From the NCBI GenBank assembly GCA_011523795.1, contig WTFY01000018.1, positions 1-64,000 on the forward strand: a DNA stretch of 64,000 nucleotides, written 5' to 3'. The position numbers and the translations under genes are program-made. The notes under the pieces are model-generated. The model was not told where the DNA came from. It saw only the letters and a program-made list of their open reading frames with translations, and searched no databases. Positions 1 through 64,000 of this stretch are shown here, in pieces. The DNA is from Gammaproteobacteria bacterium (GTDB taxonomy: Bacteria; Pseudomonadota; Gammaproteobacteria; UBA4575). How positions within the stretch are numbered: position 1 is the first letter of the stretch; every line of letters starts with the position of its first letter.

Positions 1-408
1 CCGGGGATTTCTTCGCTTCACTTGATTCTTCTTCATAACATTCCCCCAATTGTCCGGCTACAGCTCTGTCCGCAACGCCCAGCAGGTCATGTGCGTGCCA
101 CCGACGATGCCTGGCCATCCCGCGACTATTCACCGTCAGGCAGGTCGTGACAATCACCACACGATACAGACCCGTGCCCCGCGATGTTCGGCAGCTTGAT
201 AATAACTTTCGGGTTATCGCAAATCCAGACTGCATACGCAGCTGATCACCGATAAACAGACTTGTCATTCATATTTCATATGCACTCAATCATGTGCACG
301 ATTTAAATGTATCAATATTGTTATAAGCTCTTCTAGGATATGACTATATAAAACGATATTTTAAAAAGATACTTGATAAATTAGATATGTATAAATATCA
401 TTTTTTGC
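1..408. other. Non-coding left edge, AT-rich before the regulator gene
   Basis: I see no convincing gene here. No frame carries a long open stretch with recognisable protein character, and there is no tRNA-like fold. The last 130 bases or so are strongly AT-rich, which fits a promoter or operator region for the LysR-type gene that starts at 409, but I could not pick one clear -35/-10 pair. Confidence 0.5.
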
Positions 409-1347
409 ATGAAACGGCGCAATCCTTTCCAACTCCCCACGATGAACGCTTTGTTTACTTTTGAAAGTGCAGCCAGACTCGGCAGACTATCTCTGGCAGC
501 CAAGGAATTACGTACCTCACAACCCGCTATCAGCCGCGACATTGCAAAGCTTGAGAAAATGCTTTCAACACGACTCTTCGAACGGTCACGTAATGGAGTG
601 ACCTTGACTGATGCCGGTCGCCGCTTTCATGATGCAGTGGTCAACGGGGTCAGTATCATCCATGCGGCCGCTTCAGAGATTGCAAGCCAACCTGATTATG
701 AACAAGTAGTAATTGCCTGTTCACACGAGGCATCACACTGCTATTTGATGCCTCAATTCGAAGCACTTCAGGAAGCACTGGGCGACCATGTCAGGATACG
801 CATTCTTACGTATCACCATCATATTAAGGACTTACCGTCTGAGCCGGCTGTCGACGTGATGTTCTGCTGGGAGGCGGCCATCCCGGACCAAGAGCCTATA
901 CTGGTCCATATAGAAGCCGTCAGGCCGCTATGCTCGCCTGATTATGCTGCGAGGCATGCTGATATCCTAAACGGACCTGTCCATAGTTGGAGCAGCCTGA
1001 CGTTCCTTGACCACATACGACCTAATGAAGGCTGGGCTACCTGGGAGGACTGGTTCAAGGCTGCAGGTCATCCACAGCATACCCCTCAATTCGTCGGGTT
1101 TGATAGCTACGTGTATATGCTGGAGGCAGCCGCTGCCGGACGCGGCCTTGTCTTGGGCTGGCGGTATTTCATCGAGCGATACCTGCAAATCGGTGTGCTG
1201 GTTGAACTTTCTGACGGCTTTATCAAGTTTGACAATCACTACTGCGGCGTGCTCACCGAGCGAGGGAGAAAGAACCCCATGGCTTACAAATGCCTGAAAT
1301 TTCTTGACAACTCAGCCAAGATTTTGATGCGAACCACTTATATCTGA
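409..1347 (+). CDS. LysR-type transcriptional regulator, GcvA-like
   Basis: A 312-residue DNA-binding regulator of the LysR family. The N-terminal winged helix-turn-helix spans about residues 12-70, with the family pattern of an alanine-rich helix, the SQPAISRDI recognition helix and LFERSRNGVTLTDAG in the wing. The rest (about 95-300) is the periplasmic-binding-like effector domain. The opening (MNALFTFESAARLGRLS) is like GcvA and other amino-acid or nitrogen regulators, but the target cannot be read from sequence. It converges with the ammonium transporter gene that ends at 1507, so it does not share a promoter region with it. Length is normal for the family. The family is certain; the role is unknown. 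Confidence 0.9.
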   Translation: MKRRNPFQLPTMNALFTFESAARLGRLSLAAKELRTSQPAISRDIAKLEKMLSTRLFERSRNGVTLTDAGRRFHDAVVNGVSIIHAAASEIASQPDYEQVVIACSHEASHCYLMPQFEALQEALGDHVRIRILTYHHHIKDLPSEPAVDVMFCWEAAIPDQEPILVHIEAVRPLCSPDYAARHADILNGPVHSWSSLTFLDHIRPNEGWATWEDWFKAAGHPQHTPQFVGFDSYVYMLEAAAAGRGLVLGWRYFIERYLQIGVLVELSDGFIKFDNHYCGVLTERGRKNPMAYKCLKFLDNSAKILMRTTYI

Positions 1348-1506
1348 GTATTTTCTGGATGTATGCCTATATTTCCGGTAACAAGGAGAAGGCTTGAGGG
1401 TCGAGTGGTGTTATATCCCATGCATGCAGATAAACATCAGGCTGGAACTTCCGGTTTACTCCCACGCTTACAGCACAACTGTACGGGGAAACAACCTTGA
1501 TACTTC

Positions 1507-2979
1507 TTATTCCTCTTCTGGCATGACTACAAATTCAGGATATGCCTCGATGCCAAGTTCTGCGACATCCTGTCCCAATTTTTCAACCTCAGGTGAAATT
1601 CGGGCTCCAAGAGTCTTGTCAATAATGAACCAAGTTACCCCGGAGAACCCAAATACGAAAGCCCCAATCGACAGAATCCCGATGATCTGCACCAGGAGAT
1701 TTCCTCCTGCTGCAATACATACTGCCAACGTACCCCAAATACCAGCAAACAAGTGTGCTGGAACCGCACCTACGACATCGTCAATTTTCAATTGTTCCAG
1801 GAACTTCAGCCCGACCACGCAGATTGCACCACCTATCGCACCGATGATTACGGCCCAATAGTGTTCTACGATATCTGGTCCGGCAGTAATTGCCACCAAA
1901 CCTCCTATCGCTCCATTCAAACCGGCAAGCAGGTCAATGCGACCTAAAACAGGTCTGGACAAAGTGATAGCCGCCATGACACCCGCTGCCGCCGCAAGAT
2001 TTGTATTGGAAAGAATGATACTAATTGCTACTGCATCGACGGCTCCCCCCAATGCGAGCTGTGAGCCGCCATTAAAGCCAAACCATCCCAGCCAAAGTAT
2101 AAATACACCCAATGTCACGGCGGGTACATTGGAAGGCGGTGTAACCTTGACACTTCCGTCACTGCGAAACTTTCCGCTTCGTGCACCAACGATAAGGGTC
2201 CCTGCAAGTGCTGCCCACCCTCCTGTAGAGTGCACAATTGTTGAGCCGGCAAAATCCTGAAAGCCCATGTCAGAAAGCCATCCGCCACCCCATGTCCAAG
2301 ATCCGATAACGGGGTAGATGAAAGCCGTCAGCACGAGAATGAAAATGAAAAACGACCAAAGCTTTACACGCTCTGCCAGTGCGCCAGAGACAATTGAGGC
2401 AGTTGTCGCAACGAACACCATTTGAAAAAACCAGTCTGACATGACTGAATAGCCATTTTCTACAACAGCTGAGACAGCAGCCTCCTGTCCATCGAGCAGC
2501 GCTATTTCATCACTGGAAACGCCATACAGGAACTGGAATGAACCAAACCAGTCACCAGCGTCCACGCCAACATACATAATGTTGTATCCGACAAAGTAAA
2601 ATGCCAGTCCGGCAATGGAGTAGAGCCCTATGTTCTTCAGGCAGATTACCGATGCGTTCTTCGTGCGCACTGAGCCTGATTCAAGCATGGTAAATCCCGC
2701 ACACATCCACATTACGAGCGCACCCCAGACGAGAAATGAAAAGGTGTTCAGGACAAACTGGGTTTCACTGTCTAGTGCCGCGCGTGCTGCAGGCAAGAAA
2801 AGCACTATGAGAAATATGACTGCAAGCGCACCGTAACCTGCTTTGCGGGGTATGAAATCTACTCTGCCAGGCGGGTTCCCCATGCATGGCAGGGCTTCTG
2901 AACCGCAATTCTTCTCTCGCACCCTGTTCGCAAATATTTGTCGATAGATTTGCTTGGTGGCCTTGATGTGAACCTGCAT
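1507..2979 (-). CDS. amt: Ammonium transporter (Amt/MEP/Rh family)
   Basis: An inner-membrane ammonium channel of 490 residues. Both pore histidines are visible: His250 in STIVHSTGGWAA and His409 in GAVPAHLFAGIWGT. The cytoplasmic C-tail ends in the usual ISPEVEKLGQDVAELGIEAYPEF-like form that in this family contacts the regulator GlnK. About ten hydrophobic helices follow an unusually long N-terminus: roughly 46 polar residues precede a signal-like helix ending AARA. The start at 2979 is backed by GAGGAG eight bases upstream; an internal Met33 is the alternative. No glnK gene lies beside it, although amtB is often paired with one. It lies 248 bp downstream of csrA on the same strand and would take up ammonium for assimilation. 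Confidence 0.93.
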   Translation of the reverse strand: MQVHIKATKQIYRQIFANRVREKNCGSEALPCMGNPPGRVDFIPRKAGYGALAVIFLIVLFLPAARAALDSETQFVLNTFSFLVWGALVMWMCAGFTMLESGSVRTKNASVICLKNIGLYSIAGLAFYFVGYNIMYVGVDAGDWFGSFQFLYGVSSDEIALLDGQEAAVSAVVENGYSVMSDWFFQMVFVATTASIVSGALAERVKLWSFFIFILVLTAFIYPVIGSWTWGGGWLSDMGFQDFAGSTIVHSTGGWAALAGTLIVGARSGKFRSDGSVKVTPPSNVPAVTLGVFILWLGWFGFNGGSQLALGGAVDAVAISIILSNTNLAAAAGVMAAITLSRPVLGRIDLLAGLNGAIGGLVAITAGPDIVEHYWAVIIGAIGGAICVVGLKFLEQLKIDDVVGAVPAHLFAGIWGTLAVCIAAGGNLLVQIIGILSIGAFVFGFSGVTWFIIDKTLGARISPEVEKLGQDVAELGIEAYPEFVVMPEEE

Positions 2980-3227
2980 GATTTGGACTCCTCGATTATG
3001 TAGTTCTATGGACGTCCTGTGTACAGCTAGTACTCAGAGAACATGTAGTATTGAAGACACGTGGAACCAGTTCCGTTGCAGCCTCACCGGAAGCCAGCAA
3101 AAAACTACATCTGCAGCCTGATTCCAAATAAATTTTAACAAAGCCCTCTTCCGGACAAAGCGTTGCTCACTGGTGCCAGCCCAACTGTTTGGCTTGGCTG
3201 GACAAAGTTAATTCAACAGAGGACCGG

Positions 3228-3422
3228 CTACTGACCGGAAGTCCCCTCCTCATGTGTCTTTTCCTGCCGGATTCGCTCAAAAATTTCTTCACGATGTACC
3301 GCAACATCCCTCGGCGCATTCACCCCAATTCGAACCTGGTTCCCCTTTACGCCTAGAACAGTAACTGTGACATCATCTCCAATCATGAGTGTTTCACCAA
3401 CTCTCCTAGTCAAAATCAGCAT
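3228..3422 (-). CDS. csrA: Carbon storage regulator CsrA
   Basis: A 64-residue RNA-binding post-transcriptional regulator that binds GGA motifs in leader mRNAs and blocks or stabilises translation. The sequence opens [18 protein letters not shown] and carries the conserved [18 protein letters not shown] stretch, with the RNA-contacting Arg44 region intact. Length is typical. An AGGAG element lies about eight bases before the ATG. It follows lysC on the same strand, the order also found in Pseudomonas and other gammaproteobacteria. A weak imperfect hairpin lies about 30 bp past the stop (3176-3201), with no T-run. Confidence 0.97.
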
Positions 3423-3555
3423 CTCCGTGTCTCCTCAGTAGTCCGTTTTATATTTCTCTGACCCGCAGCATTGCAGTCAAGTTGCCATCCGAACATGCCG
3501 GCGGGTGTGTATCACTTCGGTTTACTTCCTTACCGAAACTGTTGTTTATTATGCA

Positions 3556-4797
3556 CTATCCGCTATTTTTTTCTTCATTTTCCTGGCCCAGTTCAAACGC
3601 CTCATGCAATACGCGTACGCCCAGCTCCAGGTATTTCTCCTCAATTACTACAGAAATTTTTATTTCAGATGTCGAAATCATCCTGATATTGATCTTTTCC
3701 TGGGCCAACGCTGTGAACATTCTACTAGCAATTCCCGCATGTGACCTCATCCCTACTCCCACCAATGAAAGTTTCACGATATGCGGGTCACCCCCTACCT
3801 GGCCACCTCCGATATTTTTTAATGTATCTTCAAGTACTAACAAGCCTTTATTATAGTCATTTCTATGAACTGTAAATGTAAAATCCGTTGTCCCGTCAGA
3901 ACCTACATTCTGAACAATCATGTCTACTTCAATATTTTCTTCAGCGATTGGACCCAGTATGTGAGCAGCAACTCCAGGCCGATCAGGAACACCCTTCACA
4001 GTTAACTGGGCTTCATCTCGATTAAAGGCAATTCCAGATACAAGTGGTTCTTCCACAACGTCTTCCTCAAAAGTAATTAAAGTACCAGGTCCTTCATCAA
4101 ACGTGGAGAGAACCCTGATAGGAACATCGTACTTGCCTGCAAACTCAACAGCCCGGATTTGCAACACTTTTGAGCCAAGACTTGCCATTTCAAGCATCTC
4201 TTCAAATGTTATGCGTTCCAAGCGCCTCGCATTCGGCTCTACACGCGGGTCAGTAGTATAAACGCCATCTACATCAGTGTAGATCTGGCACTCATCAGCT
4301 TCGACTGCCGCTGCCAGTGCAACCGCAGTAGTATCTGAGCCGCCTCTGCCCAGAGTGGTAATGTTGCCTTCCTCATCGACCCCTTGAAACCCTGCAACTA
4401 CAACCACATATCCTTCATCCAGAGATTTTTTCAAACGCGCACCATTGATGCTCTTGATGCGTGCCTTGTTGAATTTGTTATCCGTTAGAATGCCGAGTTG
4501 TCTGCCCGTAGATGAAACTGCAGCGCAGCCACGCTTTTGCAAAGCCATTGCGAGCAATGCGATCGTGACCTGTTCGCCGGTTGAAAGCAATACATCCAGC
4601 TCACGTCCCCGAGGTGCATCTCCCTGGATTTCATTTGCCAAGCCCACCAGCCGATTTGTTTCACCGCTCATGGCAGAAACTACTACGACCACCTGATGAC
4701 CCTGCTCTTTTGTAGCAATCACCTTCCCGGCGACACGTTCAATAAGTTCTATTGACCCGACCGAAGTGCCACCATACTTTTGTACGATCAATGACAT
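3556..4797 (-). CDS. lysC: Aspartate kinase
   Basis: Catalyses ATP-dependent phosphorylation of aspartate, the first step to lysine, threonine and methionine. The N-terminal kinase motif KYGGTSVG is followed by VVVVSAMSGETNRL, and the C-terminal half holds two ACT regulatory domains (about residues 260-410), so feedback control by lysine or threonine is likely. I chose the ATG at 4797 (413 residues, MSLIVQKYGGTS) because it matches the Pseudomonas-type N-terminus. An in-frame ATG eight codons upstream (4821) has no ribosome site. It sits between alaS and csrA, all on the minus strand. Confidence 0.96.
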   Translation of the reverse strand: MSLIVQKYGGTSVGSIELIERVAGKVIATKEQGHQVVVVVSAMSGETNRLVGLANEIQGDAPRGRELDVLLSTGEQVTIALLAMALQKRGCAAVSSTGRQLGILTDNKFNKARIKSINGARLKKSLDEGYVVVVAGFQGVDEEGNITTLGRGGSDTTAVALAAAVEADECQIYTDVDGVYTTDPRVEPNARRLERITFEEMLEMASLGSKVLQIRAVEFAGKYDVPIRVLSTFDEGPGTLITFEEDVVEEPLVSGIAFNRDEAQLTVKGVPDRPGVAAHILGPIAEENIEVDMIVQNVGSDGTTDFTFTVHRNDYNKGLLVLEDTLKNIGGGQVGGDPHIVKLSLVGVGMRSHAGIASRMFTALAQEKINIRMISTSEIKISVVIEEKYLELGVRVLHEAFELGQENEEKNSG

Positions 4798-4918
4798 GGT
4801 AATAGGGTCCCTGAAGTGCATACTTCATGTAATATCAGGATCATAGCGACATATGATTGAATATATTAATAAAATTTAAATAATTTCCCGCTCATCACTG
4901 ATTGATATGCTCCCCTGT

Positions 4919-7525
4919 TCACTGCCGGAGATTGGCTCGTACCCAGTCCGGGACTGATTGCATGGCTTCATGCAGTGCATCCGGGTTATTGCCTCCAGCC
5001 TGGGCCATATCATCCCGACCCCCTCCTTTTCCGCCCACCTGCACCGCGACGGAATTAACCAGAGCATTTGCTTTTATATTACCGGTCAGATCCGTCGTCA
5101 CTCCCGCTACCAGGCTTACTTTGGATTCTTTGGACGTTCCAAGCACAACCACAGAACTGCCAAGCCTGTCTTTCAGCAAGTCTACCATCTCGCGCAAGGA
5201 CTTCATGTCTGCACCTTCGATGACGCTGGCCAGGACTTTGACCCCTTCCAGTTCCACGGCTCGATCAAGCAAATCACTCCCAGCCTGAGAAGTGACTTTG
5301 TTCTTAAGCTTGTCAAGATCTTTCTCGAGCTCCCGGTTCTGTGCCAGTATCTGCTCTATTTTCTCTACAACTTTCTTCCTGGATACCTTGAGCAAACTTG
5401 CTATATCTGCTATTTCCTTTTCGTTTTCCTGTACCCGTTCGATTGCCGAATCGCCCGTAACCGCCTCAATGCGGCGAATACCGGATGCAATACCTGACTC
5501 AGATATGATTTTGAAAATACCGATATCGCCCGACCGGCTGACATGAGTGCCCCCACACAACTCCGTGGAAAACTCCCCGATAGAAAGCACGCGAACGTCA
5601 CTTTCATATTTTTCTCCAAACAAAGCCAATGCACCTTCTTTCAAGGCCTGATCCTTTTCCATAATCTTTGCAGTAGCTTCCGAGTTCAGCCTGACCTGGA
5701 AATTCACAATATTTTCTATTTGGGAAAGTTCTTCCTTGCTAACGGGTGAATTATGCGAAAAATCGAAACGCAACCGGTCAGGTGCAACCAAGGATCCCTT
5801 TTGCTGCACATGCTGGCCGAGCACTGTCCGCAGGGCTGCATGCAACAAATGCGTTGAAGAATGATTGAGCGTTATTGCCTGTCTACGACTGGAATCTACC
5901 TGCGCCTGTACACAATCAGCCAACCTCAAACAGCCTGATTCCAGGCTTCCGAAATGTACATGAACCTGGCCCTGTTTTTGGGTATCAGAAACTCTAAACA
6001 TCGCCTGATCACTCTTCAAGAGACCCTGGTCACCGACCTGGCCTCCAGACTCCGCATAAAATGGTGTTTTGTCCAGGATTACACCCCCCGTATCACCCTT
6101 TGACATGACCTCTGCAGATTTTTCACCTACAAAAATTTCCTGTACGACAGCCTGGTGCTGCATGCTGTCATAACCTGTGAATTGTGTGGAAGCGGTGCTT
6201 GCACTCAGTACTGTGTCGTAATCCGTATCAAACCGACTCGCTTGCCGGCCTCTTTCCTGCTGTTCCTTCATGCATATGTCAAATCCTGCTAAATCGACCC
6301 CTAGATCATGTTCACGCGCAACATCTGCTGTTAAATCGCAGGGAAACCCGTATGTGTCGTAGAGCTTGAAAGCCGTTTTACCCGAAATGGTGTCTCCAGA
6401 CAGTTTTTCAATATCCTCCTGCAGGATTCGCATACCCTGCACAAGCGTGTCGGAAAACCTTTGTTCCTCATTCTCGAGTACCCTTTTCACGTTATGGCTG
6501 GCATCCACCAATTCGGGGTAAGTGGACCCCATGCACTCGATGAGTGGTTGAACCAGCCTATGGAAAAAGGGTCCTTCAATACCCAGCTTGTATCCATGGC
6601 GTGCGGCGCGGCGAATGATTCGACGCAGCACATACCCCCGGCCTTCGTTCGCTGGCATGACTCCATCAGAGATCAGGAATGAGCACGCGCGAATGTGATC
6701 GGAAATGACACGTAGAGATGGCAAAGTTTTATCTTTAACTTTTGCAATATCAGCCGTGGCAGAGATGATGCCGGCAAACAAATCAGTATCGTAGTTGTTC
6801 GTTACACCCTGTAATACAGCCGTCAAACGCTCAAGCCCCATGCCCGTGTCGACAGATGGTTCTGGAAGGTTTGTCAGCAGACCTTGCTTATCGCGCTCAT
6901 ACTGCATGAAAACCAGATTCCAGATTTCCGTATAGCGGTCGCCTTCCTGACCTGATGTGCCTGGCGGACCACCGGGTACAGACTCACCGTAATCGTAAAA
7001 TACTTCTGTACATGGACCACAAGGCCCTGTATCTCCCATTGACCAGAAATTGTCTTCCGAATCTATGGACCTGAACCTTTCGGCTTGCACACCAATATCC
7101 TTCAGCCAGATGTCTGCCGCCTCTTGGTCTTCGCTGTATACCGTCACCCAGAGGCGGTCTTCAGGAAGCTGGACGACCCGGGTAAGGTACTCCCACGCAT
7201 AATGAATCGCTTCCTGTTTGAAGTAATCTCCAAAGCTGAAGTTTCCCAGCATTTCAAAAAACGTATGATGTCTCGCCGTATAGCCCACATTTTCAAGGTC
7301 ATTGTGTTTGCCGCCCGCCCTGAGGCAACGTTGACTGGAGGCAGCACGTGAGTAGCCTGGCGAATGCTTGCCAAGAAAGACTTCTTTGAACTGCACCATG
7401 CCAGAGTTTGTAAACAGCAATGTGTGGTCACTCAATGGCACAAGAGGAGCCGAGGGTACGATTTCATGTTCGTACTGCGCAAAGAATTTTAAAAATGAAC
7501 TGCGGATATCCGTGCTGCGTTCCAT
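4919..7525 (-). CDS. alaS: Alanyl-tRNA synthetase
   Basis: An 868-residue class II synthetase that charges tRNA-Ala. Visible parts: the N-terminal aminoacylation domain (motif around FTNSGMVQFKEVFLG), the class II motif 3 region EGRGYVLRRIIRRAARHG, the editing domain with the zinc pair HSSTH and CGGTHVSRSGDIG, and the C-terminal DHHA1 domain ending GGRDDMAQAGGNN. Length is normal (about 875). It ends 121 bp before lysC and begins 15 bp after recX, so the four genes from recA look co-transcribed. Confidence 0.98.
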   Translation of the reverse strand: MERSTDIRSSFLKFFAQYEHEIVPSAPLVPLSDHTLLFTNSGMVQFKEVFLGKHSPGYSRAASSQRCLRAGGKHNDLENVGYTARHHTFFEMLGNFSFGDYFKQEAIHYAWEYLTRVVQLPEDRLWVTVYSEDQEAADIWLKDIGVQAERFRSIDSEDNFWSMGDTGPCGPCTEVFYDYGESVPGGPPGTSGQEGDRYTEIWNLVFMQYERDKQGLLTNLPEPSVDTGMGLERLTAVLQGVTNNYDTDLFAGIISATADIAKVKDKTLPSLRVISDHIRACSFLISDGVMPANEGRGYVLRRIIRRAARHGYKLGIEGPFFHRLVQPLIECMGSTYPELVDASHNVKRVLENEEQRFSDTLVQGMRILQEDIEKLSGDTISGKTAFKLYDTYGFPCDLTADVAREHDLGVDLAGFDICMKEQQERGRQASRFDTDYDTVLSASTASTQFTGYDSMQHQAVVQEIFVGEKSAEVMSKGDTGGVILDKTPFYAESGGQVGDQGLLKSDQAMFRVSDTQKQGQVHVHFGSLESGCLRLADCVQAQVDSSRRQAITLNHSSTHLLHAALRTVLGQHVQQKGSLVAPDRLRFDFSHNSPVSKEELSQIENIVNFQVRLNSEATAKIMEKDQALKEGALALFGEKYESDVRVLSIGEFSTELCGGTHVSRSGDIGIFKIISESGIASGIRRIEAVTGDSAIERVQENEKEIADIASLLKVSRKKVVEKIEQILAQNRELEKDLDKLKNKVTSQAGSDLLDRAVELEGVKVLASVIEGADMKSLREMVDLLKDRLGSSVVVLGTSKESKVSLVAGVTTDLTGNIKANALVNSVAVQVGGKGGGRDDMAQAGGNNPDALHEAMQSVPDWVRANLRQ

Positions 7526-7540
7526 GACGACCCTGCCTTA

Positions 7541-7999
7541 CTAACCTGCCTCTCGGCCCTCTGGTCCAGACGGCGATTCCGTTTCCGGGGTTTGTGCAAG
7601 CGTGCTATGGATTATATCACTGGTAAATCCCCTGGCTTGCAGGAAACGTGTTCGTCTGGCTTGTTCCTTTCGCGTCAGAACCGGCATGTGTGAATCAAAT
7701 TTTTTCCTGTATTCCCTGCAAGCAATCTCGAACCAGGCCTGATCTTCATAATCAACGTAGGTTTCGATCAGTCTCCCCGAAATACCCCGGCCCTTTAATT
7801 CGAATGTGATGCGTAACGGTCCGAATCCACGCTGGGCACGGGAGTAAACGTAACTCTCGGCAAACCTTGCATCACTTTGCAGGCCCTCCTGCTCCAGGCA
7901 GTCTAACAATGTCTCGATTTCATCCTGCAGAAATTGCTTGGCCTTCAGTTTCCTGAAAAGTTCCAGACGAGAATGCTCTCGCCTGGTAAGCAGACCCAT
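7541..7999 (-). CDS. recX: RecA regulatory protein RecX
   Basis: A 152-residue modulator of RecA filaments. It opens LLTRREHSRLELFRKL, the conserved RecX start, and is made of three-helix repeats; residues such as GFGPLRITFELKGRGIS fit the family. It follows recA by 22 bp on the same strand, the usual arrangement, and is read from the same transcript. The C-terminal 20 residues are Pro/Glu/Gly-rich and poorly conserved. The N-terminus is a few residues shorter than many homologues, so the true start could be slightly upstream at a weak codon. Confidence 0.93.
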   Translation of the reverse strand: MGLLTRREHSRLELFRKLKAKQFLQDEIETLLDCLEQEGLQSDARFAESYVYSRAQRGFGPLRITFELKGRGISGRLIETYVDYEDQAWFEIACREYRKKFDSHMPVLTRKEQARRTRFLQARGFTSDIIHSTLAQTPETESPSGPEGREAG

Positions 8000-8021
8000 C
8001 GCAGCATCTCGAATTGAATGC

Positions 8022-9071
8022 TCAGGCTTCAGTGGTTTCTGTCTCGCTTAGGTCTTCAGACTGTAGTTCAGCATTGATTACATGTGGCATCAGCTTCTCA
8101 CGCAATCCGGTTTCAATCTCGTCGGCAACCATCGGGTGTTCTTTCAGCCAGGCACGTGAATTTTCCTTGCCCTGCCCGATGCGTTCTCCGTTATAGCTGT
8201 ACCATGCCCCTGACTTGTCAATGATGCCGTGATCAACACCCATGTCTATGAGTTCTCCCATCCTTGATATACCTTCGCCGTAAAGTATCTCGAAGTCGGC
8301 CTTTTTGAATGGAGGAGCCAGCTTGTTTTTTACTACTTTTACCCGAGTCTCGTTACCCAGAATCTCATCCCGCAATTTAATGGCCCCGACACGCCGGATA
8401 TCCAGCCGAACCGATGCATAAAATTTCAGCGCATTGCCACCAGTTGTGGTTTCAGGATTCCCGAACATCACGCCAAGCTTCATCCGGATTTGGTTGATGA
8501 ACACCACCATGGTATTTGAGCGTTTGATATTCGCAGTCAGCTTTCGCAGGGCCTGGGACATCAACCGGGCCTGTAACCCCATATGCGAGTCTCCCATATC
8601 ACCCTCGATTTCTGCGCGAGGAGTCAAAGCTGCCACTGAATCCACAACCACAATGCTCACGGCTCCAGACCGCACCAGCATATCCGTTATTTCCAGGGCC
8701 TGTTCGCCCGTGTCAGGCTGTGATATCAGCAAATTTTCCACATCTACACCGATTTTCTCTGCATACACCGGATCCAAGGCATGCTCTGCATCAACAAATG
8801 CCGCGGTTCCGCCCTGCTTCTGACATTCTGCAATCACCTGCAGAGTCAGCGTTGTCTTGCCTGAAGATTCAGGCCCGTAGACTTCAGTGACCCGCCCTTT
8901 AGGGAGCCCTCCGATTCCAAGTGCGACATCCAAAGCCAGTGAGCCCGTCGAAATCACTTCTATATCACGTGCAGCGGAAGAATCACCAAGACGCATCACT
9001 GCACCCTTACCAAATTGTCTCTCGATCTGACCCAGTGCCGCTTCCAGTGCTTTTTTCCTGTTTTCTTCCAC
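8022..9071 (-). CDS. recA: Recombinase RecA
   Basis: A 349-residue strand-exchange ATPase, co-protease for LexA. Walker A is GPESSGKT at 66-73, Walker B is in [14 protein letters not shown], and the L2 loop region [24 protein letters not shown] is intact. The acidic tail is of normal length. It lies between pncC (upstream) and recX (downstream). The promoter region 9072-9194 holds a 9-bp inverted repeat but I see no canonical LexA box there. Confidence 0.99.
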
Positions 9072-9109
9072 GCTTCACCCCTGATGAAAAATAATTTGAC
9101 TCGTGTTCA

Positions 9110-9173
9110 TGTCCAGACTAAAGAAACCTATTATATCGATATGCATACCTATTCGAAACAAACTGTCTGGACA
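9110..9173. promoter_or_regulatory. Inverted repeat in the recA upstream region
   Basis: TGTCCAGAC (9110-9118) and its exact reverse complement GTCTGGACA (9165-9173) are separated by 46 bp, which include the AT-rich stretch TTATATCGATATGCAT. It lies between recA and pncC. It could be a split operator or a transcript hairpin. The expected gammaproteobacterial LexA operator (CTGT-N8-ACAG) is not present. Function not known. Confidence 0.35.
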
Positions 9174-9194
9174 CACTTATGGCAGTCCATCGCA

Positions 9195-9704
9195 TTATCC
9201 ACTTCCTTCTTCCAATTGACTGATCAGCAGGCGCAAGGCCGCACTGGCGCTCTGTTCACGAATCGATGTGCGGTCTCCGTGAAATACATGATGCTTCGTA
9301 CAAGGTGAGTAACCCTTTCTTGCACTGGAAATGTATACCGTCCCTGTTGGCTTGGACTCAGTTCCTCCGGAAGGTCCTGCAATGCCAGTGATCGAGACTG
9401 CGAGATTCGCAAGGCTGTGGTCGAGTGCTCCAAGTGCCATTTGTTCTGCAACCTGAACACTCACTGCACCGAATTCATCTAAAGCTTGTGGTGCTACACC
9501 CAGAATACTGATTTTTGAATCGTTACTGTATGTGATATACCCACATTCATACCAGGTGCTGCTTCCGGGAAATGCAGTCATCCAATGTGACAACATGCCT
9601 CCAGTACAGGATTCAGCCGTAACCAGCTTCAAGCCGTTTCCTGTCATCTTCTGCGCGAGCAACTGTATCAGTTTGTGAACCTGCGGTGCTTGCGAATCGA
9701 ACAT
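9195..9704 (-). CDS. pncC: Nicotinamide-nucleotide amidase (CinA C-terminal domain protein)
   Basis: A 169-residue enzyme of the PncC/CinA C-terminal family, which deamidates nicotinamide mononucleotide to nicotinate mononucleotide for NAD recycling. The key motif AESCTGGMLSHW (about 31-42) and SITGIAGPSGGTESKPTGTVY are clear. It stands alone without the N-terminal CinA domain, as in E. coli YgaD. It is upstream of recA on the same strand and divergent from mutS, with only 50 bp between start codons. Confidence 0.94.
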   Translation of the reverse strand: MFDSQAPQVHKLIQLLAQKMTGNGLKLVTAESCTGGMLSHWMTAFPGSSTWYECGYITYSNDSKISILGVAPQALDEFGAVSVQVAEQMALGALDHSLANLAVSITGIAGPSGGTESKPTGTVYISSARKGYSPCTKHHVFHGDRTSIREQSASAALRLLISQLEEGSG

Positions 9705-9754
9705 GCCCTAACTTTTATGCTGTCTAAAAATTTTATCTTGGTTAGACTCTATTC

Positions 9755-12316
9755 ATGGTCGCACGAACCCAGATTAAACACACCCCTATGATGCAGCAAT
9801 ATTTGCGTCTCAAGGCTGACTACCCGGATATGCTCCTGTTTTACCGTATGGGGGATTTTTTCGAACTTTTCTTTGAAGATGCCAAACGTGCAGCCAGATT
9901 GCTGGACCTGACACTGACTTCTCGCAACAAGAATGCAGCAGATGAAATTCCCATGGCAGGTGTACCCGTACACTCTATCGAAAAGCACCTGAGAAAGCTG
10001 CTGCGTCAAGGTGAATCTGTTGTGATCTGTGACCAAGTAGGTGATCCTGCAAGCAGCAAAGGCCTGGTAGAACGGAAAGTTACCCGGATCGTCACGCCTG
10101 GTACAGTCACCGAGAACGAGTTACTTGACTACGGTCGTGACAATTTCCTGCTGGCAATCTGCCAGGCCAACCGGTCTGCAGGACTCGCCTACATAGACTT
10201 GAGCTCAGGTCGTTTCATACTGCAGACATGTGAAGGGCTTCAAGAACTCTCAAGTGAAATAGATCGTATCCAGCCCGCCGAAATTCTGTTGCCTGAAAAT
10301 GCTGCAATAAACTTCAAGAATGGATCGGTAGTTAAACGATTGCCCACCTGGCACTTTGAACTTGACAGTGCCATCACAGCCTTGTGCAAACAGTTTTCCA
10401 CACGAGACCTGAGTGGTTACGGAAGCATGGAACACACCCTGGCAATCTCGGCAGCCGGTGCTGTACTCCAGTATCTCAAGGATACGCAAAAGACGGCACT
10501 GCCTCACATCAATGGGCTGCAATTGAAAAGAAACGAGGAATTCCTGCTGATTGACGGCATCTCAAGAAACAACCTTGAAATAGAGCAATCCACGAGAGGA
10601 CAAAAATCCCATAGCCTCATAGGCGTACTTGACAATACAGTATCCGCCATGGGGGCACGCCAATTGCGCGCATGGCTCAGCCAGCCAACCAGAATACAGT
10701 CCATACTGCTCAAAAGACATGCTGCAATTGAGCAACTCATTCAATTTGGTGAATTCGAAAACTTGCGCAATCTGCTGGCCAGGATTAGCGATATTGAGCG
10801 AATTCGCAGCCGTATCGCTTTACGGACCGCGCAGCCAAGGGACCTGGATGCGTTGCGCAAAACAGTAGGCATGACCCCTTCGATCCTTCAGGCGCTCAAA
10901 GACTATACGGAAGACTTGCTGACAGAATGCTCCGGTCTGCTGAGCCGGCATGAACACCTGGGTTCTGCTCTCGCTCAGGCATTGGTAGACGAACCCCCGG
11001 CTGTCCTCCACGATGGCGGAATCATCAGGCCGGGATTTGATGAAGAACTGGACAGGCTGCGCCAGATGAGTGAAAACGCCAACCTGTTTCTGGTCGACCT
11101 GGAGCAAAAGGAAAAAGACGCAACCCGGATATCCTCGCTGAAGGTAGCCTACAACCGCGTTCACGGATATTACATAGAAATATCCCGCAGCCAAATAAAC
11201 CAGGTCCCCGAACACTACATCCGCAGGCAGACCCTGAAAAATGCAGAGCGGTACACCACGCCGGAACTAAAACAGTTTGAGGATGAAGTGCTGAGCGCCA
11301 AGGAAAGGGCACTACGATACGAAAAACATCTGTACGACAAACTGATTGACAAGCTGTCCCGGGAACTCGATACGATCCAGAACTGTGCCCAAGGACTCGC
11401 ACAGCTGGATGCACTGGTCTCGCTTGCTGAGCGTGCAGTTACGCTGAATTACGTGCAGCCCAAGTTTACAGGTGAAAACTGCATAAAAATCACTCGTGGC
11501 CGACATCCAGTCCTGGAGCAGGTCCAGGATGAACCGTTTACTGCAAATGACACTTTCCTGGACACTCAACACAAGCTGCTTCTCATCACCGGTCCAAACA
11601 TGGGAGGAAAATCCACATATATGAGACAAGTGGCACTGATTACATGGCTTGCTTATACCGGCAGCTATGTACCTGCGGATTCCGCTTTAGTTGGCCCGGT
11701 TGATGCAATCTACACGCGTATAGGCGCATCGGACGATTTAAGTTCTGGAAACTCAACGTTTATGGTTGAAATGACCGAAGCAGCCAAAATTCTAAACAAT
11801 GCAACCTGTGACAGCCTGGTGATCATGGATGAAGTCGGCCGTGGTACGAGCACCTACGACGGGCTTGCTCTGGCTTGGTCGTGTGCAGAACATCTGAGCA
11901 CGGTAAATGACTCCTACACCTTGTTTGCGACGCATTACTTTGAACTCACACAGCTGCCGAAGCATTACGACAACATTCAAAATATTCACATTGATGCCAT
12001 TGAGCACGACGAAAACATAGTTTTCCTGCATGCAGTGAAAGAAGGTCCTGCAAACCAGAGTTATGGCGTGCAGGTTGCCAAGCTTGCAGGCATACCCAAA
12101 TCCGTCATCGCCAATGCCAAGCTGAAACTTAGACAACTCGAACTGTCTGGCTGTCAGAAAGACGAGCCCGATAATGAGATGCAACCGGGGCTCCCACTGC
12201 AAGAGAGTTCTGAGCACCCGTTATTTGAATATCTGGCAGCGGTAGACCCTGACGATCTCAGCCCCAAGGATGCACTTGAAATATTGTATAAACTTAAAGA
12301 ACTTGTTAGACAATAG
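9755..12316 (+). CDS. mutS: DNA mismatch repair protein MutS
   Basis: An 853-residue ATPase that recognises mismatches and recruits MutL. The N-terminal mismatch-binding FxE lies in [13 protein letters not shown] (about residue 39-41). The Walker [10 protein letters not shown] is at about 613-621, followed by [14 protein letters not shown] and the Walker B region [16 protein letters not shown]. Length is normal. It diverges from pncC and is followed by fdxA 109 bp downstream, a common gammaproteobacterial pairing. Confidence 0.98.
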
Positions 12317-12425
12317 CCACCAGACCATATGCAGCCAAATCGTAGTATAGTCTTGAACGGAAATTTGCCAGTTCACTGCTCGATCATCCTCACCTTGACA
12401 TCTATCTTGCCCGCTCACTTTCTTC

Positions 12426-12749
12426 ATGACATTCGTTGTAACGGAATCCTGTATAAACTGTAAATACACGGAATGTGTTGAAGTGTGCCCTGTGGATTGC
12501 TTTCACGAGGGGCCCAACATACTGGTCATAGATCCTGAAGAATGCATTGACTGTGCGATGTGTGAAACCGAATGCCCCGTGAATGCCATTGTCAGTGAAG
12601 ATGACCTGCCTGAACCACAACTTGAGTTTTTGACTCTCAATGAGCAGCTTGCCAGAAAGTGGCCAGTGATAACCTGCATGAAACCAGCATGCAAGGACGC
12701 TGAAAAATGGAAATCAATCGAGAGCAAACGTCATTTGCTGGAAGAATAA
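12426..12749 (+). CDS. fdxA: Seven-iron ferredoxin FdxA
   Basis: A 107-residue 3Fe-4S/4Fe-4S electron carrier. Cysteines form [17 protein letters not shown] near the N-terminus and [14 protein letters not shown] at about 39-51. The C-terminal extension (to 107) is the one seen in Azotobacter-type ferredoxin I. No obvious Shine-Dalgarno precedes the ATG. It converges with cmoB, whose stop is only 25 bp away. Confidence 0.95.
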
Positions 12750-12774
12750 CCTTTAATCATCGTCACTGACAGGA

Positions 12775-13758
12775 TCAAGCGGGCTTTTCAGCAATAATGC
12801 ATGCCCGCAACGGTGCAGCATACCCTTCGACGGTCTGGTGATGATTGCTTGGATTCAGTGCATCAGCAAGGGAATACCCCTTCATCCACTCTGTCTGCCG
12901 CTGCTCTTGAACCGTGGTCATGGTCTTGTCGACCAGCCTTGTTCTGATGAAACCGGCTGCTTTCAGCCAGGCACTCACCAGCTTGAAACTCGGTACCATC
13001 CATACATTTCTCATGTTCGCATAGCGTCCATCGGGAATGAGCGCATCCGTGGCACGGCTCTCAATTATCAATGTTTCCAGCAGAAACTGTCCTCCCGCCC
13101 GCAACAGACTGTACACCAGGTCAAGATGTTTTCCTGGGTGTCGCTGATGATACAAGACACCCATGGAGAAAGCCGTGTCAAACCCTGAAAGCAAGCCTGT
13201 AAACTCCTCGAGCCTGAATGGGAGAACAAATGCGAGACGAGGCTCAGGCAAGTATTTCTGCAGGGCTGAAAACTGAAATGCATACCTCCAGACCGGGTCA
13301 ATCCCCAACACAAAAGCCGCACCGGCACCTTGCATGCGTAAAGTGTAGTAACCGTTGCTGCACCCGATATCCAGTACGGATTTCCCATGCAGACTCTCCA
13401 GGCAAGGCATGATGCGTGACCACTTCAAGTCACTCCTCCATTCAGCATCGATCAGAATCCCAAACACATCAAAAGGCCCTTTCCGCCAAGGACTCAAAGA
13501 CATCAGGCCTCGTTTGAGCGCCTCGCCTTGCTGAACTGTGCAGTCTGTATTCCTGCCGATAACCGGTGCAGCCTGGTCGAGGTCCACAAACGACGGAGAA
13601 ATATCTGGTAAAGACTCCGTCAGTTGTTTCCACTCTGAATAACTGCCATGGCCGGGATTTTCATATCTGGAACTCAGCTTGCCCATGAGCTCGGTCTCAG
13701 AGGCTTTAAGCTTTGTACAACGCAGTGATTCAGCAAGACGCGAATGAAGAGAATTCAT
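12775..13758 (-). CDS. cmoB: tRNA U34 carboxymethyltransferase CmoB
   Basis: Transfers the carboxymethyl group of carboxy-SAM to 5-hydroxyuridine at tRNA position 34, making cmo5U. The 327-residue protein has the family N-terminal region ending SPWRKGPFDVFGILIDAEWRSDLKW, the Rossmann motif LDIGCSNGYY, and the C-terminal NVWMVPSF region. Its start overlaps the cmoA stop by four bases, so the two are translationally coupled in one operon with prfC upstream. Confidence 0.97.
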   Translation of the reverse strand: MNSLHSRLAESLRCTKLKASETELMGKLSSRYENPGHGSYSEWKQLTESLPDISPSFVDLDQAAPVIGRNTDCTVQQGEALKRGLMSLSPWRKGPFDVFGILIDAEWRSDLKWSRIMPCLESLHGKSVLDIGCSNGYYTLRMQGAGAAFVLGIDPVWRYAFQFSALQKYLPEPRLAFVLPFRLEEFTGLLSGFDTAFSMGVLYHQRHPGKHLDLVYSLLRAGGQFLLETLIIESRATDALIPDGRYANMRNVWMVPSFKLVSAWLKAAGFIRTRLVDKTMTTVQEQRQTEWMKGYSLADALNPSNHHQTVEGYAAPLRACIIAEKPA

Positions 13759-14489
13759 TTGATTGCTATATAGGAGATGAAATTCAGGTGCTTCATCAAC
13801 ACATAGATCCTGGAAAAGCCAGCTCGCCGCAAACGTTCAAGATGATGCGTATCAGTATCCCGAACCATGACATTCTCCAAAGCCTCTCTCTTCTGGCTTA
13901 TCTCGAGATCGCTGTACCCCTGGGCAAGCTTGTAGCGATCATGCAGATCCTGCATGAATGACTCTTCATCAACCTGCTCATGCATGATCTTTTCCGATAA
14001 AAGCATTGCGGAGCCCTGGGTCATACCTGAATATATCTTCATGAGGAGTGCATCACGCTTGACCGGGTCAATAAACTGCAATGTGTAATTCAGTATGACA
14101 AGGGATGCATTCTCAATGCTGATTTCGCTGACATCACAGCATACAGGGCTGATCCTGAAGTCTCGATTCAGGCTCTCCAGCTTGCCTGCTAACCGCTGGA
14201 TCATCACAGGTGAATTGTCCACTGCGAATATCTTGACTCTTTCGGGATACAAAGCCTCGGCAATTCCAAGGGATGCCGTTCCGAGCGAACAACCAAGATC
14301 GTATACGTGGGTGCCCTCGGAAACAAACCTCCGCGCAATGATCTGCAGGAGTGTGCCCAAAACTTCATAGCCAGGTACCGACCTGCGAATCATATCCGGA
14401 AACACGTCTGCAACCTCTTCATTGAACTCGAAGCCATGCACCTCAACCAGCTTGTCAGCGTAGATCCGATCTTTCTTGGGAGGAGACAT
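13755..14489 (-). CDS. cmoA: Carboxy-S-adenosyl-L-methionine synthase CmoA
   Basis: Makes carboxy-SAM from SAM and prephenate, the cofactor used by CmoB. The 244 residues include FPDMIRRSVPGYEVL, the SAM-binding motif YDLGCSLGTASL, and the conserved VILNYTLQFIDP stretch. It follows prfC by 29 bp and overlaps cmoB, so the modification pathway is complete here except for the hydroxylation step. Confidence 0.97.
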   Translation of the reverse strand: MSPPKKDRIYADKLVEVHGFEFNEEVADVFPDMIRRSVPGYEVLGTLLQIIARRFVSEGTHVYDLGCSLGTASLGIAEALYPERVKIFAVDNSPVMIQRLAGKLESLNRDFRISPVCCDVSEISIENASLVILNYTLQFIDPVKRDALLMKIYSGMTQGSAMLLSEKIMHEQVDEESFMQDLHDRYKLAQGYSDLEISQKREALENVMVRDTDTHHLERLRRAGFSRIYVLMKHLNFISYIAIK

Positions 14490-14518
14490 TTCAGGCTTCC
14501 CACATGCCAGGCAAACGT

Positions 14519-16141
14519 TCAGCCGCTTTCAGACACTGGGTTATGTTCCCGGATAGCATGAAATCTTATTCGGGGCCACTTTTCTTCAACCATTTGCAGA
14601 TTAACGCGCGTTGGAGCCATGTATACAAGCTCGTCACTATGGTCCATGGCAACATTGGCTGCCAGCTTGTTTTTAAAAGCAAGCAACTCGACACTGTCAT
14701 CACACACAACCCAGCGAGCAAGCTGTACCTGCACAGCTTCGAACTCACAGTCTACATTGTACTCATGTTTTAACCTGTGCCGAACCACATCAAACTGCAG
14801 TGCACCGACTGCTCCCAGTATCAGGTCATTGTTGACAATAGGCCGATACAGCTGCGTAGCTCCTTCTTCACAAAGCTGGACCAGCCCTCTTTGCAATGCC
14901 TTCAGCTTCAGGGGGACTTTAAGATGAACACGCTTGAATAATTCCGGGGCAAACTTTGGTATACCCGTGAAAACGAGTTTTTCGCCTTGCGTGAAGGTAT
15001 CCCCGACCCGGATCGTGCCATGATTATGAAGTCCAATGATGTCGCCCGGATAGGCCCTTTCGATCTGTTCACGGGATGAAGCGACCAGAGCTAATGCATT
15101 GTTTACCTTTATGTCCCGGTTCAGGCGGACATGCTGCAATTTCATTCCCTTCTGAAAACTGCCAGAACAAACCCTCACAAATGCGAGACGATCCCTGTGA
15201 TTGGGGTCCATGTTGGCCTGTATCTTGAATACAAAACCGGTAAAGCACTCTTCATTTGTACACAACATTCTCGTTTCCCTGTCTGAAACATTAACTTTTC
15301 TTGGCTGCGGCCCAGGGGCAAAATCTACGAGCCTGTCCATCAGTTCCTCTATTCCAAAATTATTGATGGCAGAGCCGAAAAATACTGGTGTGAGTTCACC
15401 ATTCAGAAATGCCTGGCAGTCAAATGCATGGCTTGCACCACGTACCAGTGCAATTTCATCACGCAGTTCCTGAGCCATACTGCCTATCAATTGATCCAGA
15501 AGAGGGTTATCCAGCCCTCCTTCAACCACCCCTTGCAAAGCACTACCATTCTGCCGCCTGTCATAAAGGCGAACTGAGTCGCTGAGCAGGTCAAATATCC
15601 CCTTGAAATGCCTGCCCATACCCACTGGCCAGGTCACCGGGGCACACTTGATCTTTAACACACGCTCCACTTCATCCAGCAGTTCTACAGGTTCTCTGCC
15701 ATCTCGGTCCATCTTGTTTATGAAAGTAATAATTGGCGTATTACGTAATCTGCACACTTCCATCAATTTGATGGTGCGTTCTTCAACACCTTTAGCGTTG
15801 TCGATCACCATCAAGGCCGAATCGACGGCCGTCAATGTCCTGTAGGTATCTTCAGAGAAATCCGCATGGCCGGGAGTATCCAGCAAGTTTATAACGCAAT
15901 CTTTGTATGCAAACTGCATGACTGAGCTTGTGATTGAAATTCCGCGTTGCTTTTCCAGCTCCATCCAGTCCGACACTGCATAACGGGCCGTCTTGCGGCC
16001 TTTCACTGAGCCTGCCAGCTGAATTGCACCGCCAAACAACAAAAGCTTTTCAGTAATCGTAGTCTTGCCTGCGTCCGGATGGGAAATGATCGCAAACGTC
16101 CGCCTCTTGTTAATCTGGTTAACGAAATCGGATTCACTCAT
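14519..16141 (-). CDS. prfC: Peptide chain release factor 3
   Basis: A GTPase that recycles RF1/RF2 from the ribosome after termination. G1 is [11 protein letters not shown]3 is [16 protein letters not shown] and G4 is NKMDRDGR. I take the ATG at 16141 (540 residues, [20 protein letters not shown]), which matches family length. A TTG six codons upstream (16159) would give 546 residues. It is the first gene of a likely prfC-cmoA-cmoB operon. Confidence 0.96.
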
Positions 16142-16328
16142 TGGATGTTTTCCAGTCAAAAACCTGCTTCGGGCTCGATTGAGGATGGCTTGGCTTTACA
16201 GCACCCTTGTTATCATTGAGCCTGTTCCTCGGAATCACAGGATAAATATCTGATTTGCAAAGCTTCATAATGCGGGGACATGGACTGCAGCAATCGGCCA
16301 CAACTCGGGTGTCGTGTACAGCCTTTTC

Positions 16329-16793
16329 TCAGAGTGATTTTGCCAGGATCACAGCGTTTTCACGCCCCACAGAACATGGGTAGTAGTTCTTGCGGATGCC
16401 GATCTCATTGAAACCTTCCGAAAAATACAGTGACAAGGCATTAAAATTTGTTGTACGCACCTCCAGAAATGCCGTGTCAGCTTCTTGGCTACGTGCAAAT
16501 GTGAGCATCTGCCCCAGCAGATACCTGCCTTTGCCCTGTCCACGGCAATCGGGGTCTATACACAGATTCAGAATATGGCACTCCCCGACGGCAATCGACA
16601 TCACCCCGTAGCCGACTACGGCTTGAGGGGTTTCCAGCACCCAGGAGGAATTTCCATGCTGCATACAGTCCAGGAATATCCCTTCTGTCCAGGGAAATTG
16701 ATAGCTCCTCTTTTCAATATCGAGTACAACCGGCAAATCAATTTCAGCCATCAGCCGGCAAGCTCCCGCGAAGTGGTCCAGCGCTGTATTCAT
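16329..16793 (-). CDS. rimI: Ribosomal-protein-alanine acetyltransferase RimI
   Basis: A GNAT-fold N-acetyltransferase that acetylates the N-terminal alanine of ribosomal protein bS18. The acetyl-CoA loop is CRGQGKGRYLL, preceded by CHILNLCIDPD, and the C-terminal ALSLYFSEGFNEIGIRKNYY is typical of RimI. Starts at 16793 (154 codons with stop) or 16751 (MAEIDLPVVLDIEKRSY) are both possible. The second has GGGAG about 11 bases upstream. A perfect TATAAT lies just upstream of the first. Confidence 0.88.
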   Translation of the reverse strand: MNTALDHFAGACRLMAEIDLPVVLDIEKRSYQFPWTEGIFLDCMQHGNSSWVLETPQAVVGYGVMSIAVGECHILNLCIDPDCRGQGKGRYLLGQMLTFARSQEADTAFLEVRTTNFNALSLYFSEGFNEIGIRKNYYPCSVGRENAVILAKSL

Positions 16794-16800
16794 ACACTCA

Positions 16801-16806
16801 ATTATA
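16801..16806 (-). promoter_or_regulatory. Possible -10 element before rimI
   Basis: TATAAT on the minus strand lies seven bases before the ATG at 16793. If used, transcription would begin almost at that ATG, so the message would be leaderless from there, or translation would start at the internal ATG at 16751. No good -35 was seen. Confidence 0.3.
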
Positions 16807-16841
16807 GAACACACTACAGGACACGTTCAGGCCATGGTGTA

Positions 16842-17582
16842 TCAGCCGGGTTGACTCGGGTCTTGTGAATCCTTGATCCTGACAGCAAGTTTCAGATCTT
16901 CCCAGGCACGACGTTTCTGTTGCGGGCTACGCAACAGGTAGGCGGGGTGATAGGTGGCAACTACAGGTATGCCAGTATCCCCATACTGATGAGGTATGCC
17001 ACGCAGACGCCCTATAGAAGTATTCGTGTCAAGAAGGGCCTGGGCTGCAATTCTGCCCATCGCCAAAATGATCTTGGGTTGAATGAAGCTGATCTGCTGA
17101 TGCAGGTATGGGTGACAGTTCACGATTTCCTCTTGATGCGGGTCCCTGTTTTCAGGCGGCCTGCACTTGAGGATATTTGTGATGAAAACCTGATCACGTG
17201 TAAGCCCAATCGCGAGAAGCATTTTCGTAAGCAACTGACCGGCCCTGCCCACAAACGGCTCTCCTTTACGGTCTTCCTCAAATCCGGGGGCCTCGCCTAT
17301 AACAAGCCACTCAGCATGCGGATGGCCCGTCCCGAAGACCGTTTGTGTGCGTGTACGGTGCAATTCACACAAAGTACATGCCGCGACCGTTTTCTGGAGG
17401 GTTTCCAGGCTGGCAGCCTCATCGACTCCCGCTGCGCCGGGTAGGTCAGGCTCCTGGTCCACAGGTAGAACAGTGCTGTCCTGCGCGGACTGTATCTGAG
17501 CAGAGCTTGGGCCAGATGATTTCAATTCCCACGCCTGAACTCCAATCCTATCCAGATAATACTGGCGCTTTAATCTATCCAT
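16842..17582 (-). CDS. Family 4 uracil-DNA glycosylase
   Basis: Removes uracil from DNA; the family 4 enzymes carry a 4Fe-4S cluster. In this 246-residue protein the active-site motif [20 protein letters not shown] and the second motif [11 protein letters not shown] are clear, with cluster cysteines in [10 protein letters not shown] and downstream at CRPPENRDP. Residues 20-60 are a low-complexity Ser/Pro/Asp stretch, as often seen before the catalytic domain. It lies 18 bp after leuA and 48 bp before rimI on the same strand. Confidence 0.93.
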
Positions 17583-17600
17583 CTATCGATGAATCTGTGT

Positions 17601-19145
17601 TCAGATGTCATGTTGAGGATGAGCCCTGGTTTCTGGAGCTTCCAGCTTGTTCAATGCATGCAGGTAGGCTTTCGCTGACGCCAAAATGATATCCGTGTCA
17701 GCGCCATGTCCGTTGACGATCCTTCCGGATTTTTGCAGGCGGACTGTAACCTCGCCCTGGGCATCGGTACCCGTCGTAATATTGTTCACTGAATATAGCT
17801 GCAACTGTGACTGGCTGGTAACAATCTCCTCGATTGCACGAAATGTGGCATCGACAGTACCTCCGCCATTTGCTTCTGCAATTTTTTCCTCACCGTCCAC
17901 CAACAAGGTGATTTTGGCAGAAGGAACCTCGCCCGTTTCCGATTGTGCTTTCAGTGACACCAGCTTGAAATATTCGCTTTTTTCATAACTTGTCTCGGAC
18001 ACCAGTGCATGCAGGTCTTCATCATAGATTTCATGTTTCCGGTCAGCCAAGTCTTTGAAGTTCGCAAAAGCATGATTGAGTTCTTCTTCCGTATCAAAGG
18101 CCACGCCCAGTTCATGCAGGCGTGTACGGAAAGCATTGCGGCCGGAGTGCTTGCCCAGCACGATTTTATTGGACGCCCAGCCCACATCCTCTGCCCGCAT
18201 GATTTCGTAAGTTTCCCTGGCCTTGAGCACGCCATCTTGATGAATGCCTGCCTCATGGGCAAAGGCATTGGCTCCAACAATCGCTTTGTTAGGCTGAACG
18301 GGAAAGCCTGTTACGGTTGAGACCATACGTGAAGTCGGTACGATCTGCCTGGTATCCACGCCAGTAATGCAAGGGAATACATCTTGCCTGGTATGCACGG
18401 TCATGACGATTTCCTCCAGAGAGGCATTGCCTGCCCGTTCGCCCAGGCCATTAATTGTGCATTCTACTTGACGCGCACCATTCAACACCGCAGAAAGTGA
18501 ATTTGCAGAGGCCAGCCCGAGATCATTGTGGCAGTGGACAGAGAAAATCACTTTGTCCGAATCAGGAATATTTTCAATCAGGCGCGCAAGCAAATCCCCA
18601 AATTGATGTGGAATGTTGTACCCGACCGTGTCAGGGATATTGATCGTTGTCGCTCCTGCCCTGATTACATTTTCAATGACCCTGCAGAGGAAATCGAATT
18701 CCGAGCGCCCGGCATCTTCCGGAGAGAACTCAACATCATCAGTGTACTGTCTCGCCTGCCTGACTGCAGCCACTGCCTGCTCAATGACCTGGTCTTCTGA
18801 CATACGCAATTTACGCTGCATATGAATGGGGGAAGTGGCAATGAATGTGTGAATCCTTGCAGACTCTGCAAATTCCAAGGCTTCACTCACGCGCTCAATG
18901 TCCTTTTTCAGTGCACGCGCCAATCCACAAACGGTGCTTTCCTTGACCACGCGCGCCACGGCACTCACCGCTTCAAAATCCCCGACACTGGCCATTGGAA
19001 ATCCCACTTCAATGACATCAACCCGCATGCGTTCCAGTGCCTTTGCGATATGAATCTTCTCATCACGCGTCATCGACGCCCCGGGACTTTGCTCACCGTC
19101 CCTAAGGGTTGTATCAAAAACGATCAGTTTTTCTTTGGTAACCAT
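17601..19145 (-). CDS. leuA: 2-isopropylmalate synthase
   Basis: Condenses 2-ketoisovalerate with acetyl-CoA, the first committed step of leucine synthesis. The 514 residues hold [16 protein letters not shown] at the N-terminus, the metal-binding [23 protein letters not shown], and a C-terminal leucine-binding regulatory domain (about 390-510). Start is ATG at 19145 with GTAGGAAC before it. A 330-bp upstream gap has small hairpins that may act in control. Confidence 0.97.
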
Positions 19146-19475
19146 TAGTTCCTACTCACATAATTCCTACGAGTGAATACCCCGAATTAATATTCTTGGC
19201 TGAATGGACGGAATGTGCGTTTAGCCTCGCCAGGTACGTATCGCGCTGCTACCGCAGCAGCAGAAGCAGGGAAAGGAAGCAAGCGGCATGCCCGGTATTA
19301 CATCCGGGTAATAGTGCAAACTCAGCTTGTGCGGGAACTACTTTCACAGGGGCACTATACCCTACAAATTCACAATTTTCTAGAACTCCAGCTTCCGCCT
19401 TAATTTTAACGAATAACAGTCAAGCAATTTCCTTCGTATAACAGCGCACAGACAATGCCGGTAAAGTCAATCCTG
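19146..19475 (-). promoter_or_regulatory. leuA upstream region with hairpins
   Basis: There is no convincing gene between pssA and leuA. On the transcript strand I see a 6-bp hairpin GCTGCT-GCGGT-AGCAGC (19245-19261). I also see a pair of mutually exclusive stems around 19291-19310: CCCGG/CCGGG and ATTAC/GTAAT overlap, so only one can form. A short reading frame crosses this stretch but has no leucine run. A leader-type control is possible but unproved. Confidence 0.3.
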
Positions 19476-20255
19476 TCAATTCTCTATTTTCACTGAACTA
19501 TGAACACTGCGTTTGCGTTTGCGCTTGACACGAATGGCGAACAGGACTGGCCCTGAGATTGCATAGACGGCAGACAGCGCAAAAACCAGCTTTGGCGGGT
19601 CTATTGAAACGAGTATGAACCCCAAAACGACTGCCAGCATGACCATGTAGGGAATACGATCGGACAAATTTATATCCTTAAAGCTGTAATATGAAAAATT
19701 ACTCACCATAAGCGCACCCAGCAGAATGGTGAGCACCAGGGCGGCAATCGCAAAATCCTCGCGAGATAATTGCAAATCGTGGCAAACCCAGATGAAACCC
19801 ACCAGTGCGGCAGCTGAAGCCGGGCTTGGCAATCCTTGAAAGTAGCGTTTACTGGTTACCGTGACCCGTGCATTAAATCTGGCCAGACGCAATGCGACTG
19901 CAGCAGTGTAGAAAAATGCCGCCAGCCAGCCCAGCTTTGACCAGACCCAGGGAAAGTTACCAAAGTGTACAAATGCCCACTCATACACTACAAGAGACGG
20001 CGCGACTCCGAACGACACCATGTCTGAAATGCTGTCATATTGCGCACCGAATTTGCTGGTGGTGTGGGTTAATCGTGCGATTCTCCCATCAAAAAAATCA
20101 AGAAACATTGCAATGATGATCGCGATAGCAGCCCAGGCAAACTTATCAGTGGTAGCAGCAACGATGGCATAAAACCCAGCAAACAAGGCGCCCGTAGTGA
20201 GCAGATTTGGTAACAGATATATTCCTTTTCGGAATTTGTTTTCAGAATTGTTCAT
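19476..20255 (-). CDS. pssA: CDP-diacylglycerol-serine O-phosphatidyltransferase
   Basis: Makes phosphatidylserine from CDP-diacylglycerol and serine in the inner membrane. The 259-residue protein has the CDP-alcohol phosphotransferase signature DFFDGRIARLT...GAQYDSISDMVSFG (DG-x2-AR-x8-G-x3-D-x3-D) near residues 54-82 and about eight membrane helices. It is the membrane type II form, not the E. coli soluble type. It lies 11 bp after the Psd-like gene, which would act next in the pathway. Confidence 0.95.
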   Translation of the reverse strand: MNNSENKFRKGIYLLPNLLTTGALFAGFYAIVAATTDKFAWAAIAIIIAMFLDFFDGRIARLTHTTSKFGAQYDSISDMVSFGVAPSLVVYEWAFVHFGNFPWVWSKLGWLAAFFYTAAVALRLARFNARVTVTSKRYFQGLPSPASAAALVGFIWVCHDLQLSREDFAIAALVLTILLGALMVSNFSYYSFKDINLSDRIPYMVMLAVVLGFILVSIDPPKLVFALSAVYAISGPVLFAIRVKRKRKRSVHSSVKIEN

Positions 20256-20266
20256 AAGAACACAGT

Positions 20267-20887
20267 CTATGTTTCAGCTTCATGCACGAATTCAGCCAAT
20301 TGATCACTCCCGGCACGGACACATTGTCCCGCATCAATGCCAATATGTGCAGTGGATGGCAGATAAATTACCACAACACAGGAAAATGCGATAAAGCCGC
20401 AACGTTGACCTTGCCCCAGTTTTTCGCCTGCATTGATCCTGCAGCTTGCGTGACGCAGTATGGAGTCCAGATTGGCTACCATTACGGCATCATCCTGCTC
20501 ATCAGTTTGCACCCATAAAGCAAGCTCAGAACCAGTAAGCCACTTTGATGAACGAACCCAGAGATTCTGCACCTTGCCCTCAACCGGGCTGTGAACATTG
20601 AACTCGCCCAGCAATGACTGACGCAGACTGATGGCCTGTGCGGTCCGTTTCAGATACGGGTCATACACCGACTGCTTGATGTCGATGACTCTTCCATCTA
20701 CCGGGCTCACAACTGCAAGTGGTAATGCCGGAATAGTACGTTTGAAGTCTCGAAACAGTACCAGGAGTGCCAGCCATGCCAGCCACGCAGGCCACACCAG
20801 CTGAAACCCGAACTGAAAGTGCATGATTGCCGTAGTGATGCCCAGTACAAGCATTGCGGGCCGGACTTCTCTAGCAATTGGAACCAT
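20267..20887 (-). CDS. psd: Phosphatidylserine decarboxylase-like protein without the Gly-Ser site
   Basis: Aligns by eye with the short (about 210 residue) phosphatidylserine decarboxylase type: two N-terminal membrane segments (about 10-45), LAVVSPVDGRVIDI at 57-70, NVHSPVEGKV at 97-106 and RCGFIAFSCVVVIYLP at 162-177. In active enzymes the last motif reads FGSR and the chain cuts itself at the Gly-Ser bond, so that the Ser becomes the pyruvoyl cofactor. Here the four residues read F-S-C-V (168-171), with Cys170 where Ser is expected. The place between pssA and ilvC supports a phospholipid role. It may be a slow Cys variant or a non-decarboxylating relative. Confidence 0.75.
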   Translation of the reverse strand: MVPIAREVRPAMLVLGITTAIMHFQFGFQLVWPAWLAWLALLVLFRDFKRTIPALPLAVVSPVDGRVIDIKQSVYDPYLKRTAQAISLRQSLLGEFNVHSPVEGKVQNLWVRSSKWLTGSELALWVQTDEQDDAVMVANLDSILRHASCRINAGEKLGQGQRCGFIAFSCVVVIYLPSTAHIGIDAGQCVRAGSDQLAEFVHEAET

Positions 20888-20930
20888 CTTGACCGGTCAT
20901 AACATAAACATGTTATGCAAGCAGCGAATG

Positions 20931-21965
<1,035 letters not shown>

Positions 21966-21986
21966 TCAAATCCGATACTAATGTAC

Positions 21987-22481
21987 CTATGATTTATGAA
22001 TTGCACGATTGCCGGTAGCGATGCCAAGTGCACCGGAACGGACAAGTTCGCGAATTGCCTCTCTTGGAACAGACTGAATGGCTCGGTCCAGCTTTTCTCC
22101 AGCTCCAGTGATCTCAACGACTACCGTATCACCGGAAGCATCCACTACCATGCCTCCATACTCGCTGGATAATACCTCCAGTGCAGGCTTAAAGGCTTCA
22201 GAACGATTTAGTTTTAATAGAACTATTTCCCGCTCAATATGTTCATCTGCGGTCAAATCAAGAACCTTGACCACATCAACCAGCTTGTTCAGCTGTTTTT
22301 CGATCTGCTCTATCACATTGTCGCTTCCATCCGTGACAACTGTAATGCGTGACATCGTCTCATCATCAGTAGGCGCCACGGTCAGCGATTCTATATTGTA
22401 GCCACGTGCAGAAAAAAGCCCTGAAACTCTAGACAGGGCACCTGCTTCGTTTTCCAGCAATATTGAAATGATATGCCGCAC
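21987..22481 (-). CDS. ilvH: Acetolactate synthase small (regulatory) subunit
   Basis: A 164-residue valine-sensing subunit. The N-terminal ACT domain opens MRHIISILLENEAGALSRVSGLF and ARGYNIESLTVAPTDD, and the C-terminal domain holds FKPALEVLSSEYGGMVVDAS. In most bacteria the large catalytic subunit gene (ilvB/ilvI) lies directly upstream. Here the next gene upstream is tusA, so the large subunit must be encoded elsewhere. Confidence 0.96.
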   Translation of the reverse strand: MRHIISILLENEAGALSRVSGLFSARGYNIESLTVAPTDDETMSRITVVTDGSDNVIEQIEKQLNKLVDVVKVLDLTADEHIEREIVLLKLNRSEAFKPALEVLSSEYGGMVVDASGDTVVVEITGAGEKLDRAIQSVPREAIRELVRSGALGIATGNRAIHKS

Positions 22482-22639
22482 GCGTAAAACAGCAGTTCAG
22501 GCACCTAGGTGAGCAGAAGCATCAGCACTATTCCAAATGCCTGTTTTTGCCCGATTGCATACCGAGCAAGTCACGGCAGAAAGAAATCTTGCAATGCTAT
22601 TTTAGATCACTCAACGCACAGCTGCATTCATTGCCGTGG

Positions 22640-22870
22640 TTATTTCTTTTTTATACGAAAATAAAATTTTTCGCCGTCTTCACTTGAATCCAGCAGCTCG
22701 TTGCCCGTTTGCTTCGAGAATGCCTCAAAATCCTTCACTGAACCAGGGTCTGTAGCAATAATATGCAGCACTTTACCTGAATCCATACCAGATAATGCCT
22801 TCTTGGCCCGCAATATCGGGAGAGGACAATTCAGTCCACATGCATCTAACTCTTGGTCAAACTCTGCCAT
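22640..22870 (-). CDS. tusA: TusA-family sulfur carrier
   Basis: A 76-residue sulfurtransferase. The family motif is LNCPLPILRAKKAL with the sulfur-carrying cysteine at about 13. The ATG at 22870 has AAGGAG eight bases upstream; a TTG one codon earlier is unlikely. TusA proteins pass persulfide sulfur to tRNA 2-thiouridine synthesis or to other acceptors. It diverges from bepA, a neighbour pair also seen in Pseudomonas. Confidence 0.93.
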   Translation of the reverse strand: MAEFDQELDACGLNCPLPILRAKKALSGMDSGKVLHIIATDPGSVKDFEAFSKQTGNELLDSSEDGEKFYFRIKKK

Positions 22871-23044
22871 CAATACAACTCCTTAAATTCTTCATTCGTC
22901 CGACTTGCTGTCCACAAGCATGCAAGGCATACCACAATAAAATATTATAATATCATAATACTTTAATAGTGATGATTGTAGTAAAGTTTTACACACTTTA
23001 GCGATGCCATTACATTTCAGTGCTGTAACAGTGCAGCATTTTCC

Positions 23045-24520
23045 ATGCGAAAACATTACCTCAGCCAACATTTATCCTGCTTGCGGTTCAGATACTTCAC
23101 TCACCTGATCGGTTGCATGGTAATGATTTGCCTGCCCCAGCTACTACTGGCCCAGAGCAAGCTGCCAGACATAGGAAGTCCCGCCAGTGCCGAATTGAGC
23201 CCGGCGAAGGAAATGGAACTGGGTCACATACTGATAGCCGAAGTACGCCGTCGCCTGCCTGTTTCCAACGACCCGGAGCTCTCCCAGTACATTCAGGCAC
23301 TCGGCACGCGTATCACTTCAGGTGGCCTCGATTCCAATCTGCAATATAACTTCCTTCTCGTAATCAATCCCAGTATCAATGCCTTCGCACTACCTGGAGG
23401 CATTGTAGCCATCAACAGCGGCCTGCTGACCCTGGCAGAGCAAGAGAGCGAACTGGCTGGTGTCATGGCACATGAAATTGCTCATGTGTCACAACGCCAC
23501 ATTGCACGGCGATTTGAAAATGAAAAATCCTTCGGTGTCATTTCTGCATTGACTCTCTTGGGCTCGATTCTGGCGGCAGTTTATAATGTCGACCTTGGAC
23601 AAGCAGCACTCATGGGCTCTCAGGCGGGTATCCTCCAAGCCAAGCTTGCATATTCCAGAAGCTTTGAACAGGAAGCGGACCGCATAGCGCTGCAGCTTTT
23701 GGTAAGCGCAGGTATTGACCCCATGGGAATGCCGCGGTTCTTCTACCGCATGCACAAAGCAACTCAGGTCAATAGAGGACAGATTCCCGAGTTTTTGAGT
23801 TCACACCCACTCACACTGGACCGCCTCAGCGAGACGGAAACCCGGGCCAGGCAATTCCGTGGCCTATTTCCCTCAAACAGCTCTCACTTCGACTTCGCCA
23901 AGGCGCGTGTCCTGGCACTTAGCAAGGATTCGTCCAATCTCGTTCACCTGTACAGAAAGAAGAGCAAACATTCCGAAAGGCTAAGTGATACTGAGCGTTA
24001 CACCTTTGCGCTTGCCCTGAGCCACCAAGGCAACCACGGGCAGGCACTTCGACACCTGGGGGATATCCAGACCAATTCAGACAACGAACTGACCATCGAG
24101 CTGGCAAAGGCTCAAATCAACATTGCGATGGGAAAAACGGGCATGGCCAGGGAATCGCTGGAATCTTTGGACAAGATTTACCCGAAAAACATCCCAGTGA
24201 CGTATTATCTTGCAACAAGCCTGATCAAGGAAGATCAAGCTCATCGGGCTCTGGAAAAGCTTGACCAGCTGAACAAGAAACAGCTTAATCCTGCAATTTA
24301 TAAACTGAAAGCCAAGGCCGCAAACCGGGCGGGTTTGCCTTGGCTAAGCCATGAGTCTCTTGGAGATTATTATGCCGCTCACGGGCAGTATGGTGCGGCC
24401 ATGGAGCAGATAGATTTAGCACTACACTCACACGGAATAGACTCCAATTCAAAAGCGCGCATTGAAGCCCGTAAAGCTCAATTGACCGAAATCAAACAGC
24501 GACAAAAACAATTCAAATAA
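23045..24520 (+). CDS. bepA: Beta-barrel assembly-enhancing protease BepA (M48)
   Basis: A 491-residue periplasmic zinc metalloprotease and chaperone for outer-membrane protein assembly. It has a signal peptide (about 1-36, cleavage near LLAQS), the HEIAH catalytic motif in GVMAHEIAHVSQRH, the third ligand in SFEQEADRIALQ, and TPR-like helical repeats in the last 200 residues. Length is normal. Confidence 0.94.
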   Translation: MRKHYLSQHLSCLRFRYFTHLIGCMVMICLPQLLLAQSKLPDIGSPASAELSPAKEMELGHILIAEVRRRLPVSNDPELSQYIQALGTRITSGGLDSNLQYNFLLVINPSINAFALPGGIVAINSGLLTLAEQESELAGVMAHEIAHVSQRHIARRFENEKSFGVISALTLLGSILAAVYNVDLGQAALMGSQAGILQAKLAYSRSFEQEADRIALQLLVSAGIDPMGMPRFFYRMHKATQVNRGQIPEFLSSHPLTLDRLSETETRARQFRGLFPSNSSHFDFAKARVLALSKDSSNLVHLYRKKSKHSERLSDTERYTFALALSHQGNHGQALRHLGDIQTNSDNELTIELAKAQINIAMGKTGMARESLESLDKIYPKNIPVTYYLATSLIKEDQAHRALEKLDQLNKKQLNPAIYKLKAKAANRAGLPWLSHESLGDYYAAHGQYGAAMEQIDLALHSHGIDSNSKARIEARKAQLTEIKQRQKQFK

Positions 24521-24552
24521 CACAAGGCCTTCAGTGAGAGACCCCTCCCCCC

Positions 24553-25092
24553 TCAAATCAGTTGCCCGATATCCACTACCTTGGCATAGGCAAACGCCAG
24601 TGAAGACATGGCAACACTGTGTACAACTTCTGCAGAAACGGTTCTGCCGCGAAAATTGATATCGCATGCTGCACAGGCATCCTGCACTACCGTGCATTTA
24701 AACTCGTGATCCGATGCCGCGCGAGTGGTCGCATCGATGCAGACATGACTCATGGCACCACATATTATCAAGTCACTGGCTTTCAGAGACCTTAACTGCT
24801 GCAGCAATTCCGTTTGCCGAAAACTGTTTGGAAAGTTCTTTTTGATTACGGGCTCACTGGGTAGTGGACCCACACTCTCGTGAATTTCAATACCACTCGT
24901 GCCGGGCAAAAAATACCCGGCACTATGCTGAAGACAAGTGTGCTGAACATGAAAAACTGGAAGCCCCTGATATCGAAACATGTCCAGCAGGCTCCTGGCA
25001 TTAGTGCTGGCAATCTCCATATTGGCGAGCTCCATTTTCCCGCCAGGAAAATAGTCATTCTGAATCCCGACAAGAACCAATACCGGCTTCAT
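24553..25092 (-). CDS. Isochorismatase-fold cysteine hydrolase
   Basis: A 179-residue protein of the isochorismatase/nicotinamidase superfamily. The catalytic triad is visible as Asp in GIQNDYFPGG, Lys in VIKKNFPNSF and Cys in GAMSHVCIDATTRAA. Members hydrolyse amides such as nicotinamide, biuret or N-carbamoyl compounds; the substrate here is unknown. It lies 65 bp downstream of acs on the same strand and converges with bepA. The start is either ATG at 25092 or GTG at 25107; neither has a good ribosome site. Confidence 0.85.
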   Translation of the reverse strand: MKPVLVLVGIQNDYFPGGKMELANMEIASTNARSLLDMFRYQGLPVFHVQHTCLQHSAGYFLPGTSGIEIHESVGPLPSEPVIKKNFPNSFRQTELLQQLRSLKASDLIICGAMSHVCIDATTRAASDHEFKCTVVQDACAACDINFRGRTVSAEVVHSVAMSSLAFAYAKVVDIGQLI

Positions 25093-25157
25093 GGGCAGCT
25101 GCCACACAGGGCTTGCAGAACCTAACAGACTCCAAAGTCAGAGCGCTGTCACAGGCA

Positions 25158-27095
25158 TTACAGGTTTTCTCGGTTTACTACGAGGTTATCAATTACACTG
25201 GGGTCTGCCAGGGTGGATGTGTCTCCCAGGCTATCCAACTCATTTTCAGCAATTTTCCGCAGTATGCGCCGCATGATTTTTCCTGAGCGGGTTTTAGGTA
25301 GCCCCGGTGCCCACTGGATAATGTCCGGCTTTGCAAAAGCACCAATTTCCTTGCGAACCAGCTGTACGAGTTCTTCTTTCAGGTCTTCGCTGCCTGTCAT
25401 GCCCTGCATGAGGGTCACATAAGCGTAGATTCCCTGCCCTTTTATTTCATGCGGATATCCAACTACTGCTGCTTCGGCTACGGTCTCATGCAGTACCAGG
25501 GCACTTTCCACTTCAGCCGTACCCAGACGATGACCGGATATGTTCAGCACATCATCTACACGACCAGTAATCCAGTAATACCCATCCGAGTCGCGTCTGC
25601 ATCCGTCCCCACTGAAATATTTCCCGGGACATTGTGAAAGATACGTGTCAACGAAACGCTGGTGGTCCCCGTAGACACTGCGCATCTGGCCGGGCCAAGG
25701 ATGCTTCATCACTAAATTTCCTTGGCACTCGCCTTCAAGTTCATTTCCATTCTCATCGACTATGGCAGGCTGCACACCAAAAAAAGGCTTGCTTGCCGAA
25801 CCCGGCTTCAATGCCGTCACTCCTGGCAGCGGTGTAATGAGATGCCCACCTGTTTCTGTCTGCCACCAGGTATCTATGATCGGACACCTGCTATCGCCGA
25901 CAATGCGATAATACCACTCCCATGCCTCGGGATTTATCGGTTCTCCGACCGTTGCCAGTATACGCAGACTTTGTCTGCTGGTTTTCTTGACAGGTTCATC
26001 ACCCAAACTCATCAATGCGCGGATTGCAGTGGGGGCGGTATAGAATATTGCAACCTTGTGCTTGTCACACACCTGCCAAAACCGGCTTCCATCCGGATAG
26101 TTGGGTACTCCCTCGAACATCAGGCTGATCCCGCCGTTGCACAAAGGCCCGTAAATTATGTAGGTATGGCCAGTGACCCAGCCTACATCTGCAGTACACC
26201 AGTATACTTCTCCATCGTGGTAGTCAAACACATACTTGTGCGTGATCGCCGCATACAAGAGATAACCACCCGTGGTGTGAAGGACACCTTTAGGCTTGCC
26301 GGTCGACCCGGACGTATACAGAATAAAAAGAGGATCCTCGGCATCCATTTCTTCTGGTGGACAGTCATTGCCCGCTGACTGCATCTCCTCGTGATACCAG
26401 CAGTCACGTGACGCATCCCAACTGATTTCATTGCCAGTTCGTTTTACTACAATCACTGTGCTGACATTCGGACATTCTTTCAGTGCAGCATCAGTATTCG
26501 CTTTCAAAGGAACTTTTCTGCCGCCACGAATCCCCTCATCTGCAGTGATTACAGTACGGCAATCCGAATCAAGAATCCGGTCACGCAACGAATCCGGTGA
26601 AAACCCACCGAAAACCACTGAATGGACAGCACCGATTCGGGCACAGGCAAGCATGGCATACGCTGCTTCAGGAATCATGGGCATGTAAATACATACCCGA
26701 TCGCCTTTTTTAACGCCCCGTGACTTCAAGACATTAGATAATTTGCATACCTCCTGGTGCAATTCTCTATATGTAATGTGCTTGTCATCATCCGGAGAGT
26801 CACCCTCCCAGATGATTGCCGTCTGGTCACCACGGCTTTCCAAATGACGATCAATGCAGTTATACGTGGCATTCAGCCTGGCTCCTTCAAACCAGCAAAT
26901 ATGCCCCTTGTGATAATCCCAATCCAGCACCCTGTCCCACTTTTTGTTCCAGGTAACAAACTCCTCTGCCTGCTCTGCCCAAAATCCTTCCGGGTCCTCA
27001 ACAGATCGTTGATACATGGATTCATACGTCGCTTTGTCAATGTGGGAAACAGATGCTACTGAATCAGGTACTGGATAGATCTTACTCTCAGACAT
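25158..27095 (-). CDS. acs: Acetyl-coenzyme A synthetase
   Basis: A 645-residue AMP-forming ligase turning acetate, ATP and CoA into acetyl-CoA. The P-loop [21 protein letters not shown], the core [16 protein letters not shown] and the C-terminal [20 protein letters not shown], with the acetylation-controlled lysine, are all present. GGAG lies seven bases before the ATG. It lies 42 bp after the cbbO-like gene on the same strand, at the end of a likely amiE-cbbQ-cbbO-acs set, so acetate freed from acetamide could be used directly. Confidence 0.97.
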
Positions 27096-27137
27096 AGCTT
27101 TTCTCCGTATTATTGAATTCTTGTCATACTCGTTGAA

Positions 27138-29450
27138 TTATGCTGTCAGTCGAAAATAAAGCATGGGCAACCGCTCAGGCAATCTTTCCAGCTTGTCAAT
27201 GACGGCTACGTTTTTTTTGCCAAAAATCTTGTGCAAGTAACTGTCACCACTCCCGTCCAGCCCAACACAAAATGTATCGATACCCAGCCGGGAAATCGAT
27301 CGGGCTACTTTCTTGGCATCCTCGACCAGATACAGCTGATCATCCACATCAATATCTGAGGGCTCACCATCCGACACGACCAGCAACAACCTCCTGTGTG
27401 TATGCTGGTTTATTAGGTCGCTGGTTGCATGCCTCATTGCTGTTCCCATGCGTGTTGAAAGTTTTCCCTTCAGGCCAGCCAGATAGGCACGCGCTGAAGA
27501 GTCGTATGGAGAATCAAAGTTTTTGATCCTGTAATAATGAACATCTTCCTTGCCATCTGAGCAAAATGCAGAAATGGCAAACGGGTCGCCCAGTTCAGAC
27601 ATGGCATAAGCTAGCAGGCTCGTTGCCTGAAGTTCAAGTTCCAGTATCGAAGTGCCTGCAGTCTGGACTTTGTCGTTCGTTGAATTGGAAACATCCAGCA
27701 ATACGAGCACGGAGAGGTCTCGATGCTTGCGCTCCGTGGTGCTATATATTCTAGGATCCGGAGTTTCACCCATTCTCCTGCTTATCACCGCATTGATGCA
27801 CGCATCCAGATCAAGCGACTCACCCACATTTTGATGATGCAGACGTTCAGGCAAGCTCACTTTTGCAGACTGTATTAAGTTTGTAATCCGATTCACAAGC
27901 TTGCTGTGCTTTTCCAGAATCCGGTCGATCTTTAAGGCATCCCCAAAGTCCGGGAAATACTCCACGGCACAGGTCCAACTAGGCCGCTCTGCCCCGGTCA
28001 AGTAGTCATACTCAGGATAACGAACTGCAACTTCTGACTCCCTGTGTTCGGAATCAGTACTTTCCCTAGCAGAATATTGCTGTTCATTCCGGTCATCGCT
28101 TTGCTCGCTATCTTGACTACTGGAAGAGTCATCATCAGATTCCTGCGGGCTGGTACGCATGGCTTCAATAAAGATCCCTTCGTCACTTTCCTCCTGGCCC
28201 TGACGGTCACCAAAGTCCCACAGACCCATGTTGTCATCACGATAAGGCGGTTCAACAACGTAGGTTTTTGAATTGAACTGCGCACGCAACTGACCTAAAT
28301 CATTGCCCAGCAGCCCCCCGATTCTTCTGCACATGGCTGGGTCAGTAAAATCGTTTCCCGGATCAAAAAACATGTCACGACCCTTCTGCACCCAACCGTC
28401 TCCATCCCTGTATCCTGAATCGATCAGTGCACGTGCAAGTCTGGACAGCAATAACGGTACCAGTTTCGGGCCACTCGGTTTTGCAGTATGGAACGGCAGC
28501 CACAATTCACCCAAACCAGGAAAGGCCTGCATGGCCAAGTACTCCACTCGGGCATCTTCCAACAACGACACCAATGCAACCTGTATTGGCTTGAGTTCGC
28601 CTAGCACGAATTTTTTGGTTGAATACATCAAGTGTGCTCCGGCATGCGCGATCCCCGCTCTGAAAATCGTTTCAGCTTGTTCATCGTGGAAACCCGGGAA
28701 AACCTCGGGCACCTGAATGACTCCGTTCGAAATTGAAATTCGGCGCACCGATAACGGGGCACTTGAGGCAATCAGATCACGCATCGGAGGGCATAAATTC
28801 CACAAAGAGATCAGGTAGAGCTTCAGTTTTCTCTCCAAATTAGTAAATACGACATCTCCTGCTTCATGTAGAAACCATTTTTCCGATTCGGGATCAACAA
28901 AAGAAAAATATTGGATTTGCCTCAAGGTATCATCGCCTGTTGATCGCAGACCCGCCAGCACCCACGACCTGAACCGGTCAGGAGTTAACGTGGAAACAAT
29001 TTTCTGTGTACGTTCCAGTACGGCAAGAGAAGACTCTGGAGCATGATGTATCAACTCCTCGACAGTTGCTATCCAGGAAGAAAATGAATGAGATGATTTC
29101 AACTCGGCGGCTGCGATCACTGCAGCTTTCGGCAGCAATTCAGCAGCGGCACGATTTACCTTTATCGCTGCAAGGGATACTGATGCAGATAGATTGATTG
29201 CAGCTTCTGGATTTAAGGTCTTGACCAGTTTGGGAGAGTGACGAGCATAGGAAAGCGGGATCAGCGCCCCATACCCTGCCTGTGCGAGCTTATTGCAAGC
29301 ACTTTCCCAGATTGCCTGGTATTCGCCCCGGAAGGCCAGCTTGCCCTTGTCTACCAGATAGACCAGTCTTTCGTCAGGACTGCCAGGTTCTTGACTATGC
29401 GGCTGGACAGCGTATTTTCCTCGCGTCGCGGTCGCAACCAAAACTCGCAC
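27138..29450 (-). CDS. CbbO/NorD-type von Willebrand A domain protein
   Basis: A 770-residue protein with the layout of CbbO/NorD: a long helical N-terminal half, an acidic Ser/Asp/Glu-rich linker (about 418-474) and a C-terminal VWA domain with a metal-ion-dependent adhesion site (DVSNS at 586-590, RMGTAMRHA, then VSDGEPSD). CbbO works with the AAA+ ATPase CbbQ to reactivate Rubisco; NorD pairs with NorQ for nitric oxide reductase. The start is a GTG just after the cbbQ-like stop, so the two are coupled. No Rubisco or Nor genes occur in the window, and the neighbour is an amidase, so the client is unknown. Confidence 0.85.
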   Translation of the reverse strand: MRVLVATATRGKYAVQPHSQEPGSPDERLVYLVDKGKLAFRGEYQAIWESACNKLAQAGYGALIPLSYARHSPKLVKTLNPEAAINLSASVSLAAIKVNRAAAELLPKAAVIAAAELKSSHSFSSWIATVEELIHHAPESSLAVLERTQKIVSTLTPDRFRSWVLAGLRSTGDDTLRQIQYFSFVDPESEKWFLHEAGDVVFTNLERKLKLYLISLWNLCPPMRDLIASSAPLSVRRISISNGVIQVPEVFPGFHDEQAETIFRAGIAHAGAHLMYSTKKFVLGELKPIQVALVSLLEDARVEYLAMQAFPGLGELWLPFHTAKPSGPKLVPLLLSRLARALIDSGYRDGDGWVQKGRDMFFDPGNDFTDPAMCRRIGGLLGNDLGQLRAQFNSKTYVVEPPYRDDNMGLWDFGDRQGQEESDEGIFIEAMRTSPQESDDDSSSSQDSEQSDDRNEQQYSARESTDSEHRESEVAVRYPEYDYLTGAERPSWTCAVEYFPDFGDALKIDRILEKHSKLVNRITNLIQSAKVSLPERLHHQNVGESLDLDACINAVISRRMGETPDPRIYSTTERKHRDLSVLVLLDVSNSTNDKVQTAGTSILELELQATSLLAYAMSELGDPFAISAFCSDGKEDVHYYRIKNFDSPYDSSARAYLAGLKGKLSTRMGTAMRHATSDLINQHTHRRLLLVVSDGEPSDIDVDDQLYLVEDAKKVARSISRLGIDTFCVGLDGSGDSYLHKIFGKKNVAVIDKLERLPERLPMLYFRLTA

Positions 29451-29451
29451 C

Positions 29452-30249
29452 TCATGCGCAGGCTGTAATTGCCGAACTCAATGCATTGCGCACATCACGG
29501 TCATCCGTAATGGGCAACACCAAGGCAACCTCGCATGCATCCTGAAGCGAGACACCCTGTGCCATCAACTGAGCGGCATATATCAACATTCGAGTCGATG
29601 CACCCTCATCCAGGCCATGTCCCTTCAGATTCCTGGAACGCTCAGATATATACACAAGCTTTGCGGCAGTCTTGTCATCGATGCCAGATTCATGCGAGAT
29701 GATCTTTGCCTCGTCCTCGGGGCTGGGGTAATCGAAATCAATGGCACCAAATCTTTGCTTTGTTGATTCCTTCAAATCCTTTAAGACGCTTTGGTAGCCC
29801 GGGTTATAGGAAATGATAATTTGAAAATCCTGATGCGCCCTTACCACTTCATTTTTCTTTTCCAGGGACAGTATGCGTCGATCATCTGTTAAGGAGTGGA
29901 TAACAACACTCGTGTCCTGTCTGGCTTCAACAATTTCGTCCAGATAGCACATTGCTCCATGGCGAACCGCTATGGTGAGCGGACCGTCATGCCAGACTGT
30001 CCCTTCTGCATCGAGCAGATAACGACCAACAAGATCCGAGGCCGTCATGTCTTCATGGCAGGATACCGTAATCAAAGGCTTTTGAAGTTTCCAGGCCATA
30101 TATTCAACAAAGCGTGTTTTCCCACACCCGGTCGGGCCCTTCAACATCATCGGCATACGGCTGGCGTAAGCAGCTTCGAACAACTGCACCTCATTATGCG
30201 TCGGGAAATAATAAGGCTCACTTGTGATGGAGTAGCTATCTAGATTCAT
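29452..30249 (-). CDS. CbbQ/NorQ-type AAA+ ATPase (MoxR class)
   Basis: A 265-residue AAA+ ATPase. Walker A is GPTGCGKT at 38-45, Walker B is CYLDEIVEA, and sensor 1 sits in IIISYNPGYQ. Length and motifs match CbbQ and NorQ, which form hexamers with a VWA partner to remodel a metal-containing enzyme. The partner gene follows directly. The strong hairpin 30313-30344 separates it from amiE. The ribosome site is weak. Confidence 0.87.
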   Translation of the reverse strand: MNLDSYSITSEPYYFPTHNEVQLFEAAYASRMPMMLKGPTGCGKTRFVEYMAWKLQKPLITVSCHEDMTASDLVGRYLLDAEGTVWHDGPLTIAVRHGAMCYLDEIVEARQDTSVVIHSLTDDRRILSLEKKNEVVRAHQDFQIIISYNPGYQSVLKDLKESTKQRFGAIDFDYPSPEDEAKIISHESGIDDKTAAKLVYISERSRNLKGHGLDEGASTRMLIYAAQLMAQGVSLQDACEVALVLPITDDRDVRNALSSAITACA

Positions 30250-30312
30250 AAAGTGACCAGATCACAAGCCAAGGTCTATCATTGCACTGCACAGACTCTG
30301 CCATGAGATAAT

Positions 30313-30344
30313 GAAGGCGGAGGCATCGACATGCCTCCGCCTTC
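30313..30344 (-). terminator. Hairpin between amiE and the cbbQ-like gene
   Basis: A perfect 14-bp stem GAAGGCGGAGGCAT with a 4-base loop CGAC and the exact complement, starting 16 bases after the amiE stop. It is followed only by ATTATCT rather than a clean T-run. It may end most amiE transcripts, or protect the amiE message so that the downstream cbbQ-cbbO-acs genes are expressed less. Confidence 0.75.
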
Positions 30345-30359
30345 GTCTTCACAACAGTA

Positions 30360-31394
30360 TTAACGATGAGTTTTGGGGTTGGGTATGCCCTCAATCTCAC
30401 ATTCTTCTGTTCCAACAGTCGTTCTGGTAATGGATTCCACCATTTCACGAGTAGCATCCGGGTCGGTGACCCACTTCTTATAGAAGTCATAAGGACACTC
30501 CGCCGCACCTCTTTCACTGTCTCCAGAATTAATCATTCCTGTATATCCGCGATGAAGCAGCTTGAACAGATGGTTTTGTGACTGCTGGTTCTTGCGCGCA
30601 TCCCGAATCAGTGATACGGACAGATTTGCATATTGAACCCCATTCTCCTCTTCGGCACAGGCGCCAAGCGTGCGGCCGTCAAAGCCGATTATCGAAGAGT
30701 AACCGAAGTAAGAGTACACCCCGTCGAATCCTGTAGCATTGGCTACAGCTACGTAGGAATTGTTCATCCACGCCATGGCTTTAGCCACCATGACCTGCTG
30801 GTCCTTGGACGGATACATGTAGCCCTGGCACCGGATGATGAGTTCCGCACCTTTCATCGCGCAGTCTCTCCAGATTTCAGGGTAATTGCCGTCGTCACAA
30901 ATGATCAAACTGATTTTCAATCCTTTCGGACCATCTGATACATATGTGCAGTTTCCAGGATACCACCCCTCGATAGGTACCCATGGCATGATCTTGCGAT
31001 ACTTTTGCACGATTTCACCCTGATCATTCATGAGTATCAGCGTGTTGTAGGGAGCCTTGTTGGGGTGCTCCTCGTGCCGCTCGCCTGTCAGCGAAAACAC
31101 GCCCCAGACTTTTGCACTACGACACGCCTCTGCAAATATTTCGGTTTCTTCACCTGGACAACTGGATGCAGTCTCATACATCTCTTTCTCGTCATACATG
31201 ATCCCATGCGTGCTGTACTCAGGGAATATGACAAGATCCATTCCAGGCAGTCCGACTTTCATCCCCTCAATCATGGTCGCAATATTGCGCGCATTGTCGA
31301 GGACCTCTTCTTTAGTATGCATGCGAGGCATCTTGTAATTGACTACAGCAACGCCCACTGCATCTTTACTACTTGAAATATCACCGTGATACAT
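30360..31394 (-). CDS. amiE: Aliphatic amidase
   Basis: Hydrolyses short aliphatic amides such as acetamide and propionamide to the acid and ammonia in the cytoplasm. The 344-residue protein matches Pseudomonas AmiE almost from end to end (MYHGDISSS..., [21 protein letters not shown]). The nitrilase-fold triad is present: Glu59 in FPEYS, Lys134 in QKYRKIMPW and Cys166 in [11 protein letters not shown]. It is not the shorter-range formamidase type. AGGAGG lies seven bases before the ATG. No amiC or amiR regulator genes are seen beside it. Confidence 0.96.
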
Positions 31395-31818
31395 AACTTA
31401 TCCTCCTAGTCGATTCATATTCTTACTGTCATATTAAAAATTATGGCTGCAGATCGACTCTTATATTGAAAAATTCAAACTAACCGCCTATTTTTGTTAA
31501 GGTTGATTGCCTAACTGATCCTTGGAATTATACATTTAATTCCTGCACGCGTGATGAAATTTGCATAAAAATTGTGTATCCCGGGGAATAATAGGGCCCC
31601 TCTCACCGGGTAATCATCTGAAACTTTCCTGTAGGCAAACGATACATTCAAGTCTCAGAAATCAGCGGCATGCAGGCGGCAGACTCGAAAATGGAGTACC
31701 ATTTCCACACATGGTCAAAACAGGGCCCGGCCCTCTACATCAGGCTGCAATACCCTATGCCCAACTTGAATTTGTACATAGGGAAATGACCAGGCGAGGT
31801 TCACTTGATCAGTACTCC
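31395..31818 (-). promoter_or_regulatory. amiE upstream region with long leader
   Basis: I see no gene here. TATAAT on the minus strand at 31527-31532 could be a -10 element, though no good -35 is found. It would give a leader of about 125 bases. Within it AGTCGAT (31408-31414) and ATCGACT (31453-31459) can pair, with the ribosome site (31401-31407) next to the stem. That would allow control of translation, but it is only a possibility. The plus-strand open frame from 31561 is not convincing. Confidence 0.35.
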
Positions 31819-31965
31819 ATGAGTAACATTATCGATTTCAAGGCCAAAGAGACGGAACGCCGGCAAAAACGCATACGTGCTTTGCTGCACAAAGCACTGA
31901 CTGGCCTGCTTGATGACAAGGAGATGGATGAATTGAGAGCCCTGACAAGACGAGAGTGTCATTGA
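31819..31965 (+). CDS. Small basic helical protein, unknown
   Basis: A 48-residue reading frame opening MSNIIDFKAKETERRQKR and ending in an acidic-then-basic helix (DDKEMDELRALTRRE). The composition looks like a real amphipathic small protein. No clear ribosome site is seen, and the frame stays open upstream to 31561, where the translation does not look like protein. It lies 12 bp before the next plus-strand gene and diverges from amiE. I do not recognise a family. Confidence 0.45.
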   Translation: MSNIIDFKAKETERRQKRIRALLHKALTGLLDDKEMDELRALTRRECH

Positions 31966-31977
31966 CGTTAGCAAACC

Positions 31978-32313
31978 GTGCTTAATTTTGAAGAAAAATT
32001 CATAGCAGATGAAAAGGAAAGGCTGAAGTACCTGCTGACACAACTCATGCCCCTGCTTGCAAGGGACCACACCTTAGAAGGTCAGGAAAACCACCGGGTT
32101 GTTTCGGGCATACTGAGGCAGAACTTGACACATACTGAATTGCTGGAAGAGCTCTGGCCAGTATTTGCAACCCCTGATGCAAAGCCCAAGCAACTTGTGC
32201 TGGCTGATGACGTTGAACGGAACCTTGGACCAAACCGTTCTGCCGAATACCTGGGCCTGCACGCAGATATCAGCTACATGGTGGTAAAGCACTTAACTGG
32301 CGCCCACAAGTAG
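31978..32313 (+). CDS. Conserved-looking hypothetical protein, 111 aa
   Basis: Starts at a GTG with no clear ribosome site (VLNFEEKFIADEKERLKYLL). It is mostly helical and charged, without membrane segments, signal or cysteines, and ends AEYLGLHADISYMVVKHLTGAHK. It follows the 48-residue gene by 12 bp and ends at a two-way hairpin shared with the tubulin-like gene A. I do not recognise it. It could be a regulator or a small partner protein of the flanking amidase or tubulin-like genes; nothing in the sequence says which. Confidence 0.6.
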   Translation: MLNFEEKFIADEKERLKYLLTQLMPLLARDHTLEGQENHRVVSGILRQNLTHTELLEELWPVFATPDAKPKQLVLADDVERNLGPNRSAEYLGLHADISYMVVKHLTGAHK

Positions 32314-32340
32314 GCAGTCGTGTGCCTGTGGAATCCAGAG

Positions 32341-32369
32341 CGGCTCTTTGCGAAATTCGCAAAGAGCCG
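32341..32369. terminator. Two-way terminator hairpin between convergent genes
   Basis: CGGCTCTTTGCG and its exact complement CGCAAAGAGCCG around an AAATT loop give a 12-bp stem. It lies 27 bp after the plus-strand 111-aa gene and 61 bp after the stop of tubulin-like gene A, so it can end transcripts from both sides. It marks the end of the tubulin-like gene set. Confidence 0.7.
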
Positions 32370-32430
32370 ACTCGCCATTCATCAGGGTTGCACTGTACCC
32401 GATTTGAAGCAGAAGTTATCGGAATGATCC

Positions 32431-33693
32431 CTAATTACACTGCTTTTGTTTAGCCTTGCTTAGCTTGTCGTAGGCACCTTTTGCATCGGCAAAACAGACA
32501 AGGTCAGTACTTGTGAGTCCAGGAAGAAGAATATCGGCATAAGAAGTCAGATGATCAAAAAATTCATGATGATCTATCTGGATGCTCGAATCTTCCGCAG
32601 TCAGAAAGCTGTCCTTGAGCCTTTGTGCCAACTTGTCCTGTAGGCGATCTACACCAATTTCACGCGGTGCATGCATGTGTACATCTGCATGATTTGTCCG
32701 GAACTCCTTGTTCAACCCGGAAAAATCATCAAGGTGATCAATCCACTGTTCTATCACCTTTCTCCACTTGCTTAAGGCTTCACCTGGTAGTACCTGTACG
32801 CCTGGATGTGTAAATTTCGCCAAATTGTAATACATCCATTTGCCAGACCTGTTGCTTTCATCGGCTGCCTGCAGCATGTGAGCCATCTCCAGACCGGAAT
32901 CCCGAACTGCATACCGCATGAATGAATCCTGGGCAAACTTGTTGGTTACTTCCTGACGGATCCGGTCGCGCACTGCCGGTACGCCAGTTTCCGTATAGGA
33001 TGTAAGCCGCTGCCAGGAATGTTCAGTGTTCACAACAAAAAAACCGCCTGTAAACGGGTTGTTTTGATCCTTTGACTGACCTCCGGTCATGCCGTCAATT
33101 TCGCTGAGGCCCGCATACAGGCTGGCAGGTACATCCCCATCCCCGCTATGCGGGAGTTGTCCTACACCGAATACCGGGATATCTTTTTTCAAGATGTCGG
33201 CTGCCAGGTGACGGGTCAGGTCTGGTGCCATGCCGCTCCCTGTACCGCCTGCCAAGTTAAAGCAAACCATAATTCGTGAAGGCAGTTCAGATTGCTCAGC
33301 ATGGTTTACAAATGCTGCCAAGGATGCTTCAAGACCACTTTGATCATCGCCAGATGCCTTGGCATACATAGCCTTGGCCTCTGCCCTAGACAAATGTCCC
33401 CCCGATTCAGCCAGAGAAATAGACTGGAACTGAAAGTGCTCAGCAGGAATTCCCTGCTCTTCAAGACGCTGGCTCAATCCAGCGGCATAACCCTTTACAC
33501 GCAACAGGTCATCCTCACCTGTATCTATTACCAGTGCTGCCACCCTAGCACGGGAATCCATCAGGACATCTTCAATCTCACCCGTTCGAAGTAACCCGTC
33601 TACATAACCCGCTCCAGAACGTCCAATTCCAATTGCACTTACGCTATACGGTGCAGATCCATCCGTTGCACCACCGGACTTAGTTTTAGCCAT
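32431..33693 (-). CDS. Tubulin/FtsZ-like GTPase family protein A
   Basis: A 420-residue protein of the tubulin/FtsZ superfamily. It has an N-terminal glycine loop AIGIGRSGAGYV (20-31) and the tubulin signature AGGTGSG (GGTGSG at 149-154). A stretch EVTNKFAQDSF may be the loop that completes the GTPase site between subunits. It shares with protein B the stretches FTHPGVQVLPGE, SKWRKV and FFDHLTSYADI, and the H-x-H-APRE motif. It lacks the Tyr/Trp-rich insert and the Cys-rich tail found in B and C. GAGGGTG precedes the ATG. Cell-division FtsZ is unlikely: no division genes are nearby and the body of the protein is very different. Confidence 0.8.
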   Translation of the reverse strand: MAKTKSGGATDGSAPYSVSAIGIGRSGAGYVDGLLRTGEIEDVLMDSRARVAALVIDTGEDDLLRVKGYAAGLSQRLEEQGIPAEHFQFQSISLAESGGHLSRAEAKAMYAKASGDDQSGLEASLAAFVNHAEQSELPSRIMVCFNLAGGTGSGMAPDLTRHLAADILKKDIPVFGVGQLPHSGDGDVPASLYAGLSEIDGMTGGQSKDQNNPFTGGFFVVNTEHSWQRLTSYTETGVPAVRDRIRQEVTNKFAQDSFMRYAVRDSGLEMAHMLQAADESNRSGKWMYYNLAKFTHPGVQVLPGEALSKWRKVIEQWIDHLDDFSGLNKEFRTNHADVHMHAPREIGVDRLQDKLAQRLKDSFLTAEDSSIQIDHHEFFDHLTSYADILLPGLTSTDLVCFADAKGAYDKLSKAKQKQCN

Positions 33694-33843
33694 AATTTGT
33701 CACCCTCATTTTTCTTTATCAAATCATTTCCCTTGTCTTATTGGTAAATCCTCCATAGGAAACCCTGATTATCGTGATGAAATAGTTTAAACCCTGCCTT
33801 CACCTCCACCTGAAATTATCTGAAAACAGCCGTGTGCAGTTTC

Positions 33844-34218
33844 CTAGTGGCGTGGGCCCTGATCAGGGTGTAGCAACAACCGTTCCACGCGCTGTCCCTT
33901 CATGACATGAACTTTCAGAATTTCGTCTACATCAGCTTCACAGCTGTACGTATACCAGACACCTTCAGGGTAGATAACGAGTGTTGGCCCTATTTCACAG
34001 CGATTCAAACAACCTGAGTGATTTACCCTGATGCCTTGGAGTCCGAGAGCCATCGAACGCCGGCACATATAGTCACAGAGTTCTTGTGACCCTTTTGCAA
34101 GACAGCTGCCTCGCCGATGAGATGCAGGTCTTTTGTTCGTGCAGCAGAAAATATGGACATCATAAAAAAGTTCTTCACTGCGAGCCTGCCTGCTGCTTAC
34201 ACTTCGCCATTCAGCCAT
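33844..34218 (-). CDS. Thioredoxin-like 2Fe-2S ferredoxin
   Basis: A 124-residue protein with the cysteine layout of the thioredoxin-fold 2Fe-2S ferredoxins: Cys25/Cys26, Cys39, Cys70 and Cys74 (HIFCCTNKR, GSCLAKG, NHSGCLNRCEIGP), then VIYPEGVWYTY. Such proteins carry electrons or serve redox sensing. GGAG lies six bases before the ATG. It lies between the peroxiredoxin and tubulin-like gene A on the same strand, with wider gaps (179 and 150 bp) than elsewhere in the set. A small hairpin (34236-34255) lies just upstream. The electron partner is unknown. Confidence 0.85.
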   Translation of the reverse strand: MAEWRSVSSRQARSEELFYDVHIFCCTNKRPASHRRGSCLAKGSQELCDYMCRRSMALGLQGIRVNHSGCLNRCEIGPTLVIYPEGVWYTYSCEADVDEILKVHVMKGQRVERLLLHPDQGPRH

Positions 34219-34397
34219 GTGCTACTCCGCAATGCCTGTAGTCTTGCAACTACAGCGCCTTTCAACTCCCGTGAACAAACTGCCGCTTCAATGCTTCCAG
34301 AAAGTATTTTGCATTACTTTATCCAGTCAAGCTCCCACACGCGTTCCTACTCGCCTCGGTTGACCACTCAGGATTCAAGCCAGAATCTCACGTCAAC

Positions 34398-34892
34398 TCA
34401 CACAGCCCCAATTAATGCATCTGCACTGCTCGCCTCACATGCAAGAATGCTTTCCTCGATGTTCAGAACGGTCACCACACCATCCTTAACTATCATCGAG
34501 TAACGCTCGGAACGATCTCCCAGCCCGAAATCTGAAAGGTCCAGACCGAGACCTATAGACTTTGCAAATCCTGCCCCTGGATCCGTCAGCATCATGACAC
34601 TGCTGCCCGCACCGTGCTCTTGCGCCCATGCCTGCAAGACAAAGGGATCATTCGCGGATATGCATACAATGGTGTCAATACCCTTTGCAAGCAAATCGTC
34701 TGCGTGCTTGGCAAAACTCGGTAAATGCTGCTCTGAACATACAGGTGTGTATGCGCCCGGCAATCCAAATACAGCTACGGTCTTGCCCTCGAAAATCTCC
34801 TCACTGGTACTGGTACGCACATCCAAGGGCGAATCAGGACCCATCCATTTGAATACTGCAGACGGGACTCTGTTACCCACTTCAATTGCCAC
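34398..34892 (-). CDS. Peroxiredoxin, Prx5 type
   Basis: A 164-residue thiol peroxidase. The peroxidatic cysteine is Cys52 in PGAYTPVCSEQHLP, which is the Prx5 form, and a second cysteine near 151 (ILACEASSAD) may be the resolving one. It reduces hydrogen peroxide and organic peroxides. No glutaredoxin domain is fused. It lies between the CbtB-like gene and the 2Fe-2S ferredoxin gene on the same strand. Confidence 0.92.
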   Translation of the reverse strand: MAIEVGNRVPSAVFKWMGPDSPLDVRTSTSEEIFEGKTVAVFGLPGAYTPVCSEQHLPSFAKHADDLLAKGIDTIVCISANDPFVLQAWAQEHGAGSSVMMLTDPGAGFAKSIGLGLDLSDFGLGDRSERYSMIVKDGVVTVLNIEESILACEASSADALIGAV

Positions 34893-34993
34893 TGTGCACT
34901 CTCCTGTTATTCCTGATCGTTGGATGCCGGCAACTCGTCAGTTACTACTCACCGGCATCCCCGTGAAGCTTATGAGCTTAACTCAGCATGAAT

Positions 34994-35191
34994 TCAGTGG
35001 CATGGAAACGAAAGCACATGGCGAACATCATGTGCCGCATTGTGGATCACCTCAGGCCCGGCAAAACCCACCGTGGATATGATAAACATACCAGTGAGAA
35101 TTGCTGCTGAAATGGCAAAGAATCTTTTCCATCCTGCAACTTCATATTGAATAGAGATTAAGCGGTCTGTCGCTTCTTTAGGTACGCTCAT
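34994..35191 (-). CDS. CbtB-like small membrane protein (cobalt transport related)
   Basis: A 65-residue protein with one membrane helix (about 22-44, FFAISAAILTGMFIISTVGF) and a C-terminal HNAAHDVRHVLSFPCH. The ending H-D-x-R-H-x-x-x-F-P-C-H is the mark of CbtB, a predicted cobalt uptake component whose usual partner CbtA is not found here. The ATG at 35191 has AGGAGA seven bases upstream; a TTG at 35224 would give 76 residues. It follows the CobW-type gene by 64 bp, which fits a metal role. Confidence 0.75.
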   Translation of the reverse strand: MSVPKEATDRLISIQYEVAGWKRFFAISAAILTGMFIISTVGFAGPEVIHNAAHDVRHVLSFPCH

Positions 35192-35255
35192 TATTATTTC
35201 TCCTATGCTCTGTGTTTGTATCAAATTTGTTGTAGTACATTGAGTTGATAATCAT

Positions 35256-36245
35256 TCAGTTCCCAGGCACAACGCACGTTGCAAAGCCTTCGGCAAATTC
35301 ATCTTGATCAAGGTTTTTACCAATCATCACATATTCGGTAACTTTTTCTTCATCTGGAGCCCAAGGACGTTCAGGTTGCATCGAAGTTAACATGCGTACA
35401 CTTTGAAACACCACGCGTTCCTTGAAACCCTGCGCATTAAAAATACCTTTTGTACGGTACATGTCTTCACCGCGCTCCAAGAGCATCTCATTCAGCCAAA
35501 TCATGAACCGGTTCATATCAATAGGCCGTTCCTCACGCAGGACAAATGACCCAACAGACTGATCATGCTCGTGCTCGGTGCCCTCGAGCAGTGTCGGGTC
35601 CAGTTGTAGTTTTTCTCCCAATTCGAAGGCGCCCACACCGAAAACCTTGTCGATCTCTATGTCGCTGTTCTTGGTGTGGTAAACCTTTGCAATGGAATTG
35701 GATTTCCGTATCACCTGCTCGACCTTCTTCAGTTCCTCACTGGACACGAGGTCGGTTTTATTCAAAAGAATGATGTCTGCAAACGCAATTTGCTCTTGCG
35801 CCTCTTCGCTTTGTGCAAGATTTTGTTCAAGGTTGACTGCATCAGCCAGGGTGATGAACGAATCAAGCCTGGTCCTGGAAGTCAGCTTGTCTTCCAAAAA
35901 GAATGTGGAAGCGACCGGTGCCGGGTCAGCCAGTCCTGTGGTTTCAATCAGGATCGCATCAAGTTCTGATCGCTTTTGCAATCTCTCTAGCGTATCTATC
36001 AGGTCACCACGCACAGTGCAGCACAAGCACCCGTTGTTGAATTCCACCAATTCTTCTTGATCATCTTGAACGATCAGCTGTCCGTCTATGCTGATCTCAC
36101 CAAACTCATTCACAATTACCGCAATATTTCTGCCATGCTGCTCGGAGAGGATCCGGTTAATCAGCGTAGTCTTTCCTGACCCCAGGAATCCTGTCACCAC
36201 AGTGACCGGTATACGCCCGCCCGATTGCTTCGCAGCTTCTTCCAT
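35256..36245 (-). CDS. CobW/P47K-type metal chaperone GTPase
   Basis: A 329-residue G3E GTPase of the COG0523 type. Walker A is GFLGSGKT (19-26), the metal-binding motif is CLCC at 73-76 in NNGCLCCTVRG, and the G4 motif is LNKTD. The C-terminal domain has RTKGIFNAQGF. A short EHEHD stretch adds possible metal ligands. This family delivers zinc, cobalt or iron; one member activates nitrile hydratase, usually next to an amidase gene. No nitrile hydratase is seen here. The ATG at 36245 is preceded by GGAGAGG. It lies 29 bp after tubulin-like gene B. Confidence 0.9.
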   Translation of the reverse strand: MEEAAKQSGGRIPVTVVTGFLGSGKTTLINRILSEQHGRNIAVIVNEFGEISIDGQLIVQDDQEELVEFNNGCLCCTVRGDLIDTLERLQKRSELDAILIETTGLADPAPVASTFFLEDKLTSRTRLDSFITLADAVNLEQNLAQSEEAQEQIAFADIILLNKTDLVSSEELKKVEQVIRKSNSIAKVYHTKNSDIEIDKVFGVGAFELGEKLQLDPTLLEGTEHEHDQSVGSFVLREERPIDMNRFMIWLNEMLLERGEDMYRTKGIFNAQGFKERVVFQSVRMLTSMQPERPWAPDEEKVTEYVMIGKNLDQDEFAEGFATCVVPGN

Positions 36246-36274
36246 TACCAAATCCTCTCCAGCATGTGCTTGTA

Positions 36275-37945
36275 TTACGGCGTTGGAACAACCGTCTTGG
36301 TCATCATGTCGATGCCTTCTGCAAGGATCGACGTGCGGTCTGCTGGCGGCAGTGTATCACCCCGCATTTGGTCATACGGAACCACTACCCAGCAGGCACA
36401 ACCCCACAGGCATTCGCCAGCCATGCCATTGAAACGGATCGCTGGCTCAGACATCATCACGCCCAAATCAAGCAGCCACGAATGAAGCAGCAGCTTTCCT
36501 TCCCAATCGTGGGTATCGTATGCCTCGCGCGATTTCCAGAAGACATCGAGATCGGTCTTTGCCATGCCTGGCAGAATGATATCTGCATAGGAAGTCAGGT
36601 GATCGAAGAACTCATGGTTACTGATCTGAAACGTTGAATCATCGCCTGAAACCAGAAACTTGTCCCTGATCTTGGCCTCCAAGGCACTGTCAAGCTCATC
36701 GAAACCAAGTTCGCGTGGTGCATGCGCGTGCACCTCGGCATAGTCAGTCCTGAAATCCTTGCTGACCCCTGAGTAGTCATCAATATGTCCTACCCACTGA
36801 TCCATCACCTTACGCCACTTGCTGATCGGTTCACCTGGAAGCACCTGCACTCCAGGATGCGTGAACTTCGACAGGTTGTAGAGCGTCCAGTTTCGAGACT
36901 TCCCGCTGACTGTTTCATGGGGGGCACCCGTGAATCCTGCCGGCCTCAATGCGCGGAACAACAGCTTGCCGTCTTCCTTGTAGGCAAAGCGCATGAATGA
37001 ATCCTGGGCAAATTTGTTGGTCACCTCATTAGCAATTCGGTGACGAACCTCAGGATCTATATTGCGGTTTCTGTCGTCGTTCTGCGTATAGGATGACAGC
37101 CTTTGGAAAGAGTGCTCGGTGTTAACCGCCATGAATCCGCCAGTAAACGGGCTTTTATACAAATCGCCCCATACTGCGCAAACTCCAGCATTCTTGTCAT
37201 CATCAAGCATGCAGTCAATCTCATTCAGCGTCGGAAATATTGCTGGATTCACGGCTTCTCCGTCGCCACTGTTGGGAAGCTGCCCTACACCTACCACGGG
37301 GATGCGCCGTCCGAGCTTGACCGAAGACAAGTGGCGTGCCAAGTCGACCATGATGCCACTGCCAGTACCTCCATTAATGCTGAAACAAGTCAGCACCATG
37401 GACGGCAGCTGAGCCTGCTCGACATGATCGGCAAACCTCTGCAGAGCCCTTTCCATCGGGCGGTCCCCATCGTAATAGGCTCGTGCATACAGTGCTTTAG
37501 CAACGGCCCGAGGGATATGGTCTCCAGCTTTCGGCATCGTCAGATTGGATGGAAGCCATGGTTCGTAATTAGGGTTCCAGTAATACCTTGGATACTCAAG
37601 TTTCAGAAACTCGCGCATCCTTCTCAAGGAATTAAACAGGTCATCACGCTCCGGGATCTCCAGGCTAATCGCCTCGAACTGGAAACGCTCCTCGGGTATG
37701 CCGCGTTCTCTCAAACGCTCTCGCAGACCCGCGGCATAGTCCTTGGCCTGAAGCATGTCCTCTTCACCAACATCGACAACCAGTGCCGCAATTCTTGCTC
37801 GAGGATCCTCCAGGATGTCTTCCACCTCACCCGTGCGTAACATCCCATCCACATAGCCTGCGCCGGTTCGGCCAATTCCGACCACATGGATGCAATGCGG
37901 CGCCTGTTCACCGGTTGCACTGTGATACATTGATTTTTGTGCCAT
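36275..37945 (-). CDS. Tubulin/FtsZ-like GTPase family protein B
   Basis: A 556-residue tubulin/FtsZ superfamily protein. The glycine loop is VVGIGRTGAGYV (21-32) and the nucleotide signature NGGTGSG (GGTGSG at 192-197). Residues 104-133 form a Tyr/Trp-rich block identical in protein C. NKFAQDSF is shared with A. The C-terminus has GECLWGCACW with Cys512, 516 and 518, also in C but not A. AGGAGG lies seven bases before the ATG at 37945. It lies between the 108-aa unknown and the CobW-type gene. Its function is unknown; polymer formation is a family-based guess. Confidence 0.8.
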   Translation of the reverse strand: MAQKSMYHSATGEQAPHCIHVVGIGRTGAGYVDGMLRTGEVEDILEDPRARIAALVVDVGEEDMLQAKDYAAGLRERLRERGIPEERFQFEAISLEIPERDDLFNSLRRMREFLKLEYPRYYWNPNYEPWLPSNLTMPKAGDHIPRAVAKALYARAYYDGDRPMERALQRFADHVEQAQLPSMVLTCFSINGGTGSGIMVDLARHLSSVKLGRRIPVVGVGQLPNSGDGEAVNPAIFPTLNEIDCMLDDDKNAGVCAVWGDLYKSPFTGGFMAVNTEHSFQRLSSYTQNDDRNRNIDPEVRHRIANEVTNKFAQDSFMRFAYKEDGKLLFRALRPAGFTGAPHETVSGKSRNWTLYNLSKFTHPGVQVLPGEPISKWRKVMDQWVGHIDDYSGVSKDFRTDYAEVHAHAPRELGFDELDSALEAKIRDKFLVSGDDSTFQISNHEFFDHLTSYADIILPGMAKTDLDVFWKSREAYDTHDWEGKLLLHSWLLDLGVMMSEPAIRFNGMAGECLWGCACWVVVPYDQMRGDTLPPADRTSILAEGIDMMTKTVVPTP

Positions 37946-38048
37946 CACTCAACCTCCTGCTTTTTTTAGTAAATATTTTGTATGCTTAAAATCGGATTAA
38001 GCAATTTTTTAAAACTACTGAATGCTTTACATCGAAAACGAGCAAGAT

Positions 38049-38375
38049 TCAGCATCTTGGTGTAAAGCCCGTATCTTCATCAAGAAAACCCAAATCGTAT
38101 AGAATATGCGCAGCTGACGTTGAACGTTCATCCGTGACATAGACCCGGTAATCTTCTACGAATAGCCCGGGGTCTTTATCAATCACACCTTCTTCAATCA
38201 GCCTGACTCCTTCCTCAAGATTATTTCTGCTCAACTGCGCTTTCCAAATCGGATTCTCTATATAAATCGCATCGTCATCACACCCCGTAACGGTCAGGGT
38301 CTTGCCACCTGCAACGGTAGGCACCTCCATCCCGTCCTTATATCTCTTTTTCACTAGCGCCCAGTCAAGTGGCAT
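38049..38375 (-). CDS. Unknown protein between tubulin-like genes B and C
   Basis: A 108-residue acidic, soluble protein (MPLDWALVKKRYKDG..., ENPIWKAQLSRNNLEEGVRLIEEG...). No signal or membrane helix is seen. The fold looks like a mixed alpha/beta small domain. It lies 44 bp after the stop of tubulin-like gene C and 103 bp before gene B, so it is probably co-transcribed and could be a partner of them. A GTG at 38387 is an alternative start. I do not recognise a family. Confidence 0.7.
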   Translation of the reverse strand: MPLDWALVKKRYKDGMEVPTVAGGKTLTVTGCDDDAIYIENPIWKAQLSRNNLEEGVRLIEEGVIDKDPGLFVEDYRVYVTDERSTSAAHILYDLGFLDEDTGFTPRC

Positions 38376-38419
38376 CGCTCTGGTCACCTCTTTACAAGCG
38401 CTTTCGCTGACGGCATCTG

Positions 38420-40012
38420 TTAGCCTGCCTCAGCTGCTGCAGTGCTTACATCCTGTTCAAGATCCGGCCCGCGAATCTGGTCATAGGGTACGACCACCCA
38501 GCAGGCGCAGCCCCACAGGCACTCTCCAGCCATGCCGTTAAACCGGATAGCCGGCTCGCAAAGCATGACGCCCAAGTCCACCAGCCAAGCATGACATTCC
38601 AGCTTCTGTTCCCACTCGTTCTGGTCATAGGCCTGGCGCGATTCGAAAAACAAATCAAAATCCAGCTTGTTTATGCAGGGCAGGACGAACTGCATGGACG
38701 TCGGGCCCAATCCGGCTGAAGCGGCAATCGCGGGTTCTGCCACCGGCGAAAATGACTTGCCCAAAGCCTCGGCCGCCTTGCACGCCCTGTCATCCTCCGG
38801 GTCAGCCGCCCGCATTTCCAGGAACTCCGGTTTATACGTGCTGCGAATTCCCAGGCGACCGGCCATATCATCACTCGCCTGCAGGTCCCCCTCGGTATCA
38901 GCAAATCCCAGCACATGCGCCCACCGGTTACCGTATGGAGTTCGAGCCGCAGCATGCTGCGTGGGTGGAGCGCCTACCCAGTTCAGCATCCTGAGTGTTT
39001 CCCAAAGATCTATCCCGTTGTTGTGTGTCAGAAATGCCGAAACTTCCCGGTCCATTCGCGCATGGGTTGCTTCCAAGTCACGAGTTGTCTCCCAAACCGC
39101 CTTCTGGGGAACGACAATCACGCCACCGGTAAACGGATTCCGGTACAGGTCACCCCAAACGGACACCACACCCTTGTTCTTTTCCTCGTCCCCCATGCAA
39201 TCCAGCTCATTCAATGCAGGGAACAAATGACTGCCTCTATGGGCTTCGTCATCGCCTTCGCAGGGTAAAATTGCAACGCCAACTACCAGTGCACGCCTGC
39301 CAAAGCAGACATTCGAAAGATGACGTGCCATGTCGACCATGATCCCGCTGCCCGTACCGCCGCCTAGGCCAAACACTACAGCCACCACGGATTGACCTGG
39401 CAGATTGTCGACATTCTCGGCAAAACGCTTCATCGCATCACGCATCGGACGTGTGCCGTCATAGTAGCTTTTTGCATAAATGGCTTTTGATACCGAGCGC
39501 TGGAAGTGTTCCCCTTCCTTGGGCAAGCTGATGCCTGAAGGCAGCCAAGGCTCGTAGTTTGGATTCCAGTAGTACCGGGGATATTCGAGTTTCAGAAATT
39601 CACGCATTCTGCGCAAACTGTTGAAAAGTTCATCCCGCTCAGGGACTTCGAGTGCCACCGTTTCAACATTTGCAACATCCCCAGGCAGCTTTCCAGCAAG
39701 TTCAGATACCTGGAGGAGGTCCTGGTCACCAATGTCAACGGCGAGTACATTCAACGGGGCACTGTCGGATTCGACCTGACGTTCTGCTTTCTCTCGTAAA
39801 ATCTGTGCAATGACGTCTGCGCCTGTTTTGCCTATCCCCACCACTGAAACCGAGCATGGCGTAGTATCCTCTGCACCGATTCGATGTATTCCACGCTGAA
39901 GCGCACTCAGCTTTCTCCTGGCCAGCTTTTCTTCAGCTGTCAACGAAGAAGCGCCTGAAGCCTTGGATTTGGAAGGTCCCTTTCTGGGTGGGGATGGATT
40001 TTTTGTAGCCAT
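38420..40012 (-). CDS. Tubulin/FtsZ-like GTPase family protein C
   Basis: A 530-residue relative of A and B. A Lys/Ser/Pro-rich N-terminal tail (1-45, MATKNPSPPRKGPSKSK) comes before the glycine loop VVGIGKTGADVI (57-68) and GGGTGSG (217-223). It shares with B the block 130-159 and the C-terminal AIRFNGMAGECLWGCACW (Cys498, 502, 504). The region matching NKFAQD of A and B reads NNGID, so its GTPase loop may be changed. The ATG at 40012 has GGAG six bases upstream. The tail suggests a nucleic-acid, membrane or partner contact. Confidence 0.8.
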   Translation of the reverse strand: MATKNPSPPRKGPSKSKASGASSLTAEEKLARRKLSALQRGIHRIGAEDTTPCSVSVVGIGKTGADVIAQILREKAERQVESDSAPLNVLAVDIGDQDLLQVSELAGKLPGDVANVETVALEVPERDELFNSLRRMREFLKLEYPRYYWNPNYEPWLPSGISLPKEGEHFQRSVSKAIYAKSYYDGTRPMRDAMKRFAENVDNLPGQSVVAVVFGLGGGTGSGIMVDMARHLSNVCFGRRALVVGVAILPCEGDDEAHRGSHLFPALNELDCMGDEEKNKGVVSVWGDLYRNPFTGGVIVVPQKAVWETTRDLEATHARMDREVSAFLTHNNGIDLWETLRMLNWVGAPPTQHAAARTPYGNRWAHVLGFADTEGDLQASDDMAGRLGIRSTYKPEFLEMRAADPEDDRACKAAEALGKSFSPVAEPAIAASAGLGPTSMQFVLPCINKLDFDLFFESRQAYDQNEWEQKLECHAWLVDLGVMLCEPAIRFNGMAGECLWGCACWVVVPYDQIRGPDLEQDVSTAAAEAG

Positions 40013-40246
40013 TTCTGTCTCCATTCTTATGAGCTTGTATTAGGAGTCAGCTCTCGCATTCCCTACACGAATGACTGAGTGCCATATTGTATGACTTATT
40101 CAGCGGGCGTGCAATAACATAACACAATGTTTTTTTCCATTGTTTATTTCTATCATGCTCTGTGAAGTCATGTAAGCAGTCTATAGAGTTGCCCCAATCA
40201 CCGTTATCGCTGGATCTCTGTTACATCCCTAGACCCAATCAAATTT

Positions 40247-40531
40247 TCAAGGCAGAATCAGCGACTGCAAAGCCCTCCAGTCAGGGACTGGCAATTCCAC
40301 TGTATCCGCATGCAACGGACCGGAGTTAATCTGGATATCCTTCCTGCTATTGACTGCCCCCAAGATCAAACACTGGATCAAGTCATCCGAAATGTCATCA
40401 AGCGTCATTTCTGCGCCACACCTGTAATGGAAATCGATACGCCATTTCGTGCGAGAGATGCGCTGATATTCATGACAGCAAATTTCTGTCCATTGAACGG
40501 TAACATTCTTAATTTCACTACTGATATACAT
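40247..40531 (-). CDS. Unknown small protein upstream of tubulin-like gene C
   Basis: A 94-residue protein (MYISSEIKNVTVQWTEICCHEYQ...) with Cys18-Cys19 and Cys38, ending PDWRALQSLILP. GAGGAG lies seven bases before the ATG, which supports it as real. It is the first minus-strand gene of the set, 234 bp before gene C, and it diverges from the ABC transporter operon at 40910. No family is recognised; it may be a regulator or partner. Confidence 0.65.
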   Translation of the reverse strand: MYISSEIKNVTVQWTEICCHEYQRISRTKWRIDFHYRCGAEMTLDDISDDLIQCLILGAVNSRKDIQINSGPLHADTVELPVPDWRALQSLILP

Positions 40532-40909
40532 CTATCTACTCCTCATTTACCTCTCACGCAAAACTCAAGGAATCTCGTGCAGCCACTCCAGTGCGTTCAT
40601 GCTACCACAGGCAAGGCGTTGCGAAATTCGGCTTCTGTACCCTTCCGTATGCACACTTGTGACAAGCACGTTACAAATTCCTTGACAGATGCCGTGATTA
40701 GTGAATAATTTTGTACTAGTCAGATAAGACGGTCCCTATAAAGCATTAGCGTAGAATAAATTAGGGGATATTCAATGCTTGGACACCTGAATCACTTGCA
40801 ATCGTGCCTGAAAGAATCGTTCTCGCATGGCATCCAATTGAGTCTTACAACAAATCGGCCGTGATACATAACAACCCCTGTTCCTTTCCTTTCACCCAGG
40901 AGGCTCTCG
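40532..40909 (+). promoter_or_regulatory. Divergent promoter region for the amide/urea transporter
   Basis: No gene is seen. TTGACA at 40682-40687 with an 18-bp gap to TAATTT at 40706-40711 looks like a sigma-70 promoter for the plus-strand transporter, which would leave a leader of about 190 bases. The ribosome site AGGAGG precedes the ATG at 40910. The other half must hold the promoter of the minus-strand 94-aa gene, not identified. Confidence 0.45.
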
Positions 40910-42214
40910 ATGAATAGACGAAAATTTCTTAAAAATTCTGCTGTTGCAGCAGGAACTGCCGCTGCAGCCACACTTGCGGACTTTCCGTACTTTTTTGTCA
41001 GGAAGTATGCGAAAGCTGCAGAGGGTGACACCATCAAAGTAGGGATACTCCATTCACTGAGTGGCACCATTGCCATCATCGAGCGTTCCCTACACAACGC
41101 CGAACTGCTGGCCATTGATGAAATCAATGCTGCAGGCGGGGTCATGGGTAAAATGATCGAGCCTGTAATCGAAGATCCCCAGTCCTTGGTACAGGTATTT
41201 GCAGAAAAGGCGAAAAAGCTGATTCTTGAGGACAAGGTGGTTGCTGTACTGGGCTGCTACACCTCTGCCAGCCGGCAGTCCGTGTTGCCGGTTTTTGAAC
41301 AGCACAACAACGTATTGCTTTATCCTACATTGTACGAGGCACAAGAATGCAGCAAAAACTGTTTCTACACAGGCTGCGTTCCCAACCAGCAACTGGATGA
41401 TTTCGTACCCTGGCTCATCGAGAATGTTGGTCCGAAGTTCTACATGCTCGGGTCCAATTACATTTATCCGAAGGAAACAAATCGTGAAGTCAAGGCATTG
41501 CTCAAGGCCTATGGGGGCGAAAATGTAGGAGAAGAGTATGCGCCGCTCGGGCATACCGAATTTTCTACCAATATCAACAAAATTGCTGCCAAGAGACCTG
41601 ACGTTGTGTTTTCTGACCTGGTGGGCGATTCTGTCGTGGCGTTCTACAAGCAATTCCGGCAATTTGGCATTACAGCGAATGACATCATTATCGGAACGCC
41701 CATTACCACAGAACAGGAAACTGCGGCGATGGGCCCCGAGAATGCTCTGGGCCACCTGACTTCATTCAATTATTTCCAGTCTGTGGACACTCCTGAGAAC
41801 AAGAAGTTCGTTGAATCCTACAAGGCGAAATTTGGTGAAAACGAAGTCACCAATGCCGTCATGGAAGCAGCGTATTTCCAAACACACATGCTGGCCCAGG
41901 CACTGGAGAAGATCGGATCTACCGAAGCAGATGCACTGATTTATGAAGGTCTGCCCGGACAGGAATACTTAGCTCCGGGAGGGAAAGTCAAGATTGATGA
42001 GAAGAATCATCACACGTGGCTGTGGCCCAAGATCGGACGTGCCAACGAGCAAGGCCAGTTTGATATCGTCTGGCAACGTGACGACTGGGTACGCCCCGAT
42101 CCGTGGGTAGACCTGCTGTATCCCAACAAGGATTGCGACTTCACCAATCCTGACGTGCTCGAACGCCTCAAGTCCGGAAGTCCGGACCGTTCAGGGACAT
42201 TCGATCTGAGCTAA
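40910..42214 (+). CDS. urtA: Urea/short-chain amide ABC transporter, substrate-binding protein
   Basis: A 434-residue periplasmic binding protein of the UrtA/FmdD type. The N-terminal RRKFLKNSAV is a twin-arginine signal, with a hydrophobic segment to about 36. Family stretches: GILHSLSGTIAI, INAAGGVMG, LLYPTLYEAQECSKNCFYTG, PNQQLDDFVPWL and EYAPLGHTEF. This family binds urea in cyanobacteria and formamide/acetamide in Methylophilus; the nearby amidase favours amides but urea is equally possible. It is the first gene of a five-gene operon. Confidence 0.92.
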   Translation: MNRRKFLKNSAVAAGTAAAATLADFPYFFVRKYAKAAEGDTIKVGILHSLSGTIAIIERSLHNAELLAIDEINAAGGVMGKMIEPVIEDPQSLVQVFAEKAKKLILEDKVVAVLGCYTSASRQSVLPVFEQHNNVLLYPTLYEAQECSKNCFYTGCVPNQQLDDFVPWLIENVGPKFYMLGSNYIYPKETNREVKALLKAYGGENVGEEYAPLGHTEFSTNINKIAAKRPDVVFSDLVGDSVVAFYKQFRQFGITANDIIIGTPITTEQETAAMGPENALGHLTSFNYFQSVDTPENKKFVESYKAKFGENEVTNAVMEAAYFQTHMLAQALEKIGSTEADALIYEGLPGQEYLAPGGKVKIDEKNHHTWLWPKIGRANEQGQFDIVWQRDDWVRPDPWVDLLYPNKDCDFTNPDVLERLKSGSPDRSGTFDLS

Positions 42215-42227
42215 ACTGATCCTCTCA

Positions 42228-42255
42228 ACGGGTGGCTGTCATCACAGCCACCCGT
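42228..42255 (+). terminator. Hairpin between the binding-protein gene and the permease gene
   Basis: ACGGGTGGCTGT and its exact complement around a CATC loop form a perfect 12-bp stem starting 14 bases after the urtA stop. There is no T-run. Such stems in transport operons often allow more binding protein than membrane subunits, by partial termination or by protecting the 3' end of the message. Confidence 0.7.
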
Positions 42256-42353
42256 ATCAGTTACCGGCTGCGCTCAGTGACACATTTTTCGTTGCCAATA
42301 ATGGATACAAAAACATTGAGCAAATACAAATCTAGGTAAGCCTGGCGTTCGGC

Positions 42354-43223
42354 ATGGAATCGATCATCACTCAATTTCTTAATGGCTTCAGTGTTGTAGC
42401 CATTCTGATGATTGCAGCCGTGGGGCTGGCAATCATCTTCGGAGTGGCCGGTGTAATCAATATGGCCCACGGTGAGTTCATCATGGTCGGGGCTTATACC
42501 GCTGCGGTGGTCGGTCAGCTTGGCGGGAATACCTTTATCGCCATTCCTGTGGCATTCCTTGTCGTGGCCTTGCTGGGTTTGATTGTTGAGAGAAGCATCA
42601 TTCAATGGATCTACGAGCGGCCCCTGGAGACATTGCTTGCCACGTGGGGGGTAGGAATAATCCTGCAGGTTGTCGTGAAACTCATTTTCGGACCAGAGCT
42701 TTACTATGTCGGCGCACCAAAGATTCTTGACGGCGGATTTCGGACAATAGGGTTACTGCCTTTCCCCTGGTACCGGCTATTTCTCATCATCCTCGCGATC
42801 GTGATCATGATCGTAACCTATCTCATTCTTTTCAAAACCGATTTGGGGCTGAAAGTGAGGGCCGTGCGCAGAAATCGCACGATGGCGGGTTGTCTTGGAA
42901 TCGATACAGCAAAAGTCGACATGATTATTTTTGCATTCGGGTCAGGTCTTGCGGGGATTGCAGGGGCGGTTTTGGCCCCCATCAAGTCTGTGTCCACCAC
43001 AATGGGATTCCCCTATGCAGTAGACTCGTTCATGGTCCTGGTGCTTGGCGGCGTGGGGAGCCTCTGGGGGGTTGTGGCAGGTTCCGGATTGATCGGTGAA
43101 GCCGAGACAATTCTCTCCTTCATATACAACAGCGTGATTGGAAAACTGTTGGTCTTCATATTCATCGTCATTGCAATCCGTGTATTCCCGAAAGGCCTCT
43201 TTGGGTATCACGAAAGAACATAA
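42354..43223 (+). CDS. urtB: Urea/amide ABC transporter permease (UrtB/LivH type)
   Basis: A 289-residue inner-membrane permease with about eight helices. It opens SIITQFLNGFSVVAILMIAAVGLAIIFG and has the MAHGEFIMVGAY motif of the family. It is short compared with the long proteobacterial UrtB proteins that have an N-terminal extension. The C-terminal IRVFPKGLFGY is typical. It follows the binding-protein gene after 139 bp including a hairpin. The ribosome site is weak. Confidence 0.93.
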   Translation: MESIITQFLNGFSVVAILMIAAVGLAIIFGVAGVINMAHGEFIMVGAYTAAVVGQLGGNTFIAIPVAFLVVALLGLIVERSIIQWIYERPLETLLATWGVGIILQVVVKLIFGPELYYVGAPKILDGGFRTIGLLPFPWYRLFLIILAIVIMIVTYLILFKTDLGLKVRAVRRNRTMAGCLGIDTAKVDMIIFAFGSGLAGIAGAVLAPIKSVSTTMGFPYAVDSFMVLVLGGVGSLWGVVAGSGLIGEAETILSFIYNSVIGKLLVFIFIVIAIRVFPKGLFGYHERT

Positions 43224-43251
43224 GTCAATGCAAGTCAAGGAGTAGCCAGGC

Positions 43252-44313
43252 ATGGCAGAAGATCGACAGATATACAGAACTCCAATGTTTCCATTGTGGG
43301 CCGTTATTGCTGCGACCGGGATTGTCCTGGCTATTGCCACGTACCCCTTTTACGGGGCGGCGTATGTTACTTCTCTGCTAGGAAAGTTCCTGTGTTTCTC
43401 GATATTTGCTTTGAGCATCGATTTAATCTGGGGCTTTACTGGAATTTTGAGTCTTGGACAGGGAGTGTATTTTGGAATAGGAGCTTATTTCACTGCATTA
43501 TCCCTGAAAATCAATTATGCGCTGGTGAACCCCACTCGCTACGGCGGAACCATACCGGATTTCATGGAATGGAACGGGCTTACTGAACTGCCCGGCTTCA
43601 TGGCTCCCTTGCAAAGCCTGTCTTTTTCGGTAGTAGCAGGCCTGTTCTTTGCCACACTGCTTGCCTTCATCTTTGGTGTAATCACCTTCAAGAGACACAT
43701 CTATGGGGTCTACTGTGCGGTGATCACACTCGCAGAATCCCTGATTCTTCAGGAAGCCATAATCGAGTATCAAGCCTATACAGGCGGATTTAACGGGATC
43801 ACGGATTACGGCACCCACGCGCAGATCAATGTACTCTGGTTGATCCTGGCTGTGACGATCGTATTTTTTGTAATCGGGCGTATCCTTACCCACTCCCGGG
43901 TCGGGACCGTGCTCAAATCGATTCGTGACAATGATACCCGTGCTGAATTCATGGGATACAATGTAGCCAACTACCGCATTTTCGTCTTCTGTATTTCCAG
44001 TTTCATGGCGGCAGCCGCGGGTGCGATGTATGCAGCATGGAATGGCATAATTTCATTCCTCGATGCCGGCCCCGTATTTTCCATAGAGGGAGTCATATGG
44101 ACTGCAGTGGGAGGCAGGGGCACTATCATCGGGCCGTTCATTGGTGCATTCCTGGTAAAAGGCTCTGAATTTTTCCTGAGCGGAAAGCTTGCATGGACAT
44201 GGCAGCTCATCATGGGTGCCCTGTTCATATTTGTAGTGTTGGTAATGCGTGATGGTATTGTTGGTACTATCGGAAAATGGTTGAACGCCAGAAAAAAACG
44301 CACGTCAAACTAA
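43252..44313 (+). CDS. urtC: Urea/amide ABC transporter permease (UrtC/LivM type)
   Basis: A 353-residue second permease with about ten membrane segments. Family motifs: SIDLIWGFTGILSLGQGVYFGIGAY, GGFNGITDYG, and RDNDTRAEFMGYNVANYR in the cytoplasmic loop that contacts the ATPases. AAGGAG lies nine bases before the ATG. The next gene starts one base after its stop, so translation is coupled. Confidence 0.94.
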   Translation: MAEDRQIYRTPMFPLWAVIAATGIVLAIATYPFYGAAYVTSLLGKFLCFSIFALSIDLIWGFTGILSLGQGVYFGIGAYFTALSLKINYALVNPTRYGGTIPDFMEWNGLTELPGFMAPLQSLSFSVVAGLFFATLLAFIFGVITFKRHIYGVYCAVITLAESLILQEAIIEYQAYTGGFNGITDYGTHAQINVLWLILAVTIVFFVIGRILTHSRVGTVLKSIRDNDTRAEFMGYNVANYRIFVFCISSFMAAAAGAMYAAWNGIISFLDAGPVFSIEGVIWTAVGGRGTIIGPFIGAFLVKGSEFFLSGKLAWTWQLIMGALFIFVVLVMRDGIVGTIGKWLNARKKRTSN

Positions 44314-44314
44314 A

Positions 44315-45067
44315 ATGGCTAACATCCTCGAAGTCAAAAACCTTACTACGAAAGTAAGTGGCTACACCATCCTGAACAACCTGGACTTCAGTATCCAGGA
44401 GAACGAGTTGCGTGTGGTGCTGGGTCCTAATGGCGCAGGAAAAACCACGCTCATAGATATGATCACAGGAAGGTATAAGCCCAAGACCGGCAAGATCTAT
44501 TTCAACGGTGAAGATATCACAGGAATGCCGCCTGACAAGATTTTTGTAAAAGGAGTAAGCAGGAAATTTCAAGTTCCCAATTTGTACGAGACGCTATCTG
44601 TCTACGACAACATCATGGTGTCTTTAAAAGGCCGCAGAAAAGTCATCAAGTCGCTCTTCGGCAAAGTCGAAAAGCAGGACAATGACCGAATCTGGGAGAT
44701 CCTGGATTTCATCAGCCTGTCTGACAAGGCGGAAGACAGCGTTGATACACTTGCGCACGGACAACGGCAATGGCTGGAACTCGGTATGCTTGTTGCGTCC
44801 GAGCCAAAATTACTGCTGCTGGATGAGCCCACAACAGGAATGACTAAAGACGGCAAAGACAAAACGGCAGAACTGATTGAAAAGATTGCACAAAATCATT
44901 CTGTGATGCTGGTGGAGCATGATATGGATGTCGTCAGGAGAATTGCCAAAAATGTCACTGTGCTTGCACAAGGACAGATACTTGCCGAAGGACCCCTGTC
45001 CGAAGTGGTGCAGAACAAAGAGGTAAAGGCAGTTTATCTTGGCAAAGGGGCACAGGATGGGACTTGA
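44315..45067 (+). CDS. urtD: Urea/amide ABC transporter ATP-binding protein (UrtD type)
   Basis: A 250-residue ABC ATPase. Walker A is GPNGAGKTT, the signature is LAHGQRQWLELGML, and Walker B is LLLLDEPTTGM. The AHGQRQW form is special to the UrtD group. It starts one base after urtC and its stop overlaps the start of urtE by 11 bases. Confidence 0.94.
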   Translation: MANILEVKNLTTKVSGYTILNNLDFSIQENELRVVLGPNGAGKTTLIDMITGRYKPKTGKIYFNGEDITGMPPDKIFVKGVSRKFQVPNLYETLSVYDNIMVSLKGRRKVIKSLFGKVEKQDNDRIWEILDFISLSDKAEDSVDTLAHGQRQWLELGMLVASEPKLLLLDEPTTGMTKDGKDKTAELIEKIAQNHSVMLVEHDMDVVRRIAKNVTVLAQGQILAEGPLSEVVQNKEVKAVYLGKGAQDGT

Positions 45068-45755
45068 AATACAGGGCATTGATACCTTTTACGGGACAAG
45101 CCATATCCTTCACGGCGTAACGCTGAATGTGCCTGACGGTGCAATGGTCAGCGTGTTGGGGCGCAACGGAGTGGGAAAGTCTACCTTGCTGAAAAGCATA
45201 ATCGGGATCAATCCCCCCAAGAATGGCTCTATCCAGTTCAATGGCGCGGATGTTACGAAAGAAAAGACTCACCAGCATGTGAGAGCAGGAATCAGCTACA
45301 TTCCTCAAGGCCGTGAGATCATCCCGGATATCAGCGTGTATGAAAACTTGATGGTCGCAATGCGGGGTATAAAAAATCGCAGTAAAAAGATTCCAGCATT
45401 TATTTTTGAATATTTCCCGGCACTGGAGCCAACCCAGAAACGCAAGGGTGGAGTCCTGAGCGGTGGACAGCAACAACAGCTTGCGATTGCCCGCGCACTC
45501 ATTCAAGAACCCAGCTTGTTACTGATGGATGAACCAACTGAAGGTCTGCAGCCTTCCGTGGTTGAGGAAATCAACACTATCATTCAACGCATCCATAAAG
45601 AGAGGAACTGCTCCATATTGCTGGTAGAGCAAAACCTTGATTTTGTGCGTGATGTCACCGAACACTTTGCAATCATGGATAGCGGTCAAATCGTGGAAGA
45701 AGGGGATATCCAGTTATTGACGGATGAATTTGCCGGGCAATACCTGTCTGTCTGA
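45057..45755 (+). CDS. urtE: Urea/amide ABC transporter ATP-binding protein (UrtE type)
   Basis: A 232-residue ABC ATPase. Walker A is GRNGVGKSTLL, the signature is LSGGQQQQLAIARAL, and Walker B is LLLMDEPTEGLQPS. I chose the ATG at 45057 over a TTG at 45039, since it fits the family start (MGLEIQGIDTFYGTSHILHG). It ends the transporter operon and is followed by a weak hairpin before the convergent hydrolase gene. Confidence 0.94.
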   Translation: MGLEIQGIDTFYGTSHILHGVTLNVPDGAMVSVLGRNGVGKSTLLKSIIGINPPKNGSIQFNGADVTKEKTHQHVRAGISYIPQGREIIPDISVYENLMVAMRGIKNRSKKIPAFIFEYFPALEPTQKRKGGVLSGGQQQQLAIARALIQEPSLLLMDEPTEGLQPSVVEEINTIIQRIHKERNCSILLVEQNLDFVRDVTEHFAIMDSGQIVEEGDIQLLTDEFAGQYLSV

Positions 45756-45802
45756 TCCTGAGCTTCAAGCCGTATTCCCGAAAATTTCAAGTCGTCCTGG
45801 AT

Positions 45803-45825
45803 ACCCGCCCTGACTGCCTGCGGGT
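45803..45825. terminator. Weak hairpin between urtE and the hydrolase gene
   Basis: ACCCGC and GCGGGT pair over an 11-base loop between the convergent ends of urtE and the alpha/beta hydrolase. There is no T-run, so it is only a possible terminator. Confidence 0.3.
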
Positions 45826-46674
45826 TCAGAGGTCACACAGAAATGTCTCCAGCGCTGCGACACACTCAGGCTCAGCTAGAGTCGGGGCATGACCCGTCCT
45901 GGAGACGGTCACCAGGCGAGCACCTGGATATTCTCGGCCCAACCGCGCGAAACTTTCCTCGGAAAACATTTCCGAGACCTCACCGCGGAAAGCGAGCAGA
46001 GGAATCGGGTGCAGCTTGCGGAAATAAGGCCAAAGGTTGGTGAACGCACCCTTGGATTTGATCCATGGCTTGGCGATATTTACATCCCAATCGAAGTGCA
46101 GTAGCCCATCCTTCCTTCTACGAAAGGTATTGCGAACCATTGTCTCGAACAGTTCCGCATTTTGAAAAGCAGTACCTGACCGATGTGTCATGATGGATTC
46201 TCGTGCACTCTCCCAGTCTGGCTGGGGCCGATCGACACAGACATAGTCAAGCACTCCTTGCAGCTTCTCGTGCTCAAATTCTGGCCCGACGTCGTTGAGT
46301 ACGATGCCAGCGATGGAAAACGGCATGATGAAACCAAGGATCAATGCCAGTAAGCCGCCATATGAAGTTCCAACCACGATTACCTTACGGATATTGTTAT
46401 GGGAGATTAATTGCGTGATATCGCTGATATAGGTCTCCGGTCGATAATTGTGCCAGTCCGGATCATAGTCCGAACGTCCTGTCCCGCGAAGGTCTGGGCA
46501 CAGCACTCGGCGTTTTCCTGCAAGCCTTGATGCAACCAGGTCGAAATCTCCAGCGTTACGGGTAAACCCGGCAAGGCAAACTACAGGAGTTGTCGTGGAT
46601 ACTGGATCGCCATACTCGCGAAAGTAGAGGCTGAGACCATCCCTGGTAATGAACCGGCGCTCGGAATATGCCAT
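45826..46674 (-). CDS. Alpha/beta hydrolase
   Basis: A 282-residue alpha/beta-hydrolase fold enzyme. The nucleophile elbow is GTSYGG (about 102-107), the catalytic histidine is in SRTGHAPTL near the end, and DLRGTGRSDYD is the usual stretch before it. The substrate cannot be told from sequence. It converges with the transporter operon and diverges from the steroid reductase-like gene, with 133 bp between starts. Confidence 0.88.
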   Translation of the reverse strand: MAYSERRFITRDGLSLYFREYGDPVSTTTPVVCLAGFTRNAGDFDLVASRLAGKRRVLCPDLRGTGRSDYDPDWHNYRPETYISDITQLISHNNIRKVIVVGTSYGGLLALILGFIMPFSIAGIVLNDVGPEFEHEKLQGVLDYVCVDRPQPDWESARESIMTHRSGTAFQNAELFETMVRNTFRRRKDGLLHFDWDVNIAKPWIKSKGAFTNLWPYFRKLHPIPLLAFRGEVSEMFSEESFARLGREYPGARLVTVSRTGHAPTLAEPECVAALETFLCDL

Positions 46675-46807
46675 CGTAGCAGTCGTCTTTTCAAAATTCA
46701 GAACCAGACTTTTACTGAACCACTGTCACCAGTCAAGGCACAAATACGTCCTGCAAACCTGGGGTTAATCTCCTAAAATACGGACATGGTCAGGAGAAAA
46801 TGCCGAC

Positions 46808-47569
46808 ATGACTGAACTACAGGTCCACGGTATCCTGGCCTGGGCGATTCTCGCAATTGCAGTTCCCACCTTTCTCTACCTGCTGCGTAATACAGCCCCG
46901 TTCGGTCGTCACTACCCGGCCACTGGCTGGGGACTGTCCTTTTCCAACCGGACGGGCTGGATTGTCATGGAACTGCCCACCGTGGCTGTCTTTCTTTACG
47001 TGTATTTCTGCGGAAAATCTGCTTGGGAAGTTGTGCCCCTGGTATTCCTCGTGATGTGGCAGGTCCATTATCTGCACCGGACGCTGATCTATCCGTTCCG
47101 GACGCAGACTAAAGGCAAAAGGTTGCCGGTCACCGTTGCCGCTTCAGGTTTTTTCTTCAATGTAATCAACGCCTATATCAATGCACGAGTCGTGTCGGAG
47201 TTCGGGATGTACGACATTTCGTGGCTGGGCGACCCCCGCTTCCTGGCTGGCCTGGGAATTTTCCTTTTTGGAATGGCCTTGAACCTGCATTCCGACACGA
47301 TCCTCCTGCGCTTGCGGAAATCGGGCGGTAATGGCTACTCAATCCCGAAAGGTGGAGGGTTTCGTCTCGTCTCTTGCCCGAACTACCTCGGGGAAATTCT
47401 GGAATGGGCCGGCTGGGCACTAGCGACTTGGTCACTGGCCGGCCTCGCTTTCTTTGTGTTCACCGCCGCCAACCTGGTCCCGCGGGCCTACAGCCACCAC
47501 CAATGGTACCGGGAAACGTTCGAAGATTATCCGGCCGAACGAAAGGCGGTGATCCCGGGAGTTTTCTGA
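46808..47569 (+). CDS. 3-oxo-5-alpha-steroid 4-dehydrogenase-like membrane enzyme
   Basis: A 253-residue polytopic membrane protein with about seven helices. The C-terminal half carries the steroid 5-alpha-reductase pattern GYSIPKGGGFRLVSCPNYLGEILEWAGWA and ends WYRETFEDYPAERKAVIPGVF, close in form to eukaryotic SRD5A enzymes that reduce a steroid double bond with NADPH. Bacterial members act on steroids or other enone lipids; the substrate here is unknown. AGGAG lies about 11 bases upstream of the ATG. It diverges from the hydrolase gene. Confidence 0.88.
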   Translation: MTELQVHGILAWAILAIAVPTFLYLLRNTAPFGRHYPATGWGLSFSNRTGWIVMELPTVAVFLYVYFCGKSAWEVVPLVFLVMWQVHYLHRTLIYPFRTQTKGKRLPVTVAASGFFFNVINAYINARVVSEFGMYDISWLGDPRFLAGLGIFLFGMALNLHSDTILLRLRKSGGNGYSIPKGGGFRLVSCPNYLGEILEWAGWALATWSLAGLAFFVFTAANLVPRAYSHHQWYRETFEDYPAERKAVIPGVF

Positions 47570-47684
47570 ACCATCGTTTCCGTATCTCACGAAAGAGCTT
47601 ATACGTAGCTAAAAACCACATTCGAGCCAGCACCATACAACTTGATTCGCCACGTAATTTCGGGTCTGGCGCGCGTTTCCAGGC

Positions 47685-48527
47685 TTACTGTTTAGCTCCT
47701 CCGTATGCGCCCAGCAGCCCCTGGGGATCCTCGAACACGCCTCCCACTTCCTCGTGACCCGGACCGTAGAACACGCCCGACAGCCGCTCATTGTCGGCAT
47801 GGTAGCGGCTGAACTGGCCGTCCGTCACGACCAAGTCCTCGTACGTGACATCGGCATAGGCCTGCCCGGTGGTGACGTTGGCCATGCCGGTCAGGTACAC
47901 GTCCGCCAGCACCTGTGCGCCGATGCTCACGGAGATGCTGGCATCGCCCGTGACATACGAGTCACGATGGGTGCCTGCCGTGTCATCCCTTGCCGACACG
48001 AAGCCTGCCCAGGTGGCTTCCATCTCAGGATTGGTGAGCGGTGCACTCCCGGTTACGGTAGCAAACACCTGGATCACTCCTTGATCAGGGTCTGTATCAC
48101 TTGTGAAAATAGCGGCCCTCGAAGCAAAGAAACTGTATTCCATCCAGCCACCGTGGTTGTGTGCGTCAAGGAATTTGCCTGAGAAATTTTCCACTGCCGT
48201 ACTGATCCCGTTGGTATCCGGCAGTACCATGAGTTCCTCGGTATCTATACTGACCACCCGGTTTGAACGCAAGAAATGTGAGTAGCCCACCGAACAGTAC
48301 ATGCCCTTGCATTCCACGGACACGCGTTCAGGTTCCGTGCGGCCGGGTACCCAGTTCATCCAGTCCGTGGAAAGCTGAAGGTTGGCATTCGAAGCAATCC
48401 GTTCATAATCCTGTATCGCGTAATATTCAGGAGGCGGAACCGGGATTCGGCTGGATCCACCGCTCATGCAGCCGACCATGAGTACGCACAAGACAGGCGA
48501 AAGAAAGTAACGGTAGCGTAAGGTCAT
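47685..48527 (-). CDS. TbpB-like surface lipoprotein
   Basis: A 280-residue predicted lipoprotein with lipobox VGC near residue 20 (LMVGCMSGG). The C-terminal 100 residues have the transferrin-binding-protein B barrel pattern: GQAYADVTYEDL, then LSGVFYGPGHEEVGGVFE and LLGAYGGAK. In other bacteria such domains bind host proteins or metals on the cell surface; the ligand is not known here. It lies 76 bp after the other lipoprotein gene. The ribosome site is weak. Confidence 0.75.
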   Translation of the reverse strand: MTLRYRYFLSPVLCVLMVGCMSGGSSRIPVPPPEYYAIQDYERIASNANLQLSTDWMNWVPGRTEPERVSVECKGMYCSVGYSHFLRSNRVVSIDTEELMVLPDTNGISTAVENFSGKFLDAHNHGGWMEYSFFASRAAIFTSDTDPDQGVIQVFATVTGSAPLTNPEMEATWAGFVSARDDTAGTHRDSYVTGDASISVSIGAQVLADVYLTGMANVTTGQAYADVTYEDLVVTDGQFSRYHADNERLSGVFYGPGHEEVGGVFEDPQGLLGAYGGAKQ

Positions 48528-48603
48528 TCGTGAATTATGATTTAGTCATGCACCGGGTTGCCAGGGCAAGGCTAGGTCACGAAAATATATAACCCCCCTT
48601 TGT

Positions 48604-49662
48604 TTATTGGCCTTCCACATCAGTGCGGAACTGTGGAGTGACACCATAGAACGGTCCGATAAACACGACTTCACTGTCGTTCGCGGTCCTGAACGAACCG
48701 CCAGCCGTACCGCCCACCAACCTAGAGACATCGTTGCTATCCGCAAGGGTCGAGAACTTGCCGCTCCACGATCCCTCGGAGGATACAATGTCCCGGTGTG
48801 GATTCGTGATCTCCACACCTGATCCTGAGAACGTGCCGTCCGGCCGGATAGGCAGCTCAAGAAGGTCGGCACGATAGGTTGAAGGTGCTGCAAATTTAGT
48901 CACAAAAGTATTGTCCGCGGCCATAACAATATCCCCCGCCAGGGAAATATTGTCTACCACGCCCGCGATGGTCATGTCTGAAAAGTCTGCAGTAAACGTC
49001 ACGTCTCCCATGTATTCCCCATATTGTCGGATGGCAAAAGGAAGTCCTGCTATGACCATCGCATCCGGCTCGGTAATCAAGGAAACAAACAGCCCACGGG
49101 CCTCACCGTTATAGGTCGCGGTGCCGAGTTCAGGCAGGACGGGCGTACCCATGAACTCGGGGCCGTCCATGAAGGCTCCCACTTCAACCGAAGTGATCGT
49201 TTCAAATGCATCCTCCACGCGGCCACTGGGTATGGGATTGGCCTTGCGCTCTCCTTCAATATGAATCCACCAGCCCCCCGCAGTATAGTCTGAAAAGTCG
49301 TCATTGCCCCATGAGACATCTACCGTGGCCGTGGTGATGCTCCCCGCACCCTGGTCTGTAATGCGTGAGTGGATACGAGGTCTTCCAGCCCTGTCGGTCT
49401 GGTTGGGGTCATGTTCTGTCACCACGTGCTGGCTGCTGTCTAGCGTCAGCGTGCTGCGGTCCTGCCGAGTGACGGTCAAAACCACGTCCGTACCATCGAA
49501 TGTACTACGAACTGCCTCGGAAGCAGGTATCCGGTTCGCAGCATCACGTGCACCTGCAATGGTAGTGGTCAAGGGCTCCGGTACAAAGGGGCTCCCGCCA
49601 CCACCACATGCAGTCAAAATGAACGCAGAAACGAATAGGGCTAGGATGTAGACTGGCTTCAT
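48604..49662 (-). CDS. Surface lipoprotein, probable beta-rich
   Basis: A 352-residue predicted lipoprotein; signal with lipobox LTAC at about 16-19 followed by GGGGSPF. It is rich in Gly, Thr and Ser with alternating hydrophobic residues, fitting a beta-barrel or sandwich. RLVGGTAGGSFRT and VFIGPFYGV near the end resemble the TbpB-like barrel of the next gene. AGGAGG precedes the ATG. It is followed by the TbpB-like lipoprotein gene and preceded, after 331 bp, by the outer-membrane barrel gene. Confidence 0.7.
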   Translation of the reverse strand: MKPVYILALFVSAFILTACGGGGSPFVPEPLTTTIAGARDAANRIPASEAVRSTFDGTDVVLTVTRQDRSTLTLDSSQHVVTEHDPNQTDRAGRPRIHSRITDQGAGSITTATVDVSWGNDDFSDYTAGGWWIHIEGERKANPIPSGRVEDAFETITSVEVGAFMDGPEFMGTPVLPELGTATYNGEARGLFVSLITEPDAMVIAGLPFAIRQYGEYMGDVTFTADFSDMTIAGVVDNISLAGDIVMAADNTFVTKFAAPSTYRADLLELPIRPDGTFSGSGVEITNPHRDIVSSEGSWSGKFSTLADSNDVSRLVGGTAGGSFRTANDSEVVFIGPFYGVTPQFRTDVEGQ

Positions 49663-49993
49663 AGAGATCCTCCTTAAGTAGGCTGAAGATTAAACGGAAT
49701 TCGCAGAAAAAGCCAGAAAGTGCCATGCCGGAATCGCACAGTCGGCCTGGAGCAGGCACGTATCCACAAAAGCATAGAAAGGATTTGGAAATTAAATGCC
49801 AGAAAATATTTTAGAATCTTGAACATGGGCTGTTTTCGTGAAGTCACGTTGGGCAACCAAGATAAGGCATGCCGCAGGCAAAGACGGTTACTTCGCACAC
49901 ACTGCAAGAAATTCTGGAATTAGCCGAGACTGTCATGTCTCCCGCTCTATCCAAACTCAGGAGCATGACAGTACACTCAAAATCTTACTTTTT
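49663..49993. other. Gap between the outer-membrane protein gene and the lipoprotein gene
   Basis: No gene is seen. It holds a 9-bp inverted repeat, ACTGTCATG (49929-49937) and CATGACAGT (49964-49972), 22 bases past the stop of the barrel gene, which could form a hairpin in its transcript. The promoter of the lipoprotein pair should also lie here but was not identified. Confidence 0.4.
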
Positions 49994-50959
49994 TTAGAAC
50001 TGGTACTTGAGATTCACGCTAACGGCAAACATCTCGATGCCGTCAAGCTTGATACGCCCACTCACATGTTCCCGGTCACCTCCGGCGGCCTGCGCCGGGG
50101 TACGCAGGTAGGGCGGGTGGCCACGCAACGGATTCCACACGACCCCTCCATCAACGAAGGAATCAAAATCGACCCAACGGCCCTTGACCCCCAACATCAA
50201 CGACTCGGTCAACTCGTAGTCCACTCCTGCCAATATCTGATAGCCAAACAGCGTATCATCTAGCTCTGTATCTGCGTGACTGGATGTGCTGGCAAGATTT
50301 GCCCTGACTTCCGCTGCATTGGGCAAGCCTTCTCCGGTCGTGATCGCACTTGCATCGCTGTTTCTCGCCCACAAGCTGCCATACTCCGCCTCGGTAAATC
50401 CGAAGCCCACACCCACCCCGACATACGGCGTGAACTTGCTGTCGCCGGCAAAATCCATGTACAGGTTGGCAAACAGGTTGTGTGAGGTGAGGCTGCCGAG
50501 ACGGTCGACCGTCCTCACAAGTTCCTGCGCAAGCTTGTCGCCCTGTACACCCGAGGCCCCGGGCACATCAGAAGTTTCGTCATAGCCGGTATCGCGGTAG
50601 AAGTACTCCAGTTCCACACGGAAACGGGAGTCACGAAAGCGATAGCCGATTGCCGTGCCAAACAGAACGCCCTCGTCAGAGCTGATACTATTTCTCCAGC
50701 CGCCTGCCGCTCCCCGGTTCGGCCCGGTGCAGTTGTAACTCTCATACCCTGGAGTCTGCGTGACCGTTTCGTACATGGAATTGATGTATCCGTCGCACAC
50801 ACTGGCCCGATCGTTACTTTTCCCGGCCACATCCACTGACCCGCCGAAATTCATGCCCAGTTCGCTGCTGAGATAGAATCCTTCGGCGTGCACAGGGCTC
50901 ACAATGCAAAAAGCGGTCAGAGTAACCAGTGAAATCCCAAACGAGAAAAGCCTGTTCAT
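49994..50959 (-). CDS. Outer-membrane beta-barrel protein
   Basis: A 321-residue protein with a signal peptide (1-25, ending VHA-EGF), alternating hydrophobic beta strands, the glycine-rich TPYVGVGVGFGF typical of porin-like barrels, and a C-terminal phenylalanine (NLKYQF) as needed by the BAM complex. Two cysteines in a loop (CDGYINS, YNCTGP) may form a disulfide. AAGGAAGG precedes the ATG. It lies upstream of the lipoproteins on the same strand; its function is unknown. Confidence 0.82.
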   Translation of the reverse strand: MNRLFSFGISLVTLTAFCIVSPVHAEGFYLSSELGMNFGGSVDVAGKSNDRASVCDGYINSMYETVTQTPGYESYNCTGPNRGAAGGWRNSISSDEGVLFGTAIGYRFRDSRFRVELEYFYRDTGYDETSDVPGASGVQGDKLAQELVRTVDRLGSLTSHNLFANLYMDFAGDSKFTPYVGVGVGFGFTEAEYGSLWARNSDASAITTGEGLPNAAEVRANLASTSSHADTELDDTLFGYQILAGVDYELTESLMLGVKGRWVDFDSFVDGGVVWNPLRGHPPYLRTPAQAAGGDREHVSGRIKLDGIEMFAVSVNLKYQF

Positions 50960-51384
50960 GCTTACACCTTCCTTAAATTCTTCTCCAGTTCATTGATTCC
51001 TGTTTGCTGAAATTCACATGCAGAAGTCAGCTCATACACTAGCAAGATATCCATGTTTTTGGTGTGATGAACCTGACCAATTTCATGTTTTTTACATGAT
51101 CCGCAGTGATAGTACCGTATTTGAATCATGATTCAACGAAGAAGGCCTGCATGCCGGGAAATCACAAGCCCCACAAACGCTTAATGATCATAAGTATTCC
51201 ACCCTCCAGATGTGCTCCATGTATCCGAGCCATACCTTGAGTGTGGATTTCGCCCAGGATTGGCTGCCCCAGGATATCGCTAAAGGATGCATGAAGAGAG
51301 GCATGATGTGCCGGTCGAACCCGTCAGGGACAACCCCTTGCTGCAAAAGTGTTACCTATGTCCCCGGTAAGGAACCCTTCACCA
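50960..51384. promoter_or_regulatory. Upstream region of the barrel gene, with two palindromes
   Basis: No gene is seen. Two symmetric sites are present: TCATGT-TTTTT-ACATGA (51083-51099) and the perfect 16-bp palindrome TTGAATCATGATTCAA (51121-51136). The second has the spacing TGAAT-N4-ATTCA of an ArgR box, but with C/G in the middle. They lie about 125 and 160 bases before the barrel gene start. The plus-strand frame across the tRNA is an antisense artefact. Confidence 0.5.
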
Positions 51385-51461
51385 ATGGTGGGTCGTATAG
51401 GATTCGAACCTATGACCATCGGGTTAAAAGCCCGGTGCTCTACCAACTGAGCTAACGACCC
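51385..51461 (-). tRNA. tRNA-Lys (UUU)
   Basis: Reads GGGTCGT...ACGACCC with a 7-bp acceptor stem, D-arm GCTC/GAGC, loop CTTTTAA with anticodon TTT, T-arm ATAGG-TTCGAAT-CCTAT, and encoded CCA at the 3' end. The match to E. coli tRNA-Lys is close. It is 77 bases long instead of 76. After the anticodon loop there are four Cs (CCCCG), so pairing leaves a C28-C42 mismatch with a long variable loop, or one bulged C in the anticodon stem. Confidence 0.95.
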
Positions 51462-51523
51462 ACGAGACGCGGTATCGTACATCAAAACCCTGTCCGGCTC
51501 TATGCATAAAATCCGCCAGGATG

Positions 51524-52234
51524 TCATTTAGAAATATATTGTGTAGGATCTTCAATCCCAGCCTCCATGAACCCTTGTTTCCTGAACCGGCATGCATCAC
51601 ATACCCCGCATGCGCGTCCTTTCCTGTCTGCGGAATAACAAGACACCGTTAACGAATAATCGATTCCAAGTTCCATGCCCAGTTGAATAATTTCAGATTT
51701 GGTCAGCGAAATGATAGGAGTGTGTATCATCAGCCTCTGCCCTTCCACACCCGCTTTAGTGGCCAAATTAGCCATTCCCTGATAGGCCTCGATGTATTCA
51801 GGCCTGCAATCCGGGTATCCTGAAAAATCCACAGCATTCACTCCAATGAAGATATCCTGTGCCTGTGATACTTCAGACCATGCCAGTGCAATGGAAAGGA
51901 ATATCGTGTTGCGTGCCGGAACATAGGTTACCGGTATGCCTGCAGCAGGGCGGTCGGGTACCCTCACCGTACTGTCTGTAAGCGCCGAGCCCTTGAAGAC
52001 CGACAGGTCTACATCGATAATCCTGTGCTCGGCGAGGTTAAATTCTCGTGCAATCTTGATTGCAGCATCCAGTTCAGCATCATGGCGCTGGCCATACCTG
52101 ATGCTCAACCCGAGACACTCAAACCCTTCGGATTGTGCAATGGCAAGCGTTGTAGTGGAATCCAGTCCCCCGGAAATGAGAACGATGGCTTTCTTACCCT
52201 TTGACAGCAATTTTTGTGGATGCGGAGCACTCAA
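51524..52234 (-). CDS. queC: 7-cyano-7-deazaguanine synthase QueC
   Basis: A 236-residue enzyme that turns 7-carboxy-7-deazaguanine into preQ0 with ATP and ammonia, for queuosine in tRNA. The ATP loop is [16 protein letters not shown], and zinc is bound by [14 protein letters not shown] near the C-terminus. Its start overlaps queE by four bases. Its stop lies 62 bp upstream of the 5' end of the tRNA-Lys gene, which is on the same strand. Confidence 0.96.
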
Positions 52235-52917
52235 CGGCCCCGCTCATTCCCCCAAAGCAGTTTGTGCAATTGTATCTGAAGGCGAACAGGTAATCGATCT
52301 TCCAGCATCCACTCTGCCAGCTGCCTGGGAGAAAGCTGATCAAAGCTGGGAGAAAACAGCACTTCACATAAATGGGTAAGCTTGTATTCCCGTACGAAAT
52401 CCCTGGACCAGATGTAATCTGGCCTGGAGCAGATTACAAACTTCACCTGATCTTGCTTGCGCAAATACTTGATATTCTCAAGGATATTTCTCTCATGCTC
52501 ACCTGAACCCGGAGTCTTGATATCCATCACTTTCGTTACACGCGGATCAATCAGGCTCACGTCCTGAGCCCCGCTGGTTTCAATAGATACAATGAAGCCC
52601 CTGTCACAGAGGCCGGCAAGCAGCTTCAGACTGTTCCTTTGTGCAAGCGGTTCACCTCCAGTGAGAGTGACATGCCTGAGGTCATACCGGCTAATCTCTT
52701 TCACGATCTCATCCAACGTCAGCCATTTGCCTCCTGCAAATGCATACGTGGTATCACAATACTGGCAGCGCAGTGGACACCCTGTAAGGCGAATGAATAC
52801 GGTGGGAATTCCCGTGTAAGTTGATTCTCCCTGTATGGAGCAGAAGATTTCTGTGACACGCAGCTTCAATGACTCAAGTTCCACGTTCAGTGGATTTAAA
52901 GCAATGGCTACTGACAC
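52231..52917 (-). CDS. queE: 7-carboxy-7-deazaguanine synthase QueE
   Basis: A 228-residue radical SAM enzyme of queuosine synthesis. The cluster motif is CPLRCQYC (C-x3-C-x2-C) after [20 protein letters not shown], and [10 protein letters not shown] and [11 protein letters not shown] follow. It starts at a GTG four bases downstream of the cpoB stop, so it probably shares the tol-pal transcript. The N-terminus before LKLRVTEIF is slightly long. Confidence 0.93.
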
Positions 52918-52920
52918 CCT

Positions 52921-53799
52921 TCAGTAGCCCTCTCTAGACATCCGCTCCAGACGCTCCTGTGCCATTTTTGCCACATTGGAATTGGGGAACTGTGCGCGCA
53001 ACCTGGTCAATTCATCCCGTGCCTCCTGAAATTTCCCCAGCTCATAGTACGTATAACCAAGCTTCAGCCTGGCATCCGCCAACTTGGAGCTGGCAGGGTA
53101 TTTTTCAACGACGGTGGAGAACTCCGTCAGTGCGCGAGGGTACCTCTTGGAAACATAGTTGGCCTCGGCGAGCCAGTATTGGGCATTTGCAGCGTACTTG
53201 CTGTCTGGGTGTTTTCGCAGGAATTCTTCAAACGCAGAAACTGAATCATCGTATTTGCCAGACTTCAGCAAAGTAAAGGCAATTTTGTAATCTTTGGTCG
53301 CATCACTTGTAGACCCAAGCGCTATGACCTGCCCTGCACCCTCAGGCTCTGTTGGGGCAGGCGAAGAAGCTGTATCCGGCTGGAGAGAAGCCGGTGCATC
53401 CGCTACTGCAGGGAGTGTCGATGCTTCCTCTGCAGTGCCCGCCAAGTTGCTTGAAGGAACAACCTGTCCAGTACTGCCAGACCCTGCAGCAGATGTGGTA
53501 TCAGACAAAGCCTGAAGACGACGGGCAAGATTCAGATATTGTTCCCGCTGCAAGGTTTTAATACTGTTGAGTTCATACCTAAGCTTTTCATTTTCCCCGC
53601 GCAGTTCTCGTACTTCACGATGCAGGTCTGCAGTACGCTGTGCCAGGTCAAGCAAAGCCTGATTATTCACCACCTGTTCAATTTTCTGTACCTTTTCAGC
53701 AAGTGCATTGAACCTTGCATCCAGGGTTTCCTCTGCCACAGCCATCACAGGAAACTGCAGGATAACCGCCACCAAAAAGATAATTACACGTACTCGCAA
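52921..53799 (-). CDS. cpoB: Cell division coordinator CpoB (YbgF)
   Basis: A 292-residue periplasmic protein of the Tol-Pal system that links outer-membrane constriction with peptidoglycan synthesis. It has a signal peptide (about 1-22), an N-terminal coiled coil (about 25-95) that forms trimers, a Ser/Pro/Ala-rich linker, and C-terminal TPR repeats (DYKIAFTLLKSGKYDDSVSAFEEFL...). It lies 28 bp after pal. Confidence 0.93.
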   Translation of the reverse strand: MRVRVIIFLVAVILQFPVMAVAEETLDARFNALAEKVQKIEQVVNNQALLDLAQRTADLHREVRELRGENEKLRYELNSIKTLQREQYLNLARRLQALSDTTSAAGSGSTGQVVPSSNLAGTAEEASTLPAVADAPASLQPDTASSPAPTEPEGAGQVIALGSTSDATKDYKIAFTLLKSGKYDDSVSAFEEFLRKHPDSKYAANAQYWLAEANYVSKRYPRALTEFSTVVEKYPASSKLADARLKLGYTYYELGKFQEARDELTRLRAQFPNSNVAKMAQERLERMSREGY

Positions 53800-53827
53800 G
53801 TCTCCGTCTCCCGATCCATCCAGGATT

Positions 53828-54427
53828 CTAATACACCAGTTCTACCCGTCTGTTTTGCTGCCAAATTTCATCACCCGTACCCATCGCTGCAGGCTTTTCT
53901 TCTCCAAAACTGACTATATCCACCCGATCTTCAAGTATCCCCTGCAGCAGTATGCGCTCGCGGACTTCCTGGGCACGACGCTCACCAAGAGCCAGGTTGT
54001 ACTCCCGGGTTCCGCGTTCGTCCGCATGCCCTTCCAGACGCACTCTCATACCCGGATTTCTCTCAAGAACACTTACCATGTGTGTGATGATTGGCAAGAA
54101 TTCATCCCTGATATCACTGCTGTTGTAGTCAAAATAAATTATTTTTCCAAGATCAGCAAATTCTCCCGATCCAGCCGCACCTGATGTGCCCGATGTGCCC
54201 GATGTGCCCGATGAAGCGTCCTGATCTCCCAGTTTTTCAATGGCCAAACCATCTTCACTGGCCATTCCGGAAATTCCTGAAGCATCCTCGCCCGATGCGC
54301 TGACTGCAGAATCTTTCTGGTCCTGAGTTCCCGGGCTTTCCACCATCTGCTGCGTGTGAGTTCCACAGCCCCCGAGCACCATCAGCACACCTGCCCACAA
54401 CACGCTAATCAGTAATCGCTTGATCAT
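53828..54427 (-). CDS. pal: Peptidoglycan-associated lipoprotein Pal
   Basis: A 199-residue outer-membrane lipoprotein. The signal ends in lipobox LGGC (about 17-20). The C-terminal OmpA domain holds IIYFDYNSSDI, GHADERGTREYNLALGERRA and GEEKPAAMG for peptidoglycan binding. The linker contains a Gly-Thr-Ser repeat from a 9-bp tandem repeat. The ATG at 54427 with AAGGAA upstream is preferred; an upstream open stretch to 54580 overlaps tolB. Confidence 0.95.
   Translation of the reverse strand: MIKRLLISVLWAGVLMVLGGCGTHTQQMVESPGTQDQKDSAVSASGEDASGISGMASEDGLAIEKLGDQDASSGTSGTSGTSGAAGSGEFADLGKIIYFDYNSSDIRDEFLPIITHMVSVLERNPGMRVRLEGHADERGTREYNLALGERRAQEVRERILLQGILEDRVDIVSFGEEKPAAMGTGDEIWQQNRRVELVY
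54183..54209. repeat. Three 9-bp tandem repeats in pal
   Basis: GATGTGCCC is repeated exactly three times on the plus strand, in frame with pal, coding Gly-Thr-Ser units in the linker between the lipid anchor and the OmpA domain. Copy number changes would keep the frame and alter linker length. Confidence 0.9.
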
Positions 54428-54455
54428 GCCAATATTTCCTTGTCTGTATTGAGTG

Positions 54456-55754
54456 TTAATCATTAAATGGAGACCATGCCGGCGCACGTACGCCTTCGCC
54501 AGCCCGATGCAACCTCCGGTTGACTCTTCCATTGGAGCTGACAGCTGCCAACATGTTACGCCCTTGTACCGAAGTCGCATACAAGATTATTTTCCCATTG
54601 GGTGCATAACTGGGACCCTCATCCATATTACCCTCTGTAAGCACCCGCAATTTACCACTACGCAGATCCATGACAGCTATACGAAAGCCACTACCGTTAT
54701 TATGCACCATGGCGAGATGACGACCATCCGGGGAAATTTCCGGCGCAGCATTATACCTGCCTTCACGGGTAACGCGTTCCACCCGACGCTCTCGCACCAA
54801 TACACGGTAGATCTGGGTCTCCCCTTGCCGATCTGATGTGAATAATAGCGCTTTACTGTCAGGCGTCCAACAAGCTTCTGTATCGATAATTTTCTCATTA
54901 TCGGTAATACGCTTAAGGTGCCCAGTCTGAGCATCCATAATGTAAATATCCGGACTCCCGTGTATCGAGAGTGTAAGAGCGAGATACCGTCCATCCGGAG
55001 ACCAGGCCGGTGCACTGTTCATGCCGCTTTGTGCAGATGCCCTGATTCGAGTCCCCCTCGTCACGTCCTGAACGTAAATAGCAGAATTGCCGCCTTCAAA
55101 CGAGACATAGGCCAGGCGCATGCCGTCCGGAGACCAGCTGGGAGACATCAATTGTCCAGCAGAGGAAAATATAGTCCTTGAATTGAAACCATCCATGTCT
55201 GCAATCCGCAGCTCATACTTCGTTCCTGCTGAATCCTGAACAGTCTCTACATAGGCAATACGTGTACTGAATGTGCCACGAACTCCAATCAACTCCTCAA
55301 ACACCATGTCGCTGATCTTGTGCGCAACCTTGCGAACATCCTTGCGGTTCACCGAAGAGATCGCATGGCCCGACAGCTTCTTCTGGCGCACCAGATCATA
55401 CAGGCGAAATTCTATCCGGTACTCATCTTCTGACACCCTGGATACCCTGCCTGCCAGCAGGCTTTCAGCACCCGAATTGCGCCAGGCACGATAGTCCAGC
55501 CCGGGTGAACCGGCTACCGTACGGGGAAGAAGATTACGGTCGAGCACATCGAAAAGGCCACTACTGTGCAGATCATTACTGATAATGTTCTCCAGTTTCT
55601 GGGGGCCTGCATACTTGTCCCCTGCAAAGGCCGTAATTGCAATCGGCAATGCGCCCTCAACACCTTCTGTAATCTCGATCTCCATAACTGCCGGAGAATC
55701 CAGCCACACAAGACACAGTAAAAGCGTCGCTACGATTCTGGATAATGCCTTCAT
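54456..55754 (-). CDS. tolB: Tol-Pal system beta-propeller protein TolB
   Basis: A 432-residue periplasmic protein that contacts Pal and TolA. It has a signal peptide (about 1-22), an N-terminal domain (EIEITEGVEGALPIAI...), and a six-bladed propeller with repeats such as SPSWSPDGMRLAYVSFE, APAWSPDGRYLALTL and DTEACWTPDSKALLFTSD. Its start overlaps tolA by four bases. Confidence 0.97.
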   Translation of the reverse strand: MKALSRIVATLLLCLVWLDSPAVMEIEITEGVEGALPIAITAFAGDKYAGPQKLENIISNDLHSSGLFDVLDRNLLPRTVAGSPGLDYRAWRNSGAESLLAGRVSRVSEDEYRIEFRLYDLVRQKKLSGHAISSVNRKDVRKVAHKISDMVFEELIGVRGTFSTRIAYVETVQDSAGTKYELRIADMDGFNSRTIFSSAGQLMSPSWSPDGMRLAYVSFEGGNSAIYVQDVTRGTRIRASAQSGMNSAPAWSPDGRYLALTLSIHGSPDIYIMDAQTGHLKRITDNEKIIDTEACWTPDSKALLFTSDRQGETQIYRVLVRERRVERVTREGRYNAAPEISPDGRHLAMVHNNGSGFRIAVMDLRSGKLRVLTEGNMDEGPSYAPNGKIILYATSVQGRNMLAAVSSNGRVNRRLHRAGEGVRAPAWSPFND

Positions 55755-56698
55755 GATGACTTTGGACTGAACGTAAATAGCACTTCCCGGTCAAAGAGTT
55801 CCGGCGCAGGGGGTTCTGGCAGGGGGTCTGCTTTCCATACGGCCTTTTCAACAGAATCGCGAAATTCATCATTTCCCGTGCAATTCTCAACGACTACATC
55901 ATTTACGACGCCCCCCAGACTCTGCAGTACCAGCACCCTGCACTGGTCATCCGCCTGATAGTCCAGAGGCTTGCGCCAGTTACGTTCAATCTTGTTGCGA
56001 ATTGCATCCTGGTACTCTGCAATCAGTCGGCTCCTTTCACGCGCCTTTAGTACGCGCTGTGCCTCCGCATTCAACTCGGCTTCCTCTTGCTCAAGACTGG
56101 CAAGCCGCTGCCTGTCGATTGCTGCCTGCTCCTGCTCCTTGCGTTTTTTCAGTTCAGCCAGTCTCCTTGCTTCGGCCGCCTTCTTCTGTTCTGCTCGCCT
56201 CTTTGCTTCGGCCTTCTTCTTCAATTCTGCTCGTCTCTTGGCCTCGGCCTTCTTCTGCTCAGCCACTCTTCTTTTTTCTTCCGCCAAGCGTTTTCTCTCA
56301 ATCTCGGCCTGTTTCCTGACTTCTTCAGCCCGTTTCTTTTCTTGCTTGGCTTTTTGCTCTGCCAGGCGAGCCTTCTTCCTTTCAGCCTCAAGCTCGTCCT
56401 GAAGTCTTTTTTCCTTTTCGGCCTGTTTCAGCCGCTGCTGTTCAAGCCGCTTCTGCTCCGTAAGCTGTTGCTGACGCTCCAACTCCTTGCGACGCAACGC
56501 CTCCTCCCTGCGCCTTTGATTCTCAACCAGTTCAGCCTCATCGATGACCTTTGCTTTTACCGTATTGATTACCTTATGCGGGGTTGACTCGCGCTCCTGC
56601 TTTACCTGGTAGCCAAGCGCCAATAGCATGAAAGCACCCACATGGACCACTACTGCGATTGCAATGGACAAGGGAAGGTGTTTATTCGTTCGAGACAC
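55751..56698 (-). CDS. tolA: Cell envelope integrity protein TolA
   Basis: A 315-residue inner-membrane protein. One N-terminal helix (about 8-28) is followed by a long Lys/Glu/Ala/Arg helical domain (about 50-215) spanning the periplasm, and a C-terminal domain (IRNKIERNWRKPLDY...CRVLVLQSLGGVVNDV) that contacts TolB and Pal. The central region is rich in repeats such as AEAKRRAELKKKAEAKRR. It lies 7 bp after tolR. Confidence 0.96.
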   Translation of the reverse strand: MSRTNKHLPLSIAIAVVVHVGAFMLLALGYQVKQERESTPHKVINTVKAKVIDEAELVENQRRREEALRRKELERQQQLTEQKRLEQQRLKQAEKEKRLQDELEAERKKARLAEQKAKQEKKRAEEVRKQAEIERKRLAEEKRRVAEQKKAEAKRRAELKKKAEAKRRAEQKKAAEARRLAELKKRKEQEQAAIDRQRLASLEQEEAELNAEAQRVLKARERSRLIAEYQDAIRNKIERNWRKPLDYQADDQCRVLVLQSLGGVVNDVVVENCTGNDEFRDSVEKAVWKADPLPEPPAPELFDREVLFTFSPKSS

Positions 56699-56705
56699 GA
56701 GCCAG

Positions 56706-57152
56706 TCAGTTTTCGAATTTTTGCTCGGCAGGATCCGTAATCAGGCCAACATTTTCAGCGCCTGCCTCCTGCAGCATCACCATCACCGAAACCATCCGTC
56801 CATAATCAACCGCCCTGTCTCCTCGTACATAAACGGGATTGCCATGCTCATTAGACAGGATTTTTTCAACCTGGTTTCTGAAAAACTGGTCCGAGACAGG
56901 CCGCTTCGGTGATTCCGACTTGTTTACAAACACGCGACCAAACCGGTCCACAGAGATGATCAAGGGATCCTGGGTCTCCTGCGTCTTTGCAATCTGCTTC
57001 GCAGGCGCTTCGGGCAGCTCCACTTCCACACCCTGATGGAACAAGGGCGCAGTGATCATGAATATGACCAGCAGCACCAACGTAACATCCACGTAGGGAA
57101 CCACGTTGATCTCCGACATGTACCTGCGACGGCGACCTGCTACATATGCCAT
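56706..57152 (-). CDS. tolR: Tol-Pal system protein TolR
   Basis: A 148-residue inner-membrane protein of the ExbD/TolR type. One helix follows MSEINVVPYVDVTLVLLVIFMITAPL, holding the aspartate that carries protons with TolQ, and the rest is periplasmic. It lies 15 bp after tolQ. Confidence 0.96.
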   Translation of the reverse strand: MAYVAGRRRRYMSEINVVPYVDVTLVLLVIFMITAPLFHQGVEVELPEAPAKQIAKTQETQDPLIISVDRFGRVFVNKSESPKRPVSDQFFRNQVEKILSNEHGNPVYVRGDRAVDYGRMVSVMVMLQEAGAENVGLITDPAEQKFEN

Positions 57153-57167
57153 ATCCGTCCATCCCCC

Positions 57168-57857
57168 CTATACATTTTGCACATCTTTGGTTAATGCCTG
57201 GCGCTGGAGCAAGGCGGTAAATTCCTCAACAAAGTTGTCGTACCGCATCACCAGGCGTTCTACATCACTGGAATAGCGGTTGTAGGCTATTACTGCCGGT
57301 ATGGCCGCAAACAGCCCCATGGCTGTAGCGATAAGAGCCTCCGCGATGCCTGGAGCCACGGCTGACAGGGTCGCCTGCTGCACATCGCTCAGGGCACGAA
57401 ATGAGTTCATGATGCCCCATACTGTGCCAAACAGGCCGACATAGGGAGCCGTTGAACCTACCGTGGCCAGGAAGGAAAGGTAATGCTCGAGGGATTCCAC
57501 TTCGCGCGACATGGCCACTTTCATAGAACGCAATGCAGTGTCGGTAATGGCAATCGTAGTAACCTTTTGCTTCCGATAGAGGCGTATGTATTCGCTGAAG
57601 CCTGAAACAAAGATATTCTCCATACCCGTCGGATCACTGTGATTTTTCACCTGCTCATAAAGCGTGGCAAGGTTCGCACCGGACCAGAACTGTTCTTCAA
57701 ATGCATCGGCTTGCCTGCGCGCCTCCTTTATGGTTTTCCACTTGCTCACAATCATCGTCCAGGAAACGACTGAAGCCACCAGCAGCAACAGCATCACTAG
57801 CTGTACCAGGACATTTGCCTCGATGATCAAACTCAAAATACTTGTGTCAACATGCAC
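57168..57857 (-). CDS. tolQ: Tol-Pal system protein TolQ
   Basis: A 229-residue inner-membrane proton channel subunit of the MotA/TolQ/ExbB type with three helices, including TVGSTAPYVGLFGTVWGIMNSF and GIAEALIATAMGLFAAIPAVIAYN. The start is taken as GTG at 57857, with GGAG seven bases upstream, giving V-H-V-DTSILSLI as in relatives. It overlaps the ybgC stop by 11 bases. An ATG at 57881 is the alternative. Confidence 0.95.
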   Translation of the reverse strand: MHVDTSILSLIIEANVLVQLVMLLLLVASVVSWTMIVSKWKTIKEARRQADAFEEQFWSGANLATLYEQVKNHSDPTGMENIFVSGFSEYIRLYRKQKVTTIAITDTALRSMKVAMSREVESLEHYLSFLATVGSTAPYVGLFGTVWGIMNSFRALSDVQQATLSAVAPGIAEALIATAMGLFAAIPAVIAYNRYSSDVERLVMRYDNFVEEFTALLQRQALTKDVQNV

Positions 57858-58260
57858 TTTTGATCTCCTTGAAAAGATCATTGGGTATGGGTAACGGCGT
57901 AAAGCTGTCCGCCTGCAAGCACACTACATTTATCTCGGCATCCGCAAGCAATACTGCCTCATCATGGAAATGCGTGATTCTCTGCCTGATTGAAATGCTT
58001 GCTGCCCTGAGCGCATGAGGTTCTACAGTGATTGCAAGCAAGTCATTGAACCTGGCAGGCTGCTTGTACGCAATGCTGACAGAACGGACTGCAAACAGTA
58101 TGTTCCTGGCCTGCACCAACTCGTCCTGTTCGACGCCGAGTGAACGCAGCCACTCGGTGCGTGCACGCTCCAGGAACTTCAAATAACTGGCATAGTACAC
58201 CACACCTCCGGCATCTGTGTCTTCATAGTAGACCCGAACTTGCCAGATGTAAGGCTTCAT
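57847..58260 (-). CDS. ybgC: Acyl-CoA thioesterase YbgC
   Basis: A 137-residue hot-dog-fold thioesterase, first gene of the tol-pal operon. The active-site stretch is VYYEDTDAGGVVYYASYLKFLERARTEWLR with the catalytic Asp at about 16. It acts on short-chain acyl-CoA or acyl-ACP linked to phospholipid enzymes. It follows ruvB by 38 bp and overlaps tolQ. Confidence 0.95.
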   Translation of the reverse strand: MKPYIWQVRVYYEDTDAGGVVYYASYLKFLERARTEWLRSLGVEQDELVQARNILFAVRSVSIAYKQPARFNDLLAITVEPHALRAASISIRQRITHFHDEAVLLADAEINVVCLQADSFTPLPIPNDLFKEIKSAC

Positions 58261-58298
58261 GTACTGAAGATGAAATCCAGTCGGCTCGGCAATTCGTA

Positions 58299-59366
58299 TT
58301 ACTGCGCTTTCCCCGAAGACAGTTCCAGGTCTGCCTGCGGTGACTGTTCCACACGGTCCCGGGGAACTTTCATGCCAAAGTGTTGATAGGAGTTAGCGGT
58401 TGCCACGCGCCCCCTCGGAGTACGCATCAAAAACCCTTTCAGAATGAGATACGGCTCGATAACGTCCTCTATCGTGCCGCGCTCTTCACCGATAGCCGTA
58501 GCGAGGCTGTCAATCCCTACCGGACCTCCTCCGAACTTCTCGATGACCGCAAGCAGCAGGCGCCGGTCCATATGGTCAAAACCATGCACATCAACGCTCA
58601 GCATGTCCAGGGCAGCATTTGCATTTTCACCGGTAATCACCCCGTCAGACTTGACCTGTACATAATCACGCACACGCCTCAGCAACCGGTTGGCCACCCT
58701 GGGCGTGCCACGTGAACGACACGCGATCTGTTCGGCTCCTCCGCCCTCAACCTGGACTTCGAGTATGCTGGCTGAACGCCGGACAATGGCTGCCAGCTCT
58801 TCCGTATTGTAGAACTCAAGCCGTTGCACAATTCCGAAACGGTCCCGCAAAGGCGAAGTCAGCAGGCCTGCACGTGTCGTCGCTCCCACGAGGGTGAAGG
58901 GAGGTAAATCCAGCTTTATCGACCTTGCGGCCGGGCCTTCACCTATCATGATGTTGAGCTGAAAATCTTCCAGTGCCGGGTAAAGGACCTCTTCCGTGAC
59001 CGGACTCAGACGATGGATTTCGTCGATGAACAGCACATCCATGGGCTCGAGGTTTGTCAAGATGGCAGCCAGGTCACCCGGCCGTTCCAGAATCGGTCCA
59101 GAAGTATGACGCATGTTCACCTGCATTTCATTGGCGATAATATTGGACAAGGTCGTCTTTCCGAGCCCTGGCGGGCCGAATATCAGTACATGGTCCAGGG
59201 CCTGCCGGCGCTGCTTTGCAGCAGTAATGAAGATATCCATTTGCTCACATACCTTGGCCTGCCCAACGTACTCATTGAGAAAACGGGGTCGAATTACACT
59301 TTCGACCGAAGCGTCAGCCTTTTCCTTTCTCGTATCGACCAGTCTGGATGTTTCTGTTTCAGTCAC
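58299..59366 (-). CDS. ruvB: Holliday junction DNA helicase RuvB
   Basis: A 355-residue AAA+ motor for branch migration. Walker A is GPPGLGKTT, Walker B is [11 protein letters not shown], and the C-terminal winged helix has [16 protein letters not shown]. It follows ruvA by 11 bp in the usual ruvCAB order. Confidence 0.98.
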
Positions 59367-59377
59367 CGGTTCGTCTT

Positions 59378-59983
59378 CTAAGTCGATTTTGCCAAACGGC
59401 TCTTCAGCGCCATGCGGATGATGTCTTCGCTGCTCCGGCCATCCGTCTCCACCTCGCTCACCATGCGGCTTGCATCACCGTGCTTGAAGCCAAGCGAAAC
59501 AAGCGCGGAGATGGCATCTCCAACCGGGTTATAGAGGGCATCACCCAGCCTGTATTCACCCTGGTCCCGCGTTACAGCTGCCCTCTTCATCCTGTCACGC
59601 ATCTCTACAATCAGCCGTTCAGCCGTCCTGCGGCCTACGCCGGGCAAGCGCATCAAGGCATCGGCATCATCACGCTTGATGCACTCAGTAAACGACCGTA
59701 CATCCATGCCTGAAAGAATAGCCAGCGCTATTTTGGCCCCCACGCCGTTCACTTTTAACAGATCCCTGAACAGCCCCCTGTCCTGAATGTTCTTGAATGC
59801 GTACAGGGTCTGTGCGTCTTCCCGCACAAGCAGGTGAGTATACACGACAACGTTTTCACCACAGTCCGGCAGCTCATAGAAGGTTGACATCGGGGCTTCC
59901 AGTTCATAACCGACACCCTGCACATCAAGCAAAAAATAAGGAGGGTGTTTTTCAATGACGTCTCCCTGCAAGCGCCCGATCAT
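59378..59983 (-). CDS. ruvA: Holliday junction protein RuvA
   Basis: A 201-residue tetramer-forming protein that binds four-way junctions. It opens [27 protein letters not shown], has the helix-hairpin-helix stretches [18 protein letters not shown] and [19 protein letters not shown], and a C-terminal domain that contacts RuvB. The ATG at 59983 overlaps the ruvC stop by four bases. Confidence 0.97.
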
Positions 59984-60525
59984 GCCTGACACCCGGAACT
60001 GGATACGCGAGGACCCACAGCCAGCATGGACGAATGGGCGTGGCACAGCGATACAGCCAGCGCATCCGCCTCGTCAGCCTGCAATACACCCCGCAGGCCC
60101 AGCAAGCTCAGCACCATGTGCTGGACCTGCTGCTTGCTCGCCGCACCATTGCCGACCACTGCCTGCTTCACGAATCTGGCGCTGTATTCACTCACCGGGA
60201 CCTGAAACTGTACCGCGGCACTGATCGCCGCCCCCCTGGCATGGCCGAGTTTCAGCGCAGAGGAAATGTTACGCGAAACGAACACTTCTTCGACAGCCAC
60301 CTCGTCCGGCCGGTACTGCTCAATGATTTCCGTGAGATTTTTGAAAATCAGGCCCAGTCGCTCTGCAATTCCGGTTTTCTCACCTGGAGCCTGGACACGG
60401 ATGTTCCGGCTGAAAATGTAGCGACTGTCCCTGCCATCACTTTCAATAATGCCAATTCCCGTGGTTCGCAAACCTGGGTCGATACCAAGTATCCTGGTGG
60501 AAGCACATCGTTTCAGTTCCGTCAT
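59980..60525 (-). CDS. ruvC: Holliday junction resolvase RuvC
   Basis: A 181-residue endonuclease. The catalytic acidic residues lie in ILGIDPGLRTTGIG (Asp near 16), VAVEEVFVSRN, and EADALAVSLCHAH. It lies 16 bp after yebC and overlaps ruvA. Confidence 0.97.
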   Translation of the reverse strand: MTELKRCASTRILGIDPGLRTTGIGIIESDGRDSRYIFSRNIRVQAPGEKTGIAERLGLIFKNLTEIIEQYRPDEVAVEEVFVSRNISSALKLGHARGAAISAAVQFQVPVSEYSARFVKQAVVGNGAASKQQVQHMVLSLLGLRGVLQADEADALAVSLCHAHSSMLAVGPRVSSSGCQA

Positions 60526-60541
60526 GCGAAAGGTTCAGCAG

Positions 60542-61282
60542 CTAGGCCATTTCAAAGATGGTGTCCGGAATCTCGGCATTTGAATACACATTCTGTACAT
60601 CATCCAGTGTATCCAGTGTATCCAGCAGGCGAAGCATGGTTTCGCCATCCTTTTCAGACAAGGGGACTGCCGTACTGGCACGCATCGTAATTTCTGCAGA
60701 ATCCGGCACCAGGCCCCTGGCTTCCAGCGCCTGTACAACTGCCGGAAACTCATCGGCACCGGTAATCACTTCAAGGCCCCCGTCCTCCATGTCCACGATG
60801 TCGTCAGCACCTGCTTCCAGCACACTCTCCATGACCGAATTTTCATCTGCGCCCGAAGCAAACCGGATCACCCCTGTATTGGAAAACAAGTAAGCGACCG
60901 AACCGGAAGTGCCCAAATTGCCATTGAACTTTGCAAACACATGCCTGATCTCGGAAACCGTACGGTTGCGGTTGTCGGTCATGCAGTCGATCAGTACCGC
61001 AGCACCGCCGGGGCCGTAGCCCTCGTAACGCACCTCCATGTACCCCTCACCTTCCAGTTCGCCTGTGCCCCGCTTGATGGCGCGCTCAATCGTATCTTTC
61101 GGCATGTTGGCAGAGTAAGCCTTGTCAACTGCCGAGCGCAGACGCGCATTGGAATCAGGGTCGCCCCCGTCACGGGCCGCTACTGTAATCTCTCGGATTA
61201 ATCGGGTGAATAATTTACCGCGCTTGGCGTCTTGAGCTTTTTTATGATGCTGGATATTGGCCCATTTACTATGACCAGCCAT
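60542..61282 (-). CDS. yebC: YebC/PmpR family DNA-binding protein
   Basis: A 246-residue protein opening [32 protein letters not shown], with [23 protein letters not shown] in the middle. Members act as transcription regulators; others help the ribosome with proline-rich stretches. It leads the yebC-ruvCAB genes, the usual place. Confidence 0.97.
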
Positions 61283-61330
61283 CGGATCCCCTCTAGTAGA
61301 TCAATACGGTTAGTTTAGCACTTCCCGATT

Positions 61331-61954
61331 TCAAGTGACATTTCCGGTACGTAAAAACTCGTCCACCAACGCCGCTACAGGCTTTGCAAGCAGCATTCCG
61401 GTATGACTGTATGGAATCAACCTGTGTACATCACAAAAATCAGTCCTGGTTTCCGACACGGCCACTGTGCCGTCGTTCGGAGTGTCAAGGGATGCCCCCA
61501 GAATCTGGCCGATTCCATGTCCCCGTGTCCCTGCCAACACAGCCAGAGGACGGGTCCCTTTCCATGCCGGGACATTTCCAAGCAAGGAATCAGCGCTCGC
61601 GCCCATGAAACTGGCTGCCAAAAACCTGTGCCTTGACAGATACCGCGCCAATCCGCTGCCGGTCAGCGGGGTACCCAGCATGACGACCCTCCCGGGCCTG
61701 ACCGAATCGACAGACTGGAAGTAATGCATCAGTACGATGCCTCCAAGACTGTGCGCAACAAAATGTATGACCTCCGCATCCAGCCTTTCAAGGAAATCCC
61801 CGAGAAGCCGCGCATTATGCCCGGGTGTATACCTCAGGCTCCGATAGGAGAACTGCCTGCAACAATGCCCGAGCCTGGCCAAGTAGTGGGCCATGGGCTG
61901 CATGCACAATCCATGCATCCAGATTCCATGAATGCAGACTACAACCTCACGCAT
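61331..61954 (-). CDS. Alpha/beta hydrolase (lipase-like)
   Basis: A 207-residue alpha/beta-fold protein. It has the oxyanion-side HGIW near the N-terminus, the nucleophile elbow AHSLGG at about 68-73, MLGTPLTGSGLAR, and a likely catalytic His in IPYSHTGML. Members act as lipases or esterases; substrate unknown. It lies between yebC and nudB on the same strand. Confidence 0.87.
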   Translation of the reverse strand: MREVVVCIHGIWMHGLCMQPMAHYLARLGHCCRQFSYRSLRYTPGHNARLLGDFLERLDAEVIHFVAHSLGGIVLMHYFQSVDSVRPGRVVMLGTPLTGSGLARYLSRHRFLAASFMGASADSLLGNVPAWKGTRPLAVLAGTRGHGIGQILGASLDTPNDGTVAVSETRTDFCDVHRLIPYSHTGMLLAKPVAALVDEFLRTGNVT

Positions 61955-61963
61955 CGGCCTGCA

Positions 61964-62395
61964 TCATTCAGGGACCCAGCGCAGTATCGCCGCCTGATTG
62001 GTATGTGAGAATGCAAGGTCGGCAGCATGCAGCCGCGGCAGCCATTGAAACTCCACATGCTCCCTGGGATCCAGCCTGATATCCACTTTCTCCGGAAGCC
62101 GCAGCCTGTACACATGCTCCTGGTTCATGACCACACCCGGGGCATAGCGTTTGCGCCAGATCGAGTAAATCTCAAAACTCTGTACAGAATGGCAATCACG
62201 GACCGCTTGATTCACCAGGCCGGTTTCTTCACGCAGCTCGCGGATGGCTGCATCGATGGGCTCCTCACCCCATTCCAGGCTGCCTGTTACCGACTGCCAA
62301 AAGTCGCTCGGGTACTTGCGCCGCAGCAACAGGACCTCGCTGCACTGCGTGTACACGATCACCAATACTGATTCGGGGCGTTTGTGATCTACCAA
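61964..62395 (-). CDS. nudB: Dihydroneopterin triphosphate diphosphatase NudB
   Basis: A 143-residue Nudix hydrolase that removes pyrophosphate from dihydroneopterin triphosphate in folate synthesis. The Nudix box is GSLEWGEEPIDAAIRELREETGL. It opens RPESVLVIVYTQ and has FWQSVTGSLE as in NudB. It lies downstream of aspS, the usual neighbour. Confidence 0.93.
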   Translation of the reverse strand: MVDHKRPESVLVIVYTQCSEVLLLRRKYPSDFWQSVTGSLEWGEEPIDAAIRELREETGLVNQAVRDCHSVQSFEIYSIWRKRYAPGVVMNQEHVYRLRLPEKVDIRLDPREHVEFQWLPRLHAADLAFSHTNQAAILRWVPE

Positions 62396-62535
62396 ATTGC
62401 ACTACCCGGCATGATTAAAAAAACATCCAGCCATGGAATATTGTAATGCAAATAGCTGCACGGGTTTGAGGACCCCCGCTACGGATGTGGATGGATGCAA
62501 GCGGGGCAAATCGTCTCCGCCCCCTTGTCATGGCT

Positions 62536-64000
62536 TCAGTCTGAGCCGGGGCGCAATCGAATATGCAATTCTTTGAGCTGCCGGGTGTCAGCAGGCGAAG
62601 GGGCATCCGTCAGCAGGCACGTGGCATTCTGGGTTTTTGGAAAGGCTATGACATCGCGGATCGACTGGCTGGCCGTCATCAGCATCACGAGCCGGTCCAG
62701 CCCAAAGGCTATGCCCCCGTGAGGCGGTGTGCCAAAGTCAAGGGCTTGCAACAGGAACCCGAATTTTTCCTGCGCCTGTTTCGCATCAATTTGCAGTACC
62801 TCAAAAATTGCGGCCTGCATTTCCTTTTTGTGAACGCGCACCGAGCCCCCGCCTACTTCGGTGCCGTTCAGCACCATGTCATAGGCCTTGGAAAGCACTG
62901 TACCCGGGCTCTCTGCCAGCTCTTCCGGGGTTTCGCAGGCAGGTGACGTAAACGGATGATGCAGCGCGTTCCAGCGGCGGGAATCCGGGTCCCGTTCAAA
63001 CATTGGAAACTCCACCACCCACAATGGCCGCCAACCCTGCTCCACGAGGTTCAGGTCATGGCCCAGCCTGACCCTTAATGCGCCCAGTGCGGCATTCACG
63101 ATCCTCCTGTTATCCGCGCCGAAAAACAGCAGGTCCCCATTCGCAGCACCGGACAGCTGTACCATCATCCTGATGACGTCTTCCGGGAAATACTTGAGTA
63201 TCGGCGACTGGAGTCCCGACTGGAAATCGTCGACCTCCACACACTTGATGTACGCCAGTCCCCTGGCCCCGAACTGTGCGACAAATTCCGTGTAATCGTC
63301 GATCTCCTTGCGGGTCAGTGCCGCACCCCCGGGCACCCTGAGCATCGCCACACGGCCGGCTTCATCCTTGGCGGGTCCACTGAAAACCTTGAACGAAACC
63401 TGCTTCATCAGCTCGGTCACGTCCACCAGTTCGAGCGGATTGCGCAGGTCAGGCTTGTCGCTGCCATAGCGCAGCAAAGCCTCCGCATAGCTTATCCTCG
63501 GAAAAGGTTTCTCCAGGCTCACATCCATGACCCGCTCGAACAGGTCACAGATCATGTCCTCCATCAGCGACATGATCTGCGCCTCATCCATAAATGACGT
63601 CTCAATATCCAGCTGCGTGAATTCCGGTTGCCGGTCGGCACGCAGGTCTTCATCGCGAAAACAGCGAACCACCTGGTAATAACGGTCAAACCCGCTTGCC
63701 ATCAGCAGCTGCTTGAACAGCTGCGGTGATTGCGGCAAGGCAAAAAAACTGCCCGCCTGGGTCCGGCTGGGTACAAGGTAATCACGGGCACCCTCAGGGG
63801 TTGCACGAGTCAGGAACGGGGTTTCGATATCCAGAAACCCGTGTGTATCCAGAAAACTTCTCAGGACACGTGTAATGTCGGCCCTGATCCGGAGACGCCC
63901 TTGCATGTCAGGACGCCGCAGATCGATGTAGCGGTAGCGCAAACGGGTTTCTTCATGAACCTCCTCGTCATCCAGCTGGAACGGAGGCGTCTCAGATTCA
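62536..64000 (-). CDS. aspS: Aspartyl-tRNA synthetase (partial, N-terminus beyond the window)
   Basis: The C-terminal part, about 487 residues, of a class II synthetase. The reading frame runs on to the right edge without a start, so the N-terminal anticodon-binding domain lies outside the window. Visible: [38 protein letters not shown], motif 2 around [22 protein letters not shown], the GAD insert, and motif 3 [15 protein letters not shown] Met at 63942 is internal. Confidence 0.97.

Follow-up and report, generated by a model that had tools for sequence, protein, structure and literature searches.

The window, a stretch of 64,000 nucleotides from a gammaproteobacterial genome assembly (contig WTFY01000018.1), carries two genes for tubulin-like proteins, B and C, with a gene for a small protein, E, lying between them (Table 1). 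This C-E-B core is accompanied by a truncated paralogue of B, designated A, and by genes for a CobW-type GTPase, an aliphatic amidase, a CbbQ-type ATPase with a VWA-domain partner, an acetyl-CoA synthetase-like ligase, and an ABC transporter of the urea/amide type. Judged by their sequences, the genes of the window encode a full predicted route from acetonitrile through acetamide and acetate to acetyl-CoA. The reading frame of B opens at either GTG 37948 or ATG 37945, and homologues of E begin at the Met encoded at 38375.

Table 1. Positions of genes and sequence segments in the window, with the basis of each assignment
Feature	Position	Strand	Basis
Acetyl-CoA synthetase-like ligase	25158..27095	-	AMP-binding + ACAS_N
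VWA-domain partner of the CbbQ-type ATPase	27138..29450	-	PF00092, E 1.5e-7
CbbQ-type AAA+ ATPase	29452..30249	-	PF08406, E 4e-32
Aliphatic amidase (next step: acetamide to acetate)	30360..31394	-	NF009802, 710 bits (cut-off 427)
A, truncated B paralogue without block and cysteine motif	32431..33693	-	Alignment, tree
(2Fe-2S) ferredoxin-like protein	33844..34218	-	NF041613, 70 bits (below cut-off 195)
Peroxiredoxin (Redoxin)	34398..34892	-	PF08534, E 5e-30
CobW-type GTPase, likely metal chaperone	35256..36251	-	PF02492, E 2e-60
B, predicted tubulin-fold subunit, second structural gene (ANHase 'beta' position)	36275..37948	-	Model, RHA1 homology
Second identical run in B, residues 500-526	36368..36448	-	B/C comparison
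Cysteine motif GECLWGCACW in B (C512, C516, C518)	36389-36418	-	B/C comparison
Tyr/Trp-rich block in B, residues 104-133	37547..37636	-	Translation; S3-H3 loop
E, AnhE-like 12-kDa protein between C and B	38049..38387	-	41% to RHA1 counterpart
C, predicted tubulin-fold subunit encoded first in the C-E-B core (ANHase 'alpha' position)	38420..40024	-	Tubulin_2, model, RHA1 homology
Second identical run in C, residues 490-516	38477..38557	-	B/C comparison
Cysteine motif GECLWGCACW in C (C502, C506, C508)	38498-38527	-	B/C comparison
Identical block in C, residues 134-163	39536..39625	-	Translation
Five-gene urea/amide-type ABC transporter (UrtABCDE-like)	40910..45755	+	TIGR03407, 433 bits (below cut-off 493); BPD_transp_2, ABC_tran

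The peroxiredoxin and ferredoxin-like genes (33844-34892) lie between the CobW gene and A; speculatively, their products could serve cysteine oxidation or the formation of Co(III) during maturation. A small conserved protein (31978-32313, plus strand) has no Pfam match and recurs at the corresponding position in relatives (71% and 49%). Close relatives (L028, L029, and L030) come from uncultured proteobacterial metagenome-assembled genomes (MAGs), and no relatives were found in viral contigs or phages. A defence role for the locus was considered and set aside, PADLOC having returned no convincing match.

Identical segments in B and C

The initial annotation drew attention to a Tyr/Trp-rich block of 30 residues (FNSLRRMREFLKLEYPRYYWNPNYEPWLPS) said to be identical in B and C but coded differently. 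Translation of the two intervals confirms the identity, and the true identical run comprises 31 residues, L103-S133 in B (counted from ATG 37945) and L133-S163 in C (from ATG 40024). The residue numbers originally assigned in B (104-133) stand, whereas those assigned in C (130-159) fit a start at the second Met and become 134-163 when counted from ATG 40024. The two proteins share 230 of 492 aligned residues, corresponding to 42.5% identity over 536 positions, and in 20,000 shuffles of their match pattern the longest run never exceeded 19; the identity of the block is thus confirmed as real and beyond chance.

At the DNA level, 23 of the 90 bases of the block differ between B and C, all of them silently, and identical codons are used at only 7 of 27 degenerate positions, compared with 9.9 expected from random codon choice. 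Synonymous sites in the run are saturated rather than nearly identical, and no dS value is obtainable from them. Because the silent sites are saturated, recent gene conversion between the two genes is ruled out. In the tree, moreover, B and C form separate clades, each of which repeats the same bacterial lineages. The earlier proposal of an old duplication preserved by strong selection, as opposed to recent conversion, therefore agrees with the saturated silent sites and with the separate clades.

The second longest identical run, which is absent from the initial annotation, spans 27 residues (EPAIRFNGMAGECLWGCACWVVVPYDQ) near both C-termini. It contains three cysteines with the spacing C-x3-C-x-C (C-L-W-G-C-A-C). 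A lacks the block, as had been reported, and it also lacks the whole C-terminal cysteine region.

Predicted fold and relation to acetonitrile hydratase

Pfam tubulin models match B and C weakly to moderately, with C scoring 41.2 bits against Tubulin_2 (cut-off 27). Structure models based on 37 homologues, from the window and from public data, reached a pLDDT of 85.8 and a pTM of 0.89 for B, and 86.6 and 0.88 for C; local confidence at the block and cysteines was middling (about 69-88 in B and about 77-93 in C). Foldseek matched both models to TubZ, FtsZ, CetZ, and tubulin with a probability of 1.00 (E 2.9e-10 for B and 1.7e-10 for C), and structural alignment of B gave Z scores of about 20 against CetZ and FtsZ and about 18 against tubulin. 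The B/C profile also matched CetZ1 by sequence (E 1.4e-4), while a sequence search of solved structures returned no close relative of either protein. As modelled, B and C clearly belong to the tubulin/FtsZ fold.

The glycine motifs of the T1 and T4 loops (G24, G26, G29, and GTGSG) are invariant, being kept even in the decayed copies described below and largely in A, which suggests that the subunits may still bind nucleotide and assemble. Inspection of the sequences together with the models revealed no counterpart, after H7, of the acidic pair in the FtsZ T7 loop. A conventional FtsZ is also encoded in the same genome; when the B/C profile was compared with it by hhalign, the T1 region alone was aligned (Prob 13.5), so the mapping of T3 and T7 depends on the models. 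In the predicted structure of B, the block is placed between strand S3 and helix H3, where it would constitute an enlarged loop at the T3 position of the tubulin fold.

The closest replicon matches by sequence were plasmids of Rhodococcus and one of Agrobacterium. On plasmid pRHL2 of Rhodococcus jostii RHA1, the gene order is amidase, C homologue, a 99-residue protein, B homologue, and a nickel/cobalt transporter; identity to the window proteins is 44% for C, 41% for E, and 48% for B over nearly their full length. The computed masses of the RHA1 homologues of C, E, and B are 55.76, 11.09, and 63.02 kDa, respectively, and the genes of this trio are RHA1_RS41530/41535/41540 (WP_011600030-32). 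The acetonitrile hydratase (ANHase) of this strain, reportedly described by Okamoto and Eltis in 2007 and by Okamoto et al. in 2010, is said in the original papers to have subunits of about 56 and 63 kDa and an AnhE of 11.1 kDa. As published, the RHA1 genes are arranged alpha - AnhE - beta (PMC3511329; PMC7193024), which is the order of C-E-B in the window, and AnhE is the metallochaperone of this cobalt enzyme (PMC3511329; PMC3680314). The functional enzyme is reported to contain one cobalt, two copper, and one zinc (PMC3766881). We tentatively assigned the pRHL2 locus as that of ANHase by gene order, sizes, and context (amidase and transporter), and gene order and homology likewise mark the window system as a predicted ANHase homologue.

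The order of first subunit, small protein, and second subunit was found in all 25 loci in which both subunit genes were read; these cores come from 18 loci of the genome collection together with several plasmid and relative-genome loci. An aliphatic amidase lies near most of them. Three unrelated cobalt uptake systems adjoin the core in different lineages, namely CbtA/CbtB in Agrobacterium, Rhizobium, Williamsia, and Rubrobacteraceae; CbiM/N with or without Q/O in several actinobacteria and Oculatella; and NiCoT in RHA1 and one deltaproteobacterial MAG. CobW is found elsewhere. Because different importers have been recruited to one and the same core, the core probably needs cobalt.

Joint loss of the block and the cysteines

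To follow the two segments across the family, 63 homologous rows were scored by identity to the window at 12 block positions and 10 cysteine-motif positions. The rows fell into two classes, with either 10-12 of 12 block positions and 8-10 of 10 motif positions, or at most five of each. Within every chain, block and cysteine motif were both kept or both lost, with no discordant row. Both segments are present in both chains in gammaproteobacteria, some alpha- and deltaproteobacteria, cyanobacteria, and Rubrobacter. In Rhodococcus, Gordonia, Williamsia, and Pseudonocardia, they persist in C only and are lost from B, which in RHA1 reads FGGTPDHFAPW and GKPLSGATGW at the two places; in Agrobacterium, Rhizobium, Mesorhizobium, and relatives, they persist in B only and are lost from C. 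Every B-C pair retains at least one complete copy of block and cysteines.

On a tree made without the block and cysteine-motif columns, each trait changes four times, and the four changes are the same: in actinobacterial B, in rhizobial C, and twice in A. The loss in A is less specific because its whole C-terminus is missing. A sign test on the four co-losses gives p = 0.125, four events being too few to reach p < 0.05 in any case; the pattern also holds in three gene pairs and one A that were identified only once it had been recognised. Intact chains have 91 invariant positions. Both decayed groups have lost 17 of them, and 13 of these 17, including all three cysteines, fall in the block and cysteine segments (Fisher p = 0.0006). 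Such co-loss within single chains, with a full copy always left in the pair, is the pattern expected if each subunit had an active site of its own.

Within B, the A-type genes fall into two distinct groups, and the hypothesis of a single clade is rejected (p-AU 0.0002). A-type paralogues (window 32431-33693; L027:19631-20779) thus had two origins in B, and the flanks of the block survive in some A proteins; the idea of A as an ancestor without the block was ruled out. In rhizobia, A comes after a CbbQ-VWA pair, an arrangement that may hint at a part in maturation. On the Shinella plasmid pgSHIWSD5 (L046:8711-9046, 11983-13131), the ANHase locus is broken: of B, only the final 111 residues survive, cysteine motif included, and CbbQ, VWA, and an A-type gene come after them.

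The initial annotation had also suggested that the block may be an interaction surface of B and C. A protein-protein contact, whether of B with C or of both with a shared partner, would suit a segment that is identical in the two partners, is absent from A, and lies near what we take to be the face making longitudinal contacts in the tubulin fold. In whole lineages, however, one partner has lost the block, always along with the cysteines of the same chain, yet the decayed genes of actinobacterial B and rhizobial C stay beside an intact partner. Since decayed chains remain with intact partners, pairing needs no block on both sides; nor can a contact surface explain why loss of the block is always joined with loss of the three cysteines. 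We accordingly regard an interaction surface as unlikely.

Proposed active site and known systems

It is probable, in our assessment, that B and C together make up a tubulin-fold cobalt nitrile hydratase of the ANHase type, in which block and cysteines form an active-site module in each chain. B and C would be the two structural subunits, and the small protein between them would be an AnhE-type cobalt chaperone. In each chain, the block and the C-terminal G-E-C-L-W-G-C-A-C-W segment would come together as one metal site. Taking the C-x-L-C-S-C claw of ordinary nitrile hydratases as a model, we infer that cobalt is bound by the three cysteines and that the aromatic block, brought close to them, lines the pocket in which a nitrile is hydrated to its amide. 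The neighbouring genes for the amidase and the acetyl-CoA synthetase would supply the enzymes for the steps that follow. The duplication giving B and C would be older than the spread of the family, with selection on the catalytic module having kept the copies identical while the remainder fell to about 45% identity. The lineage of the window would have preserved the module in both chains, and hence two sites per pair, and other lineages would have let one copy decay. Consistent with this scheme, the RHA1 pair contains exactly one complete module, matching its one reported cobalt (PMC3766881). For the family as a whole, we lean towards a history in which ANHase is a branch of the tubulin/FtsZ superfamily turned metalloenzyme, with the T3 loop and cysteines as a cobalt site that was ancestrally present twice per heterodimer and was lost reciprocally.

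The metal at the cysteine motif could instead be copper or zinc. A copper, zinc, or disulfide site serving structure or maturation, and not catalysis by cobalt, would accord with the two copper and one zinc reported for ANHase besides cobalt (PMC3766881) and with a cysteine spacing unlike the canonical C-x-L-C-S-C. Nevertheless, the C-A-C end resembles the C-S-C claw, and the observation that either chain may lose its copy so long as at least one complete copy stays in the pair is what would be expected of one essential site, leaving this alternative improbable. More doubtful still is a cytoskeletal or filament-forming tubulin pair in which the enlarged T3 loop would adjust polymerisation or the sensing of nucleotide. 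In favour of such a pair are the clear tubulin fold, the T1/T4 glycine motifs, which do not vary even where copies have decayed, and the position of the block after S3, at the site of the FtsZ T3 loop. Against it, the context across lineages is nitrile/amide catabolism and cobalt handling, no FtsZ-T7-like acidic pair was seen, the cysteine motif goes unexplained, and the genome also encodes a normal FtsZ.

Proteins of the tubulin/FtsZ superfamily are familiar as polymers driven by GTP, and we know of none described as a metal-dependent catabolic enzyme. ANHase has been known since 2007 and, to the best of our knowledge, has had no recognised relatives. Our literature search, which covered papers available without subscription, found none among the papers listed that joins nitrile hydratase with tubulin or FtsZ, and the ANHase literature, in its available excerpts, does not mention tubulin. 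To our knowledge, four points are new here: the assignment of the fold, the proposal of an active site, the form with twin sites, and the loss that is reciprocal between the subunits. If B and C are indeed a cobalt nitrile hydratase, a tubulin fold would have been turned into a cobalt enzyme, and ANHase would acquire a fold and a proposed active site, with its one-site and two-site forms making up a natural series. The database label 'tubulin-like' on nitrile-catabolism proteins would likewise be explained, and the family would offer a clean case of reciprocal active-site loss from paralogous subunits in different lineages. Nitrile hydratases are important both industrially and for nitrile detoxification.

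Canonical Co/Fe nitrile hydratases share with B and C the proposed reaction and a cysteine cluster ending in C-x-C; their motif is given as C-x-L-C-S-C in one account (PMC7329996). They differ in having another fold, B and C being more than twice as long, and in spacing, C-x3-C-A-C in B and C having one more residue after the first cysteine than C-x2-C-S-C. Neither protein has a Pfam nitrile hydratase match (PF02979/PF02211) or the C-x-L-C-S-C motif, and B and C do not belong to the canonical family. The same genome also encodes a conventional nitrile hydratase alpha subunit (PF02979, E 1e-74), and a gene for a CbtA cobalt transporter lies about 7 kb away (G000 contig C9:125601-126173 and C9:117539-118189; L053, L060); two unrelated cobalt nitrile hydratases may thus coexist in this organism. 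A nitrile hydratase from a sponge, possibly of symbiont origin, acts on aeroplysinin-1 (PMC3766881).

With FtsZ, TubZ, CetZ, and tubulin, B and C share the overall predicted fold and the T1/T4 glycine motifs, but they are distinguished by the large insert after S3, the C-terminal cysteine extension, and the catabolic context. FtsZl1 and FtsZl2 are likewise bacterial proteins that resemble FtsZ but have diverged from it and carry inserts between T1 and T4, and VWA genes occur near FtsZl1 (PMC2875224). FtsZl1 is described as having an extended coiled coil and as occurring in a context of membrane remodelling, and FtsZl2 as having a specific C-terminal region and no conserved neighbours (Makarova and Koonin 2010, PMC2875224); the context of B and C is nitrile catabolism. 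The nearest known system is the ANHase of RHA1, which has the same three-gene order, homologous subunits and AnhE-type protein, and an amidase and cobalt/nickel transporter nearby. It differs in that its block-cysteine module is present in the first subunit only, whereas the window has the module in both, and the window adds A, CobW, the peroxiredoxin, the ferredoxin-like protein, CbbQ/VWA, and the Urt-type transporter.
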